A stretch of 64,000 nt of DNA from Dacryopinax spathularia (taxonomy: Eukaryota > Basidiomycota > Dacrymycetes > Dacrymycetales > Dacrymycetaceae). The stretch covers positions 3,088,501 through 3,152,500 of the forward strand of contig JBBPFI010000001.1 in assembly GCA_037974965.1 (NCBI GenBank). Reading direction: 5' to 3'. Below, piece by piece: positions 1 through 64,000 of this stretch (within the stretch, counting starts at the first letter, position 1; every line of letters starts with the position of its first letter). Under the pieces are notes generated by a model. It did not search any database and was not told where the DNA came from. It saw only the letters and a program-made list of their open reading frames with translations. Position numbers and translations under genes: made by a program.

Positions 1-699
1 CCAGGCTAGATGAAACAAGGAGGAGACACGGGTGAGGTCAGCAATTGATTTGGGAAGAGAGGGTGAAGAGGGGAGGGGGAGCGTACCGTCCTCGATCGCC
101 TGCCTGACTCTGACCATGTCGTCCACACTGGCTATGTCACCCTGCAGCGCCAATACCTCCTCCCCCCTTACCGGCTTCTCCACCTTCCCCTCGTCCCCAT
201 CCGACCCGTCCACTGCTGCCTCGCTCGAGCTAGAGACAGTCTGAGACGGAGGGAGAGGAGCACGCTTAGCCAGTAAGGCAAGACAGCGCTTTTTCACTTC
301 CTCTAGACCTTCTGAGCGACGGGCGACTATGCATACTCGTGCGCCTCGGCGGGCGTAGCGGATCGCTATTGATCGTCCGATACCTGTCCATCTCGTCAGC
401 TTCTCTCTCCGATTCCGCCCACCCTCAAGCTTGGGCACTCTACAGCACGGCGGACAGCCATGACCATCAACGCGACCGTGAGACCAAGGAAGAACGAGAT
501 AGCGAGGGATCGGCGATGGGCAAAGGGAGAACGTAGGCTCACCGGTCGACCCTCCCAGCACAAGCACCCTCTCACCCCTCTTCTTCACTTCCCCAGTCCG
601 AACTTTCCCGCTCGTGAACAGGAGATAGAGCAGCGAGGTGGATAGGATGAAGTATAGGACCGCGGAGGTGTACGCTTGGGGCGTTACGAGCCCGGGCAT
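1..699 (-). CDS. Membrane-anchored short-chain dehydrogenase/reductase, 5' part
   Basis: The start codon is at 699 and the gene runs off the left edge. Exons are 699-543, 383-87 and 5-1, joined by introns with GTGAGC and GTACGC donors. The N-terminus has a hydrophobic stretch (about residues 11-28, AVLYFILSTSLLYLL) typical of a membrane anchor. The Rossmann signature VLVLGGSTGIGRSIA is split by intron 1, and RGARVCIVARR follows at the second beta strand. An insertion rich in S, D and E separates the helix from LQGDIASVDD, the usual adenine-binding acidic position. The layout resembles 3-ketodihydrosphingosine reductase (Tsc10/KDSR) of the ER, which reduces 3-ketosphinganine with NADPH, but other anchored SDRs look similar. 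The catalytic YxxxK lies outside the window, so substrate remains open. Confidence 0.75.
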   Translation of the reverse strand, partial: MPGLVTPQAYTSAVLYFILSTSLLYLLFTSGKVRTGEVKKRGERVLVLGGSTGEPTFSLCPSPIPRYLVLPWSHGRVDGHGCPPCCRVPKLEGGRNRREKLTRWTGIGRSIAIRYARRGARVCIVARRSEGLEEVKKRCLALLAKRAPLPPSQTVSSSSEAAVDGSDGDEGKVEKPVRGEEVLALQGDIASVDDMVRVRQAIEDGTLPLPSSPSLPKSIADLTRVSSLFHLAW

Positions 700-1601
700 C
701 TCGGCGTGCAAGCGGTGGACGAGGCCGGCTGGAGGGGAGTGGGCCGGTGGAAAGGGGGGTGCTTGGGCCGTGGGTCAGTAGGAATGGTGGGCGTTTGGAG
801 TTAAGGCCAGCGGTCGCAAGTAGAGCAGCCGAGGTTTACCTCCTTCAGCAATCCCAACGACAAGGCAGATAGTCAGCTCCTGACGCGGCCCAAGAGCCCA
901 AATATTTGTCCCACGAGCGAAGAGGACGAAGATCAGCTCAGGTTCGTGATCGCTAGTAGCAAGATCTTCAGAGAATACAGATTGGGCGTTTTCTGGGCGG
1001 TTATCATCCTCTCCTTCCTTCCGTACGCCTTATCACAAGACAAAGCAGGGTCTACAACCACACCGCCGGCAATACCCTTGCGGTCGGTATAGGCTTCATA
1101 CTCCGACCATGCTGGCAACTTCCAGCACAACTTCCAGCCAGGTAGGCCATCGATAAGGCTCAAGCATGTAGGACATAGAATCACTCTCGAGTTAATCGAT
1201 CCTTCATACAACTACACAGAGAAAAATATCGGATATATCTCGCTTAGCCAGGGGTGGTGATCATGGTGGGCAAACAAGGGAAGGAAAAGGGAGGCAAGCG
1301 ATTGAACAAGCGAGTGAACAAGTGCAAAAGAGCAAGAGACAAGAGAAGAAAGAAGAAAGGGGAAAGGTGGGAACCGCTACAGACTGAGACCGAGACCGCT
1401 TCCTTCACTATCCATACAGCTGAACCGTTCGTACCACCGCGCCGCCGCCGCCGCCGTCGAGTCTAGGGAGTCTAACAACATCGTGCCGAGCCGGGAAGAG
1501 GTCTAGAGAGTCCAATCGTCGTCCTCGTCGCTACCGCCGCGTTCCGTGATAAGGGAGAGAGCTGCCTTCCGACCATGTGCGTGGAAGGCCAGAAGGAAAG
1601 G
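700..1601. other. Intergenic, no supported gene
   Basis: This stretch lies between the SDR start and the kinase stop. Short open frames exist on both strands but none shows a domain, a convincing splice pattern or a recognisable protein. A short CCG-rich run sits at about 1439-1458. The part next to 699 should hold the SDR promoter. Confidence 0.5.
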
Positions 1602-2943
1602 TTAAGGCACTATCCCCGGCAGGGTGTGTTTATGCCCTTTGCTGCCTTCCTTTGGCGGCTCGGTGCATACTTCGATACTCATGAACCACGGATCTTTGAC
1701 GATGTCATCAACGAGTATGCGGTGCTTCGGGTCGGGCTCGAGCATCTTCCGTAGCAAGGGTCTGCAGGCACGAGGAGAGAGGAGGGATATTGTTGGCGGG
1801 AGGGAGGAGGGATTGGAGGATGATGAGCCGAGGCAGGCGGCATGATATGCTGCGTAGAGCGGGTCTGAGAGCTGGGCGACGCGCCAGGGCAGTTCTTGAA
1901 AATGCAGGCAGTAGAAGACGATTGCGCATGCCCAGATATCGACCAAACGGGCGTCGTATGCTGCTGCTGCTGTTAGTGCTGCTTCTATGCGGGATGGATG
2001 GATGGTGAGGTGGCTTACGTTTGTTGAGGAATTGTTCGGGGGCGATGTACGGTTCTGAGCCGCAGAGACCGGTGCTCATGTGGATTGTGGCTTCCCAGGG
2101 AAGGCGGTAGACGGTGGATGCGCCGTAGTCACCAATCTACGAGATGAGTCAGCAGGTGTTTCACCCCACGGTGGATGGAACGCACCTTGACATGACCTTT
2201 GGAGTTGAAGTACAGGTTCTCTGGCTTGATGTCTCTGTGCGCGACACCTTGCGAGTGGAGATATTGTACGCCACGCAGGATCTGGCCGAAGCAGCACTCG
2301 ACCTCCTCACGCGACATACCACCCTTCTTAATCGCCGCGTACAAGTCGCCACCAGCGCAGTACTCCATCACCTCGCACCAATGATGTTGCTCGTCCTGGA
2401 CCAAATCCACGGTCTCGACGACGTTGATATGATGCAGCGTGGAGGATATGCAGAACTCCGCTGTGAGCTTCTTGACGTACTCCTTCTCCGTCTCGTTCTT
2501 GCGGCGCTTCCGGAACTCCTGCGCTCCTGCATCAGGAATCATCCACCTCCCGCACGAAGGCGGTCGGAGCTGACCTTGACAGCATACAGCTTCTCCTCGC
2601 TGCCCCTCTCCCACTTGTGCGCAAGACGGACGACACTCGTCGCGCCCTTCCCGATCGCAGCTTTCTCGCAATACCCGTACTTCTTCGTCAGGCTCGCGAC
2701 GCTTTCCGAGCTGAGCGACACCGGCCCTGGCGGGCCGTACGCAGACGGACCACCGCGCTCGCTGTCTGACTTGCGCGAGCTCTGGCTTGTCCGTCTGCTC
2801 AATTTCGGCCCGCCAAGTAAGCCGGTGATGGTGAACCCGGAACTTGCAGTCTTCTGCGCTGGGATGCCGGTCGTGCTGCCCTCCCCCGGGGTCGGGGTGG
2901 GGCCGCGCGGCACAGATGGCTCACGACCACTGCTGCTGCTCAT
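1602..2943 (-). CDS. HAL4/SAT4-type serine/threonine protein kinase
   Basis: Four exons (2943-2575, 2518-2186, 2136-2019, about 1960-1602) give about 392 residues. A disordered, Ser/Pro-rich N-terminus (1-90) precedes the kinase fold: a glycine-rich loop IGKGATSVVR, the lysine in YAVK at the end of exon 1, catalytic HRDIKPEN, then IGDYGAST, CGSEPYIAPEQF and VDIWACAIVFY. The APE-segment and the DIWACA block are typical of the fungal HAL4/HAL5/NPR family, which tunes plasma-membrane cation and nutrient transporters. The metal-binding DFG is DYG here, a conservative change also tolerated in active kinases. The exon 4 acceptor falls in a CAGCAGCAG run, so one to two alanines are uncertain. A 5'UTR intron (3035-2955, GTGAGT..TTGACAG) is likely just upstream of the ATG. 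Confidence 0.9.
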
Positions 2944-3035
2944 TCTTGTTCACTCTGTCAATACAAACCAACATCAGCAACTGCAACTGCCCAATACGCA
3001 TAGTATAATGCGCATATATGGTAGTGGGTACTCAC

Positions 3036-4260
3036 GTTAAGGCCTACACATCGTGGTGGTAGCAGAGAGAGCGCAAGGGCGGTCAATGACGAAGCGGTAC
3101 GGTACAGTGCATCAAAGGGCAAAGGGGGCAGCAGCGAATGAAAACGCAATGCACTCGTAAGCCGGGGTCCCTCACCGGCATCTAATCCAAGCGGGCAATA
3201 AATATTGCAGTGACGGCGGAGGCATTTCAGCGCCCTCGACGTATGTAGGTGAAGTATGAGTCCGCCCCCTCGTCAGAGTCGGATTACTCAACCCTGCTGA
3301 GGGCACATCTTGCAGAGGTGTGGAACGCCCTCGAAAAACAGCGCCGCGAACCACCTACCACTACCTCTGGGGTCCCTCTGACGGGTCCGCACCCCCCGTG
3401 CTCGCGCCCGTCACCCTTTTCCTCCTTTTGTGAAGATTTAAATTTGGCTCCTGCTCCGGTGTCCATACTGGGAGGGGAGGGAAGGGATGGGTACGCGGAT
3501 CTACTAGCCGGTTGTGGGCTGCATAAGGGAGGGCAGGCTCGAGTTGTGGGGGACGCAAATTTAAGCGCGAGCGGAGGGCAAAAATATGGGACTCAATTTG
3601 AGGTCCGATCGAGAGCGGGCGACAGCGCTGGTTCAGTCTGCTGGCCACCAGACTGTCCGATCCTGGGCCTACACACAGGTGGTTGTTGACGCATTCGCTT
3701 TGGGGGTGAGTAAGAAGACTATTGTCAGACTGCAGAGGCGAGGGAATCGGACAATGACGGAGAGCTTTGCGCTCCGTTCACCAGAACTTTCGAGCTCCGG
3801 CCTAATCAGGTAGGGAGCATTTGATACCGCTTTCCCGATGCACCCTCCCGTGCTGATGGTTCCTACAGTCGATGATAAGTACAGTTCAGTATTTCGTAGC
3901 ACGAGAGTACTTAGGACGGCTCTTCCAGGCTTTCCTGGATCACATGTCTCCCCTATGCAGAATAATATGTACCAGGTTCCTGCATCTAGCGGGATTCCTT
4001 TACGTTGCCCTACCCGCTTCGCCTGCATTCCAGGTGGCTGGCCAGCGTTCCTGACACTGCGGGGTCCGTATCGCGCACCGCTGACAGCGCTGACAGCGCT
4101 GCAGGCTAGCAGATCGGTTACAGCTCGGAGACCGAGCACAGGCAAACATGTTTCGTCCTTTTCATCGCGCGAGGTACAAGCATTGAAGTGGGATGGTGGG
4201 GAGAGGCTATTATTGGCTTTTTCGTGAGGCGGGAATGCCCGATTATAGGTTGATGGATGA
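3036..4260. other. Intergenic, no supported gene
   Basis: About 1.2 kb upstream of the kinase. A 277-codon open frame on the minus strand (4502-3669) has no domain-like pattern and runs antisense across the hAT remnant that follows, so it was not accepted. Nothing else is recognisable. Confidence 0.5.
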
Positions 4261-4759
4261 ATGAAAACCATGATCGGCGTTCTGACACTAATCATCGACG
4301 GGGAAAGAGAACACATAGAGCGAAGAGGCAGTGAAAGACCGGACAAATCTGCGAACAGTTCGGCAACAGCGGTCGAATGGGTCTGGAGCAGTGCAAGTAA
4401 CACAGATACAAGAAACCGTAACCGTCTTTCACCATCACGGTTCGAAGCCCTACAGTTTCTGAAGGCAGCGTATCGGCAGGAACGTGAGGCAGCCCTGTCC
4501 AAAGAGGAGATAGATGCGCGGAATGCAGAAAGGCTACAGCAGATAAAAGAGGATGCGTGGCAGGCGGATCGGTTCGATGATATTGAGTACTTACTTAGTG
4601 ATTTGTAGTTAGACAGGAATATGATCTGAACCGGTCCTGAACTAGTCTAGGACCGGTTCAGAACCGGACCATTCAGAGACCGGACCAAGACCATCGAAGG
4701 TCAGAGTTGGGGTATGGTCCGGGACCGGACAAGACTGGACCAGACCATATCCATCCCTA
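4261..4759 (+). mobile_element. Decayed Ac-like hAT transposon, 3' end
   Basis: An open frame (4261-4608) ends in a protein segment that matches the hAT C-terminal dimerisation domain: SATAVEWVWSSASNTDT followed by NRLSPSRFEALQFLKAAYRQ. In intact hAT transposases the first block reads roughly A-x-S-x2-E-R-x-F-S. The R-to-W type changes here suggest decay. Downstream (4620-4750) are many short CCGGTCC / GGACCGGA motifs, and the tract ends in CCATCCCTA (4751-4759), which agrees with the right terminal inverted repeat of Ac-family hATs. The 8 bp after it, GCAAGGCG, would be the target duplication. No matching left end or upstream transposase body is visible, so the copy is 5'-truncated. Confidence 0.7.
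4626..4661. repeat. Perfect 13-bp inverted repeat in the hAT 3' end
   Basis: CTGAACCGGTCCT (4626-4638) is repeated exactly in reverse complement at 4649-4661 with a 10-bp spacer. It belongs to the cluster of CCGGTCC motifs before the hAT terminus. Subterminal motif clusters are transposase-binding sites in Ac, so that role is inferred here. Confidence 0.7.
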
Positions 4760-4767
4760 GCAAGGCG

Positions 4768-5850
4768 TGATACAAAAACAAGGACAGGTAGACTGGATAT
4801 TCGTCTTGCTCCGAAGCATGATACCAGCCCGATGTCGTCTTACCGCACAATCTGTACTCTGGAATCCAGAGAGACCAAGAGGCTGCACCGGCTCCTGCTA
4901 CACGCCCACAACCGGCCGTCTGTCGCTCGTACACCGTTCTGCGGGCGCGCATAAACGCCGTTAAAGCATTCGGTCGGCGTTAAGATCCAACGCAGCGCAT
5001 TTTGCAGAGACTTGCAATACACTCCTGACCGGATACTGGGATGCGCGCAGTCTCATGCAGACCACAGCCAGCGAGCTGGGCGACTGAAGTGCCTCGGTTG
5101 TTCGCTTGAAGTAAGCGGAGAGCTCGAGCGAGCACAGCAGACGGTAGGCGAGAGTGACTGTAGGCGAGAGTGGTAAGTCCGATACGATCGGAGCGGCGTT
5201 AAGCAGCTGAATGTTAACGCAGACAGCGCGTGCAACCACCAGTCCGAAGAGGTGTGTGTTGCAAGCTGCACCATACACATCTTAAAACGATTCGAAGTGA
5301 TGTTGTAGTTGCCCAAAGGCCATAGTCAAGAAGGCGTTCCCTCCTGTCCCGTTCAACTCCGCCTGTTCTTGGAAGCGATTCCGGGGAATGACGCAACACC
5401 TCCAGGGACCACCCGCCCTGCCAAGCTCGCGAAGTTTTTTACCCACTTCTCCGGACCGCTCTACAACCCACCCATGCTGCCGGTCGTCACGCGAGCCGGA
5501 GAAGATTCCCCCTCAGCCGGAGAAACCCATGCGGTAGGGATTACCCGATTTGGCGAATCAGAGGGCGATAAGACGGTCGTGCGACCCTTTATTCCCTCTT
5601 CCTCCTCGTTCTTCTGGCGGATTGTGCTGTTATCGTGACCGTGTTCAGGGAGGGCGTTATCGGCTCCACGCGCTCGCTGTCACTCCTCTGCGGTCAAAGG
5701 GGCAAAGCTGTCCACAGCATACCGCAGGACGTCGACCTAGACGGTGTAGGGGACATCGACGACGGGCACACGAGCATCCCACCCCATCCCACTCAAATAC
5801 TGGCACACGACGCTCGGCTGCACCCTTACGCCCCTCTAACCCAAACAGCC
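4768..5850. other. Intergenic between hAT remnant and permease
   Basis: No convincing gene is seen. A 15-bp direct duplication, GTAGGCGAGAGTG-type, occurs at about 5142-5172. An open frame starting at 5635 joins in frame with permease exon 1, but its extra N-terminus is unlike transporters and the ATG at 5851 fits better, so this part is taken as promoter and leader. Confidence 0.45.
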
Positions 5851-7984
5851 ATGTCATTACGCACTACATCCCTCCCTCAGCCTACACACGCTGCAGAGCT
5901 GAGCGAAGATGACCGCGAGCTCGAAGCGTTGGGCTACGTCCCCTCATTCAAGCGCGAGTTCAGCAACCTCGCTACCGTGCGTCCCTCCCCTCCCCTCCCC
6001 TCCCCTCCCACGTCTCGAGCAGTCATGCTAATCCCGCCCGCCGATGCAGATCTCCTTCGCGTTCAGCATAATGGGTCTCTGCTCCTCAATAGCAACAACA
6101 TTCAACACCCCTCTCCTCCTCGGCGGCCCGGCGAGCGTAACGTGGTGCTGGCTCCTGGGCGCATGTATGTGCTTCACCCTGGGCTCCTCTATTGCAGAGA
6201 TTGTCAGTGCGTTCCCGACGTGTGGGGGGCTGTATAGCGCGAGTGCGTTGTTGTGCCCGAAGAAAGATAGGGCGAGGGTGGGGTGGGTCGTGGGGTGGTT
6301 GAATATCCTCGGTGAGCACCTCTTCCTGCATATCACCTCGCCTGGGGACCGATGTTGACGGGTGGGACAGGCCAAGTAGCGGGCGTATCATCCACCGAGT
6401 TCGGCCTTGCGAACATGATCTGGTCCGCAGTAGTGATCGCCACCGACGGAGCGTACGAAGTGACCCAAGGAAAAGTAGTGGGGCTGTTCGTGGGGCTGCT
6501 ATGTGTGCATGGGATCCTGGTCTGCCCTTTTCTTCCCCTTCGCAGGGTATGTGGGCTGATGGAGGGGGTAGAATTCGCTCGCTACACGGTATTTGGCACA
6601 TTTGACTAAGGGGTTCGTTTTTGTCAACCTTGGTACTACTGCCCGTATGTTCTCTTCTTCTAGGGGGGAAAAGATTGGCTGACGAGACGCATGCGCAGTG
6701 ATAATCATCTGCCTCCTTGCCAAGACCCCTCGCTCCGAGATGCACCCCGCCTCGTACGTCTTCGGCCCCGCTGGGCTCGTAAACCAAACCGGCGGGTGGA
6801 ACGACGGCATCGCCTTCCTCTTCGGCCTGCTCAGCGTGCAATGGACCATGACGGACTACGACGCCACCGCGCACATCAGCGAAGAAGTCCGGCGCGCGGC
6901 GTACGCCGCGCCAGCAGCGATCTTTATTGCTGTTATCGGGACGGGCGTGATTGGGTGGATATTGAATATTGTCGTGGTGCTGTGTTCGGGGGAGTTGGCG
7001 GATTTGCCGGGGCCGAGCGGGAGCGCGTTTTTGGAGATTATGAGTATGCGGTTGGGGAAGCCGGGGGCGCTGTTTCTCTGGGTGCGTGCTCGTCCCTCTC
7101 TTCCTCCTGTCTCCTCCTCCTCCTCTGCCTCCTCTTCCTTCTCCTTGCCTGCCAACTGAACCCCAGCTCACTCGCTCGCTCGCTCGCTCGCTGAACCGCT
7201 CGCTAACGCCCGCACAGAGCTTCGTCTGCCTCACAGCATTCTTCGTCGTCCAAACCGCGCTCCAAGCCAACTCACGTACGATCTACGCCTTCTCCCGTGA
7301 CCGCGGTCTGCCCGACAACGGCTACTTCGGGCACAACTCCCGTTCCACCTCCACCCCATTACGGGCAATCTGGCTCAACACATTCATCGCCGTCCTCCCC
7401 GGCCTGCTCGACCTCGCTTCCCCCATCGCAGCCAATGCCATCTTCAGCCTGTGCGCCATCGCTTTAGACTCTTCATACGTGATCCCTATCATCCTTAGGC
7501 GGATATATGGCAATCACCCAGAGGTGAACTTCCGCCCAGGCCCGTTTTATCTCGGAGACGGCTGGCTCGGATGGGCGTGTAATGGGGTTTGTACGCTCTG
7601 GACGGCGTTCATTGTCGTGGTGTTCTCGATGCCGAATGTGCTTCCGGTCACGCCGGATAACATGAATTATGCGAGTGTTATTACGGTTGGGGTGGTGGTG
7701 TGTAGCGGGGTTTGGTATATGGTTGCGTGCGTACTACTTTCCGTCTCTTTCTCTGCTCTTCTCTTCTGTTTCTTTCTGCCCTCCGGCTACTCTTCTTCCT
7801 CTTCCTCTTCTTCTTGTTTCCTGCGTTGGGGGAACGGGACGTTGCTCATCGAATGCACAGCGGGCACAGGCACTATCATGGACCCCGCTCAAACCTACAC
7901 GACGCGGACGGCAAGATTCTTTCCGAAGACGGGCGGGAAGACTCAAAGGACGCAGAGGTCATCACCGACTCACGGGAGGCGTAG
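5851..7984 (+). CDS. Amino acid/GABA permease (APC superfamily)
   Basis: Seven exons (5851-5976, 6050-6311, 6371-6519, 6572-6644, 6699-7081, 7218-7726, 7861-7984) splice to 541 residues. The cytosolic N-terminus contains LEALGYVPSFKREFS, then twelve hydrophobic segments begin with ISFAFSIMGLCSSIATTF. Family blocks include PTCGGLYSAS in helix 3, WTMTDYDATAHISEE, and the QANSRTIYAFSRDRGLP segment. These are characteristic of the fungal GABA/choline/amino acid permeases of the plasma membrane (UGA4, HNM1 and relatives), which are proton-coupled. The tail (GPRSNLHDADG) is also typical. The exact substrate cannot be read. Intron 5 carries a CTCG tetranucleotide run, and intron 6 a TCC-rich run. 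Its stop faces the acid phosphatase stop about 390 bp away. Confidence 0.92.
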
Positions 7985-8375
7985 ACCACCCTCTTCCCGT
8001 CCAGGAGCCACTCGGCAGTGGGTTCTCGCGCAGGCGTGGACAGGGGCATGGAGGATGGAGAATCAGGTGGATGGATTGTGGGTTGGACGACTCAACGGTG
8101 TACTACCCATTTTTGGAGGAGGATGGTACGCTACTGTATTTGTAGTGTTTACTAGAGTAGAAGAAAATATCCACGCGAGGCTTCAACAGCTGCTTTCATT
8201 GCCTGCCTAATGAGGCCCCTTCCCGCGCGTACCTGCTGGCTGAAGAGAGCATCGTCCTGCTCCGACCAAGAGGAATGGGTGGAAACCAATTGATTCAATT
8301 CACAAATTACTGCTTTAGCACATTTTCTCAGAGTCCAGTTACAGCAGTTGCAGGCTCCTACCTCAGCTTCAGCCT

Positions 8376-10020
8376 TCAGTGGAAAACGGCGCTCGCGGGC
8401 GGTCTCCCATCCGTGATATTCGCATGCACAATATCCGCAATCGTATAATTCGCCAAACAGTCCCTGGCAAACGAGACCTCCTGAATCCGTTCCTTCATCG
8501 CATTTACCCACGTAGCAGTGCTGCATCGTCCGTACGGATCGGCCGCGCAGCCGGGGATGTTGGTCACGGGCAGGGAGGCGTCGTTCAGCAGCCAACGGAT
8601 GTATGACCCGCTGCCGGAGGGCCCGGAACTGCAGTTGAGCACTTGGGCGACGAGTTGAGTGCCGAAGGGCGCTACTTGCGAGACGATGAAAGACCTGTTT
8701 GGCGGAATATGGTCCGTCGGCAAAGGGCCCGTAGCGGCGAGGGAGGTGAAGTTGAGCGCGACGATGATGGCCGAGATGACCGTGTCGTGGGAAGCGTCGA
8801 CGTAGATGGGCTGGTTGAGCGGGAAGGTTATGGCCGAGTTGTCCAGCGTGCTGTTTGTCGTCGAGTTGTGCACTGCGATAGGCGTCTGCGTAAGCCTAGC
8901 CACGAGTTCCTGGACGTAGCCGATCCCCTGCGCAGCCGTGATAGGCGCGCCGAAGAAATTGGAGTACCAGAAAGAGAGGTCGAACGAGTACTCAAAGCCC
9001 TCAAACTCTTCCTGCGTGAACAGCGGGCAGAAGTCCGAGTAGCCAAGAGCGTTGATCTCGTACGCGCAGAGCTGCTGCATGGCGTATGCGTCCTGGGCGG
9101 TGATGTTCAGTCCTCCCGAGAGAGCGGTAAGCCTCTGCGCGGCGGCGGAGAGGTAGATCGGCACCCAGGCGTTCACTGCGGTTGTGCCCGCGTTCCCGTT
9201 AGCGTTGTTCCCGTTCGTGCAGGTCTCGTAAGGCGCAAGAGTGTTGTTGAACCCGGAAGCTTCGATGATGATCTCCTGGTGGTACTGGTCTTCATAGGGG
9301 ATGCCGAAGAAGCCAGCCGCAAAGTTCAGGGCGGACTTGAGCATCCGATCTTCGGAAGTGGTGCGGAAGACGGGGAGGGTGCCGTTCGGGAATTTGTCCA
9401 GCAGGTAGCCGTATTTGACGCGGAAGGAGACGCCGAGGTCGAAGAGCTGCTCGCGGCCGAAGGGGGTGAGGATCTCCGCTCCGAGCGGGTAGGTCCACGT
9501 GTTGAGGAACGAGAGGGGGCCAGAGGCGTTGAACTTCCCCGTAGCGTTGGCTACTTTCACCCCGAAGGCGGCGGGAGCAGAGCCAGAAGTGGGATAACGA
9601 GCACCATGCCGGTGAAGGAGGTGGACCTGCTGGAGCGTGCACTGGGGCGGGATGAGCGCTGAGCTGTTCGCGAATGCAGGGGAGAACGTCGTTGGCGGGA
9701 GCGACAGAGCGGGGGAGAGGTTACCGAATGAGACGGCAAAGGGGTCGTATGTCCCATTCGCAGGTTCATCAGACGGGCGGAACCGGACCAAGGGGAAGTA
9801 GTTCGTCTGTGCGGGCGCGGCGGGGCCGGTGGCAACTTCGAACGGCTCGATGCCGGCTGCATAGAGGTTCAGCTACCCTGATATATGAGAGTCAGAGTCA
9901 GGAAGGGGACGCACTGGGAGTAGGACCGGGGAAGCCGACGACAGAGGCGGGAGGGAAGAAGCTGTTCACGCTCTGCCCAAAGGCAGCAGAGGCCAAGACA
10001 AGTAGGCTGAGGACGGCCAT
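8376..10020 (-). CDS. Secreted histidine acid phosphatase (phytase-like)
   Basis: Two exons (10020-9915 and 9856-8376, GTGCGT..TATGCAG intron) give 528 residues. A signal peptide (MAVLSLLVLASAAFG) is followed by FFPPASVVGFPGPTPTG, the usual start of mature fungal acid phosphatases. The nucleophile motif LLHRHGARYPT and the proton-donor motif DASHDTVI are both present. Many NxS/T sequons indicate N-glycosylation. Enzymes of this branch release phosphate from phytate and other monoesters outside the cell. The choice of the second of two nearby acceptors is forced by an in-frame TAG after the first. The gene is convergent with the permease and lies next to the KDZ island. Confidence 0.93.
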
Positions 10021-10116
10021 CGCAACGGGATCTCTTGACAGGCTCGCACAGCAGAGGGCAGGCAGGCAGGAGCAAGGGAGCTGAAGCCTAAGGGAGTCAA
10101 GCCGCCAAGATGCGGA

Positions 10117-10127
10117 GGTTATATACC
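10117..10127 (-). promoter_or_regulatory. TATA box of the acid phosphatase gene
   Basis: GGTATATAACC on the minus strand lies about 100 bp upstream of the ATG at 10020, a usual spacing for a TATA element in a regulated fungal gene. The assignment rests on sequence and spacing only. Confidence 0.5.
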
Positions 10128-10837
10128 CTCGTCATGCCTCAGATCGAAGGAACGAGGAGCATATGGACCGTGCCTGCCGAATCCGAAGAACCGTCTCGGT
10201 GGAATGCCGTCAGATCAGAGCACGAAGGTAAGCCATGAATGGAAGTTCAGGGCCGCGACGCCTGTGTGCAACCATCGCTTTCCGGAAATAGCAACTCGAC
10301 GTAGTCGAGAGTCTGAAATCAGCCCACTGTATGGAGCCGGCAGAACACGTTCTGCGATTGTTCATCATGCAGAGGCATTACGCAAGTCTGGAGGGGGATC
10401 ACGTTCGCCCACCCACATCTTCTAGGGTGAGTCTCAGCGCCATATTAGCGGTAGAGGGCGGAAGAGTGGGAAATAGAGGTGTGCGAGTCTGTTCGATTGT
10501 TGGACGATGAGACCGAGGTGACCGAGCTGTAGATCGAAGGGCGCAACTCTAGATTAGATCCAGATCCAGATACCAGATACCAGATCAAGGCTGGCAGTCT
10601 AGTCTGATAAGATCACAGTCCGGCCGTTTTCCCACCACGGTGCATCTAGACCTCGGCCGAACGCCGTGTGCGTATGGGAGGAAGGTGAGAAGAGGAAAGC
10701 ATGCAGCCTCTTCTGGGCGTTTTGGTTGGTTGCTGGATGGGGAAGGCGGTGACGTATTCCATGAGGGGAGGACCCTACGCTTCGACCAACTGCGTCAGGA
10801 ATGCGGGGCACGTGCGAGGATGTTGCTCGCTCGGAGA
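10128..10837. other. Upstream region of acid phosphatase, no gene
   Basis: No supported gene. Short CCAGATA-type repeats occur at 10557-10585, and a GCACGTGC palindrome (CACGTG E-box) at about 10808-10815, roughly 790 bp upstream of the phosphatase ATG. Confidence 0.4.
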
Positions 10838-10874
10838 ACTTCCGACATCTGTGTTTTTCTCTATGCGCTATGCG

Positions 10875-10896
10875 CTATGCGCTACTTAGCGCATAG
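10875..10896. repeat. Hairpin at the left edge of the KDZ island
   Basis: CTATGCGCTA (10875-10884) pairs perfectly with TAGCGCATAG (10887-10896) across 2 nt. It is preceded by two further CTATGCG copies from 10861. A related hairpin lies at 21811-21831 in inverted orientation. Confidence 0.7.
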
Positions 10897-11066
10897 CTTA
10901 CTATAGTAATATTAGTAATTTTTGCTTCCTTGTGCGCGCCGGCCGCGGCTTCCTTCGGCAAGAACCCTGAAGGCCAGGGACCGATGATGGAGTCGTCCTT
11001 CTCCATTGTTGGTTAACAACCAACATTGACATCCGACCTCTTTCTGGAGGGTAGATGTCACTCAAC

Positions 11067-11073
11067 TATAAAA
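11067..11073 (+). promoter_or_regulatory. TATA-like element upstream of the 12401 gene
   Basis: TATAAAA occurs at 11067-11073. The downstream stretch contains a good intron end (T-rich tract then TTTCAG at about 11364), so a spliced 5' leader for the plus-strand gene at 12401 is plausible. This is inferred from sequence only. Confidence 0.3.
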
Positions 11074-11559
11074 TGGGCTTTTTATTACTTTTATCTACTT
11101 AGGGCGAGGGCTGGTGGGAGGTCTGGCCGTCCGCTGAGACTCCCCTGGCCCTCCAAGTTTCTCACTCCGGGCTCGACGTGGCGACCGGCGAGCCAGCCGA
11201 CGATCTGCTCCCCGACGGACTGGATATTGGCAGCAAGAGCCAATCGTAGTGCGACGCGGGGCGGGAATCTTTTGATGGTGACAATCAAAAGGTGCGTCCA
11301 GGCCCTCCATGTTCCCCTATCTTCTCGGGCCCTCACTTACCTGATTTTTTTTTTCGCTTTCAGCAGAGAACGACGAACATCGCTGCTTTCATCCTGACTC
11401 TCACCTTTTCTCTGCGTCCGCCCTTCTTGTCGTGCACCATACCACGACCTTTTGCTTCTATTCAACATTGACGCGCTAATCTGCCATCGAGCTCCTGGTC
11501 GAGCTCAAACCGTGACCGTACCTGTCTCCTTCGTTCACTTCAACACATCGCAAATCTTA

Positions 11560-12400
11560 ACTCCCTCACCCCGTCCAACACCCCCAACACCAACACAACC
11601 AACACCAACACAATCACCGCCTCCAACACAACCAACCCCTCCCTCACAACCTCCAGCACAACCTCCTCCAGCGCGACCGTCTCATCGCTCACCCCCTCCC
11701 ACACCAATCCAACCATCTCCGCGCCCAACCCCTCCAACACAACCATCGATCCCTCCAACCCCTCGAAGACCAACACGACCGCAACCCTCTCCGCCTCCAA
11801 CACCAACCCAACCAACACCAACCCCCCCAGCACCAACACAACCAACCCCTCCAACACCAACCCAACCTGCACCTCCGCGTCCAACTCCTCCAACACCAAC
11901 ACCAACACCTCCAGCCCCTCCACGTCCAATCCAACCAACCCAACCCACACCAACCCCTTCCTCACCCCCTCCAACACCAACGCGACCAACCCCTTCCTCA
12001 CCCCCTCCAACACCAACGCGACCAACCCCTCCCTCACCCCTCCCAACACCAACGCGACCAACCCCTTCCTCACCCCCTCCAACACCAACGCGACCAACCC
12101 CTCCCTCACCCCCTTCAACACCAACGCAACCAACCCCTCCCTCACCCCCTCCAACACCAACGCAACCAACCCCTCCCTCACCCCCTCTAACACCAGTCCA
12201 GCCAACACCAACCCATCCAACCCCTCCAACACCAACCCAACCAACACCTCCGCGTTCAATCCCTCCACCACCAACCCCACCGCAACCTCCACGTCCAACC
12301 CCTCCGACACCAACCCCTCCAACCCAACCAACCGCTCCACGTCCAACCCCTCCAACACCCCCATCCCAACCACGACCGCCGTCCTCTCCAGCACTGCAAC
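11560..12400. repeat. C/A-rich minisatellite tract 1
   Basis: About 840 bp built from variants of CCAACACCAACC on the plus strand (GGTTGGTGTTGG on the other). Two plus frames are open, reading PTPPTPTQ or NTNPTN, but only the first has an ATG and neither runs into the gene at 12401. The tract is read as leader or 5'UTR-intron sequence of that gene. The part at about 11939-12140 is repeated, identical by eye, in inverted orientation at about 15660-15459. Confidence 0.85.
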
Positions 12401-14353
12401 ATGTCGTCTCGGCTGATGAAGCCTGAGCTGGCCGTCGAGGAGGTCCTCAAGATCATCAATGACCGCAATCCTGGTAGGCGTGTCGCCATTTCCAAGGACG
12501 TCTTTTGCCCGCGCTGCAGCAAGAAGGCTCGCGTACGGGTCTGTATGGACCGGAAGGGGAAGAACGAGTCGAAGTATGGGCGGATCCACGGCCTGGTGAG
12601 TTGTGTAGCTGTCGCCGTGTAGCCTGCTTTGCTAACATCGTTGACAGTGCCTCTCCCATGACAATCCGGAAGAGCGGGTCTTCTGGATCACCGATCCTCT
12701 CCATCCGGACGATCGCCAAGCCCTGCGAGCGAGCTTAGAGCAGGCCGCGTTCGACTGGAGTTCCAGTCCAGCGAGGGACGACCGTCCCCACAAGCAGGCA
12801 CGACTGGCGAGGGACCGCAACGGCAAGCGCTACAAATCTTGCTTGGCCTGTGGGAAGGGGCGCGCAGCACAGGCTTGCGAGAAGCAGTGGTGCAAGGCTT
12901 GCTGCATTAACCGCGAGCGCAACAATGCATGGGCGAAGTCCGTCGGCTGCGCCTATCATGGTCACCAGGACCAAGCATGGAACGACGGGCGAGGTTTGGG
13001 ACCGGATGACGAGCTAGGGGGGTTGGGAGAGGTTGGGGGATTTGGAGGTTGGGGAAGGGAGGGAGGAGAGACAGGCTTGGGAAGGGGGGATGGTGTTGGG
13101 GAGGGCTTGCCGTCGACGCAAGCGTTCCATGGTCCAGCCCGCATCGGTCGCACGATGCGTCCCGCCTATCTCGCTCTTCGGGACGAGGAGAGGCGTGCGG
13201 AGGACGCTCGCAGGCAGGAGGAGAGAGATGCACGGGAGCGGGCTGAGACGCTGGCTCGCATGTTCACGTTAGTGGTGTTCACCAAGGTACGCTCTTTCCC
13301 TTCGCTTTCTCTTCCAAGCGCTGACTGTCCTCGCAGGACGGGAAAAAGACGTATCCCATTCCGGCTCTACGTGCCAACATGGACGGCCTTTCTACTCGTG
13401 TGTGCAGCTGGCCCGACCGCGTCCTGGCCCGGCTCTGTCCGTACGGAGAGGAAGATCTCGTGGAAGTGCTCCTCTACGACCTAGATTCTCGGAGCTGGAC
13501 TTCGTACGACTCGATCACCTACCGCTTGGTCAAACGCGGGGAGCGGCTGCTTTGCCGCTTGCCTGATGTCCCTGTTGACGCACCAGACGTGCTGGAGGAA
13601 GTGGAGCATCTTGTTCCTGTTCTGCGTGATGCAAGGCGAAAGCACAAGCAGCCTGCTGTGCCTTTCTATTCACCACCTCATCCTCCACCACCTCATCCTC
13701 CAGCACCTCATCCTCCAGCACCTCATCCTCCAGCACCTCATCCTCCAGCACCTCATCCTCCAGCACCTCATCCTCCAGCACCTCGTTCACGTCGTCGTGC
13801 GCGCAGCCCATCAACGGATCTTGACTTGTCGAACGACACCCCAATCTCGTCCCCCATTATCGACTGCATCGACCTCACCACATCCCCTTTGCGGTTCGTC
13901 CCTTCGTCATCTGCCGGCCCTGCCGTTCATGATGTTGATGCTCAGCTCGACCCCTTTGTCGGCTCTCCATCTCCCTCGCCTTCTCTTCCCCCCTCGTCTC
14001 CCATCTCGATCGAAGAGATCATGACGGACAAGTGGCCCGGCTCTCGCTCCTTCAGGACGATCTATGGCGCCGTTCAAGTGATCGACGACAAGATACATCG
14101 GCAAAAAACCACCTGGGAGAAAGCGTTTCAGGACCACTACGGATACCTCAAACCGTACTCGACTTGGCGACAGCATGCTGGCTACCTGTATAATCCTCGT
14201 CTCAAGGGTCTTGTTCAAGAGTACCTGGCGAAACCCCACGAGAAGTGGTGCGACTTTGCTTACGAGGCCAGATGTTTGCTAGAGGGTCGAGAACCGGGGG
14301 GGCGCAAGCGAAAGGGAAAGGCAACCAAGAACACCAAGCGCACCAAAGTGTAA
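12401..14353 (+). CDS. Cysteine-rich, putatively zinc-binding protein in the KDZ island
   Basis: Exons 12401-12595, 12648-13286 and 13337-14353 give 616 residues; I do not recognise a named family. Residues 28-80 hold CPRC, then SKYGRIHGLC split by intron 1, then H and RVFWI, a spacing reminiscent of GRF-type zinc fingers. A second cluster near 125-165 reads CLACGKGRAAQACEKQWCKACC followed by GCAYH. Then come a Gly-rich segment, a charged helix rich in ERRAEDARRQEE, a tandem Pro/His stretch (HPPAP units) and a basic C-terminus (GGRKRKGK). The basic and zinc-like parts suggest nucleic-acid binding, which is inference. Intron 1 begins with the island's 20-bp repeat motif. The upstream minisatellite probably lies in its leader. 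Confidence 0.75.
13672..13783 (+). repeat. 15-bp tandem repeat in coding sequence
   Basis: About seven copies of CACCTCATCCTCCAG encode an HPPAP repeat in exon 3 of the 12401 gene. The same CACCTCATCCTCCAG unit recurs (reverse strand) at the edge of minisatellite tract 2 near 15160-15185. Confidence 0.85.
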
Positions 14354-14776
14354 GTAAACTATCGATATCTTTCCTTTTACAGCCGCCCAAGGAGGACTTC
14401 CATACTTGGGCATTAATACTTACTTTCTGCACGCTGCTTTCCATCTACCAGTTCGACACACTAATCCTTCCTTCGCTTGCCACACGCTCGTTCAGACTAT
14501 CTTTTTTTATCAACGAGTGTAATTAGTTGGCTATCGCCTTAAAAGGCGTAATTACATGACGTTGCCCCTGTAGGGCATACCCAAAAAAAAGAGTGTGATT
14601 TGACCCACATATGGGTGTCGGAAGAAGAGTGCAGTGGGGAGGAATGGGTGGGTAAGGACACAGTAAGAAGGACAAGCAGGATAGTGGCATACAAGAGGCA
14701 TACAAGGAGCTTATCATGAGTAACAGCATACAGAGAGCATACAGAGAGCATACAGGAGGGCCAATGCTCCTCTAGC

Positions 14777-16279
14777 TTAGGCAAGGCTAGGGCACAGACG
14801 TCCAGCCTGTAGCCCGGTCATCTGCCTGCGTGCCAGTCCCATCTCCTCCTGGATCTCCCTACGAGCGCTCTCAAAGGCTGCACGCTCCATCGCCTCGGGT
14901 GACATGTCGTAGCGTTCGCGCAGGGGCCTGCGCATCACACGAGCTGCAACAGGCGAGGGATTGGAAAGGGTGCTACTCGATGCACTGGATGGTTGAACTC
15001 CAGCCGCTCGGTTATAGTAGAAGTCGGGCCGGACGATGCGAGGGAAGTTGTCGTACTCAGGCGGAACGCGCAGGGTAGCGTAGATAGGAGGGATGTCCTC
15101 CCATCTCTGGTAGGCAGGAGGACTGTCGTCCTCCGGACTGGTGTTGAAGGGAGAGGTGCTGGAGGATGAGGTGCTGGAGGATGAGGTGGCGGTTGGGTTG
15201 GGGGTGTTGGAGGCGGAGAGGGTTGCGGTCGTGTTGGTGTCGGAGGGGTTGGTTGGGTTGGTGTTGGTTGGGTTGGTGTTGGGGGGGTTGGTGTTGGAGG
15301 GGATGGAGGGGCTGGTGTCGGTTGGGTCGGTGTTGGTTGGGTTGGTGTTGGAGGGGATGGTGTTGGAGGGGATGGAGGGGCTGGTGTCGGTTGGGTTGGT
15401 GTTGGAGGGGTTGGATGGGTTGGTGTTGGCTGGATTGGTGTTGGAGGGGATGGAGGGGGAGGGGTTGGTTGCGTTGGTGTTGAAGGGGGTGAGGGAGGGG
15501 TTGGTCGCGTTGGTGTTGGAGGGGGTGAGGAAGGGGTTGGTCGCGTTGGTGTTGGGAGGGGTGAGGGAGGGGTTGGTCGCGTTGGTGTTGGAGGGGGTGA
15601 GGAAGGGGTTGGTCGCGTTGGTGTTGGAGGGGGTGAGGAAGGGGTTGGTGTGGGTTGGGTTGGTGTTGTTGCTTGAGAGACTTTCGTAAACAGGCGGCAG
15701 AGACGCAGGAGCCGTCCCCGCACCGACCTCTCCATCCATCAGCTCGCGTGCCATTGAGCCATTGGCACGGACTGAAAGAGGCCGCTCGTGCAAGGAAACC
15801 GGAGTGGTACTGCGAGGAAGGGCAGTGTCCAATGGATGGTTGACAGTGTTAAATCCCTGAGGGCCTGCAGCAGAGCTGATAGGACCTGAGGGAAGGACTG
15901 TCAACGTATCCGGATCTACCTCCGCCCACAGGCGACGGATGAGATCATCGACAGCGCCCGCAGGAACGGTGGGCCCCATCGAAGGGTTAGCAGCGGAGTC
16001 GGCTGCCGGGCCCATCCGCAGGCGATGGGCGGTGAGAGTTGTGTAGCTGTGTCGACCGATTCTTCCGACGATATCCTGCCTACCCCGAGCAACCACGTCG
16101 GTCGCTTGCTCGGGACCGGCTCCTCTAGCAGTTCCATGGTTACTACCACGATCTAACTTTGCATTAGACCATGTACGACCTCAGCAAGTACAAGACGCAC
16201 CATGCTTCCCTCCTCCCCTCTTATCGCCGCTCTTAGCGGACGACTTGGAGTGAGAGAAGGCCCTAGGCCACAGAGCCAT
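14777..16279 (-). CDS. Asn/Thr/Pro-rich protein of unknown function in the KDZ island
   Basis: Exon 1 is 16279-16201 (starting MALWPRAFSHSKSSAKS) and exon 2 is 16152-14777, giving 484 residues if no further intron exists. A 5'UTR intron (GTGAGTAC..TTTCATTAG) is visible upstream at about 16290-16360. The N-terminal half has no known domain. The middle (about residues 185-330) is the translation of minisatellite tract 2 as NTNPT/NTNATNP repeats. The C-terminus contains two PPxY-type motifs (PPAY and PPIY; a PPVY sits before the repeat) and an arginine-rich amphipathic end. PPxY motifs bind WW domains in known proteins; a role here is only a guess. The repeat might instead be an intron, as in the KDZ gene. 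Confidence 0.55.
15160..15665. repeat. C/A-rich minisatellite tract 2
   Basis: G-rich on the plus strand (GGTTGGTGTTGG variants), so the C-rich strand is the sense strand of the minus-strand gene it lies in. Its right part is an inverted copy of 11939-12140. Its left part (about 15183-15400) is a near-identical direct copy of 20047-20290. Confidence 0.85.
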
Positions 16280-16768
16280 GATCGGCTTTGTAGGTATTGA
16301 CCTAATGAAATATCAGTAAACCTATTGCAACCTGTAGCGAGCATTTGTACTCACAGAAAGTTGGTTGGATGCAAGCTGGTGAGTTCAGTAGAAGTTCGGA
16401 TGGTCGTAGGGAAGAGACGATGAGGAGGAGGCATGAGGCGATGATGAGGGGAGTTTAGCCGCTGACAAACTTGGCTCCGTTGGCGCTTCGCCTGATATAG
16501 CCAGCCTTCCGATCCGATCTTAGATCTAAGATCTAAGATCTCTCGATGGGCGCTTATCTCTCATCCTCCCCGACTGGGGATCAACAATGCTTACAATATC
16601 CTGCGACTAGGTACATTACAACGTACAAGTGACATCGCCGGTTAGGTAAACGAAAGGTAAGACCACGAGAACAATAGCCTTCTGCTCACCCAAAAGAAGC
16701 CCCCCCTCCCGAAGCCCCATGAATCCATCTATCGCCTCGTGTTCTGAGCTGGCGATCGCCTCGTGCCC

Positions 16769-16789
16769 GATCGACACAGCTACACAACT
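16769..16789 (-). repeat. Copy of the 20-bp island motif, upstream of the 16951 gene
   Basis: Reverse complement of AGTTGTGTAGCTGTGTCGAC with one mismatch at its end. It lies in the leader/promoter of the 16951 gene, just before a likely 5'UTR intron (GTAATC.. to CCCTACAG at about 16853-16910). Other copies are at 12598-12614 (partial), 16037-16057, 17317-17337, 18153-18172, 18197-18217 and 18219-18236. Confidence 0.8.
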
Positions 16790-16950
16790 CACCATAGAGC
16801 TGTCCGACCACCCAAGCCTATTGTCAATAACCTGGACTCGAGGTAATCGCCCACGAAAGGTGCGCTTACCCGTAATCTGATTCCGCCGCCCCTAATAACT
16901 CCCCCTACAGCAATCGGTCCTCCCCTCTCTCAAACCACCACCATTGACTC

Positions 16951-18073
16951 ATGGAGGCTAGCTCGCCTCCTTCGACTCCGACCTCTTTTAAGTCTGCTCG
17001 CTCAACTACCTCTGCCAACTCCTCGCCCGGCAAGACGACAGCCAACGCTCGCGTTACGAGCAAGATGTCCTACAACCCGAGCTCGATGACTGGACCGACG
17101 AAAGCAGCGCAGGCGACGAACGCCAAGCTGTATGCGCCCGCCGTAGGGAAAGGAAGGGGGAATGGTGGTGCATGGGGTGCGATGGGGGATGGGGAGGGGG
17201 CTAACGCTGCTGTGATCGCTGGCGTCCGGGAGGTTGAGCTGGAGTACGGGGCGCCTGCTTTCATTGGGGAAGTACCCCTTATTGCCTTGCTGCGTGCAAG
17301 GGGAGCTCCGACGGTGAGTTGTGTAGCTGTGTCGACCGAGAAGGTCGACACTTAACAGACTCGCTACTGACCTTAATCTTAGGACACTCCTAAAGGCCCC
17401 GTCATCCATCCGCCCCGCCAGCAGGAGATGTACGGTAACACATCTCCTGCTGGGCCTGCTCCCCCTGCTCCGTCTGCTCCGTCTGCTCCCCCCGCCCAGC
17501 AGGAGGAGCTCCAGCCTATCACGATGGAGAGACTCGCCGCGGAACGTACGCCTAGTTTCCCCATTGGGATGATGTCGGAGGAGGAATGGCAGCTCGAGCT
17601 GAAGCGCTTGAGGGCTATCGCCTTCGAATACGGCCGGCTCTTGCGTCGTAAGGAGATGTTCCAGGAGGAAGAAACCAGGCGCCAGAAACTGGCGTCAGAG
17701 CGCCAAGCCATCCACGACCAGATCTGGGAAGAATACGTCGAGAAGGGCAAGAACTACATCGACATCCTCATGGGCGAAGACGAACGCGCCAAGGAGAACA
17801 TCTATAGCCCTGCCCTCCAAGCTGCCGTCAATCTGCAGTCTCCTTCCCCTCAGCAGTCGTCCGTCCCTCACTCGCCAGTCGCTGGCCCCTCCACCGAGGG
17901 GCAGGGGAAGGATAAGAAGCGCGTGAAGAAGTTTTTTGGCAAGATTGCCAAGTTGGGAGGTAAGTCGCATTCGCGACTAATCTCGTTACATTACTAACTA
18001 CGCTACAGGCAAAATAGGAATGGACGCCGCCGAGGAGGCGCTCAAAGGAGCGTTGGATGAGGACGATGACTAG
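16951..18073 (+). CDS. Basic, low-complexity protein of unknown function in the KDZ island
   Basis: Exons 16951-17313, 17383-17959 and 18009-18073 give 334 residues; I do not recognise it. The first 60 residues are rich in S, T and A. Residues 70-120 contain a Gly-rich stretch and EVELEYGAPAFIGEVPL. A Pro/Ala linker follows. Residues about 170-240 form a long charged helix (EEWQLELKRLRAIAFEYGRL, then EMFQEEETRRQKLASERQ) that could be a coiled coil. A basic patch KDKKRVKKFFGKIAKLGGK and an acidic end (ALDEDDD) close the protein. Intron 1 starts directly with the 20-bp island motif and contains a GTGTCGACC / GGTCGACAC hairpin. It lies tail to tail with the KDZ gene. Confidence 0.7.
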
Positions 18074-18138
18074 GCTCAGGTTTGCACGTAGATACGGCTC
18101 GTGTGTTAAGGAAATGCGTACCCTGTTGAATGGAATAA

Positions 18139-18161
18139 GTGTCGACCGTCTCGGTCGACAC
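18139..18161. repeat. Hairpin made of the island motif core
   Basis: GTGTCGACCG (18139-18148) and CGGTCGACAC (18152-18161) are perfect inverted arms with a 3-nt loop. The right arm continues as another copy of the motif (CACAGTTACACAAC). Confidence 0.8.
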
Positions 18162-18196
18162 AGTTACACAACAAACGTCTTGCCTGTGCCTTCCAT

Positions 18197-18236
18197 GGTC
18201 GACACAGCTACACAACTCAGTTGTGTAGCTGTGTCG
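18197..18236. repeat. Tail-to-tail pair of the 20-bp island motif
   Basis: CGACACAGCTACACAACT (18200-18217) and AGTTGTGTAGCTGTGTCG (18219-18236) are perfect inverted copies separated by one base. The pair lies between the stop codons of the 16951 gene and the KDZ gene, so it could act in RNA 3'-end formation for both or bind the transposase. Neither role is shown. Confidence 0.8.
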
Positions 18237-18313
18237 CCTTTATCCTAAACCAGTCCCAGGCACTCTTGTACACATACAATTAGATATGCGATTTGGAATG
18301 AAATTTTTATTAA

Positions 18314-21300
18314 CTACTCTAGTACAGAATCAGGTATCAAGTGAGGCATGTGGTTATCCCGGCGGAGCTGAAGAATAATGTGCTCATTGCGAGCCTTGAT
18401 CACCTCGTCTAAGAAGAACTCGAACCGCACAGCGGTCATGTCGCGAACCTGAGCAGCAAACTTGCGCATCCAGGCGTTTGTCTGTTCGCAAGCCGACGAG
18501 TTGAAGAGCCACTTGTTTGGCCTTCCTTCGTCGTATAGATCCGGGTAGAGCGCAGGGTTGCAGTAGGTACTGCAGTATTCATCCCCGCTGTTCTTGTGTT
18601 TCTTGTCCCAGTGGAATGCGTCCACCACGAGCGTAGTATGCTCAAAGTGAGCACGAACGTCTGGACCGAGGTTTTCTAGATGCCGGCGAAGTTGGCAATT
18701 GTTGTCGAAAAACAGTACGTCGGGCATAGATTCCCGCTTGGGGAAAACGGTCATGATAAAGTCCTGAAGGACTAATTAGCAATGAACAACTGACAAGCGA
18801 ACGTACTTACGATGACAGAGCCCAGCGCCTCTGCACCATAAAAGGTACCTCGCGCAACGATAATACCGCACGGATGCACAACAAGCTGCTCGTTGTGCGT
18901 CCGGTTCCTTCCAAATCGTGCCCGTAATACCTTCCTTCTCCTCTCCTTCGTTGGTAGCCGATCGAGGGGGATCATGTCGAAGTCTTCAGCCTCCTCCTCT
19001 ATCTCCAGCTCGACAACTTCATCGACTTCCTCGTCCTCCTCGTCCTCCTCCTCCTCATCGACTCCATCCCCCTTCCCGCCATTCTCGGTCGCATGCGCTT
19101 CAACATACTCCAACCCCTCAACCTCATCCACCATCTCAACATCCTCCTCCCCAATCTCCCGCTCTACAATCCTCGCGATCCGTTCACCTTCTCTCGCTCC
19201 AGCCCCTCTCCCTTCAACATCACCTTCCCCCTCCTCAGCCCCTCTCCCTTCAACACCACCGTCCCCCTCCTCAGCACCTCTCCCTTCAACACCACCTCTC
19301 CCTTCAACACCACCTCTCCCTTCAACACCTTCCTCTTCCCCTCGCTCGTATGCGCGTCGAGCTCGCCGAGAGAGCAGCGTGAAAGACTTGCCGGCAGCTT
19401 TGTACTTCTCCTCGAGCGCTTGGTGCTCGGCTATTCCGCAGGTGAGTCGATCTGATTGTCTTGGCTGTTCACAGCCGTCGACAGCGCAGAGATGTTCGCG
19501 AGCGGCATGCGTCGCGCAGAAGCGAGCGCGATTGTTGAGGAGGGGAAGTGGGCAGTTGTGCACCGCACAACAGGGGTGGCCGATGGCGATCCCATCCGTA
19601 ACGGCGCACTGGATCATCCCTGGGATATGGTCAGCACCGCCTTAGCAGAGGAAGTGGGCTTACTTTGCTCCTCTCCGTGATGTACAACCTTGAGGCAAAG
19701 GTCGCACGCGTGACCCCATTGCGGTTGACCATTTCTCGAGAAGAAGTCGTTGCGCTCTTGCATAGCGTGCAAAAGGCGCTCGGTTTGGTTGCGGGCGGAC
19801 TCGGGAAGTCGGAGACGCGTTCGTTGCTCGCTGTGATGAAGAAGGAGGGCGAAGAGATCAAAGAGATCGGAGATCCATTCGCCCCGGAGTGGAGGAGCGT
19901 CGTATAGCCCGACCGAACGGGCACGCGTCTTGCGGAGAGCCTGCTTGTACGTCCTGGCATTCGCTGTCGCCGACGAGCTAGAAAAACCCACATCAGCGAA
20001 AGAACAGGTAAGGAAGGAGAAGGAGGCGCTGGAGGATGAGGAGCTGGAGGGGATGGTTGTGGTTGGGTTGGGGGTGTTGGAGGCGGAGAGGGTTGCGGTC
20101 GTGTTGGTGTCGGAGGGGTTGGTTGGGTTGGTGTTGGTGTTGGTTGGGTTGGTGTTGGTTGGGTTGGTGTTGGGGGGGTTGGTGTTGGAGGGGATGGAGG
20201 GGCTGGTGTCGGTTGGGTCGGTGTTGGTTGGGTTGGTGTTGGAGGGGTTGGTGTTGGAGGGGATGGAGGGGCTGGTGTCGGTTGGGTCGGTGTTGGAGGT
20301 GCGGGATTCGGAGGGGAAGGAGAAGGCCGTCTTTAAAGCACCGAAGGCGGGGTGGGAATGAGTAAGAAAGAGATATGTACTTACTGTGCGTGCACGGTTT
20401 GCGCCCTGAAGAGCTCACACAGCTGTCGTTCGAATAGCATGTGTTTCTCCACCTGTATCACACCAGGCACCCCATGGTAGTACACTCTCTCGTCTTCTCC
20501 GTTAGAACCCTTCTCCCGCAAGTAGTTAAGGTGGTACGTCGCTCCGCAGCTTCGGCAGTACAGACTCGACACCATAACTGGAAAAGCCCCACGTCCAATG
20601 GTGTAAAAACCGGCGAGGTATCTTTTAGCATCGCGTAATGGTTGCCTTGTGTCATTGCTGAGGAAAGCGGGGCAATCGTCTTGAATGCACACGCGAGTAG
20701 GAGGATAGAACTCCTCCACAGCTGCAGATATGTTAGCCGAGTTTCAGAAAAAGGGGTAAATGAGATAAGGACAAGCAACGAAGGGTGGAGTGTTGGAGGG
20801 GTTGGTTGGGTTGGTGTTGGAGGGGCTGGACGTGGAGGGGCTGGAGGGGTTGGTGTTGGTTGGGCTGGTGTTGGAGGGGTTGGACGCGGAGGGGCTGGAA
20901 GGGTTGGTGTTGGTTGGGTTGGTGTTGGAGGGGTTGGACGCGGAGGGGCTGGAGGGGTTGGTGTTGGTTGGGTTGGTGTTGGAGGGGTTGGACGCGGAGG
21001 GGATGGTTGGGTTGGTGTTACAGGGATTGGTTGGGTTGGACGCGGAGGGGTTGGTTGGGTTGGACGCGGAGGGGTTGGTTGGATTGGTGTTAGCTGTGTT
21101 GGAGTTGGAGGGGTTGGAGGGGTTGGTGTTGGTTGGGTTGGTGTTGGAGGGGTTGGTTGTGTTGGATGGGGAGGGAGGTTCCAAAAGGAGAGAAGGGTGA
21201 GATAGCACGTACCAAGGGTGAAGCTTTGTGCGAGCTGGGCGAACGGAGTGAAGTCGTCGACTAGAGGATTGCAGACGTCCGATGGATTGAAGTGGGGGTC

Positions 21301-21564
21301 CCATATTACTTTACGTAGCGCTCCCCATAGCCCTATGATTTGGACAGGCGAGGCATTGATTGCGTTGGCGAGGAATTGGACGACAGTATTAGGTAGGGTA
21401 TGGGGCGGCGTGTCGAGCTCGCCGAGGTGAGTAAGCTCTTGCCAGGCGATTCGAGCCTGCAATCGCCGCGAGAAGGCCAGGAAGGAGAGCACTTGTTCGA
21501 CAGTTATGTTGCCCAGGATAAATCGCAGCCTCCAGAAGAGCAAAACGAGACGAAGCAGATTCAT
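18314..21564 (-). CDS. KDZ-type transposase with CxC5/CxC6 cysteine clusters
   Basis: Exons 21564-21213, 20721-20385, 19977-19664, 19619-18811 and 18763-18314 splice in phase to 753 residues without stops. Order of parts: an N-terminal helical CxC5-type region; a first cysteine cluster (VCIQDDCPAF, then SLYCRSCGATYHLNY); GVPGVIQVEKH; ATANARTYKQALR; a second cluster (HACDLCLKVV, VTDGIAIGHPCCAVHNC, ARFCATHAA, LCAVDGCEQP, LTC); an acidic low-complexity insert (about 395-560); RTHNEQLVVHPCG; then LFFDNNCQL, CNPALYPDL, FNSSACEQTNAW and FFLDEVIKARNEH. The acidic residues at about D343, D624 and E697 fit a DDE-type RNase H fold. This family is named for its association with KDZ transposons. Introns 1 and 2 (491 and 407 nt) are long because they contain minisatellites; introns 3 and 4 are under 50 nt. 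Confidence 0.85.
20045..20310. repeat. C/A-rich minisatellite tract 3, in KDZ intron 2
   Basis: Near-identical direct copy of 15183-15400. The tract lies inside an intron whose exons join in phase (GCA CA|C TCG), giving the family-typical SSATANARTYKQALR. One minus frame happens to stay open through the tract. Confidence 0.8.
20785..21180. repeat. C/A-rich minisatellite tract 4, in KDZ intron 1
   Basis: GGTTGGTGTTGG variants with GGACGCGGAGGGG spacers on the plus strand. The tract lies between the GTACGTGC donor at 21212 and the CTGCAG acceptor at 20722. It has the same composition as tracts 1-3 but different spacers. Confidence 0.8.
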
Positions 21565-21736
21565 GTCGCCAGAGAGCCCCGCGTCAGCAATCGCAACACA
21601 GTCAAGCTGAGCCCGTCGCCAGAGAAGAAGTGAAGTCGATAATGGCCTTGATCGGGCCTCAGGGCCTCAGCGTTGATAGCGCCCACGAAGGTCAACAATC
21701 ACGCGAGGACCCATTGTCAGGCACGGGCGCAGAAGT

Positions 21737-21796
21737 TTGATTGCCGAGATCGGCAATCAATTTTTGCGGGACCCCAGACGCTTTCAGCTGGGGTCC
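21737..21796. repeat. Two hairpins at the right edge of the KDZ island
   Basis: TTGATTGCCGA (21737-21747) and TCGGCAATCAA (21750-21760) are perfect 11-bp arms with a 2-nt loop. GGACCCCA (21769-21776) pairs with TGGGGTCC (21789-21796). The CTATGCGC hairpin at 21811-21831 follows. Three hairpins in 95 bp suggest a structured transposon end. Confidence 0.7.
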
Positions 21797-21854
21797 ACAG
21801 GGGCTATGCACTATGCGCGCGTAGCGCATAGGGTTTGCCGCAGACCTCGGAAGT

Positions 21855-22494
21855 AGTGCTCGCTCGACACTGAGGGTGTGGGTTCTGGAATCCGAATCTT
21901 GACTTGAAGGAGCACATGTGCGACACAGCTTGGTTCGATGGTCGATGTATTGCGGGTCGGCGGAACGCTGGGTGTAGAGTGAGATGGGAGGGGACACCCC
22001 CGGCGGCGAGGAAGGAAAGTGAACGGCTGGGAATGTGTGGCGAGCTGATGGTGGCACGAGGTGATGGGTGATGGCATGCAATGAGGTGTGGCTCGTACAC
22101 GGGACGATGGACGTGCATGTGCGTGGATGATGATGAACTGGATTAGGCAGTGGGAAGGGATGACGAGAACGAGGTGCACGTTGCTCCCTCTCCTCGCCGC
22201 TGTGCACGCTCTGCTTACGCACCCAAACCCGGCGAATCCGATCGTGTCCAACCCAATTCCTTCCCCTTCGACGCCCCTCGTGCTCCATCGAATGACAGCC
22301 CCACCAATCGAAGCGCCAGAAGACGGGAAGAAGGGAAGATGGGAAGGAAGGCATCGAACACGGTCATGGATCCTACCTCGGGGCTTCTTCTCCGTGCCTT
22401 ATTATATCCGACCTCAAAACATTCCAGTCCCTCTTCTCCTCCTTAGGCTGCCCATCTCCTCACCTAGGCGACTAGGAAAAGGCAAAGGACAAGG
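21855..22494. other. Upstream region of the phosphodiesterase gene, no gene seen
   Basis: No open frame here has recognisable content on either strand. It should hold the promoter of the gene at 22495. Confidence 0.4.
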
Positions 22495-24608
22495 ATGTTG
22501 CTCGCCGCTGTTGGGTTGTCACTCGTCGCTCTCGCTAATGCGCAGAGCACCCTCACCCTCGGGAACGCGACCTACGTTGCGCCCGGGGTGTTTCCAACCG
22601 AGGTGCGCTCGTTCATCTGAGTTCGTGGTATGAAAAGCTGAGTATATGCGCGCAGGCATTCGCGAGCTACTACAACAACCCTACTGCGACGGACGAGCAG
22701 CCCCAGCCGGTCGTGACGAACGTCCTGACCGGCCAGGCCTTCCCCGCCGCCTTGACGGACCCGCGCAATATCCCGCTGAACGACACTGCCGACCCGCGTT
22801 ACCTCCCTCCTTCGCCCCTGCCCGCCTCGCAGGCCGGACCGCTCATCGCAAGTGCGTTCAACCAGATCGTGTCCATCGCCAATCCGAATAACACCGGCTG
22901 GGGGAACAACTCCGCCTGTGCTCGCTGTCTTGCCGGGCTCGAGGTCGGCAAGTCCCTCGCCGTCGCGAGCTCCGGTGCGGTCCCGACCCTCGCAGTGCAG
23001 CTCTGCCAGCACTTCAAGTTCTCCACGACCTGCGAGCAGACATATGGCATCCTCTCCCTTGGCCAGGTTATTGCCCAGGTGCTCGCAGCTGCCGATGTCG
23101 GGGGGTATGACGGCCAGATGATCTGCAACAACTTCCTGAGCGGCGCCTGCCCTCTCCCGCCTCCCTCGCCGCTCAACCTAACGGGATACTTCTCCAAGCC
23201 CAAGCCGGCTAACGCGACCGCCCCTACTCCCTCTGGTCAGCGTGTGAAGGTCCTGCATATGTCCGACTTCCACCTCGATGCCCGCTACTCGACCTTCTCA
23301 GAAGCGAACTGCACGAGCTCGCTCTGCTGCCGGGCGAACAATCCCAACTCGCACTCGCCTAACCAGGTCCTCCTGCCTGCACCGAGGTACGGCGCATACA
23401 CCTGCGACACGCCTTACGACCTTGCGCTCGCTGCGCTCCAGGCTATCCCTGAGCTCACTGGCACCGTGGGAAGCGGGTTTGACTTTACGGTCTATACTGG
23501 CGACCTCGTCTCGCATGATCCCGAGAACGAGCTCTCCCAGTCTTACGTCGAGTACACCGAGGCCGCCTTGTATGGGCTGTACAAGAAATACCTCGGCACT
23601 GGCCCGCTCTACGCGGCCATTGGGAATCACGACAGCTACAACCAAGCGTCCGACGCGCCCGCCCTCCTCGGCACGCAGCTGGGGCAAGCGAACTTGTCCA
23701 CCCAGTTCTCGTGGAACTACAACACCCTCGCTGCTCTCTGGGAGGGGAACGGCTGGATCTCGTCCGACGTTGCGGCCCAGGCTAAGGCGCACTACGGTGC
23801 CTATTCCGTTGCTCGTCCTGACGGCCTGCGCATTATTACTTTGAACACAGACCTGTGGTACAAAGCCAACTACTTCAACTATATCAACATGACCAACTCT
23901 GACCCCTCGGGCATGCTCCGATTCGTCGCCGACGAACTTCAGGCCGCAGAGGACGCCGGCGAGCGGGCATGGATCGTCGGCCACGTTCTGTCAGGCTGGG
24001 ACGGCAGCAACCCGCTGAACAACCCTACCAACCTGTTCTACCAGATCGTCGAGCGCTATTCGCCACACGTGATCGCCGCCATTTTCTTCGGCCATACGCA
24101 CGAAGATCAGTTCAACATCTTCTACGCTAACAACGGCACCAACGCCTCCGCTGCCTCCGCTCTGGCCGTCTCGTGGATCGCGCCCTCTATCACTCCGCTC
24201 ACGAACTTGAACTCGGGGTTCAGGATGTACGAAGTAGACAGCAAGACGTTCGACATCCTCGATGCCCACACGTGGTACACCAACGTCAGCGCTTTCCCCA
24301 CCCTGGACAACCAGACCACCCACGGCCCCACGTGGAAATACGAATACAACACGCGCCAAGCCTGGGGCACGAACATCTCCTGGCCGAGCACCGCACCGCT
24401 GAACGCGACGTGGTGGCATCGCGTCACGGAGCAGTTTGAGCAGCACCCGGCGCTCGTGCAGCAGTATACGACGTATCAGGGGAAGATGAGCCCTCTGAGC
24501 CCGAACTGCACGAGTGACGCGTGCGTGAAGGCAAAGGTGTGTTATATGCGTGCGGGGTCGGGTCCGATTGGGAAGGCGTGCCCGCAGGGCTTTGGCTCGG
24601 TTCAGTAG
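22495..24608 (+). CDS. Secreted acid sphingomyelinase-like phosphodiesterase
   Basis: Exons 22495-22602 and 22656-24608 give 686 residues. A signal peptide (MLLAAVGLSLVALANAQS) leads to a saposin-B-like region (about 130-205) with the cysteine pattern CARCLAGLE, LCQHF, TTCEQ and MICNNFLSGAC. The calcineurin-type metallophosphoesterase domain has all metal ligands: MSDFHLDARY, YTGDLVSHDP, AIGNHDSYN, IVGHVLSGWDG and FFGHTHEDQF. These are the motifs of acid sphingomyelinases, zinc enzymes that hydrolyse sphingomyelin and related phosphodiesters outside the cell or in the vacuole. In fungi the substrate may be another phosphodiester lipid. Many N-glycosylation sequons occur. Its terminator region contains CCTTTTCTTTTC runs just after the stop. 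Confidence 0.93.
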
Positions 24609-25029
24609 AGGACCGCTTCCTTTTCTTTCCTTTTCTTTTCTTTCGTTAGATGACGTGGGTTGTTGGGGAATGGCCGGAAAAGGGGTTGATGGGACGGTGA
24701 AATCCGGGTGGGGTAGCTGACTAAGTGTTGATGGGGAAAGCTCGAAAGCGGTTGAAGGGACGCTGCAACGTTTCAAAAAGTAGATACTTCTTTTTAGTAG
24801 TTAATAAAAGGGTTGTTGGGGAGCAAGCGTGTGGCGCAAATCACTATTCCACATGTAAGTAGTTATTGTTAAGAGCCCTGTGCACAGCCGGTCCAGCATC
24901 GCTGTTCGCTGTTGGAACACGACGTCGACACAAAGCATTGACGGGGATTGCTGGTTTGGCATGCTAATTCAGCCACAGTAATACCCTTTCAATTATTTTC
25001 AAAGCTTGATACACCGAAAAAGGTGGCTA

Positions 25030-27000
25030 TCAGTAGCCGCCTGACTGGAGAGCACCAGCCTGGACAACACCGCCGCTCGCAGGCCGGAGAACCTGGTTCG
25101 TGCCGGCCAGGACAGAGAACGAGGCGGATTGGCTATACGGAGCAATCAGCATCAGAACATACAACGACGAATGGAGGGCGCGTACAACTCGTTGCTGTTC
25201 CTGGTCAAGATATCAGGAATGGCGAAGAAGTTTGCGGTCACGTTATGCGCCGAGACATGCAGCTCGTAGTAACCCCTGTAGAACGCCTCTGACCAGAGCA
25301 AGTCTGGGTTGAGCTGCACTAGCTCGGCAGAAGCGATATGCGACATGTTCAGCGGCACAGCGCCGAACGGCGACGGGGAGGTCACTGCCGTCCCTGCAAA
25401 CTCTACCAGCTGACCCCTGGTGTCGGTGGTGTTGAGGCCTTGGACCTTGGTCAAGGAAGCCTCAAATACCCAGTTGGCGTGGCTGTCCCCTGAGAGGACG
25501 ATGACGTTGTCGATCGAGTTGTCGTACAGGTGGGTGAGGAACCGGTTCCTGTTCGCACGGTAGCCGTCCCACGCGTCAAAGTCGAACGTCTCGCTCGTGT
25601 TGAGGCCAGTGTAGTTCAGGTCGCCGAAGACGATCTGCTGGCCGACGATGCGCCATGTTGCACCGCGAGCTACGGAAGCGTCCAGGGTGGAGTAGAACCA
25701 GTCTTCCTGGTCCTTGCCCATCAAGGAGCGGGAATCCTCGGTCGAGGAGAGCATGGCGATGTAGTCGGTGTTATAGTACAGATCAGTGATGTCGCGGTCG
25801 TATTGGCGCGTATCGAGCAGGGATAGATCAAATAGCTTGCCGAATTGGATGTTGTGCCAGATACGTAGCTTGTCGTCCGCCGAAATCTGGCGGATCGGCT
25901 GCCATTCGTGGAAGGCGCGAATGGCGGAGGCCTTGCGTTCGGAGAAACAGACGCCGAGGATGGAGCAACCGAAAGCAGTGTCGTTCGTGTTGGCCGTGCC
26001 GGCCTTCCAGGCCTGGTCGGCAACATCATGATCGTCCCAAACGATATACCACGAGAAGAGCCTATGATTCTCCTGCAGGTCAGGGTCGGTACGGTACTGC
26101 GCAATACGAGTGCGGTAGTCGGAAAGCGTCGCAATCTCCTTGTCTGGCAGTGGGACACGGCCGATAGACGTGCCGTTGCCATAGTCGCCGTTCTTGTACT
26201 CGTAAATGTAGTCCCCGAGGTGGATCACATAGTCGACTGACTCCTTACGAACAGGGCCGCCGTATGCCTACGACGATGTTAGTCGAGCTTGCTGGAAGGA
26301 GTAGGCAGTAACGTACGTTGAAGAAACCGAACGGAAGGTTGGAGCATGAGTATACAGCGAAGCGTTGCGTGCCGACTAGGTCAACAGGGGTGTCAGCGGA
26401 AGGCGCAGTCCGCCCACGGCCAATAGGCGACTTCTCCTCCGGTTTGGCGCAGTTTGCGAACTGGTAGTAGTACAAGCTGAGCGCGTACAGGCCGGTGGCC
26501 TCGACCTTGACGGTAAAGTCGACGTCGTAGCTTGTGTAAGCGGTGCCTTTTGCGACGGGGTTGCCGGACGCGTCAGGGGTCGTGTACACCGCGTAGGACA
26601 CGCAGACTGGTACGTCGACGGCTGCGACTTGTGTTGGCTCGGCACGCGTCCATAGGATGAGGGAGCGGTCATCCGGGTCTCCAGAAGCGACCGAGTGGGT
26701 GAAGTTGACCGAGCCAGCGTAGATGTACTCGGCGTTGCTGAAGTCCGCTCCGGCGTACTTGACGTATCCCTCATCTCCGGTCGAAGGCGCGTTGGTCTGC
26801 GGGAACGGCCCCAGAGGGTCCATGGGCACCTCTTGGCGCTTTGCGAGGTGGTTCGCGACGCTGTGCAGCGAACGACGGTGGAGCTTGTGTACTGGAACTG
26901 CGAGCTGGGGGTGGTTCAGACTGGGAGAGCGGTACACCAAGTTGGAGCTGTACGAAGCGAGCGCCAGAGGCGCCAAAGCCAGGAGGGTGAGAGCGACCAT
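25030..27000 (-). CDS. Secreted PhoD-type alkaline phosphatase/phosphodiesterase
   Basis: Exons 27000-26317, 26267-25186 and 25132-25030 give 622 residues. A signal peptide (MVALTLLALAPLALASYS) precedes the N-terminal Ig-like domain with FTHSVASGDP and LILWTRAEP. The catalytic domain has IHLGDYIYEY, FSWYIVWDDHDVADQAW and VIVLSGDSHANWVFE, the PhoD metal-site motifs. A plain reading stops at 25152, but a GTACGC donor and TATAG acceptor splice past it to FSVLAGTNQVLRPASGGVVQ, the normal C-terminal strand of fungal PhoD proteins, so the spliced end was preferred. PhoD enzymes are calcium/iron-dependent and release phosphate from diesters and monoesters. Confidence 0.92.
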
Positions 27001-28093
27001 GGCTGACCAGGTTGACCTTGAGGACAGTAGGGAGAGGCAAGAGCAGCCCTAGAGACCAGATCAAGCAGCCCAGAGTTCCAGCATTTAAGGCTCCAGATGG
27101 TGTCGACCTAGACTCTCAGGGTGACCAAGCTGTGATGGCATATGCGCCTCATCTTCTCAACTTCGTCGCAGAACCAACATCGAGCCACCTCCCACTCAAC
27201 CGGTGCCCGATCGAGGCAATACAGAGTCCCAGCACCTCCCACGTCGAAGTCTCACATCTTCCGATATCGCATACAGTCCTCCATTCCACAACCATGGATC
27301 GTCCCTCGATGTGGGCAGCACCTCGTGCGAGTGTGCCTGGCTCTTGCCCAATCAGGGCGACCTGATTCCCATTCCATCGACTGATGACGCCGCCCCTCAT
27401 GTCTATTTCGCCAAACGGTCCAACAGCCCTAAGACAGTCCAGATCATGGATAAATGCATTGTATGAGGTAAGTGATGGGGATGCGTGGGGCGAGTGGGTG
27501 CCAGCATTGGTCGGAAAGAGGCGAACGTGCGCGAGATGCAATGTGCACCTTTCGAGGAGGGTGGTGGACGGATGAATGATGCGGCGAGATTAGCTAAGCG
27601 GGGAAACGTGCTGGTTCGATCCTGATTCTCTCCCCAGCATATCAGTCGCCGTTGCACGTCCACGGAGGCCAAGTACCGGATTTATCCGGTGTTCAGTTAA
27701 TCGAGTGATCGCAACAAGAATCGAGTAAGTCAGTTGCCGGACCATGCTGGAGTTGCTGAAGAGGCACCGATCCCCGGCCGGACCGCAACAAGGACAACAG
27801 GTTACACTGTAGCGTTGGAGTAAATTCGCATTTTTCTTTGGGACCGTAGGACAGCGATCCTAGCAGATAAGCAGCAGGCTGGTTCTGATGAGCATGTAGC
27901 GGAACGGGGAACCTCGAGCAGGATCTAGACATATAGAATGCGACCGGTTCACGGAGAGATAGCCAGCTCGCTCTCACCCATGTCTTGGGAATAATCTCAA
28001 ACCAGAAATGTGTGCGCGTGGTTTTGATGATTCTATTAATTTGCGATATTCTACCATTATCCCAAAGGAAATCAACTTCCCACCTGCACATCT
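27001..28093. other. Intergenic, no gene seen
   Basis: Lies between the PhoD start and the homoserine kinase stop, both on the minus strand. Only short frames without recognisable content occur. Confidence 0.45.
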
Positions 28094-29297
28094 CTACACA
28101 TCCCCCTCCTCCGTAACCACACTCCCCTGTACATCAACATCCAACACAAAATGGCTCACCTCCACTCCAAACTTCGCAAATACCTCCTTTGCCGCTTGGG
28201 CAATGGCGTCGTAGTTCGCCACCGCGAGGGCGAGGATCGTGGGCCCCGCACCGGAGAGACAGATGCCGAGGAGGCCGGGGTGGGTGGAGGGGGTTACGGA
28301 GGAGAGGACTTGGGGGAGGCCGGGGATCTACGCGCACGTAGCGGTTAGATTTGGAGAGGAAGGGTGGAAGGGAGGGAGAGGAGACGTACGAGCTCTTTTC
28401 GGTATGGCTGGTGAACGCGGTCTTTCATCGCTTCGTAGATAAGGTCCGGATCTGGCGGGGAGCGGGACAAAGCGGTAGTAAGGACCGCTAATCGTTGGAG
28501 ATTGAACACCTGCGCACACATTCAGCATCCCCGCTCATGCAAGTCAGATAAGAAGCACGCACCAAATCTTTCCTCGAGTACTCCGTCGGCAACACACTCC
28601 TCGCCTTGGCCGTACTGACCTCAAAAGCGGGCACGATCGCCACCGCCCTGATCTCCTTCGCCCATCCAAACCTCACATAATGGCCGATCCCGTTCGGCGG
28701 GTTGGGGGGGTCGATGCCCCATTCCTCGCCCGCATCTGCCGGGTATTCCGGTAAGACTTCGGCTAGCGGTACGGATGCTGCTGATGTTGCGACGGCGTCT
28801 AGTTCGCGGAGGTAGGAACCGACGAACCCGCCCATGAGTGCGGCGGTCACGTTGTCCGGGTGACGCTCGACCATTAGCGCAAAGTCGAGCATTCGGTCTT
28901 TGGGGAGGTTGAGCTGACCCAGAGCGTTGCCAAGCAGGACACCGGCAATGACTGCTGCTCCTGATGATCCCAGCCCTCGACCAAAGGGGATCTCGTTATG
29001 GCAGTGGATCTCTATCCCCGAGGGAAAGGAAGGCACGCCATTACACCGCAGTACGTAGAGCGCAACGCGAGTGGTAAGGTTCTTGTATGCATCTAGGGGC
29101 ACTTCGTCTGCTCCTTCTCCGGTGTAGGCGAGCTTGGGTTGAGGGTTGGGAGTGATATAGGTTCGTGGTGGCGGACCTTGAGGGACGGTGACTGTCAGGG
29201 TGAGGTAGAGGGTGAGCGAGACGCCCATCACGTCGAAACCGGGGCCGATGTTGGCCGATGTCGCCGGCACGCGGATGGTGAACTTTCTGCGCGCCAT
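28094..29297 (-). CDS. THR1: Homoserine kinase
   Basis: Exons 29297-28563, 28509-28390 and 28327-28094 give 362 residues, the usual length. The protein starts with the GHMP-kinase block KFTIRVPATSANIGPGFDVMG. The ATP-binding loop is FGRGLGSSGAAVIAG at about residue 108, and ERHPDNVTAALMGGFVGS follows. The C-terminal GHMP motif is LGICLSGAGPTILAL. Homoserine kinase phosphorylates homoserine with ATP on the way to threonine in the cytosol. The introns are short and canonical (GTGCGT, GTACGT donors). Confidence 0.95.
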
Positions 29298-29561
29298 GCT
29301 CTATGTCGCCCTCAGAGCTGATAGTAAGAAGAAAAGAGTAGGTCTATAGTTCAGCTCGTTCGGGCTGTTGTCTTTCCCCTCGTCGACTCACCCGTCGCCC
29401 AACGCGTTCGGTCCCTTACGACCGAAATTTCACGAGTCAGGGTCCCCCCTTCCCACCGACGACAGTATTTAGCCTCCGTCAAGCCTGTCTTGTTTTTCAC
29501 CTCCTTCCGCTTTTCGCGTCCTTCCCACCCAACTTGCGCTTGGCCCACCACCCTCTTAGCC

Positions 29562-30005
29562 ATGCCGCAAACCTCTAGTCCCTCAAACCCACTGCCTGTA
29601 GAGGTCTTTGCTGGCCTTCTACCTGCTCTGGCGGAGCAGATACAGAATCTTGCGCTAAGTGAGCAGCCGAATATCGAGGAGGCTGTAAGTTCTTATCTTT
29701 TTACATACCGTTGCCACCCGCTCATGCGAAGACAGGCTGCTGCGTTTCGCGACAAGATCGCTGAGGCTCGCGCCCTTGTCGAGGCTCTTCCTGGTGGCGA
29801 CTTGAGCCTCGCTGACCAGGAGGAGGTAATCAAGGGATTGCGGGAGTTGAAGCGGTCCAAGCTGTATGTTTGTGCTCTCGCTTCGTCAACATAGCATGCT
29901 CACCCCTAGCCTAGCATGCAGCTTCGTCTCTTCAAGGAGGCGGACGATAGCAAGGTCGAAGCCGCTGTCTCTGATGCTGATCAAATGGACACTGCACCGG
30001 AATAA
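29562..30005 (+). CDS. MED9: Probable Mediator complex subunit 9
   Basis: Exons 29562-29684, 29736-29863 and 29915-30005 give 113 residues. After a short Ser/Pro N-terminus come two helices: VEVFAGLLPALAEQIQNLAL and AAFRDKIAEARALVEALPG, then DLSLADQEEVIKGLRELKRSK. The order LLP, F-x2-K-x2-EAR-x-LV-x2-LPG, DLS-x2-Q and a K-rich third helix matches MED9/Cse2 of the RNA polymerase II Mediator middle module. Length agrees. The name rests on this pattern only, because the family is poorly conserved. The stop is followed by the divergent region before the HAD gene. Confidence 0.6.
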
Positions 30006-30917
30006 GCTGCGCAGCATGGTACCACGCTATTCCAACCCTAACCTCAACATATGCCGCCCTTTCGGCGGGCAATCGACCTTCCCCACAACGATGTGCGGTT
30101 TCTGACATAAGGAGCCAGGTTTGGTCACGAACCAATGGTTAGCATCTTCTCCGAAATTTGACTTGGACGATTTCGTCCATTTATATGATGACCTTTCCCT
30201 TCTCTTCCCCGGCCTATGCGACCATGCCGAGACGCAGAGTAGCGTTGGTTTCGCAACCTTCGCGCGCACCTTCGGGTGCTTATATACACTTGCCAGTGTG
30301 ATTTCGTCTGATTCTTCTTTCATGTCTGCTGTCGTGACTGTATGCTAACTTTCGCTGTCCTAGATGCCTTCCGTTCTACCCGCTTGTATGAGATTGCAAT
30401 GCCCGCAGCCGCGCCAAGGGTGAGTCTGGTTCCCCTATTCTGCAGCCTGGGCTTTCCGGCGCATCCCCTGTCCGATGACGAAGTATATTCCGTTCTATTC
30501 GCAGTTTCCACTCTAGAGCACCCAAGTCCTCAGCGCATCCCCTCGTACATTCCCCCCTCGAATGCCGCCTGAACCCAATTTGGTGTGCGCGAGGTTGTGG
30601 GCCGCCCGCTTCGGCGGTGTGCGCTGCGTTGCGGATCGCTGGGGCAGCTCGATGAGGGTCTAATAGACCTTCCTTGGAAGTCTGAGGACATCTTTCTTTT
30701 CTTTTGTTTGAGAGGTATTAGGTGATGATGCTCACGTTTTTCGTTGCAAGGTCATGAACATTTCTTGTGGCCAACAGAAGATGATGACACGTTGGTGCGG
30801 AGTCAGGGTTTCCGACACGTCTTCGTTATCCTTCGGATATCCCGTTCTTCCCTTTGTAGCCCTTAGAGCAAATCGCCTAGACTCGCCCCTGTATACTAGA
30901 CTTGTACTTCTACCATC
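30006..30917. other. Intergenic with small open frames only
   Basis: Frames of 60-98 codons exist on both strands (for example 30121-30348 plus and 30323-30027 minus), but none has recognisable content or supported splicing. A T-rich tract sits at 30686-30705. Confidence 0.4.
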
Positions 30918-31998
30918 ATGACGCGCAATCCACCTGTACTCGCGATTGACTTCGACGACACCGTCTGTGTTACCAACTACAACGTTATTCAATGTGAGGG
31001 GCACGACTTTTGGTCATCGACTCGTGGTGCTGATGGCGGCGACTCATAAGGGCACAATGATATCCATGGGACGGAGCTGACACCGGATGGGCTGTACTGT
31101 ACGCGCAGTCATTATTGGTTGACCTAGCATAGGCTGACGTAGCTCTAAGATTATCACTACTGGAAGGTGATAGACCTGCTTGTGTAGAGTATGTCGTCGT
31201 TAACAAGAGGTGTCTAGACACCGGGCTTCGGCACCCCCGAAGGCACGCACATCCCCACCGGCCGTCTACATATGCTGACCCCAAGGTGCAGAAGCGATGT
31301 CCAAAGCGCACACCTTCTTCCGCAGCCAACATTTCCTAGAACGTCAGCCAGTTCCCGGTGCAATAGAGGCGCTTCGCAGACTGAAAGAAGCCGGGTATCG
31401 GCTGGTGGTGGTTACGTCGAGAGGGGACGAGTTGAAGGCCGAGACGGAGGAGTGGTTGGCCAAGCATTTACCTGGTGCGTTATGCTTACTGTGGTCTTAG
31501 GGAAGGGAGTTGGGCTGACTGGTGATGGTGGGCGCGGTAGGCGTATTTGATGATATTCATTATACGGGGGAGTTTATGAAGATGACGAGGGACGAGAATA
31601 ATATGGTTAGGCTGTTCAAGTCCAAGGCTGAGGTGCGTCCCGCCTCTGTTCCACTTGTATAACAAGAGCTGATGGAGGGAGGGCAGGTGCTACTAGAGAT
31701 CGGCGCCGTAGTCCTCGTCGACGACTGCGTAGACCACACGATCCACTGCGCAACCTTCAAGCCTCCCGTCCCCTCTCTCCTATTCGGCGAATACCCCTGG
31801 GCGCGGCACGTCTCCCCTCTCTTGACGCAAGAAGACTACTGGAGCTACGAGAAGCGGGTTAAGGAGGGCGTGCATGAGGCTTGGATGAGACGGGATGAGG
31901 TGAAGGAGCTTCCGGAAGGGGTGAGGAAGGCGAGGGACTGGGAGGAGGCGGAGAGGATGTTGAGGGAGTTGGTGCCTATTGATTTGGCGTCGACCTAG
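30918..31998 (+). CDS. HAD-superfamily phosphatase (deoxyribonucleotidase-like)
   Basis: Seven exons (30918-30993, 31051-31098, 31150-31166, 31218-31242, 31286-31474, 31541-31632, 31687-31998) give 252 residues in one frame. Motif I is LAIDFDDTVCVTN. Exons 2-4 supply WHNDIHGTELT, YYYHYWK and TPGFGTPEG, a cap region known from fungal members. Motif II is VVVTSRGDE. Motifs III and IV lie in KHLPGVFDDIHYTG and LVDDCVDH. The closest type is the cytosolic 5'(3')-deoxyribonucleotidase group, but the substrate is unproven. Exon 3 is only 17 nt. Intron 4 starts with GC (GCACGC) and ends CTGACCCCAAG, a GC-AG intron. Confidence 0.85.
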
Positions 31999-32268
31999 AT
32001 GTCTTTCCTCTTGGAAGGATGCTGTAACTAGATTAGTCAAATAAATTCAGTCGCAATAGGCCACTATACAGCTGATGTTGAGCATATAGCTGTAAATGCT
32101 GCTCAGGATGTTGCCAGCTATGCATAGCTGGATGAGACAGTCGCGTCCAGCATGCGCGTGTTCTGCACGGCGATAGGGACGCGTCAACGCCACTGAATTC
32201 TGCATTCCTTGCGAAATACCACCTTCGTCGTGAGCATACCGAGCGATACCCATCTTAATACTCCAGCC

Positions 32269-35200
32269 ATGGAAGTAAGTTTTAAATCGTTACTCGACAG
32301 CTGGTGCAGCAATACTAATGTCTGCGATCAGGGCTTCCCATCCACCTCATCGACCGCAGCAGCGGTCACGTTCATCACCTTCGTCCAAGACCTGAAGCGG
32401 AAGACGAAACAATGGGAGGAAATGGTGGATATGTGCGCGAGCGGGGAGAAGACGCTCGAGCGCTTTCGGTACAACTTTCCCGATGACTGGCTGTATAGCG
32501 ACCAGTTGAGGGGGGAGTGGAGTGCGTATAACGAGATTTTGAAGAGGAAGAACGATGCGATTCAGGAGCAGCTGGGTGCGTCTGCTCACATATGAATTCT
32601 CGCCAGTTTGGGTACTTATGCGCTACTGTAGCTGGCTTGCAGCTGAAGATCGTCGCTGAGGACAATATCGTCGAGAAGCGTATTGGCGACATCATAGAAG
32701 AGTGGGAGCAGATCCGGCCCGTGCAGGGCAACGTCAAAGCTGACACTGCGCTCAACACAATCAATGCCTTCGAGGTCAAGCTCAACAAAGTCAAGGACGA
32801 CTACGACCTCGTTTGCCGAGCAAAGGAAGCGCTTGACCTAGAGTTGACTCGACACAACCGCCTTGACCCGGTTTTCGAGGAGCTTCGCGATCTTAAGGGC
32901 GTATGGACGGCTCTATCTGGCATATGGTCCCAGATCGCCGACCTCAGGGATACGCCATGGTCCAGCATCATCCCTCGCAAATTGCGGCAGTCACTCGATG
33001 CTTTACTCACCAGCACGAAGGATATGCCGAACCGTATGCGCCAGTATGCTGCGTTCGAGTTTGTTCAGGATACGCTTAGGGCATACATCCGCAACAATCC
33101 GATGATTACCGAGCTGAAGAGCGAGGCGCTGAGGGAGAGGCACTGGAAACTGCTCTTCAAGAACCTCAAAGTGCAGTCATACTCCTTGCCCTCGTGAGTC
33201 AATGTTTGCTAGCACAAAGTGTGAAACTGACCAGTGCCAGGATGACACTCGGACAAATCTATGACCTCGATCTCAAGCGGAACGAAGCTGTGATCAAAGA
33301 TGTCATCATCCAAGCTCAAGGAGAGATGGCTCTGGAAGAATATCTTCGCCAAGTTCGCGAGACCTGGAGCCAGTACCCCCTCGATCTCACGCCCTATCAA
33401 GGCAAATGTCGCCTCATTCGCGGATGGGACGATCTCTTCACCAAGTGCAGCGAGAATCTCAACTCGCTCGTCGCGATGAAGCTCTCGCCGTACTACAAGG
33501 TGTTCGAAGAGGAGGCCGCCGGCTGGGAAGAGAAGCTGAACCGCGTCCATGTTCTCTTCGACGTCTGGATCGACGTACAACGGCAATGGGTCTACCTCGA
33601 GGGCATCTTCTCGAACAGCGCGGATATCAAGCACCTGCTGCCTGTCGAGAGTGCCCGCTTTCAGAATATCAACACCGAGTTCCTGAGCGTCATGAAGAAA
33701 GTCTACAAGGCGCCCTACGTCATGGATGTTCTGAACATTCCCGGAATCCAGAAGAGCATGGAGCGTCTTGCCGACTTGCTCACGAAGATCCAGAAGGCGC
33801 TCGGCGAGTACCTCGAACGGGAACGTGCTTCTTTCCCTCGGTTCTATTTCGTCGGTGACGAAGATCTCCTCGAGATCATCGGCAACAGCAAGGATATCCT
33901 GCGGATCATGAAGCACCTCAAGAAGATGTTTGCTGGCATTGCGACCATCTTGCTGGATGACGACCTTACGCAAATCTACGGCATGGCATCGAGGGAGGGT
34001 GAAGAGATACTCTTCCCTCAGCCGATCATCTTGAAGGACTACCCGAAGATCAACGACTGGCTGACCAAGCTAGAAGCGCAGATGAGGCTTTCTCTGGCCG
34101 AACTGCTGGTCGAGGCGGTCAACGAGCTGCAGGGCTTCTACGGCGTCGGTTCCGAGCTCGATCGGAATGCGTTCCTACAATGGGTTGATAAGTACCCAGC
34201 GCAGCTTGTGACGTTGGCCGTCCAGGTGGCATGGACAGCCTCGGTCGAGGCTGATTTGAGCGCCGGCACAAGCCCTTCTGGTCCGCTTGCAACCACAGGT
34301 CAAGGGCTGGACCTGCTGGCCGACATCGTGCTGACAGATCTAAACGCTATCACCCGCCGAAAATGCGAACATCTCATTACGGAACTTGTTCATCAACGTG
34401 ATGCAACCCGTATCCTTGTCAACAACCGTGTCAGAGACTCGTCCTCCTTCGACTGGCTCTACCAAATGCGCTTCTACCTGGACAGGTCGATCAGTGAGCC
34501 CTTAGAGCGCCTCAAAGTGCGCGTTGCCGACGCCATCTTCCCTTACGGTTGGGAGTATCTTGGTGTTCCGGATCGCCTGGTTCAAACTCCGTTAACGGAT
34601 CGCTGCTACCTTACATTGACGCAAGCGCTGGATCGCCAGCTCGGCGGATCTCCCTTCGGGCCTGCCGGCACAGGTCAGCATATCAATTGGAATAATTAAC
34701 CTTGACTGACAATGATTATAGGTAAAACCGAGTCCGTCAAGGCTCTCGGCGTGCAACTCGGCAGATTTGTGCTCGTTTTCTGCTGTGACGAAACCTTCGA
34801 CTTCCAAGCCATGGGTCGTATTTTCGTCGGTCTATGCCAAGTTGGAGCTTGGGGCTGCTTCGACGAGTTCAACCGTCTGGAAGAACGTATTCTCAGTGCT
34901 GTCTCCCAGCAAGTCCAGACCATTCAGCAAGGTCTGGCTGATGTTGTCAAGAACCCGTCGCTAGAGATTGAGCTGGTGGGCAAGAATGTCAAGCTGAATC
35001 CCAACATGGGTTCGTATAATATTGTAGTATGCTGCATTCCGCTTATCTCTTGCAGGTATCTTCATTACGAGCAACCCGACCTATGCTGGTCGGTCACAAC
35101 TTCCGCCTAATCTTACCAAGCTTTTCAGACCGTATGTTCTCCCTTTGTGTGGCAACCGCATACAGCTCATGTTGGAATAGGATGGCAATGACGCGTCCAG

Positions 35201-38200
35201 ATCGTGAACTTATTGCCCAAGTGATGCTGTTCTCGCAAGGCTTTCGGACGGCTGAGACCCTCGCATCCAAGATTGTGCCGTTCTTCAACCTCTGCGAGGA
35301 ACAGCTATCACCTCAGGCGCACTATGACTTCGGTCTTCGAGCGCTGAAAGCTGTCCTGTCGAGTGCCGGTATACTTAAGCGAGAGCGGACGCAGACGGCG
35401 GGAGCTCCAGAAGTGGCCGACGAGGCAGCGAACGGTTACAGCGAGCAATTGATTCTGATTCAGAGCGTGACGGAAACGATCGTTCCAAAGCTGGTTGCCG
35501 ACGACGTACCGCTTTTGACCAGGTTCGTCCCTCATTCCTCCATTTGTTCCCCCATCGCTGAAGAGCCTCGTAAAGCTTGTTGTCGGACGTCTTCCCTGGA
35601 ATTGATTTTGTGCCTGTGGACCTCGACGTCCTAAAAGGTCACATTCTTGATGTGTGCCGGGAACGTCAGCTGGTCCCAGGGGAGCGCTGGATTGCCAAGA
35701 TTCTCCAGCTGTACCAAATTCAGAAAATCCAGCATGGCTTGATGATGGTGGGACCCTCTGGTACGGGGAAGAGCAACGCATGGAGCGTGCTCCTCGCTGC
35801 ATTGCAGCGTTACGACGGTACCGAAGGCGTCTCCTACGTCATCGACCCGAAGGCGATCCACAAAGATGCGCTGTACGGCACTCTCGATCCTACAACTCGC
35901 GAATGGACCGACGGCCTCTTCACGCATATCCTTCGCAAGATTGTAGATGATGTTCGTGGAGAAAGTGCGAAAAGGCATTGGATTGTCTTTGACGGCGATG
36001 TCGATCCTGAATGGGTGGAAAATCTGAATAGGTATATTAATTGTTAGCCTGCCTTCAGTGCAACAGGCTAATATCGCTGTGCAGTGTGCTGGATGACAAC
36101 AAGTTGCTCACACTACCCAACGGCGAGCGCTTGAATCTTCCTCCAAATGTCCGTATCATGTTCGAGGTTGAACATCTAAAATATGCCACCCCAGCTACAG
36201 TCAGTCGATGCGGTATGATCTGGTTCAGCGATGACATTGTGGACACGGCAATGATGTGTCGCCATTACCTCGACACACTCTTGCACACCGGTATCGACGC
36301 AGATGAAGACGAAACCGACGGTGCTGCGAGGGCGATTCAAACGGCAGCAGATGCGTCGCCGAGCCTTGCTATACAGCGGACCGTGGTCGGCGTCCTGGAG
36401 CCCTTCTTCGGAGACGACGCACTCATTCAAGCATCCCTCCAGCAAGCCGAGACTTACGAGCATATCATGGACTTCACCCACATCCGTGCTTTGGAGACGC
36501 TCTTCTCGCTTCTTAACAAGACTATTCGAAATATCGTCGAGTACAACATCCAGCATTCAGACTTTCCGTTGTCGGCGGAACGTGTGGAACAATACGTTTC
36601 TAAGCGTCTGCTGATTGCTATTGTTTGGGCCTTCACTGGGGATACCAAACTTGACTTGAGGGCTGATATGGGCAACTTCCTTCGCACTCAAACCGGGATC
36701 GACATGCCGGCATTCCTACCGGGTACATCCCTGATCGACTACGATGTGCAAGTGTCCTCCGGAGAATGGATACCGTGGCAAAGTCGAGTGCCGACAGTCG
36801 AGCTGGATTCGCACGCCATCACACAATCTGATGCTGTGGTACCGACAGTCGATACGGTCCGACACGAAGAGGTTCTCTACTCTTGGCTATCTGAACACAA
36901 GCCTCTGTTACTTTGCGGTCCGCCTGGTTCGGGTAAGACCATGACCCTCTTCAGTGCTCTCAGAAAGGCCACGGATCTGGAGGTCATCGGCCTGAATTTC
37001 TCCAGTGCCACCACGCCGGAGTTGGTGCTGAAGACCCTCGACCAGTATTGCGAATACAGGAAGACCCCTAACGGTGTTGTGCTGGCTCCAGTACAAATCG
37101 GACGGTGGCTGGTCATCTTCTGCGACGAAATCAACCTTCCCGCTCAAGATAAATACGGCACGCAGAGAGTTATTTCTTTCCTCCGACAGCTGGTGGAGCA
37201 AAATGGCTTTTATAGGACTTCGGACATGGCCTTCGTCAAACTGGAGCGAATACAGTTTGTTGGTGCTTGCAACCCACCGACGGATCCCGGAAGAGTGCCT
37301 CTCACGCAGCGTTTCCTCCGTCATGCACCACTGGTCATGGTTGACTATCCTGGGGAGCTTTCCTTGAAACAGATCTACGGCACGTATAACAGAGCTCTTC
37401 TGAAGGTCCAAGCCAATCTTCGCGCATACGCGGAACCGTTGACTGACGCCATGGTGGATTTCTACTTGGCATCGCAAAAGCGTTTCACGACGGATATTCA
37501 AGCCCATTACGTGTACAGCCCTCGCGAGCTGACCCGGTGGTGCCGTGGTATCTACGAAGCGATCCGTCCGTTAGAATCTCTGTCAGTTGAAGGCCTCGTG
37601 AGAGTTTGGGCTCACGAGGCACTGCGTCTATTTCAAGATCGGCTGGTATCCGAAGACGAGCGGCAATGGACGGACGAACGCGTGGATACCACGGCGTTGT
37701 CCCATTTCCCCACCATCAATCGGACGGAGGCTCTTGCACGGCCGATCCTATTCTCTAATTGGACTTCCCGCCACTACATTCCCGTGGACCGCGATCAGCT
37801 GCGCGAATACACTAAGGCCCGCCTGCGAGTATTCCATGAGGAGGAGCTGGATGTACCGTTGGTCCTGTTCAATGACGTCCTTGACCATGTCCTTCGGATC
37901 GACCGAGTCTTCCGCCAAGTGCAAGGTCACTTACTGCTGATTGGAGTGAGCGGTAGTGGAAAGGTATGTATTCGACAAATATCTGGACCGCTCAGTCACT
38001 GACGGAAAACAGACTACGCTGTCGCGGTTCGTGGCGTGGATGAATGGGCTCAGCATCTTCCAAATCAAGGTCTCCAACAAGTATACAGGAGCTGACTTTG
38101 ATGAAGATCTGCGGACCGTTCTTCGGAGGGCTGGATGTAAAGGGGAGAAGATCTGCTTCATCATGGATGAATCAAATGCCCTAGACTCTGGCTTCTTAGA

Positions 38201-41200
38201 AAGGCTGAACACCTTGTTGGCCAATGCGGAAGTTCCGGGCTTGTTTGAAGGCGATGAGTACTCAGCACTCATGACGGCATGTAAGGAAGGCACGCAACGA
38301 GACGGATTGATGCTGGACTCCAACGAGGAGCTGTATCGATGGTTCACGTCTCAGGTGGCAAGGAACCTTCATGTCGTCTTCACAATGAACCCGCCTTCGA
38401 ACGGTCTAGCGTCGCGTGCAGCAACTTCTCCCGCTCTGTTCAACCGCTGCGTTCTTGATTGGTTTGGTGATTGGTCGGACCAAGCACTGTTCCAAGTCGG
38501 CATGGAATTCACCCATACGCTGGACCTTGATCTTGCGACATACAAATCGCCACTGCACTTCCCCATTGCCTATCGACAGCTATCCCTCCCTCCGACACAC
38601 AGATCCGCCGTAATCAATGCATTTGTTCACGTGCACGACTCCTTGAAATCGCTCAGTGCGAAACTCAGCAGACGGCAGGGTCGCTATAACCATGTTACAC
38701 CCCGTCACTACCTAGACTTGTAAGCTGATGTCTTGACTTCTCCTGCTTATGCTGACATCTGCCTAGCATCAATCACTATGTTCGCCTCCATAGCGAGAAA
38801 CGGGAAGAACTTGAAGAGCAGCAGCGTCACTTGCACGTTGGCCTAGACAAGCTGCGCGATACCGTCACGCAGGTTGAGGAGCTGCGAAAAAGCTTGGCTA
38901 TTAAACGGACACAGCTCGCCGACAAGGATACGCAGGCGAACGATAAACTACGCCAAATGGTCGACGATCAGCGAGTAGCAGAAGAACGAAAGACGGAATC
39001 TGTCCGCCTCCAGCAGGAAATACAGAGGCAGGAGCGCTATATCCAGGAACAGCGCAAGAAGGTGATGGCCGACTTGGCTGGCGCGGAGCCAGCGGTCCAG
39101 GAGGCGAAGGAGTCTGTTGGGCAGATCAAACGCCAGCAGCTAACCGAAGTGCGGTCAATGACTAATCCACCGGAAACCGTCAAACTGGCCATGGAGTCTG
39201 TGTGCACCTTGTTGGGCCACAAAATCGATAGCTGGAAGACCGTCCAGGGCATCATCCGCCGGGATGACTTCATTTCGAACATCGTGCATTTCGACACTGG
39301 CCGACAAATGACGAAGTCTTTGCGCGATAAAATGGAACGCGACTTTATGAGCAAGCCAGCATACAACTTCGAACGGGTTAATCAGGCGAGTAAAGCTTGC
39401 GGTCCTCTGGTCAAATGGGTTATTGCGCAAGTCCGCTACTCGGAAATCATCGACATGGTTGAACCCTTGCAAAACCAGCTTGAAGAACTTTCGGAGGAAG
39501 CTGGACAGTTACGGCACCGCGAGTCTCAGCTTCGAAGCATGATATCCGATCTCGAAGCCAGTATTGCTCAGTACAAGGTCGACTACGCCGCCCTTGTAGG
39601 CGAAGTACAGTCCATCAAAGCTGAAATGGAGCGTGTTCAATCCAAGGTGGATCGCAGCATGACTCTCCTGGATAGCTTGTCTTCTGAGCGAGAACGCTGG
39701 GAAGCGGAGAGCAGAACCTTCGACATCGAGATGGGCACCATTGTCGGCGACGTCTTGCTCTGTGCAGCCTTCTTGGCGTATGGAGGCTTCTTCGATCAGC
39801 ACTACCGTGAAACGATGTGGCAAGAGTGGGGCTTCCATCTCTCAGAAGCTGGCATCCAGTACAAGACAAACCTTTCTCTCACAGAATATCTCTCAACCGC
39901 GGCTGACCGACTTGGATGGCAGGCGCACTCGCTGCCTTCCGACAACCTCTGCATTGAGAACGCGATCATGCTGCGTCGCTTCAACCGCTATCCGCTGATC
40001 ATCGATCCCACTGGTCAAGCAACCACATTCCTGATGGAAGAATACCGCGATCGCAAAATCACCGTAACGAGCTTCTTGGATGAAGCTTTCCTCAAGAATT
40101 TGGAAAGTGCCCTGCGCTTCGGAAACGCGCTCCTGATCCAGGACGTCGAGCATTTGGATCCCATCTTGAACGCGGTCCTCAACAAGGAACTCCGTCGTAC
40201 GGGCGGACGTGTACTTATCCGTTTGGGTAGCCAAGACATCGACTTCTCGCCAGCGTTCACCATGTTCTTGTCCACCAGGGATCCATCTGTGGAATTCTCT
40301 CCTGATATTTGCAGTCGAGTCACCTTCGTGAACTTCACAATGACGCGCAGCAGCTTGCAAAGTCAGTCCCTAGAACAAGTCTTGAAGGCAGAACGACCAG
40401 AAACGGACCAAAAACGAAAAGACCTGATGAAGATTCAGGGCGAGTTCCGTTTACGCCTCCGTGCCTTGGAGAAGCTGCTATTGCAAGCGCTCAATGAATC
40501 CACTGGAAACATCCTGGACGATGATAAGGTGATCTTCACTTTGGAGAACCTCAAGAAAGAGGCCGGCGAGATCATGCAGAAGTCCGCAGACACTGAAGTC
40601 GTGATGGCGCAAGTGGAGCAAGTTACGTCGGAATATCTCCCACTGGCGCAAGCATGCAGCTCGATATTCTTTGTTCTGGAGCAGCTCAGCGTCATCAACC
40701 ATTTCTATCAATTCTCGCTCCGATTCTTCCTGGATATCTTCGACTATGTCTTACTAAGGAATCCGAACCTCTCGCAGGTGAAGGAGTCATCGAAGCGGCT
40801 GCAAATTCTCGTTCGCGACCTCTACATGAACACGTTCAGACGTACATCTCGTGCACTCCTACACAAAGATTATTCTGTCCTGGCGGTCCTTCTGGCACAG
40901 ATCCAACTCAAGGGCATCGGTGAAGGGGAATTACTCGACGAACTTGAGATCTTCATGGAGAGCAGCGATATCAACACAAAGGGTCATGTGGCTCTAACTG
41001 AAGATGAACAACCGATTCAGCTTTCCACAGAGCAGTTCACGGTCCTTGCAGCATACGCTACGAAGTTCAAGTTTTTCCGCAATCTGAAGTCCAGCATCGT
41101 GGATGACGCAGAACGCTGGGTGCCGTTCTTTACTTCATCGACCCCGGAACTGGCTGTTCCATGGATCTGGGAGGAAGAGGAACAAGGTGAGTATTTATAT

Positions 41201-43336
41201 GCTCGGAAAGAGTAGTCTTACTAACACGTCACCAGCGCTTACCAAAGCGGTACGGACGTTACTCGTACTGAAATGTCTACGGCCCGACCGCCTACTACAA
41301 GCTACTTCCAACTTCGTAAACACTGTTTTCGATGCCGATCTCGGCGATGAGGCCACGTACAGTCTCAAGGCCGTGGTATCTGACGAAGTACTTGCGGCAA
41401 ATCCCGTGGCAGTAGTTTCAGTCCCGGGTTATGATGCAAGCTATCGGGTAGAAGATCTTGCTCGCGATACCAGCGCGAAGCTGGCGTCTGTCGCCATGGG
41501 CTCTCAGGAAGGTTTCAGTCTTGCGGATCAGGCGATTGGGATTGCCGCTCGACAAGGCTCCTGGGTGCTGCTGAAAAACGTGCATCTCGCTTCCACGTAC
41601 CTTAGTCAGTTGGAAAAGCGCCTGCAAAGCTTGAATCCGAACCGTAACTTCCGGCTGTTCCTGACCATGGAAGCCAACCCGTCCATACCCGTCAACATCC
41701 TGCGCCAGTCCCGCATACTGATGAACGAGCCCGCCCCTGGAGTCAAGGCCAACCTTCTGGATTCGTTGCAAGGTATTTCCCAACAACGGCTGGCGCAAGG
41801 GCCAACAGAGAAGGTTCGGCTCTATTTCTTGGTGGCCTGGTTCCATGCAGTTGTGCAAGAGCGACTTCGATACGTCCCTCTTGGATGGAGTAAGACGTAT
41901 GACTTCAACAACTCCGACCTTGAGGCAGCTCTTCGCACGATCGATGGTTGGTTGATCACAGCAGCCAAAGGCAGAGCGAATCTGGACCCGGCAACTATCC
42001 CGTGGCAGGCGATTCAGACACTTCTCAAACAGTCTGTCTATGGCGGTCGGGTCGACAGTGACTTTGATCAACAGGTCTTGGATGCGTTCATTGATGCGTT
42101 ATTCACCCCAGCGGCCTATAACGTTGACTTTGACCTCGTACCGCGCACGGCCAACGAGCAAATGTTGCAGCCTCCTGATGGTATCAAGATCAACCATTTC
42201 CTTGACTGGGTGCACAAGCTCCCCGATATCGAGCCGCCAGCATGGTTGAGTCTACCGCCCAATGCCGAAAAGCTAATAGCAGTAGCCGAAGGAGAACAAC
42301 TGCTTGGAAAGCTTCGGAAGATGAAGACACTGGCGGACGACGATGACGAAGCGGTTGCCGTTCCAGGACCGTCTGGCTCGACGGAGACACAACCCGGTTG
42401 GATGAGGTCACTCCTCCAATATTGCGAAGACTGGCTATCCTCCCTGCCTGAGGTAAGGCCATACGCGAAAGGCAAAAGATCTGATACTGACCATCATCAC
42501 AGAAGCTGATATCGTCACATGCACGGTCTGACGAGATTGACCCCTTGAAGCGGCTGTTCGCTCGCGAAACCCGGGTTGGAGGTAATCTGCTGAGACAAGT
42601 CCGACGTGACCTCGCGGATATCGTCCTAGTCTGCAAAGGGGAGCTGAAGCAGACCAATCACCTTCGTGCGCTGTTGTCGCACTTAACAAAGGGTAGGTTT
42701 CCATTAGAGTGTCGAATCGCTCGCGGCTGACTTCGTAACAGGCACGATCCCTTCAACATGGCTGCAGTACAAGGTCCCGCGGGGAATGTCGGCCAGTCAA
42801 TGGATCGCCAACTTCTCCCAGCGTCTGGCGCAGCTGCAAGAGATTGGTAGCCTGAACGACTACACCGGCGTCCAAGTTTGGCTTGGCGGATTGTTCTTCC
42901 CTGAGGCATACGTCACCGTCACCCGGCAGGCTGTTGCACACAGGAACCGCTGGAGTCTGGAGACGTTGGCGCTGCGACTCGATCTGGAGGATAGCAGCAG
43001 CGGTGGTTTCGTTGTGGAGGGTATGTGCCATCCGTGTCAGCTTCAGGGGAGCCGCCTAACATATGTTGCCTAGGTCTTGTGCTTGAGGGTGCCAACTGGC
43101 AGGACGATACTCTGCGCCTGAACGACGGCGACTCGGTCCGTCTGAAGCCGTCTAGCGTTCGCTGGGTCAAGGTCGAGCCGAACGCAGCGAAGAGCGCAAA
43201 GGCGAACATGGTCACCCTGCCTGTCTACCTGAATGGGGATAGGAGCGACGTACTCTTCACGGTCGATCTGCCGTTCGAAGGATGTGACAAGGGGCTCATA
43301 GCGCAGCGGGCGATCTGCCTGACTGCAAGTGGATGA
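32269..43336 (+). CDS. DYN1: Cytoplasmic dynein heavy chain, motor part without tail
   Basis: Fifteen exons: 32269-32274, 32332-32575, 32632-33193, 33241-34673, 34722-35009, 35056-35131, 35181-35522, 35576-36031, 36085-37963, 38013-38719, 38767-41186, 41236-42452, 42503-42692, 42742-43020, 43074-43336. All phases agree and give 3453 residues. The protein starts at the linker ([19 protein letters not shown]), then AAA1 GPAGTGKTES, AAA2 [13 protein letters not shown]3 [10 protein letters not shown] and AAA4 GVSGSGKTTL. A stalk of heptad coiled coil with the microtubule-binding tip lies at about residues 2000-2320. AAA5, AAA6 and the C-terminal domain follow ([37 protein letters not shown]). Exon 1 encodes only Met-Glu, before an intron with a TACTAAT branch site. 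Full chains are about 4300-4600 residues; the roughly 1000-residue tail that dimerises and binds intermediate chains has no room upstream. Confidence 0.93.
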
Positions 43337-43625
43337 TGATCTGGGGGAGTAGACAGATCGAGTAGGTCGAGTTTCTATATTTTCCTCATATACCTGGCAT
43401 GCCAGCATACCTTCCTTCGTCAATTTCGCGCATATATGATAGTGAATCTCGAGAACGTGACTGGGTATAGACGATTCGATTGCTAGCTTAACTTGATATT
43501 CGTACATGATTGGAGCGGTGCAGACTGGTGAAAAAGCGTAAACTCGCCAAACAAAGCAAACCACAGGCAGCATATGCCAAGCCCAGAAACAGAACCACAA
43601 CACACGAGACAGACAGTCAGTCCAC

Positions 43626-44357
43626 TCAACGCCTCCAGCTGGTCCACAACGACGGCAGCTCCTCATCTCCCTCTCCCTCGACGACCTCATCCCCACCCGA
43701 GCTCTCGCCGAACGACTTTGGCTCCCAGGCCTCTCCCATCTGGTTCCATGGCCCTTCTCCGCCCACAGCACCATTCAGCACCTGCAGCCGGTGGTTCCTC
43801 AACGCCTTCAACACCATGCTAAACCCATACCGACTCTTCTCGACGTTCTGCCTAAACCTGTTCAACCCAAACTTCTCGATCCGGTTCTGCAGCAGCCTCG
43901 AGAAGTTCGAGTTGATCGTAGCGGTCGTCTCGTGCAGTGTCCGGTTGGGATCATCGGGGTGCGGACGGAGATGAGCATACTCGACAACTTTCATTATCTT
44001 CACATGGTCAAGGTTGCGCGTGCGGACGTTCGTCTCGCCGTTGTAGGGGTCGACTTCGCTCTCCTCGATAACCCAGCTCTCCGTACGAGGGCCGAGGATG
44101 CCTGATGGAGCCCAGCGAGGGAGCGAGCCGCGCTTAAGGATGAGCCGGGTAGTGACGAGCGTGCCGCGCTCAGTGAAGAGGCGGTCTACTACGTCGACGG
44201 AGACGATATGCGAAGCGTATGGATTCGGGTAGCGTAGGAAGAAGGCGAGGGTTACTGTGGGGAAGGGGTCGCTGAAGCAAGCGTCAGCATACGCAGCCCG
44301 TGTGCTGACGGAACGGCTTGCTTACTCGTACACATGCGTTTGGCGAAAGAACTTCAT
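43626..44357 (-). CDS. UPS1: PRELI/MSF1 lipid-transfer protein, Ups1-like
   Basis: Exons 44357-44326 and 44271-43626 give 225 residues. The start MKFFRQTHVYDDPF and FFLRYPNPYASHIVSVDVVDR are the PRELI signature. RTESWVIEESEVDP, VRTRNLDHVKIMKVVEY and the C-terminal helix NRFRQNVEKSRYGF match Ups1/PRELID1 more closely than Ups2. With Mdm35, Ups1 moves phosphatidic acid across the mitochondrial intermembrane space for cardiolipin synthesis. An acidic tail (about 30 residues) is added after the helix. A second PRELI gene lies 3.6 kb away on the same strand. Confidence 0.88.
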
Positions 44358-44423
44358 TCTGCGACTGGAATAGAGTGCGATGCAGTAGGTTATCGTACGT
44401 TGTTGTGGTTGACAGTAATGCAG

Positions 44424-44480
44424 AGTCGCTCGACCAGATCAGAGAGTATGAGAGCGAGTTACAGCTGGTCGAGCGACTCG
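44424..44480. repeat. Perfect 15-bp inverted repeat upstream of the Ups1-like gene
   Basis: GAGTCGCTCGACCAG (44424-44438) recurs exactly as its reverse complement at 44466-44480 with a 27-bp spacer. It sits 67-123 bp upstream of the ATG at 44357, so it could be a 5'UTR hairpin or a paired operator. No function is shown. Confidence 0.75.
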
Positions 44481-45061
44481 AATATGGCTAGCAGATGAGA
44501 AGGCAGACAGACAGGCGAACAGAGGGAGAAGTGCGAATTGAGGGTCTCGTGAGCATTGCTCAGCTGCTGCGTTTCCTTGTAAAGCAGTCAGCCCCACACT
44601 ATTTGGTTCCGGTAAGCATTTACCCGGCATCACCAGCACCAAGCAGCAGAGTGGCGTGTCCTTCCGGCGATGCGGCTTACTAGAACAGTCGTCGATGGAT
44701 GGCGTCAGGCACACGCCGCTCCACGCGTCATCATCGGCTGCACGGTCGTACACTACCTCAGAATGTCGCTACCACAAATGCGGGGTGACAACAACGCATT
44801 TGACGAGTCATCCGACATCACGCTCGGATGAGGTTACTCCCTCATCAGGACACTGCGTGTGCTCAGCACGACAAGAACGTGGTTAAAGGCGAAAGAATCA
44901 CTGACAAACCCGCTGGAACAAAGACAGCGAATGTGACAGGGTTGTCAAAGACAGCAAACACCGCACCACGCGTTCCGGAGATCGAAAACCAAAACTTCTG
45001 ATTCCTACTTCTTTACGCATTCTGCCGCTCCCTACTAATACAGTCGTTTCATCCCAAGAGG

Positions 45062-46288
45062 TCAGCTATCTTCGCCGGCCAAGAGTCGCACGACCTGTCG
45101 TGCCGCTCCCATCGAGGCTTGGTATCCTCCGCCATTGTATCCTGCAGGACACGCACTGTCAGCAAGTGAGCGCCGTGACAAGCCAGCACCACTTACCGTA
45201 GGAATGGATAATGGGTATTTTCCCGCCGTCCTGCCTTTCCAGGCGGTAGCCGCCCTTCCTAGTGCTTCTAACGCCGACAATATCCCTCACGACCTCCATC
45301 TTCTCCGGCGGACCGAGCTCCGGGCAGATCTTGTATGCCCGCTGCTTGAACATCTCCCTTGACGCTGGGTTCGGCTCGGGGGACGTGTTGAACGGCTCGT
45401 TAATCCCTCCGAGGATGAGGACGCCGCTCACGGGGCGCGGGATGAGGTACGTGTACTCCGCTCCGCTGCGGATGATCATCTGCGTGCCGAGGTGAGAATC
45501 GATACATATATATGGTGAAAACCCAGGACATCGGCTCATACCTTCTTAAAGCTCGTACGAATCATGCATGTCTGCCCACGTTCGGGGAAAACCGCATCAT
45601 CCTGTACGTCCTTGAGGTATCGCGAGCCAATCCCAGAGCAGTTGATGATCGCCTTTGCCTCGGGCACATGCTCTAGCGTACCACGTAGCGAGTCGACCTC
45701 AGCACGGAGGATCTTGACGCCCTTGGCTTGGACCTGCTTGACCAGCCAAGGCAGGTAACGAGGCGGCTCCACAGTCATGCTCGTGTACGACAGGCCGAAC
45801 GCGTACTGCGCTGGGTACTCGCCAGGTGCCATGATCCGGAACTACACAGCAAGGTCTGGTGAAACCGCCGCCTATATTTGAAGAAAACGGGCCTACGTCC
45901 GGCGCTTCCTTGCTGTACCATATAAGGCTCAGGTCCGGCTTCTTGTCAAAGTACGTCTCTTGGGTGACGCGGCAGACGCCGCACTCTTCAGGCGCGTACT
46001 TGGACGAGATGTCCCAAAACGTTTGGAATGTCTCTTGCGAGACGCGGCGAGTGCAGAAACTTGATCCAGAGTATCCCAGGCCGGCACCAGCCCAGTCAGA
46101 GGTGTACATGATGTTGTGGTCGCCGGGCAGCTACAGTCGCCTCAGATGAAGCTCTTGCACAATGTGTGCTCAGTTACCTCCTTGGCCAAGATGGTGACCT
46201 TGTATCCGGCATCGGCGAGCTGATAGGCGGCAGAGAGTCCAGCTACTCCGCAGCCAACGACAACAACCGGAGTTTCGTGGAGTTGCAT
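45062..46288 (-). CDS. DAO: D-amino-acid oxidase
   Basis: Exons 46288-46178, 46130-45897, 45841-45542, 45479-45197 and 45141-45062 give 335 residues. The FAD dinucleotide motif is VVVVGCGVAGLSAAYQLADAG. TSDWAGAGLG follows for flavin binding. The active-site arginine lies in YLIPRPVSGVLILGG, and the C-terminal GYNGGGYQASMGAA matches the DAAO signature near the flavin. The enzyme oxidises D-amino acids to keto acids with hydrogen peroxide release, normally in peroxisomes. The protein ends in EDS, without the usual SKL-type targeting tripeptide, which is unusual. D-aspartate oxidase is an alternative because the two families share these motifs. Confidence 0.9.
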
Positions 46289-47073
46289 TGTCGGTGTAGA
46301 CCCTTTGAGAGACAAACAGAGAGGACAATGGTATGCAAGCAGTGATCCAAGCGACTTGTAGACAATTCAAACGAGTCGTGCACGGGCTTATATGCCCGCA
46401 GAGCCAGACGCCGGCCGGGAATGCGAGAACAATGCGGCGATCGCGGTTACGGCAGGATGCACGTATATGTACCACCGCGCATCATTGTCGGTGCTGTTCT
46501 CGGAAATATACAGGACTTTACTGGCGATATGGCGTCGACGAGCGTCGGGGAATAGGAGTGAGCGGCCTGCTTTATTTCGCGTTCAACGCGATTGTACGCG
46601 GTCTGAGGTCTATATTCGGTGTTGAAGAACACCTTTTCCGTAGAATGACTGCGCTTCTCGTTGATGAGATGTCCTTATCGACCGGGTCAACCTGATCCCC
46701 GTGCTTCCCACACGCGGCTTCGGACGGGTGGTGAACGGGTCAGAGGCCAGCAATTGGTCATAGAGCGCTTGAATTGCTTCCGAGTAGATGTGGCTAAAGC
46801 TGTATAGTTGCAACTTAGGGCCGGCCCTGATTGAGTGGAGGCGCGGATGGGGTGTAAGCGGACGCAAAGGAACAGCGGTGCAATAGTCACATCGACGTCG
46901 ACCAGCAGCCAGCGACTACCGACAGGTGAGCAATCCACCTCACTTTGACTCACTTTTCATCCCCCTTTCAACTGGGACAAGGGCCGCTTGCACTTGACTT
47001 GAACTGCCGCCTTTTTTCGCCGTCGTTTGCACCTTTTTCGACATCGTTCTGACCACATCTGTACCAGCCCGCC
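46289..47073. other. Divergent promoter region between DAO and RPL19
   Basis: Only short frames without recognisable content are found. The part next to 47074 contains pyrimidine-rich runs (CGCCTTTTTTCGCCG, CACCTTTTTCG), as is common before fungal ribosomal protein genes. Confidence 0.4.
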
Positions 47074-47760
47074 ATGGTCAACCTCCGCTCCCAAAAGCGC
47101 CTCGCCGCCTCCGTCGCTGGCGTCGGCAAGCGCAAGATCTGGCTCGACCCCGCAGAGCAGTCTGAGATTGGCAACGCCAACTCCCGCTCGCACATCAAGA
47201 AGCTCATCAAGGATGGCCGCGTTATCGTCAAGCCCACCGTTATCCACTCCCGCGCCCGCACCCAGGCTCTCCTTGCTGCTAAGAGGAAGGGCAGGCATAC
47301 CGGCCCCGGTAAGAGGAAGGGTACGGCGGAGGCTCGTATGCCCACGAAGGTGCTTTGGATGAGGAGGCAGCGAGTGCTCCGTCGGTTACTGCGGAAGTAC
47401 AGGGAGGCGGGCAAGATCGACAAGCACCTGTGCGTGGAGGATTTTCTATGATGCCATCCAACCTGCTGACGGCCGTGCAGCTACCACCAGCTCTACCAGA
47501 AGTCCAAGGGTAACGTTTTCAAGAACAAGCGTGTACTCATGGAGTACATCCACCGTGCCAAGGCTGAGAAGACCCGTACCAAGGTTCTCAGCGACCAGGC
47601 CGAGGCTCGCCGTGTCAAGAACAAGGTATGTAGCGATCTCTGTCGCCATATTCGTTTTGCTCATTAATTTGTTCAGGCTGCTCGCGAACGTCGTGCTGCT
47701 CGCATCGCTGAGAAGCGGGCTGAGCTCTTCTCCGTGGAGGAGGTTCCGGCACCGCAGTAA
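47074..47760 (+). CDS. RPL19: 60S ribosomal protein eL19
   Basis: Exons 47074-47429, 47481-47625 and 47677-47760 give 194 residues, the normal length. The protein starts [20 protein letters not shown] and contains [33 protein letters not shown] and [20 protein letters not shown], all highly conserved in eL19. The C-terminal basic helix is split over exons 2 and 3 ([18 protein letters not shown]). Codon use is strongly biased towards C/G third positions, as expected for a highly expressed gene. It is convergent with the Ups2-like gene about 215 bp downstream. Confidence 0.97.
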
Positions 47761-47973
47761 GCGCTTCGGACGGGTTGTTCGTGGTCTTTAGTGGAGCCTT
47801 TTCTGTTGTATGAGCCATATATGCTACAATGCACCTTATGGAAGCATGCTTTGCGAAGAACGGGGATATATTGCGTGACGTTACAGTGCAGCGTGAAGTA
47901 ATTTTGGAGAGTACAAGAAACCGTAAAACCCGAATAACTAATCTAGAACGGACTAACACGACGCTTTTCGCAA

Positions 47974-48622
47974 TCATGCCTCCTGCTTACTATCGTCGCC
48001 GAATAATCGGCGTAGTACGCCATCGAAGCCTTCCTTGCCGCGGATTGCGTTCTGCTTGAACCGGTCTAGGCTCATGAGCTCAATCTTGTCGCCAACGCTC
48101 TTCCACAGCTTGGGTCGGGCTTGAATTTCGGCAGTCTGGCGGAAAGTCGTCCGGGTTTTGGGGAAGGCGATCGATGGAACGTAGGTGATCTTCTCGACCA
48201 CAGTCATGTACTCGGATAGTGATAGGTTGACTGAGTGGATTGTGGTGGTCTTGTTTTTCGGGTCGACAAATGACACTTCGCGGACGTAGGCGTCTTCGGT
48301 GCCACCGAGGAACTGCATGCTGTCAGTATCTTTGCGCCAGCGCAACATGTATGCACGTACCTTGACAGCCCATGCTGGTGCAGCCTGCTTGCAACCTAGT
48401 AGCCGCTCCGTCCGTATTATGCCAGTCTTCGGGTCAATGGTCCGGTCGAGGACGTCGACCGAGATGACATGGGCGCATTGCGGATTTGGGTATTTCTGCC
48501 ACATGCCGACCTGGACGTTCGCCCATGGGTGACTATAGACGCATTTTGGTCAGCCAAGTTCAGTTCAATCCAGAAGAGGTTGCTCACTCGTAGTGAAAAG
48601 CTGTCGAAAAGTATTGGACCAT
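47974..48622 (-). CDS. UPS2: PRELI/MSF1 lipid-transfer protein, Ups2-like
   Basis: Exons 48622-48588, 48532-48361 and 48312-47974 give 181 residues. The start MVQYFSTAFHYDHPWANVQ, then WQKYPNPQCAHVISVDVLDR and YVREVSFVDPKNKTT, match the Ups2/PRELID3 (slowmo) branch: DHPW near the start and VxVDVLDR-x-ID with GIIRTERLL. Ups2 with Mdm35 transfers phosphatidylserine to the inner mitochondrial membrane for conversion to phosphatidylethanolamine. Intron 1 falls at the same codon (the glutamate/aspartate after HxY) and phase as in the Ups1-like gene at 43626, pointing to an old duplication. Confidence 0.9.
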
Positions 48623-49273
48623 TGGTAAAGTAGAGTCGGACTGAACGAATTCTAGTGTTTTGGGTGTGTTTTGAGAGGTGCTGAATACGATGGCGGCGAT
48701 GTGGCGGCCTTAAAGCAAAAGAGGTGATATGGAAAGAGGCAAAGAGGTATTGTTGTGAGCAGTGAACGGTGACGAGGGGGTGATTTGGGGCCGAGCCGAG
48801 GAGTGACGATGTGCTCCGTTAAGGGTCGGTGATGAGGCGCTCGCTGCAAATGCGGAGCTTCCGTTTGGTCCCGGTAAACAATCGGGAAATGACGGCGGTG
48901 GGACACAGCCGGCGAACGTGCTAGACCAGAAAAGGACAAAGATCAAGAGTAACACTTGATCTAGCTTAACCCCTGCTGCTACAGTTTGGTCGAGGGGAAG
49001 GGGTGATGACAAGAGGGGGGAAAGGGGCCAACAGGACATCAGGACTGTCGGCGCTGGCTTATTATGGTCACACGATAACCAAAATGGAGGTGTCCCGCGG
49101 AAAGCCGGCCGCGACCCTGATCTTTCCCGGCCCGATGATGCTCCTCTGCCTTGCAAATTATCATCCGACGAAGGGTGTACCAATAATACCATTCGCCAGC
49201 CATACAACGGCATGAATATCCGACTTGTGCAATCACATTCTGCATTGGGTCGGTGTCTCACCGTGTCCCTCTC
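48623..49273. other. Intergenic, no gene seen
   Basis: Upstream of the Ups2-like gene and downstream of the MFS stop. Frames on both strands lack recognisable content. Confidence 0.4.
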
Positions 49274-51336
49274 CTAGATCTTCTGCTCGACTCTGCTATC
49301 TTCCTCGCCGGATGCGCCCTCTGCGTCGTCGATGTTGGGAGGTGGCCACTTCTTCAGTGCAAAGTGCACGACGGTGATAATGATAGCTGCGTAAGCGTTA
49401 GCAATGAGGGTATAGTCCCGCAGTGAGTTTGTCCTTACTGCCACCGAAGCAGAATGCCGCATTGGCAGCGTGGCCTTGCCAATATTGCGGCCCATCGGAG
49501 CTTGGGTAGAGCTGACTGCCGTACACAGAGCTCAGATTCGAGAGCGTGTTCACAAATCCTGTCGAAAATTCAGAGTGCTGCGAGCAGAGAAATGGAGTCG
49601 GCTCACCGATTGCGAATGCCCTCTTTTCAGGAGGGAAGCGCATGACTTCGCTTAGCCAGGAGAGCAGGATCGGCACGGGCGCCCAGACACCAGCACCACA
49701 AAGGAACAGTGCAAAGTACTTGACGGCATTGTTGGTGACCTTGGTCAGCAGGATGAAGCCTACGCCGGCTATGGTAACTGAGACAGGGTCAACATCCTAG
49801 GGTAAAGGATTCTTTGGAAAGAATCGCTCACTCGGCACGGCAGCATGCCACGACCTCTTCTGGTCCCAATCAGACCATATTCCGTTTGTCATCACGACAA
49901 TGCCGGCCCACACATAAGGCGGGGATGACATTGCTTGGGCGATGGCAGATGTGTATCCGAGATCTGCAACCAGAGTCGGGATCTGTTGAAGCTGGTCAAC
50001 CACAAAACTTCACGTACTCAAACCGAATCCTTACAAAGTATGTAAACGTGCCCGCACATGTGGCGAACATCATAGCTGGCATCCGGTCATTCGTTACATT
50101 ACTGTGCAGGAATTCATTAAATTCGAGACTCACGGAAGATGAAAAGATAGGTTCTCCAGTCCTTTAGCGCAAGCTTCAAGCCGCGCAAGGAGAATTGCTT
50201 GACTTTTCCCCGTTCGTGGCCATCTCGAGAGAGTCGAAGGTCCGCAATCTTGCGCTCTTCGGTAGATAACCAGCGAGTTGTTATGGGGCTGAAGTGGAAT
50301 GAGCTTGTATACTGCGGGGGAATCATCGCCTCTCACAAATCAGGCAAGATCAACATAGCCAGCAAAGCCACGGCGATCGTCGCGACCCCCTCGATCAGAA
50401 ATAGCCCTGCGATGTTCTCAGTCAGTCATCCGGACAAGTTGGTCGTGGGCCACTTACATCTCCACGCTGCAATGCCCCGAGCATCCACTAGATTGTTTGT
50501 AATTCCGTACGCCTGAATGTAGCCCTCAGTCCTGAACTCATATCGGGGAAAGAGAGTTCGTACAAAGAGACCGCCGAATGCTCCGCTCACGATGCTACTG
50601 GGCGAATGAGTATTTATGGAGTTCAGAAGGGATTGCCAAACGTACGAGCCAGTGTAGAGAATGCAAACCCGCTTAGCCAACTCTTTGCGAGTGTACCATG
50701 ACGAAAGTAAGAAGATAGCTCCCGGGAAGAACCTGACCCTCGTCAAGCTACAGTGCGCTTGAGAGCCATGGAGACTGACCCAGCTTCGACCACACCGAGG
50801 AAAAACCGAACGACAAGGAGTCCCTTGTATGATTGAACAGCAGCGGTGCAGGCTGAGATAACCGCCCAGGAAATCATAATGGCCGGCAAATAGAGCGAAG
50901 GCTTCGTGTGGGCAAGGATCAAATTTGATGGACCTTGCAATATGAGGTAGCCGAAGAAGAAGATCGACAGTGCCCAGTTATATCGAGAGCCGTCTAATTG
51001 GAGATCATCTGCCATTCCAGCGATGCGAGCTAGACGGGCGTCAGCACCGGACAATGGATCAAGCTTTGACATCTCACCATTTCCAATGTTTGTTCGATCC
51101 AGATAGTTACTGGGCTTGAATGTAAACATGGTCAGTGGATTGATGTAACTCCTCGCGACTCACAAGATATAGATCAAGAAAAGCATCGGAAGCAGGTGCA
51201 AGTCGATCTTTCGCACCAGCTTTCGCTCAGCTTCAGGCGACCATGTCAACGATTCCAGCTCCACCGGCGAGACTTCACTATGCTCCAGCTGGATAACCGA
51301 GTCACTTTTCTTCAACTCGTCGAGTATTACGGACAT
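49274..51336 (-). CDS. MFS transporter, allantoate permease (Dal5) type
   Basis: Twelve exons: 51336-51164, 51109-51078, 51029-50780, 50732-50646, 50597-50458, 50406-50337, 50288-50134, 50075-50035, 49982-49832, 49777-49607, 49558-49439, 49386-49274, all in phase. They give 500 residues. Family blocks are NYLDRTNIGNARIAGM in helix 1, SRYNWALSIFFFGYL, GPSNLILAHTKPSLYLPAIM, VVRFFLGVVEAGFFPG, LSSWYTRKE and LPDFPITTRWLSTEE in the central loop. These are typical of the anion:cation symporter group of the plasma membrane that takes up organic anions such as allantoate, nicotinate or pantothenate; the substrate is not readable. Exons as short as 32 and 41 nt occur. Confidence 0.92.
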
Positions 51337-51754
51337 CTTTCGAGATGCTCGCAGGAGGGTGCCTGTCGCGCCATGTTGCGACTATAAATACGAAGCGATC
51401 ATTGATTGCGGATCGCTAGCGGGGGCGTCGGTCCGAAGAACCGCTGATACGCGTACTTCTGAATTACCGGTGCAAGAATGCACCCGAAGAAAGGTCAGAA
51501 GCATTGGTTAACCCCGCAAGGAGCAGTATTCTTTTAGGCTTCAGAGAAGCAGCATTGAAAGTGGTTGATCACATTTGGCTTCCCGACTCAATTAGGCGAA
51601 ACTTAGCGGAAGTACCGGGTCGGCCGGTATTCGGCCCGTGGGGCCCCAGACCTTACCATGTGACTTCCACAGTTACAGTTTCGCGTATGCACGAAAGATG
51701 CTGTCATCACGAAAATCCATTAACTACCATCATAAAAAACTATTCTCTAATACG

Positions 51755-53610
51755 TCAAACAGCCAAAGGCTTCTCAGCGCGGCTCGTAGCGCGGATGAGA
51801 TGCTCTCCATCGTCCTCGCCGACCTCTCCTTCCCAGCCGTGCTCCGCAAGGAACTGAGCGAACTCCGCGTCTTCCTTGGCCAGATCCTCGCCCTTCAAGT
51901 TAGGCACGAAGATCCATGTGACAAGGATACCGCTGATGCCGCAGATGGCGGCAATGATAAAGGTCCACTTCTTTCCAAGGTTGTTCTGGATAGGCGTGAA
52001 CGCTTGAGTGCCGACGGCAGCACCGGTCTTGCCAAGGGCGGCAGAAATGCCATAGCAAGTTCCACGAACAGCAGCTGGCATCGCGTCAGCCTGAATTACC
52101 GTAAATATGGAGATAGTTGGACATACTTGCATAGCTCTCAGACGAGATAAGGCCAAGCATATCACCAGGACCGAGGTTACCAAAGCTGTTCATCAGACCG
52201 TAGAAGACGATAAACAGCGGAACGATCTGAGTGATGCGCTCATACGCGCAGCCGATGATGAGCCCGAAGACGAGGTAACCGGAGAAGCCGAGCATCATAG
52301 TGTTACGCCGGCCCAATCTGCCAGCGGGCGTGAGTATTGGGACATATGTGCTGGTAGGATGTGATCTTACCGGTTGCACAGAAGCGCACCGACAAACACA
52401 CCCGGAAGTGCGATCGTACCCAGCAGAAGCTGCCACTCAGCCCTATCATGGAGCATCGTTTAGCACAGACTAAAGGGCCAGGCTGACTGTTTGACTCACG
52501 TGCTTCGGATATCCTTGTTCGGCACTACGCTGGAAATGATCGTGCCGGAGAAGATACCGTTCGGGAATGTAACGAAGTCATACAGGAACCAAGCACCGCA
52601 AGTACCAATGAGACGTTTCCAGTACTTCCTGAGAACGAGACCATAGGGCACACGCTCTGCTTGCCGTCAGAAACTGCCGTAGGCTGCAACTGAGATGCTT
52701 ACTCTTGATGGCACCGGCTCGGTACAGCTTGCTGTTGATCATCTTCAGACGGAAGATGAGGACAGTCAAGGGCAGCAGAATGCCAATCCCGAAGCAAACG
52801 CGCCAAACCGTGCCGAGATGGTTCTCGCCAGCGGCGCTCAAAACGATGAGGAAGATCGAGACGGCAAGAGGTCCACCGAAGGAAAGGACGAAGCTGGTAC
52901 GCTAATCAGCGAGACACCCTTTTGACTTAGCGAGGCACATACTTGGTGACCATGATGAAGACAGGACCCCGGTTCTTCAGTACCCTCTCATTGGCAGCCT
53001 CGCTTGCACTGACAGATCCAGCCGGGTATTCACCACCCACACCTGGCAAATGTCAGCTCGTGCTGCAGACTCCAGAGGGGCAGGACTCACCAACGCCAGT
53101 AATGCCACGAGCAAATGTCAAGCACCAGAAGAGGCCGTCGATGCTGCCATTCGCACCGCCAGCAGCTGTCCCGATGAGGGACCCGATAGCGATGAACAAA
53201 GTGGTGGTAACGATCGCCGTCTTCCTCCCAATCCGGTCGGTCATGATACCGAAGAATATTTGACCAATAATCTCCCCAACAAGCAGCGCATTTGAGACGC
53301 GAGTCGACACAGGCGAGGTATAGTTCTTAGGGTAGATCAGGCCAAGAACAACGTTCGTCATGCTATCCGGTCCTCAGCTTTGGTCAACAAATCCGAGAGG
53401 AAATACGAACGTCATGAGAGAGTTTTGGTATCCATCACTGATTAGACCAGCCCCGCTAGCAATGATAGTGAACAAGCTACTGGTTTTGTCTCGAGGATCG
53501 TTGGCTAGAGTAGCTTCTTGCAGCTTTGTGGCGTGAACATCGGCGGGAAGGACCTTCTCATCGTCGAGCTTGTCGTCCGAGACGCGATCGATAGACCTTT
53601 CGCTGCTCAT
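51755..53610 (-). CDS. GIT1-type glycerophosphodiester transporter (MFS)
   Basis: Eight exons: 53610-53411, 53362-53091, 53042-52943, 52893-52703, 52656-52500, 52442-52371, 52317-52127, 52074-51755. They give 500 residues. Diagnostic blocks: SGAGLISDGYQNSLMT, VSNALLVGEIIGQIFFGIMT, DRIGRKTAIV, GVGVGGEYPAGSVSASEAAN, RGPVFIMVTNFVLSFGGPLA and FLYDFVTFPNGIFSGTII. These mark the Git1 branch close to Pho84 phosphate:H+ symporters. Git1 imports glycerophosphoinositol and glycerophosphocholine as phosphate sources and is induced by phosphate starvation in yeast. The acceptors of exons 4 and 8 were chosen by phase. A CACGTG box lies 180 bp upstream. Confidence 0.9.
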
Positions 53611-53788
53611 GATTGTAGAATAAAAGCGAGAGAAGCCACCCGTATACTGTGGATGTCCATAATGCGGTGGGGAGACGACCTTATAACCAGTCGCCTGCCA
53701 CTACGCGTGCCACGATGAGCAGAAGATCAGGAACGGTGCCCTGTGACCGGGGAAGGACGTGGAGAGGCGTTGTTCAAAGGTTGGGGTC

Positions 53789-53794
53789 GCACGT
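53789..53794. promoter_or_regulatory. CACGTG E-box upstream of the GIT1-type gene
   Basis: GCACGTGT at 53788-53795 is about 180 bp upstream of the ATG at 53610. CACGTG with this flank is the core site of the Pho4 phosphate-starvation factor in fungi, so phosphate control is plausible. Six bases alone are weak evidence. Confidence 0.4.
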
Positions 53795-53799
53795 GTGCA

Positions 53800-54666
53800 A
53801 ACGACATCATGTGGTAGGAGAATGGGCTTGGCATCGTATTTGCTGATCCATGTGGGGCAGAGATTGTAGCGAACAATTACTCCAAGTTCCGGTGCTCGTT
53901 ACATGCGGTCTATTTTCGTTACGCTGGCGGACCCTTTCCAGCATACGGTCGGCCATAAGTGGGAGCGGGTGACGTGAGAGGCGCCCATTCTGTTTCTCAA
54001 TCAGGGTCCCATCTCCGACTTCTATTTACATCCATCTCACGCGTAACCGAACCCATAGACCAGGTCAGGTCGGCCACGAACGATGCTAGCCGGTTCCTGG
54101 TTGGCCACCAACTGGCGGGTCGCAGCAAATTTACCAACAGCGGCGTGTCCAGCATAAAACAGACTGAGACAAAATGTAACGGCCGCTTGTGCATTCTCCC
54201 TTACCACCTCCTGGTCTTCGGCACATTCCGGCCGTGCCTTCCCACATGGTCAAATGTATTTTTGGCCTCAAGCAAATCTTATCACACCATCCTGAATCTC
54301 CGAGATTAAGAACACGATCAAACCAGCATTGAGTTGATAACGCACGTTCGCGCAGGCTACTTCTTGCCCGACCTGACCCCTTCTGCGCCGAGATCTTGGA
54401 CCGCAATCTAGGGCAAATTAACGGCAGAGGCGATGCAAATTTTGCTAAGCTCGGTCTCGGCCATCCGCCATCGGGCGCCTTCGATTCTGCGAGCTCAGTC
54501 GTTCAGCCAATGTCGGGGATGCACCTGTAATCGATGAAAACGATGTTTCGGGAATTCGTGCGAAGATGCGACCCTAGCTCCACGTGCAACGAACAAAGGC
54601 ACCAGTTTGGACGTCGGCCTTTGTGATGTCAACTGCTTTCGTTGTCTCGGGCCACAACTGTCAGCC
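53800..54666. other. Divergent promoter region, GIT1-type gene to P450
   Basis: No gene is seen. The stretch separates two divergently transcribed genes and shows only short frames. Confidence 0.4.
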
Positions 54667-56772
54667 ATGCTCTGGATACTATTGCTAGTGGTGGCATCTC
54701 TGGCGTTTCTTTACTTAGGATGGAAGGTGTGGAGTCTAGCCCTCTACCATTGGCTGCTCTCGCCGATCCAGCAGCTTCCTGGTCCAGAATTGGATAGCTT
54801 CTTCGGCTTGACCGTGGACAAGATTATGGAGTGCGAGCGTTTTCTTCAACAATGTCACACATTGACCTGGAGAAAGGCCGGTGTTTTCACCATACTATCA
54901 CGATACATGGGTCGCCAAGTACGGCAAAACCATGCGCATTCATGGTTTTGGAAAAGTTGGGGTCGAGTCACCCTATTGTAGAAAAGACTCACACCGCGTT
55001 GTAGTGCGATCCACGGATTCTAACGCTGGATCCACGGGCTATGATGCATGTTTTAAACCACGTGAATGATTATCCCAAGCCGTGGCAATCAAGACTTTTG
55101 ATAAGTGAGCTGATTGGAAATGGTAAGCGGATCGCCCCCAGGCAGCTGCGGTCTTCACGTGTTGCAGGTCTGTTTGCAGCCGAAGGACCGTCTCATCGGC
55201 GTCAAGTAAGCCGCACCTCATTGGCCTGATGCTATGCTTTGACCTCGCCATTCAAGCGCAAGGTTCTGACTCCTGCGTTCTCAAACAATAACTTGCTGGC
55301 TCTGGCGCCTATCTTCACCACTACTGTACGGAAGGTGTGACGAGAAAACAGCCACAGCGGCAAGCGGCCAAGACTAACCCAGGTGTATAGCTATGCTCCA
55401 TATGGAACGATCTCATTGGCTCAGGTGAGGAAGCCGAAATCGACATCATGCATTGGATCTCCCGCGCGACTTTTGATGTGATAGGCCTTGCTGGTTGGTT
55501 TCGCCTTACCAATGTGGTTGAACATGGTCGTTAACGGCGTATAGGTTTCGACTACCGATTTAACGCCCTGGAAGCCGAGAACAATCCGGTTTATCTTGCA
55601 TACCGGGAGATGTTCCAAGCTGGCCTGGATGATGGCTTCACAGCGAGGGCTATCGTCGAGCTTTTCGTTCCGGTTCTGAAAGACGTTCTTGTGAGCGAGA
55701 CAGTTTACACCTGCGGGGCCACCTTGACAGCATGCAGCCGAGCCAAAGAACCCAGATTATCAGGAAAAGCCATGCAGTTATTTATGACCTTGGCCGAGAA
55801 CTTCTACAACACAAGAAAAGCGAGCTGGACGGCGGCATAGAGATGGGAGGAAGCCGACCAAAAGATCTGCTGACCTTGATGTGTGCGTCCGTCTGAAATT
55901 CGCGAGAGTATGCCTACAAGTTCCGTGTAGTGATGTCGAATTGCTCTCCCGACGTGACACCAGAGCAGCGGATATCAGACCGAGACATGCTGGATGAGAT
56001 CAACTCTTTCTTCTTTGCCGGCAGTGATTCCACCTCCCTGGCCGTCGCCTGGGCAATCTATCTGCTGGCGAGTTGCCACGACGTGTTCCAGGATCGACTG
56101 CGGGCAGAACTCACTGCACTGGAGGATAACGTCCCATTCGGCCAGATAGACGCGCTACCATTCCTTGACAAAGTTTGCAAGGAGGCGCTTCGGCTCATTC
56201 CACCAGTACACAGCTCACTACGGGTTGCGGCGCATGATGATATTCTCCCGTTGTCGACACCAGTACGACTTTTAAACGGCAAGGTGGTCGACCGATTGCC
56301 CGTCCCGAGAGGAACAGCCGTACACGTACCCATAGAAGGATTCAACCTTCTCACGAGCGTATGGGGCCGGGATGCGCATCGCTTCAAGTAAGAGTAAACG
56401 CTCTAGCCCTTACTCAAAAATTGATGGGCGAAAGCAGTCCAGACCGATGGGACAATTTACCAGCGGCAGTCCGTATTCAGCCAGGCTTGTACGCGAACCT
56501 TATGACCTTCTCAGCTGGTCCAAGGGTAAAGTCGTTCCTGCCGACAATTTCGCGGGCTAACATCCATGGCAGGCGTGTATAGGCTTGCGCTTCTCCATCA
56601 TCGAGTATGTTCTGCTTTCCCACACACACGACACGGAACCGTTGACCCAGAGCAATGCAGAATGAAGATTTTCTTATTTCATCTGGTGCGCTCGTTCGAC
56701 TTTGAAGCCCATATACCAGTTGTGAAGCGGAACGTGTACGCAGCTTTCCCGTCGCAATCGCGCAATGTCTGA
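54667..56772 (+). CDS. Cytochrome P450 monooxygenase
   Basis: Twelve exons can be joined in phase: 54667-54838, 54873-54955, 55005-55122, 55168-55205, 55257-55334, 55391-55493, 55545-55690, 55738-55882, 55931-56387, 56438-56525, 56573-56604, 56661-56772. They give 523 residues. An N-terminal anchor (MLWILLLVVASLAFLYLGW) precedes LLSPIQQLPGPE. The I-helix is FFFAGSDSTSLAVAW, the ExxR motif is KEALRLIPP, and PDRW is present. The heme loop is FSAGPRACIGLRF, split by an intron between GPR and ACIG. The best first intron is only 34 nt, so that junction is doubtful. Intron 2 has a weak GTTGGG donor. Microsomal P450s of this kind oxidise hydrophobic substrates; the substrate is unknown. Confidence 0.82.
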
Positions 56773-56959
56773 CGTACCGCACACAGCGTCCTGCTACGGC
56801 CGTTCGTACGCGGGAAACGTAAATCGCAGTTGCCTCTGATGGTGAGGAGGGTAAGCCAAGCATGAAATCATTGCACCATTCCCTAGATAATACCTGTCCA
56901 TCTATGAGATACCCGCAGAATCTGATATCTTGACATACGCACTCATTATTGAACGCCCA

Positions 56960-57366
56960 TCATGACCTCTCCGCCTGTCCCTGTTGCCTCTCTGATGCCC
57001 ATCTCCGCCGCACTGTCTCCGCGTCCTGCGTAAACCGCGAATATGGTACCAGCAGACGAGTGCGCACAGCCGTCAGAGGAGTATCGTCATTTCGGATAAC
57101 CTGATTGTCTCGTCACTATAAGCACATGACAGCGTGTAGGCGATAACTTACGGATCCAATAGCCAAAAAGAACGAGAAAGTCGCCGCGCTGGACAGCATG
57201 TACTGCGACAGTGTCGGGAGGAATCCTCGAGGGCCAGCGCCGCCCCTGAGAACGACGTTGAGCAGGCCGAAGTGGCAACTTTGCGAAACTCGCACCTCAG
57301 GATAGAGTAGCTGCCAAAGATGAAGCCGATCGTCAGTCCAACGCCCGCGCCCATCATCGCGCCCAT
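56960..57366 (-). CDS. MGR2: Mgr2-like TIM23 translocase subunit
   Basis: Exons 57366-57296, 57245-57152 and 57100-56960 give 101 residues from the ATG at 57366. The two membrane hairpin segments are MGAMMGAGVGLTIGFIFGSY and LSQYMLSSAATFSFFLAIGS, linked by ILRGGAGPRGFLPT, and VIRNDD follows. This matches Mgr2 (Romo1 family), the lateral gatekeeper of the TIM23 protein-import channel in the inner mitochondrial membrane. Family members normally begin with a short segment ending WDKFK or similar. An upstream exon (57513-57471) ends in GPTVWEK before a GTAAGTG donor, but joining it to the AG before 57367 is out of phase by one base. The N-terminus is therefore unresolved. Confidence 0.8.
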
Positions 57367-57717
57367 TCTACATAGGATTCAAAATATGCAGCATGAGGTA
57401 ACACAACAGACCGACTTGACTGGACACATGGGCTCAGTAGGGCGGCTCCACTACGGTAATCAACACTTACGCTTCTCCCACACGGTAGGTCCTGCAACCG
57501 GTCGGTGCGCCATACTAGTCGTTTTCCGGTTGGAATTAACGTGACCGACGTCGACAAATGTTGGCGCAGGAAGGGCGACAGAGGGGCAATTTGGATGAAC
57601 CCTTGCAAAAGCCAGTGCGCCACACGGGGCGGACAGCACATGCAAAGCGCGTCACACGGTGCTCGCGAAAACTACAATCTTTCGAGCAAGGTCAAACAAA
57701 CTACGGGGCTAGCTAAT

Positions 57718-59013
57718 TCAATGCAAGGAAATGACTACAATCGTCGTGTCGTCCATCCACTTCCCCTCAAGCTGCAATCCCATCAACATCGAACATTTCT
57801 CAGTATCAGCGCCGCCTAGACCCAGCCTGAGAACGCGCAGGGCCGGGTTCTCATGGCCATCTCTTCCCAACAGGCACGTCGCCCAGTCCTCCTCAGCATT
57901 AGATCTCCCTTCGTAATCCCACAAGTCTCTCAGCCCATCACTGCACAGCATAACGTACTCATCCTCGGGACGGATTTGATGATAACGGACGTCGGGTTGA
58001 GCTGAAAGATACGGCGGCGTGCGAATATGTACTAAGAACTGCTCGACCTTGGCCGGGGAGGCGAAGCCCGGCTCGCGAGCGCGAAGGAAGACGCGCTCGG
58101 TATAGATGGCGGGTAACTTGAATGCGTGGTCGCCCAGAGCTCGTGTTACAGCGATCGCTCCCAACACGCGCGACCGCGCGATACAGGTCGCTTCCTCCCC
58201 GGGGTGTGCAGCCTTGATAAGCTCGATCTCCTTCGGATCGGTGCCGTTATGGTAGTCGGTCAACCTCGTACAGGTAGGCTTTCCAGCAACGCGGGACGCC
58301 AGCACTATACCCAGGTCAGCGAGATCCAATATGTCAGGTCAAGTAGGCACACCTGCTTCAGAGTCTCCCAAGCCAGCCGTCCACATGTCTCCGGTTCTCG
58401 TATCCACGAGGAGAACCACGGCTGTAGTTCCTCGCATACAACGCAGCACTGTCTGATGAATCTCTCCCGTACCTCCGTACAGATGATCGTTCACTAACTT
58501 GTCCAACTCCTCGTCAGACATGTCCTTCAGCTTGTCCTCCGGAAAGATGGCCATGAGTGCAGCGGCAAGCTCCGCGTCATAGGTTTGGATCTGCTGAGAG
58601 AGCATGTCTGCGACCGTAGAGGAGGAGAGCTCGTCACCTTCCGCCAGTTGGAGGAGCGATTGTTTGACCAGCTCCGGTAGCGTACGAAAAGCATGCTCCG
58701 CTGTGTCTACTCCGGCATGCCCATCGAAGACAGCAGCGAAGAGCCAACGATCGTTCCAGCGCTCGACCACGAAACGATCCTGGCTCGGGTCGTTTTCGTC
58801 CAAGCTGGGCTGGAAGCTGAGAGACCATGCGGTCCCAGGTATAGGTTCGGCGGCGTTGGCGACACGAGCCAGTCGCTTGTCGATCTCGTCGCTCTCGAGA
58901 TAGGGATATCGCAAAGGGAGGGGGCATTCCCCGGGAAAGCGATAGTAGGGTAGGATCGTATTGACATCCGTGTTCGAGTGCAGCGGAAGCGAGGGTGCAC
59001 GAGCGGGTTCCAT
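57718..59013 (-). CDS. PP2C-family protein phosphatase (PDP-like)
   Basis: Exons 59013-58353 and 58304-57718 give 415 residues. PP2C metal and catalytic motifs are in order: QDRFVVERW, LFAAVFDGHAGVDTAEH, GTTAVVLLVD with MWTAGLGDSEA, AIAVTRALGDHAFK, YVMLCSDGLRDLWDYE and DDTTIVVISLH. Long loops between the motifs and the lack of regulatory domains resemble the mitochondrial pyruvate-dehydrogenase phosphatase branch (Ptc5/Ptc6, PDP). The N-terminus (MEPARAPSLPLHSNTDVNTI) is not an obvious presequence, so location is unsure. Manganese- or magnesium-dependent Ser/Thr dephosphorylation is expected. Confidence 0.9.
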
Positions 59014-59846
59014 CGCGCTTTCGGTGCTGCCTCTAACGTCGCGTGAGCTCCACGGTTTTATATGTTACCATCCTCATCTTCAGGAGGGGTAAGAAGCGCT
59101 GCTGAAGCCGACTGCAGGTATGGATGGGACAAGGGTTGCAGATGTGGAGCGAGGGTTGAGAGCAGGAGGGCTCAGGGTTGGCACACGATCCACAAGGTGC
59201 ACATTCATGGTAACAGTTTTCCAACGACGATCGATGATGATAACCTGAAGCTACAGGGCGGTCACTTTCAGAGCTACCCCGCCGTACGCAGGCAGTACTG
59301 ACTTCATTCCTGTTGCTTTCACCAAAGTCCGAGAAGCGATACTCGCAGATGATATGATTGGTGACCGTATGCACATGGCGCTTCCAACACACGGCTCAAA
59401 ACAGCTAAGTCCGACAAGTATTAAGCAGGATACCACTGACAGCCACACTCCGCACAGAACATGAGTTGACCGAATGAAGGAAGAACAGATGGCCCAGAAA
59501 GAGGGCATTTAGCTTCCCCCCAGACCGAAGCTGCACAGAGTGCATCAGCCACACCAAACATGTCGAGCTGGAGACACAGATCTGCCACAAGCCAAAACAA
59601 GCAGAAACCCACAGACTCTGATGGAGAAGAGAACACTGGTGTGAAAGAAACAAAAGTGCACTTGACTGTACAGTTGTGAAGGCACATCACAATAACAAGG
59701 CTACTGCAGGTGAACAGAAAAACAGGTAGTATCCTGCAGGGGTCTATGGGTGAGTACGGATAGGGGTTGAGGGTAGGGTACGCCGAAAATGCGGCCCAAA
59801 ACCTCCCTATCTCCCTATCTGTAATACCCATCACCTCCCCGCAGGC
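59014..59846. other. Intergenic, no gene seen
   Basis: Upstream of the PP2C gene. A minus-strand frame of 201 codons (60026-59421) spans the palindromic tract and has no protein-like features. Confidence 0.4.
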
Positions 59847-60023
59847 GAGCTCGTGATGGGTTGGCACGCGTTTGAACCCATCACGAGCTCGTGCGCGACG
59901 AGGTGATGGAAAAACGCTTACAAACCCATCACGAGCTTGCGCGCGAGCTCGTGAAGGGGCTGTGCTAAGCGAAAAAGCGGCCCAACCCATCACGAGCTCG
60001 CCTGCAAGCTCGTGATGGGTTGG
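59847..60023. repeat. Cluster of palindromes around CCCATCACGAGCTCG
   Basis: GAGCTCGTGATGGG (59847-59860) pairs with CCCATCACGAGCTC (59877-59890). CCAACCCATCACGAGCT (59982-59998) pairs perfectly (17 bp, 8-nt loop) with 60007-60023. A further CCCATCACGAGCTTG copy lies at 59925-59940, and a degenerate GCGAGCTCGTGAAGGGG at 59943-59959. Five copies in alternating orientation in 180 bp can form nested hairpins. Confidence 0.8.
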
Positions 60024-60039
60024 CACAGGTCATTCGTTA

Positions 60040-60779
60040 GGCGCACGCTGCAATGCTCGCAGCACATCCACCATCCCCGTAACCCCTCTCTTGCATCTCC
60101 GTTGCACTGTATTGTCCTCTGCCTCTTTCCAAGGCCTCCTTGGGCCGCCTACAGCGTAATATACATATAATACATTATAATACAAGGTATCCTTTCTTTA
60201 TATACAGCCTCTACATTTATTTTGTCACGCTCCCTTTATCCGCTCCCGACTTAGACTCCACGCGGGTTCAGCTCGAGCCGGGACGAGTGCATGCTGCGTG
60301 TCAGATTACGCAACATCTCCTGCGTCATTGGGGCACGCCGTTGCTGCGCTGTCACCCTCTTGTCTGGGCTTGCGCCCATATTGTGCTGTGCGGGATGCTG
60401 CAACATACCTGTAGCTTCCCAGTGCGCAATGTCTGCATCCGACCAGATATGCCGTAGCCCTTCTTTGTGCTGTCCTTGTTCCCAGCAGTCCTTGATCTCC
60501 CTCCAGAGTGCTAACCCTGGCACCCCACACCAATGGGCATTGGTGCGCAAAACACCCTTTTTAGACCGGTCTGGGTTCATCACTCATCCAATTCACGCAG
60601 GAGAAAGGGGAGAACATACATGGTCATTTCCTCTTGACCGCTGCCAACGTTCAAAACACATTAATTAATGACAATGCTCCGAACGGTCGTTCCCGCGACA
60701 ACAACTCTAGGCAGCCTGGACCCTTGTGAACGGTCGACCGGTAACATTAAAGCCTCCTCGAATGGTCAACCGTTCGAGG
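60040..60779. other. Gene-poor stretch, no gene seen
   Basis: Contains an AT-rich part (60160-60230, TAATATACATATAATACATT) and otherwise only shadow frames. No protein-like content is seen. Confidence 0.4.
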
Positions 60780-61680
60780 CCTTCCACCCCTCCCATTCCC
60801 TCAGCTCTTTTTATATCCTGTACCCATCCCATTCACCTATGATCCCTCCTTCTCCCCTTCCAAATCGATAAGGCCGTTATCGAGGATGCGATGTTGGAAG
60901 TTGGGTGTAGTTTGGGTGCGGACCCTGGGCGCAAGGTCGACCGTTCCTCACCAAGCACCGCAGAACGGCAGACCGTTCCACCCCTTCCAGCAACAATAAG
61001 CCCCCATTTCTTTTTGAGTCACCTCCTTTGCCCTTGCATCCACCCTCTCGCCTTCTCCCCTTGAAAATCGATAAGGCGGTTATTGTAGCGTTGATGAAGA
61101 TGTGTCGCACGTCATCCGAGGGCGGACCCTAAGATGACAACTCAGCATTCAGACCAAAGTGACGTGAAGCGATGCACCATTCACCACCTTGCACCGAAGA
61201 TATACCCTCACATCTCTGTTAATACTCCCTCCTGGCCTCCATCCACCTGCTTGCCTTCTCCCTTTCGAGATCAATGAGCGAGTTGTCGAGACGTTGATGA
61301 AGATATGCCGGATGTCGTTTGGTGGAGGGCCCTTGCACAAGAGCGGACCACTCGATGACCTCGAACGACCGTTCACACTCCTACAGCAACAATCCACCCC
61401 CACTTCTTTTCTGAACCTATTCCCCTGATCTCCACCTGCGCGCTGTCCTTGCCGCCATGCAAATCAATAACAAGATCGTTGAGATGTTGAGGTGACAATA
61501 TTCGATGGTCAGAGAGAGGGACACTTGGGATGATGTAGTCATTTTGAGCACACAAGAGGAGCACAACCCACGCACCTAGTCCTTCATTAACACACACAGC
61601 TCCTTGTCCTCCTCTCCCCTTCCTTTCCCCTTCCTATTCCCCCTTTCCCAGCTCATTTTCAGCAGCGGATCGTCGAAGAC
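60780..61680. repeat. Degenerate tandem repeat of about 200 bp
   Basis: Units share a CT-rich run, then a variant of AAATCGATAAGGCGGTTAT, then GATG-rich text and GCGGACCCT. Landmarks are at about 60863, 61067, 61268, 61460 and, more weakly, 61655, giving a spacing near 200 bp. A second shared block is CGACCGTTC...CAGCAACAAT-CCCCC-TTCTTTT (60938-61015 and 61366-61410). The units are well diverged. Confidence 0.65.
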
Positions 61681-61929
61681 GGTCGCGAGTAACGCAGAGC
61701 AACAGCAAGAAGGATGGTAGAGGACAGAGAGGTGCACGTTCAGGGATCATCACCGGCGCACCCCTTATCATCTTCTCCTTTCACAGACCCATCTACCTCT
61801 TCTTCCTCCTCTCATACTGTATTCCGCTTCGTGCCCCTCCTACTTACCTTACAACACTCAGCCCCACCACTCCGAGCCGACCAAATTTTGCTAAGCCCAT
61901 TTCCTTTCCATGGATGCACCTGCAAGGCA

Positions 61930-62170
61930 AGAGCCCTGAGGAAAGGAAAACCCTTGCGTGTGAAAGGAAAACTCTGTAGGGGGACAGGGCACCCTTGCGC
62001 GCGAAAGGAAAACTCCATAGGGGGACAGGGGACCCTTGCGCGCGAAAGGACAACTCTGTAGGGGGGAAGGGGACCCTTGCGTGCGAAAGGACAACTCCTG
62101 GGGGGAAAGGGGACCCTTGCGTGCGAAAGGAAAACCCTGTAGGGGGAAAGGGGACCCTTGCCCGGAAAGG
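61930..62170. repeat. Tandem repeat of about 40 bp before the 62329 gene
   Basis: Five to six copies of a unit of the form ACCCTTGCGTGCGAAAGGAA followed by AACTCTGTAGGGGGAAAGGGG. The unit contains AAAGGGGACCCTTGC, closely similar to AAAGCGGTCCCTTAC in the array at 63700-63960. Confidence 0.85.
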
Positions 62171-62190
62171 AACGCCTATGTGAGGCACTG

Positions 62191-62214
62191 CCTCATGCCT
62201 GTGGGAGCTTTTAT
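62191..62214 (+). repeat. Left copy of a direct repeat flanking the 62329 gene
   Basis: CCTCATGCCTGTGGGAGCTT plus TTATC matches the sequence at 63974-63998 with two mismatches. Both copies directly follow a tandem array. Confidence 0.8.
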
Positions 62215-62328
62215 CTGCATCCGTAGGATGCATACCGTGCTCAGCTCAAGTCACCCATTAACGACAGCAATCTACTTGTGTGCACTTATTGTCTAACCAC
62301 CTTGCCATCCATCAGCACTATACCCACC

Positions 62329-63582
62329 ATGTCTCAGCAATCTACTGCTCCTGCCGGCCGCCAAGGTGAACAACAGCGCCAAACAAGGAGAGTCACTGCC
62401 TTTGCGCATTACCAGGAAATCGGCCTGGAGAACATCTCCTCCATTGACTTCCACCGTCCAAGGCCCGCAAAGGAGGAGATTGATTTTGTGTTTGACAAAA
62501 CACGAGCGAGCCTCCAGAAGAAGGTTCCAGCATTCATAACCGACCAACCGAAATCCGACTACTACATGAAGCATCCGGTCCCACGGCACGGTCATGCACT
62601 CGTCGGTACGCCCCTCCCTTCCTGTTCCTTGCCCCTGTCCTCATGTTTGCCTTCAGAGGTTGGTCAGCCTCCCATCGATATGAATCAACCCCTTCCGGAT
62701 GGCACCACCCTCTATGTCATTCACGACTCTAGTCTTCTCCCCAATGGCGGCCTGACCAACGTCACTCCCCTTCAAGACTTGGCCCACACGCTCCACAGCG
62801 AGTATCACAGGACGGACTTGTTGCTTGCAAAAGAAAAAGAGGATAACGGTGAGTTCATACCTTGTCCTTTTCATCTCCTGCTCATGCACCGCTCCAGCTT
62901 CCTCAAGCGAGGGCAAGGGCAAGAAGAGCGCCATCCCACCGGTCACCTGGGAGGAGGAGGCAAAGGCCATGAATGCAAAGATCGAAGCCTTGGGCGCTAA
63001 GGTCAAGTACCAAGAAGAGAAGATCGATTTCCTCGAAGAGAGCAACACTCTCAAAGACGAGATGAACACGCACTTTCAGCAAGAGCTCAATGCTCTCAGG
63101 CAAGGCAACCTGGCACTGGAAGAGGAGAACAGGCGGCTCCGCGCGGATCTACAGGCTATGCAGGCATACGTCTATGTAAGTTGCACATTCTCCTTGATTC
63201 TCCCGCTCATTTCTTTCATTTGTAGGATCATGAGGAGCTTGCCAAGATCCAGCGCAGAGAGATCATCCTCCAGGGCCGCAAGTATCTCATGGGACTCTTC
63301 CAGTGGCCCGACTCCAACTGGACCGCCTTCATCGCCCAACACCCTCACGACACCATCCTCGCCGACTCCCGCTTCAACACTCATCCCGAGTGGAGACGGC
63401 TCACACGCGATGTCGCCCACTTGCTCTGCGATGATGGCAGGGACATTCGCGACATTGGTAATGCCGCAGCGCATGTGTTTACCACATCTGCACTTCAGCA
63501 GGCTGCACAAGGCAGAGGTGTTTCAGCGCGCATGAAGCAACATTTGCTGCACGTTCTCAATGTGGTCCCTTCTTCCTCGTAG
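62329..63582 (+). CDS. Coiled-coil protein of unknown function
   Basis: Exons 62329-62605, 62657-62848, 62898-63175 and 63226-63582 give 367 residues; I do not recognise the family. The N-terminal 30 residues are Gln/Arg-rich. Residues about 30-155 form a mixed region (GLENISSIDFHRPRPAKEEI; PDGTTLYVIHDSSLLPNGG). Residues about 165-245 are a strong coiled coil (AKVKYQEEKIDFLEESNTLK, ELNALRQGNLALEEENRRLR). The C-terminal 120 residues contain RKYLMGLFQWPDSNW, HPEWRRLTRDVAHLLCDDGR and DIGNAAAHVFTTSALQQA, which look like a compact helical domain. It stands alone between two related tandem arrays and direct repeats, so it may belong to a mobile element. Splice phases all agree. Confidence 0.7.
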
Positions 63583-63689
63583 TTTCCTCACAGTTATACC
63601 GTTGATCGCGTGATACCTCACAAGCTGTATGCCCGCTGCAATGCATTCTGTTCATGTCCATGTGTCATCCTTACCAGCGAAAGTCACCC

Positions 63690-63964
63690 TTACTGTGGGA
63701 TTTCCCTCGTCTCCAAAGCGGTCCTTCACCTGCCAAAGCGGCCCCTTACTCGCCAAAGTGGTCCCTTACTCTGCCAGGTCCCTTACCCACCTTTTGAAAA
63801 CTCTTTTCCTTTCTGCCCAAAGCGGTCCCTTACTCACTCCAACCCTTCTCCTTTCCACCCACAGCGATCCCCTACTCACCCCAACTGTTTTCCTTCCTGC
63901 CCAAAGCGGTCCCTTACTCACCCCAACTGTTTTCCTTTCCACCCAGAAGGGGTCGCCTTACTCA
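63690..63964. repeat. Tandem repeat of CCAAAGCGGTCCCTTACTCACC type
   Basis: About seven degenerate copies, spaced 20-60 bp, some separated by CCAACTGTTTTCCTT. The shared core AAAGCGGTCCCTTAC resembles the AAAGGGGACCCTTGC core of the array at 61930-62170. Confidence 0.8.
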
Positions 63965-63973
63965 TTGGCATCG

Positions 63974-63998
63974 CCTCATGCCTGTCAGAGCTTTTATC
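63974..63998 (+). repeat. Right copy of the direct repeat flanking the 62329 gene
   Basis: CCTCATGCCTGTCAGAGCTT plus TTATC, two mismatches from 62191-62215. The window ends just after it. Confidence 0.8.
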
Positions 63999-64000
63999 CG

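Follow-up and report, generated by a model that had tools for sequence, protein, structure and literature searches.

An apparently intact DNA transposon of the KDZ group and CxC5/CxC6 type with three further genes in Dacryopinax spathularia

Analysis of a 64,000-nt window of Dacryopinax spathularia (GCA_037974965.1, JBBPFI010000001.1:3,088,501-3,152,500, forward strand), the whole stretch of DNA examined, revealed an 11,025-bp segment at 10834-21858 that was delimited by its ends and an 8-bp direct repeat. Judging from the sequence of this one 64-kb window, we place the probability that 10834-21858 is a complete element containing all four genes at roughly 0.82. We read it as a full-length and apparently intact KDZ-group transposon of the CxC5/CxC6 type that would move as DNA by cut and paste. 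The genes were arranged in two convergent pairs (12401> <14777 and 16951> <transposase), and all four gene models, whose splicing was set by eye and open frame, were open, with 13 exons in all and GT..AG introns. The three extra genes are probably element genes of long standing and may act as regulators.

The following features marked the borders of the element.

10826-10833: target-site duplication, left copy CTCGCTCG, an exact repeat adjoining the left end
10834-10875, + strand: left terminal inverted repeat, 29/42 against the right end
10861-10896: left CTATGCGC cluster, four sites (10861, 10868 and 10875 on +; 10889 on -), hairpin
21811-21831: right CTATGCGC pair (21811-21818 on +; 21824-21831 on -)
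21817-21858, - strand: right terminal inverted repeat, 29/42 against the left end
21859-21866: target-site duplication, right copy CTCGCTCG, an exact match to the left copy

The first-pass annotation had placed the borders at 10838-21854; its ACTTCCGA...TCGGAAGT cores were recovered, but the ends as now delimited lay 4 bases further out on each side, and the terminal 8-mer together with the 8-bp duplication makes these borders firmer. Reading the target duplication gave an exact 8-bp CTCGCTCG on both sides of 10834-21858, and a duplication of this length is a KDZ trait seen in Zisupton and Dileera. Terminal inverted repeats, a KDZ trait that is absent from the described Kyakuja families, were also present, with CTATGCGC at a matching offset. 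The degenerate inverted ends with hairpins described in the first pass were borne out: the ends were short and imperfect (69% alike over 42 bp), and the hairpins showed z-scores of -3.3 on the left (0/200 shuffles as good) and -2.3 on the right (3/200 shuffles as good). All six CTATGCGC sites of the 64-kb window (6/6) fell within the two element ends, the word having been chosen after its repetition in the ends was noticed, and the outermost site lay 27 bases in from the end at left and right alike. These clusters are perhaps candidate binding sites of the transposase.

Upon comparison of 3500 left with 3000 right positions, the element ends were the sole pair that combined an exact 8-bp repeat with at least 20/42 matches. 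It is very unlikely that such borders arose by chance around an ordinary gene cluster beside a transposase relic. The imperfection of the inverted ends and the CG-rich, internally repetitive 8-bp repeat would agree with a chance origin, but the observed 29/42 with an exact 8 bp compares with a best of 22/42 in 100 block shuffles and of 21/42 in 39 control pairs of regions from the rest of the window (with a smaller search of 1500 x 1500 apiece). The restriction of the terminal 8-mer to the ends and the unbroken transposase frame likewise argue for a genuine element.

The transposase gene occupied the right part of the element.

18314-21564, - strand: CxC5-CxC6-KDZ-like transposase gene, 753 aa, five exons, no stop
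21564-21213, 20721-20385, 19977-19664, 19619-18811, 18763-18314, - strand: transposase exons, with GT..AG introns
20722-21212, - strand: transposase intron 1, 491 nt, of which 391 nt are minisatellite
19978-20384, - strand: transposase intron 2, 407 nt, of which 258 nt are minisatellite

The whole transposase protein matched Pfam CxC5 with 105.3 bits and CxC6 with 91.5 bits (cut-offs 26.9 and 27.5), and thus possesses the N-terminal CxC-type cysteine cluster that is a KDZ trait. With the whole protein as query, the KDZ core (PF18758) did not come up at E<=10; C-terminal pieces gave 15.0-15.6 bits (E 0.013-0.02), below the cut-off of 26.6, with about 51 residues aligned to profile positions 119-171/217. 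The first pass had described an uninterrupted KDZ-type transposase in an 11-kb KDZ transposon with three genes; the five open exons, the strong CxC5/CxC6 matches, the element and its genes stood, while the KDZ catalytic core stayed below the Pfam threshold. The first catalytic Asp of KDZ proteins sits in the first strand, and no aspartate was seen in the likely first strand (HPCGIIVARGTFYGAEA) of this transposase core. A search of solved structures with the core gave no convincing match, and single-sequence structure models were too poor for use, with mean pLDDT values of 42.5 (transposase exon 5) and 49.4. The core also matched BURRH (E 0.01), but no single stretch passed alone. Related loci were sought in contig collections of viruses and prokaryotes, which have little bearing on fungal relatives: the last transposase exon gave 1 pattern-matched stretch in viral and 31 in genome contigs, and the CxC5 exon gave 4 in viral contigs, none of which was confirmed.

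In Pleurotus ostreatus, a 6,792-bp insert in poMSH4 makes a sporeless oyster mushroom (PMC7641404). According to the available text of that paper, this insert encodes a CxC5/CxC6 protein of 739 aa, compared with 753 aa here, and, like the present element, it has a microsatellite cluster (BC5NWY, apparently C-rich) together with 46-bp direct repeats. It is about 4 kb shorter than the element here, no further genes are named in the available text, and the terms 'TSD' and 'target site duplication' are absent from the main text (PMC7641404). The same text reports 44 to nearly 60 copies of CxC5/CxC6 regions in Pleurotus; no transposase was recognised in the insert, and copia elements were put forward as helpers (PMC7641404). 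We considered it rather unlikely that the CxC5/CxC6 protein is a DNA-binding rather than a catalytic part and that another KDZ element moves the present one in trans. This possibility draws on the sub-threshold KDZ core match and on the Pleurotus CxC5/CxC6 genes, which, as given in the available text of PMC7641404, lacked a nearby KDZ transposon, the intact KDZ genes there having CxC2. However, the CxC5/CxC6 gene here is intact and is framed by matched ends and an 8-bp duplication, the C-terminal part of its protein is KDZ-like, though weakly, and the copy number of the Pleurotus insert varies between haplotypes (4 versus 2), with copia elements as the sole partner proposed in that text (PMC7641404). 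Taken in this way, the data suggest that the CxC5/CxC6 protein is a transposase with which a little-understood class of DNA insertions in mushrooms moves itself.

Three extra genes filled the left and middle parts of the element.

12401-14353, + strand: gene 12401, 616 aa, exons 12401-12595, 12648-13286, 13337-14353
14777-16279, - strand: gene 14777, 484 aa, exons 16279-16201, 16152-14777
16951-18073, + strand: gene 16951, 334 aa, exons 16951-17313, 17383-17959, 18009-18073

The 12401 protein (pI 9.3) was Cys/His-rich in its N-terminal half and contained an (HPPAP)n repeat and an IDLT motif. The 14777 protein carried four PPxY motifs and an N/T/P-rich repeat encoded by a minisatellite, and the 16951 protein had a central charged stretch that may form a coiled coil. 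Two earlier labels needed correction: the domain search supported no named zinc-finger type for 12401, which had been called a zinc-cluster protein, and the 16951 protein, described as basic, was not basic overall (pI 6.4). Pfam at E<=10 gave 0 matches for the three proteins, and thus no TET/JBP dioxygenase, and a search of solved structures with the 12401 N-terminal part and the 16951 protein gave no convincing match. Starship elements are defined by a tyrosine recombinase 'captain' gene, and no Pfam match to such a captain was found in the four gene models.

Two repeat families linked these genes with one another and with the transposase gene.

11575-12374, + strand: minisatellite array of CCAACACC/CCAACCCC type preceding the start codon of 12401, the sense strand being C-rich
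15153-15668, - strand: minisatellite array within the 14777 coding sequence
12600-12616 (+), 16038-16054 (+), 17318-17334 (+): motif sites
16772-16788, - strand: motif in the divergent promoter between 14777 and 16951
18156-18172 (-), 18200-18216 (-), 18220-18236 (+): motif sites
18141-18238: three motif copies in palindromic layout, in the gap separating 16951 from the transposase gene at their 3' ends

A single A/C-rich minisatellite family was found upstream of 12401, in the 14777 coding sequence and in the first two introns of the transposase gene, with a constant orientation relative to the gene, the sense strand being C-rich at every location. In particular, the 208 bp at 11934-12141 upstream of 12401 recurred without mismatch, in reverse orientation, at 15664-15457 in the 14777 coding sequence, and the 14777 coding array shared 109 identical bp with transposase intron 2. 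The first pass had the minisatellites touching the 12401, 14777 and KDZ genes, and this was confirmed, with the refinement that in the KDZ gene they lie in introns 1 and 2; exon 4 contains a separate 18/36-bp array unlike the shared ones. The motif of 17-20 bp had 7 sites with at most 3 mismatches in 17 bp, all within 12600-18236, compared with 0.09 expected, and 0/100 shuffles reached 7. Its earlier association with the 12401, 14777 and 16951 genes was upheld, the 12401 copy being the weakest with 3 mismatches. As to the earlier remark that neither family was seen elsewhere, the motif was confined to the element and the minisatellite nearly so: outside it, on both strands, the motif was found 0 times and the array core words 1/53 (CCAACACC), 0/42 (CCAACCCC) and 0/31 (CCTCCAACA) times, or 1/126 when pooled. 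When folded as single-stranded DNA, 18130-18245 gave a z-score of -10.0. The motif was rejected as an end-binding site of the transposase, since the distance of its seven copies to the closer element end is 1.8 to 5.2 kb and the ends carry their own 8-mer. A nested element between motif copies 16772 and 18220 was considered as well, and no flanking duplication was seen by eye.

That the extra genes and the transposase introns have repeat families in common that are nearly absent outside points to long shared residence, which we prefer as an explanation to a recent capture. It is quite unlikely that the three are host genes newly taken up as cargo of a KDZ transposon, even though their proteins have no Pfam domain tying them to transposition and capture of TET/JBP genes has been described for mushroom and rust elements of the KDZ group (PMC12730594). 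Recent capture is difficult to reconcile with repeat families that pass through three genes and the transposase introns, with the near absence of both families beyond the borders, and with the interlocking of the four genes as two convergent pairs.

Base composition was compared between the element and its surroundings. The TpA/ApT ratio was 0.74 in the element, while three stretches of the flanks had 0.76, 0.67 and 0.67, and by this measure there was no sign of repeat-induced mutation. CpG observed/expected was 0.81 in the element, below the 0.95-1.01 of the flanks, which could reflect some decay or simply CpG-poor arrays. Third-position GC of codons was 0.61-0.71 in the four element genes; for comparison, three neighbouring frames of phosphatase type had 0.77-0.79 and the dynein frame had 0.63, and there was no clear foreign signature in the four genes. 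Rfam and tRNA scans of the 64-kb window gave no matches.

In the favoured reading, the 753-aa CxC5-CxC6 protein would recognise the element ends, perhaps via the CTATGCGC clusters, and would cut the element out and then insert it, with target cuts staggered by 8 bp. The other three would be genes of the element itself, most likely aiding its movement or expression. The 12401 protein, Cys/His-rich and basic, may be a DNA-binding partner or regulator, perhaps targeting the 20-bp motif. The pairing of PPxY motifs with WW domains is well established, and the 14777 protein may serve as an adaptor to WW-domain proteins. These roles, which are drawn from composition and position, are offered tentatively. 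Recombination or gene conversion within the element may have spread the minisatellite from gene to gene.

Like Arabidopsis VANDAL21 with VANC21, the present element has several genes and element-specific repeats in its own introns and upstream regions (PMC5735166). As described in the available text, VANC target motifs build up, arranged in tandem, inside introns of the element's own genes and in the regions upstream of them, and VANC variable regions often contain tandem peptide motifs (PMC5735166). In contrast to the present element, in which Pfam showed no homologue, VANDAL21 is a plant MuDR-type element for which VANC21 binding was shown experimentally (PMC5735166). The repeats in introns and upstream regions would thus support working like VANDAL/VANC, not membership. 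A comparable anti-silencing system, in which an element protein binds the motif and/or the arrays and keeps the element unsilenced, is rather improbable. It would account for arrays in two transposase introns and upstream of 12401, for coded repeats in 12401 and 14777, and for the location of the motif within or close to the 5' portions of three genes; however, Pfam gave no match for the three proteins and so showed no VANC homologue, and slippage and gene conversion alone could explain the arrays. In a further reading, the private motif and minisatellites would mark the own genes of a KDZ-group element, and an encoded protein would read these marks, escaping silencing or setting expression, which would make the element a convergent, unrelated counterpart of plant VANDAL/VANC with three previously undescribed gene families; we regard this as unlikely.

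Published KDZ elements support the reading as a complete element in their size and duplication length. KDZ1-KDZ3 of Cryptococcus neoformans, whose movement was demonstrated, are likewise about 9-11 kb long, with terminal inverted repeats and a cysteine-cluster KDZ transposase (PMC12810828). Their duplications are 8 bp (KDZ1) and 4-8 bp (KDZ2, KDZ3), compared with 8 bp here, while their inverted repeats measure 139-241 bp versus 42 imperfect bp here, their cluster is CxC1 versus CxC5/CxC6 here, and no accessory genes are named in the available text (PMC12810828). TET-carrying Kyakuja, Dileera and Zisupton are basidiomycete KDZ-group elements with an extra gene, as here, and Dileera and Zisupton share the 8-bp duplications (PMC12730594). 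There the extra gene is a TET/JBP dioxygenase, whereas none was seen here by Pfam, and two Laccaria Kyakuja families differ from the present element in having 7-bp duplications and CA..TG ends without terminal inverted repeats (PMC12730594).

The element matters because the CxC5/CxC6 insert that breaks MSH4 in Pleurotus was published without a recognised transposase (PMC7641404). A complete element with an intact CxC5/CxC6 gene would provide a direct alternative to copia helpers, with the CxC5/CxC6 protein as the transposase. Together with their shared repeats, the three unassigned genes may offer a fungal case for self-regulation and self-recognition of large DNA transposons.

We found that an exact 8-bp direct repeat, CTCGCTCG, flanks the candidate KDZ-group transposon at 10826-10833 and 21859-21866. 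The first-pass annotation had drawn the borders at the inverted cores ACTTCCGA, at 10838, and TCGGAAGT, ending at 21854, and the repeat was reached 4 bases outward of both cores. Since the repeat abuts both sides, the element is taken to span 10834-21858 (11,025 bp); the inverted ends with hairpins were upheld, and each limit was moved out by 4 bases. Ungapped alignment of the first 42 bases with the reverse complement of the last 42 revealed 29/42 matches, and this was the sole pair combining an exact 8-bp repeat with at least 20/42 when 3500 x 3000 positions near the two borders were searched. The maximum in a shuffled control (right side, 100-base blocks, 100 shuffles) was 22/42, and elsewhere in the window, where 39 region pairs of 1500 bases each were compared (60 drawn, 21 left out as touching 10000-22500; each pair a smaller search), the best value was 21/42. 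Both ends folded into hairpins (z -3.3 and -2.3), with equally good folds in 0/200 and 3/200 shuffles. The 8-mer CTATGCGC, chosen for being repeated within the ends, has six copies in the 64 kb, compared with 1.6-2.3 expected; all six are in the ends (four left, two right), the first lying 27 bases inward at each end, and these clusters are candidate transposase binding sites. Published work describes 8-bp duplications by Zisupton and Dileera and 7-bp duplications by two Laccaria Kyakuja families (PMC12730594), and mobile Cryptococcus elements, KDZ1-3, of 9-11 kb (PMC12810828).

On one side of the element, Pfam identified a histidine-type acid phosphatase (phytase-like) frame at 8379-9872 (-), and on the other a sphingomyelinase-like phosphoesterase frame at 22539-24605 (+), followed by a PhoD phosphatase at 25155-26267 (-). 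These phosphatase-type neighbours may form a phosphate-scavenging cluster. Within the element, TpA/ApT gave no sign of repeat-induced mutation, and CpG was mildly low.

Farther along the window, related frames at 43629-44321 (-) and 47974-48504 (-), about 3.7 kb apart, share 32% identity over 164 aligned positions; the first of the pair was scanned and matched Pfam PRELI. Dense 35-48-bp direct and inverted repeats surround AACCCATCACGAGCTCG at 59813-60023 and may mark where a further mobile element ends. Tandem arrays of 41 bp and 42 bp (61950-62215 and 63704-63998) flank a reading frame at 62227-62997 that had no Pfam match, and similar 32-bp sequences, 88% alike, occur at 62184 and 63967, spaced by 1,783 bp.

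The element genes are arranged as two convergent pairs; 14777 and 16951 are separated by a divergent promoter. Splice models of the three non-transposase genes, named by coordinate, were drawn up by eye, guided by open frames and by the splice consensus.

21564-21213, 20721-20385, 19977-19664, 19619-18811, 18763-18314, minus strand: transposase gene, GT..AG introns
12401, plus strand: three exons, 616 aa, pI 9.3; N-terminal half rich in Cys/His, HPPAP repeat, one IDLT motif that presumably could bind SUMO
14777, minus strand: two exons, 484 aa, pI 6.7; N/T/P-rich, four PPxY motifs
16951, plus strand: three exons, 334 aa, pI 6.4; charged stretch in the centre

The three genes are open throughout these predicted models, and their proteins had no Pfam match at E<=10. 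The five joined transposase exons contain 753 codons without a stop, and the protein matched Pfam CxC5 (105.3 bits) and CxC6 (91.5 bits), families whose names refer to their association with KDZ transposases; the uninterrupted CxC5/CxC6 gene noted earlier was thereby confirmed. Together with the first-pass annotation, the CxC5/CxC6 match suggests that the host is a basidiomycete. The Pfam KDZ domain was not reported when the whole protein was scanned, and scored 15.6 bits with the last-exon ORF and 15.0 bits with the last 198 aa, against a cut-off of 26.6. The strong CxC5/CxC6 and sub-cut-off KDZ scores point to a protein of the CxC5/CxC6 type whose core is divergent. The first-pass interpretation as a whole was supported in part. 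Typical KDZ proteins carry an aspartate in the first strand of the core; on inspection, none was seen in the apparent first strand of this putative core.

A/C-rich minisatellites lie upstream of the 12401 start codon, within the coding part of 14777 and in introns 1 and 2 of the transposase gene, so that they touch these three genes as the first-pass annotation had noted. At all four locations the sense strand is the C-rich strand, and the template strands carry 28, 22, 15 and 18 runs of short G-tracts, the sense strands 0. The arrays occupy 391 and 258 nt of the two transposase introns (491 and 407 nt); the remaining seven introns of the element genes measure 44-69 nt. Identities of 208 bp (11934-12141 with 15664-15457) and 109 bp (15356-15248 with 20247-20139) indicated that the same DNA is used as non-coding upstream sequence, intron and codons. 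Additionally, the CACCTCATCCTCCAG unit, with 37 bp in common, supplies HPPAP codons in 12401 and Ser/Thr codons in 14777. Because the same repeats serve these different uses and encode differing peptides, the sequences argue for copying at the DNA level within one element rather than for related proteins. Transposase exon 4 contains an array of a different type (18/36 bp), with its C-rich strand antisense. In all, six arrays were counted, which make up 20% of the element.

The separate 20-bp motif has seven sites in the window, all inside the element (0.09 expected). Its confinement there agreed with the earlier description; that of the minisatellite was nearly complete, with 1 of 126 array core words in the window lying outside. 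In both 12401 and 16951, the first intron opens with the same 17 bases of the motif, GTGAGTTGTGTAGCTGT (12596-12612 and 17314-17330), and further sites are in the 14777 coding sequence and the divergent promoter, in keeping with the claim that the motif touches all three genes. The dispersed motif thus provides the predicted 5' splice site in 12401 and 16951, genes without visible relation. Three copies in palindromic arrangement lie between 16951 and the transposase gene (z -10.0 when folded as single-stranded DNA). End recognition is the less fitting role, as the copies keep a distance of 1.8-5.2 kb to the nearer element end; a regulatory role would fit better.

Among the matches listed, the excerpts on KDZ, CxC5/CxC6 and related transposons do not describe this gene set; Iyer 2014, reportedly the founding paper of the KDZ group, may contain related cases. 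Marasmius KDZ end motifs are reported as supplementary data (PMC8290104). In a Pleurotus study, MSH4 is broken by a 6,792-bp insert that holds a 739-aa ORF of the CxC5/CxC6 type, a cluster of microsatellites and repeats of 46 bp; the authors, who saw no KDZ transposase in the vicinity of CxC5/CxC6 genes, suspected that copia elements were involved (PMC7641404). Contrary to that view, and with the Pleurotus insert taken from its description, our reading is that the CxC5/CxC6 protein would itself be the transposase.
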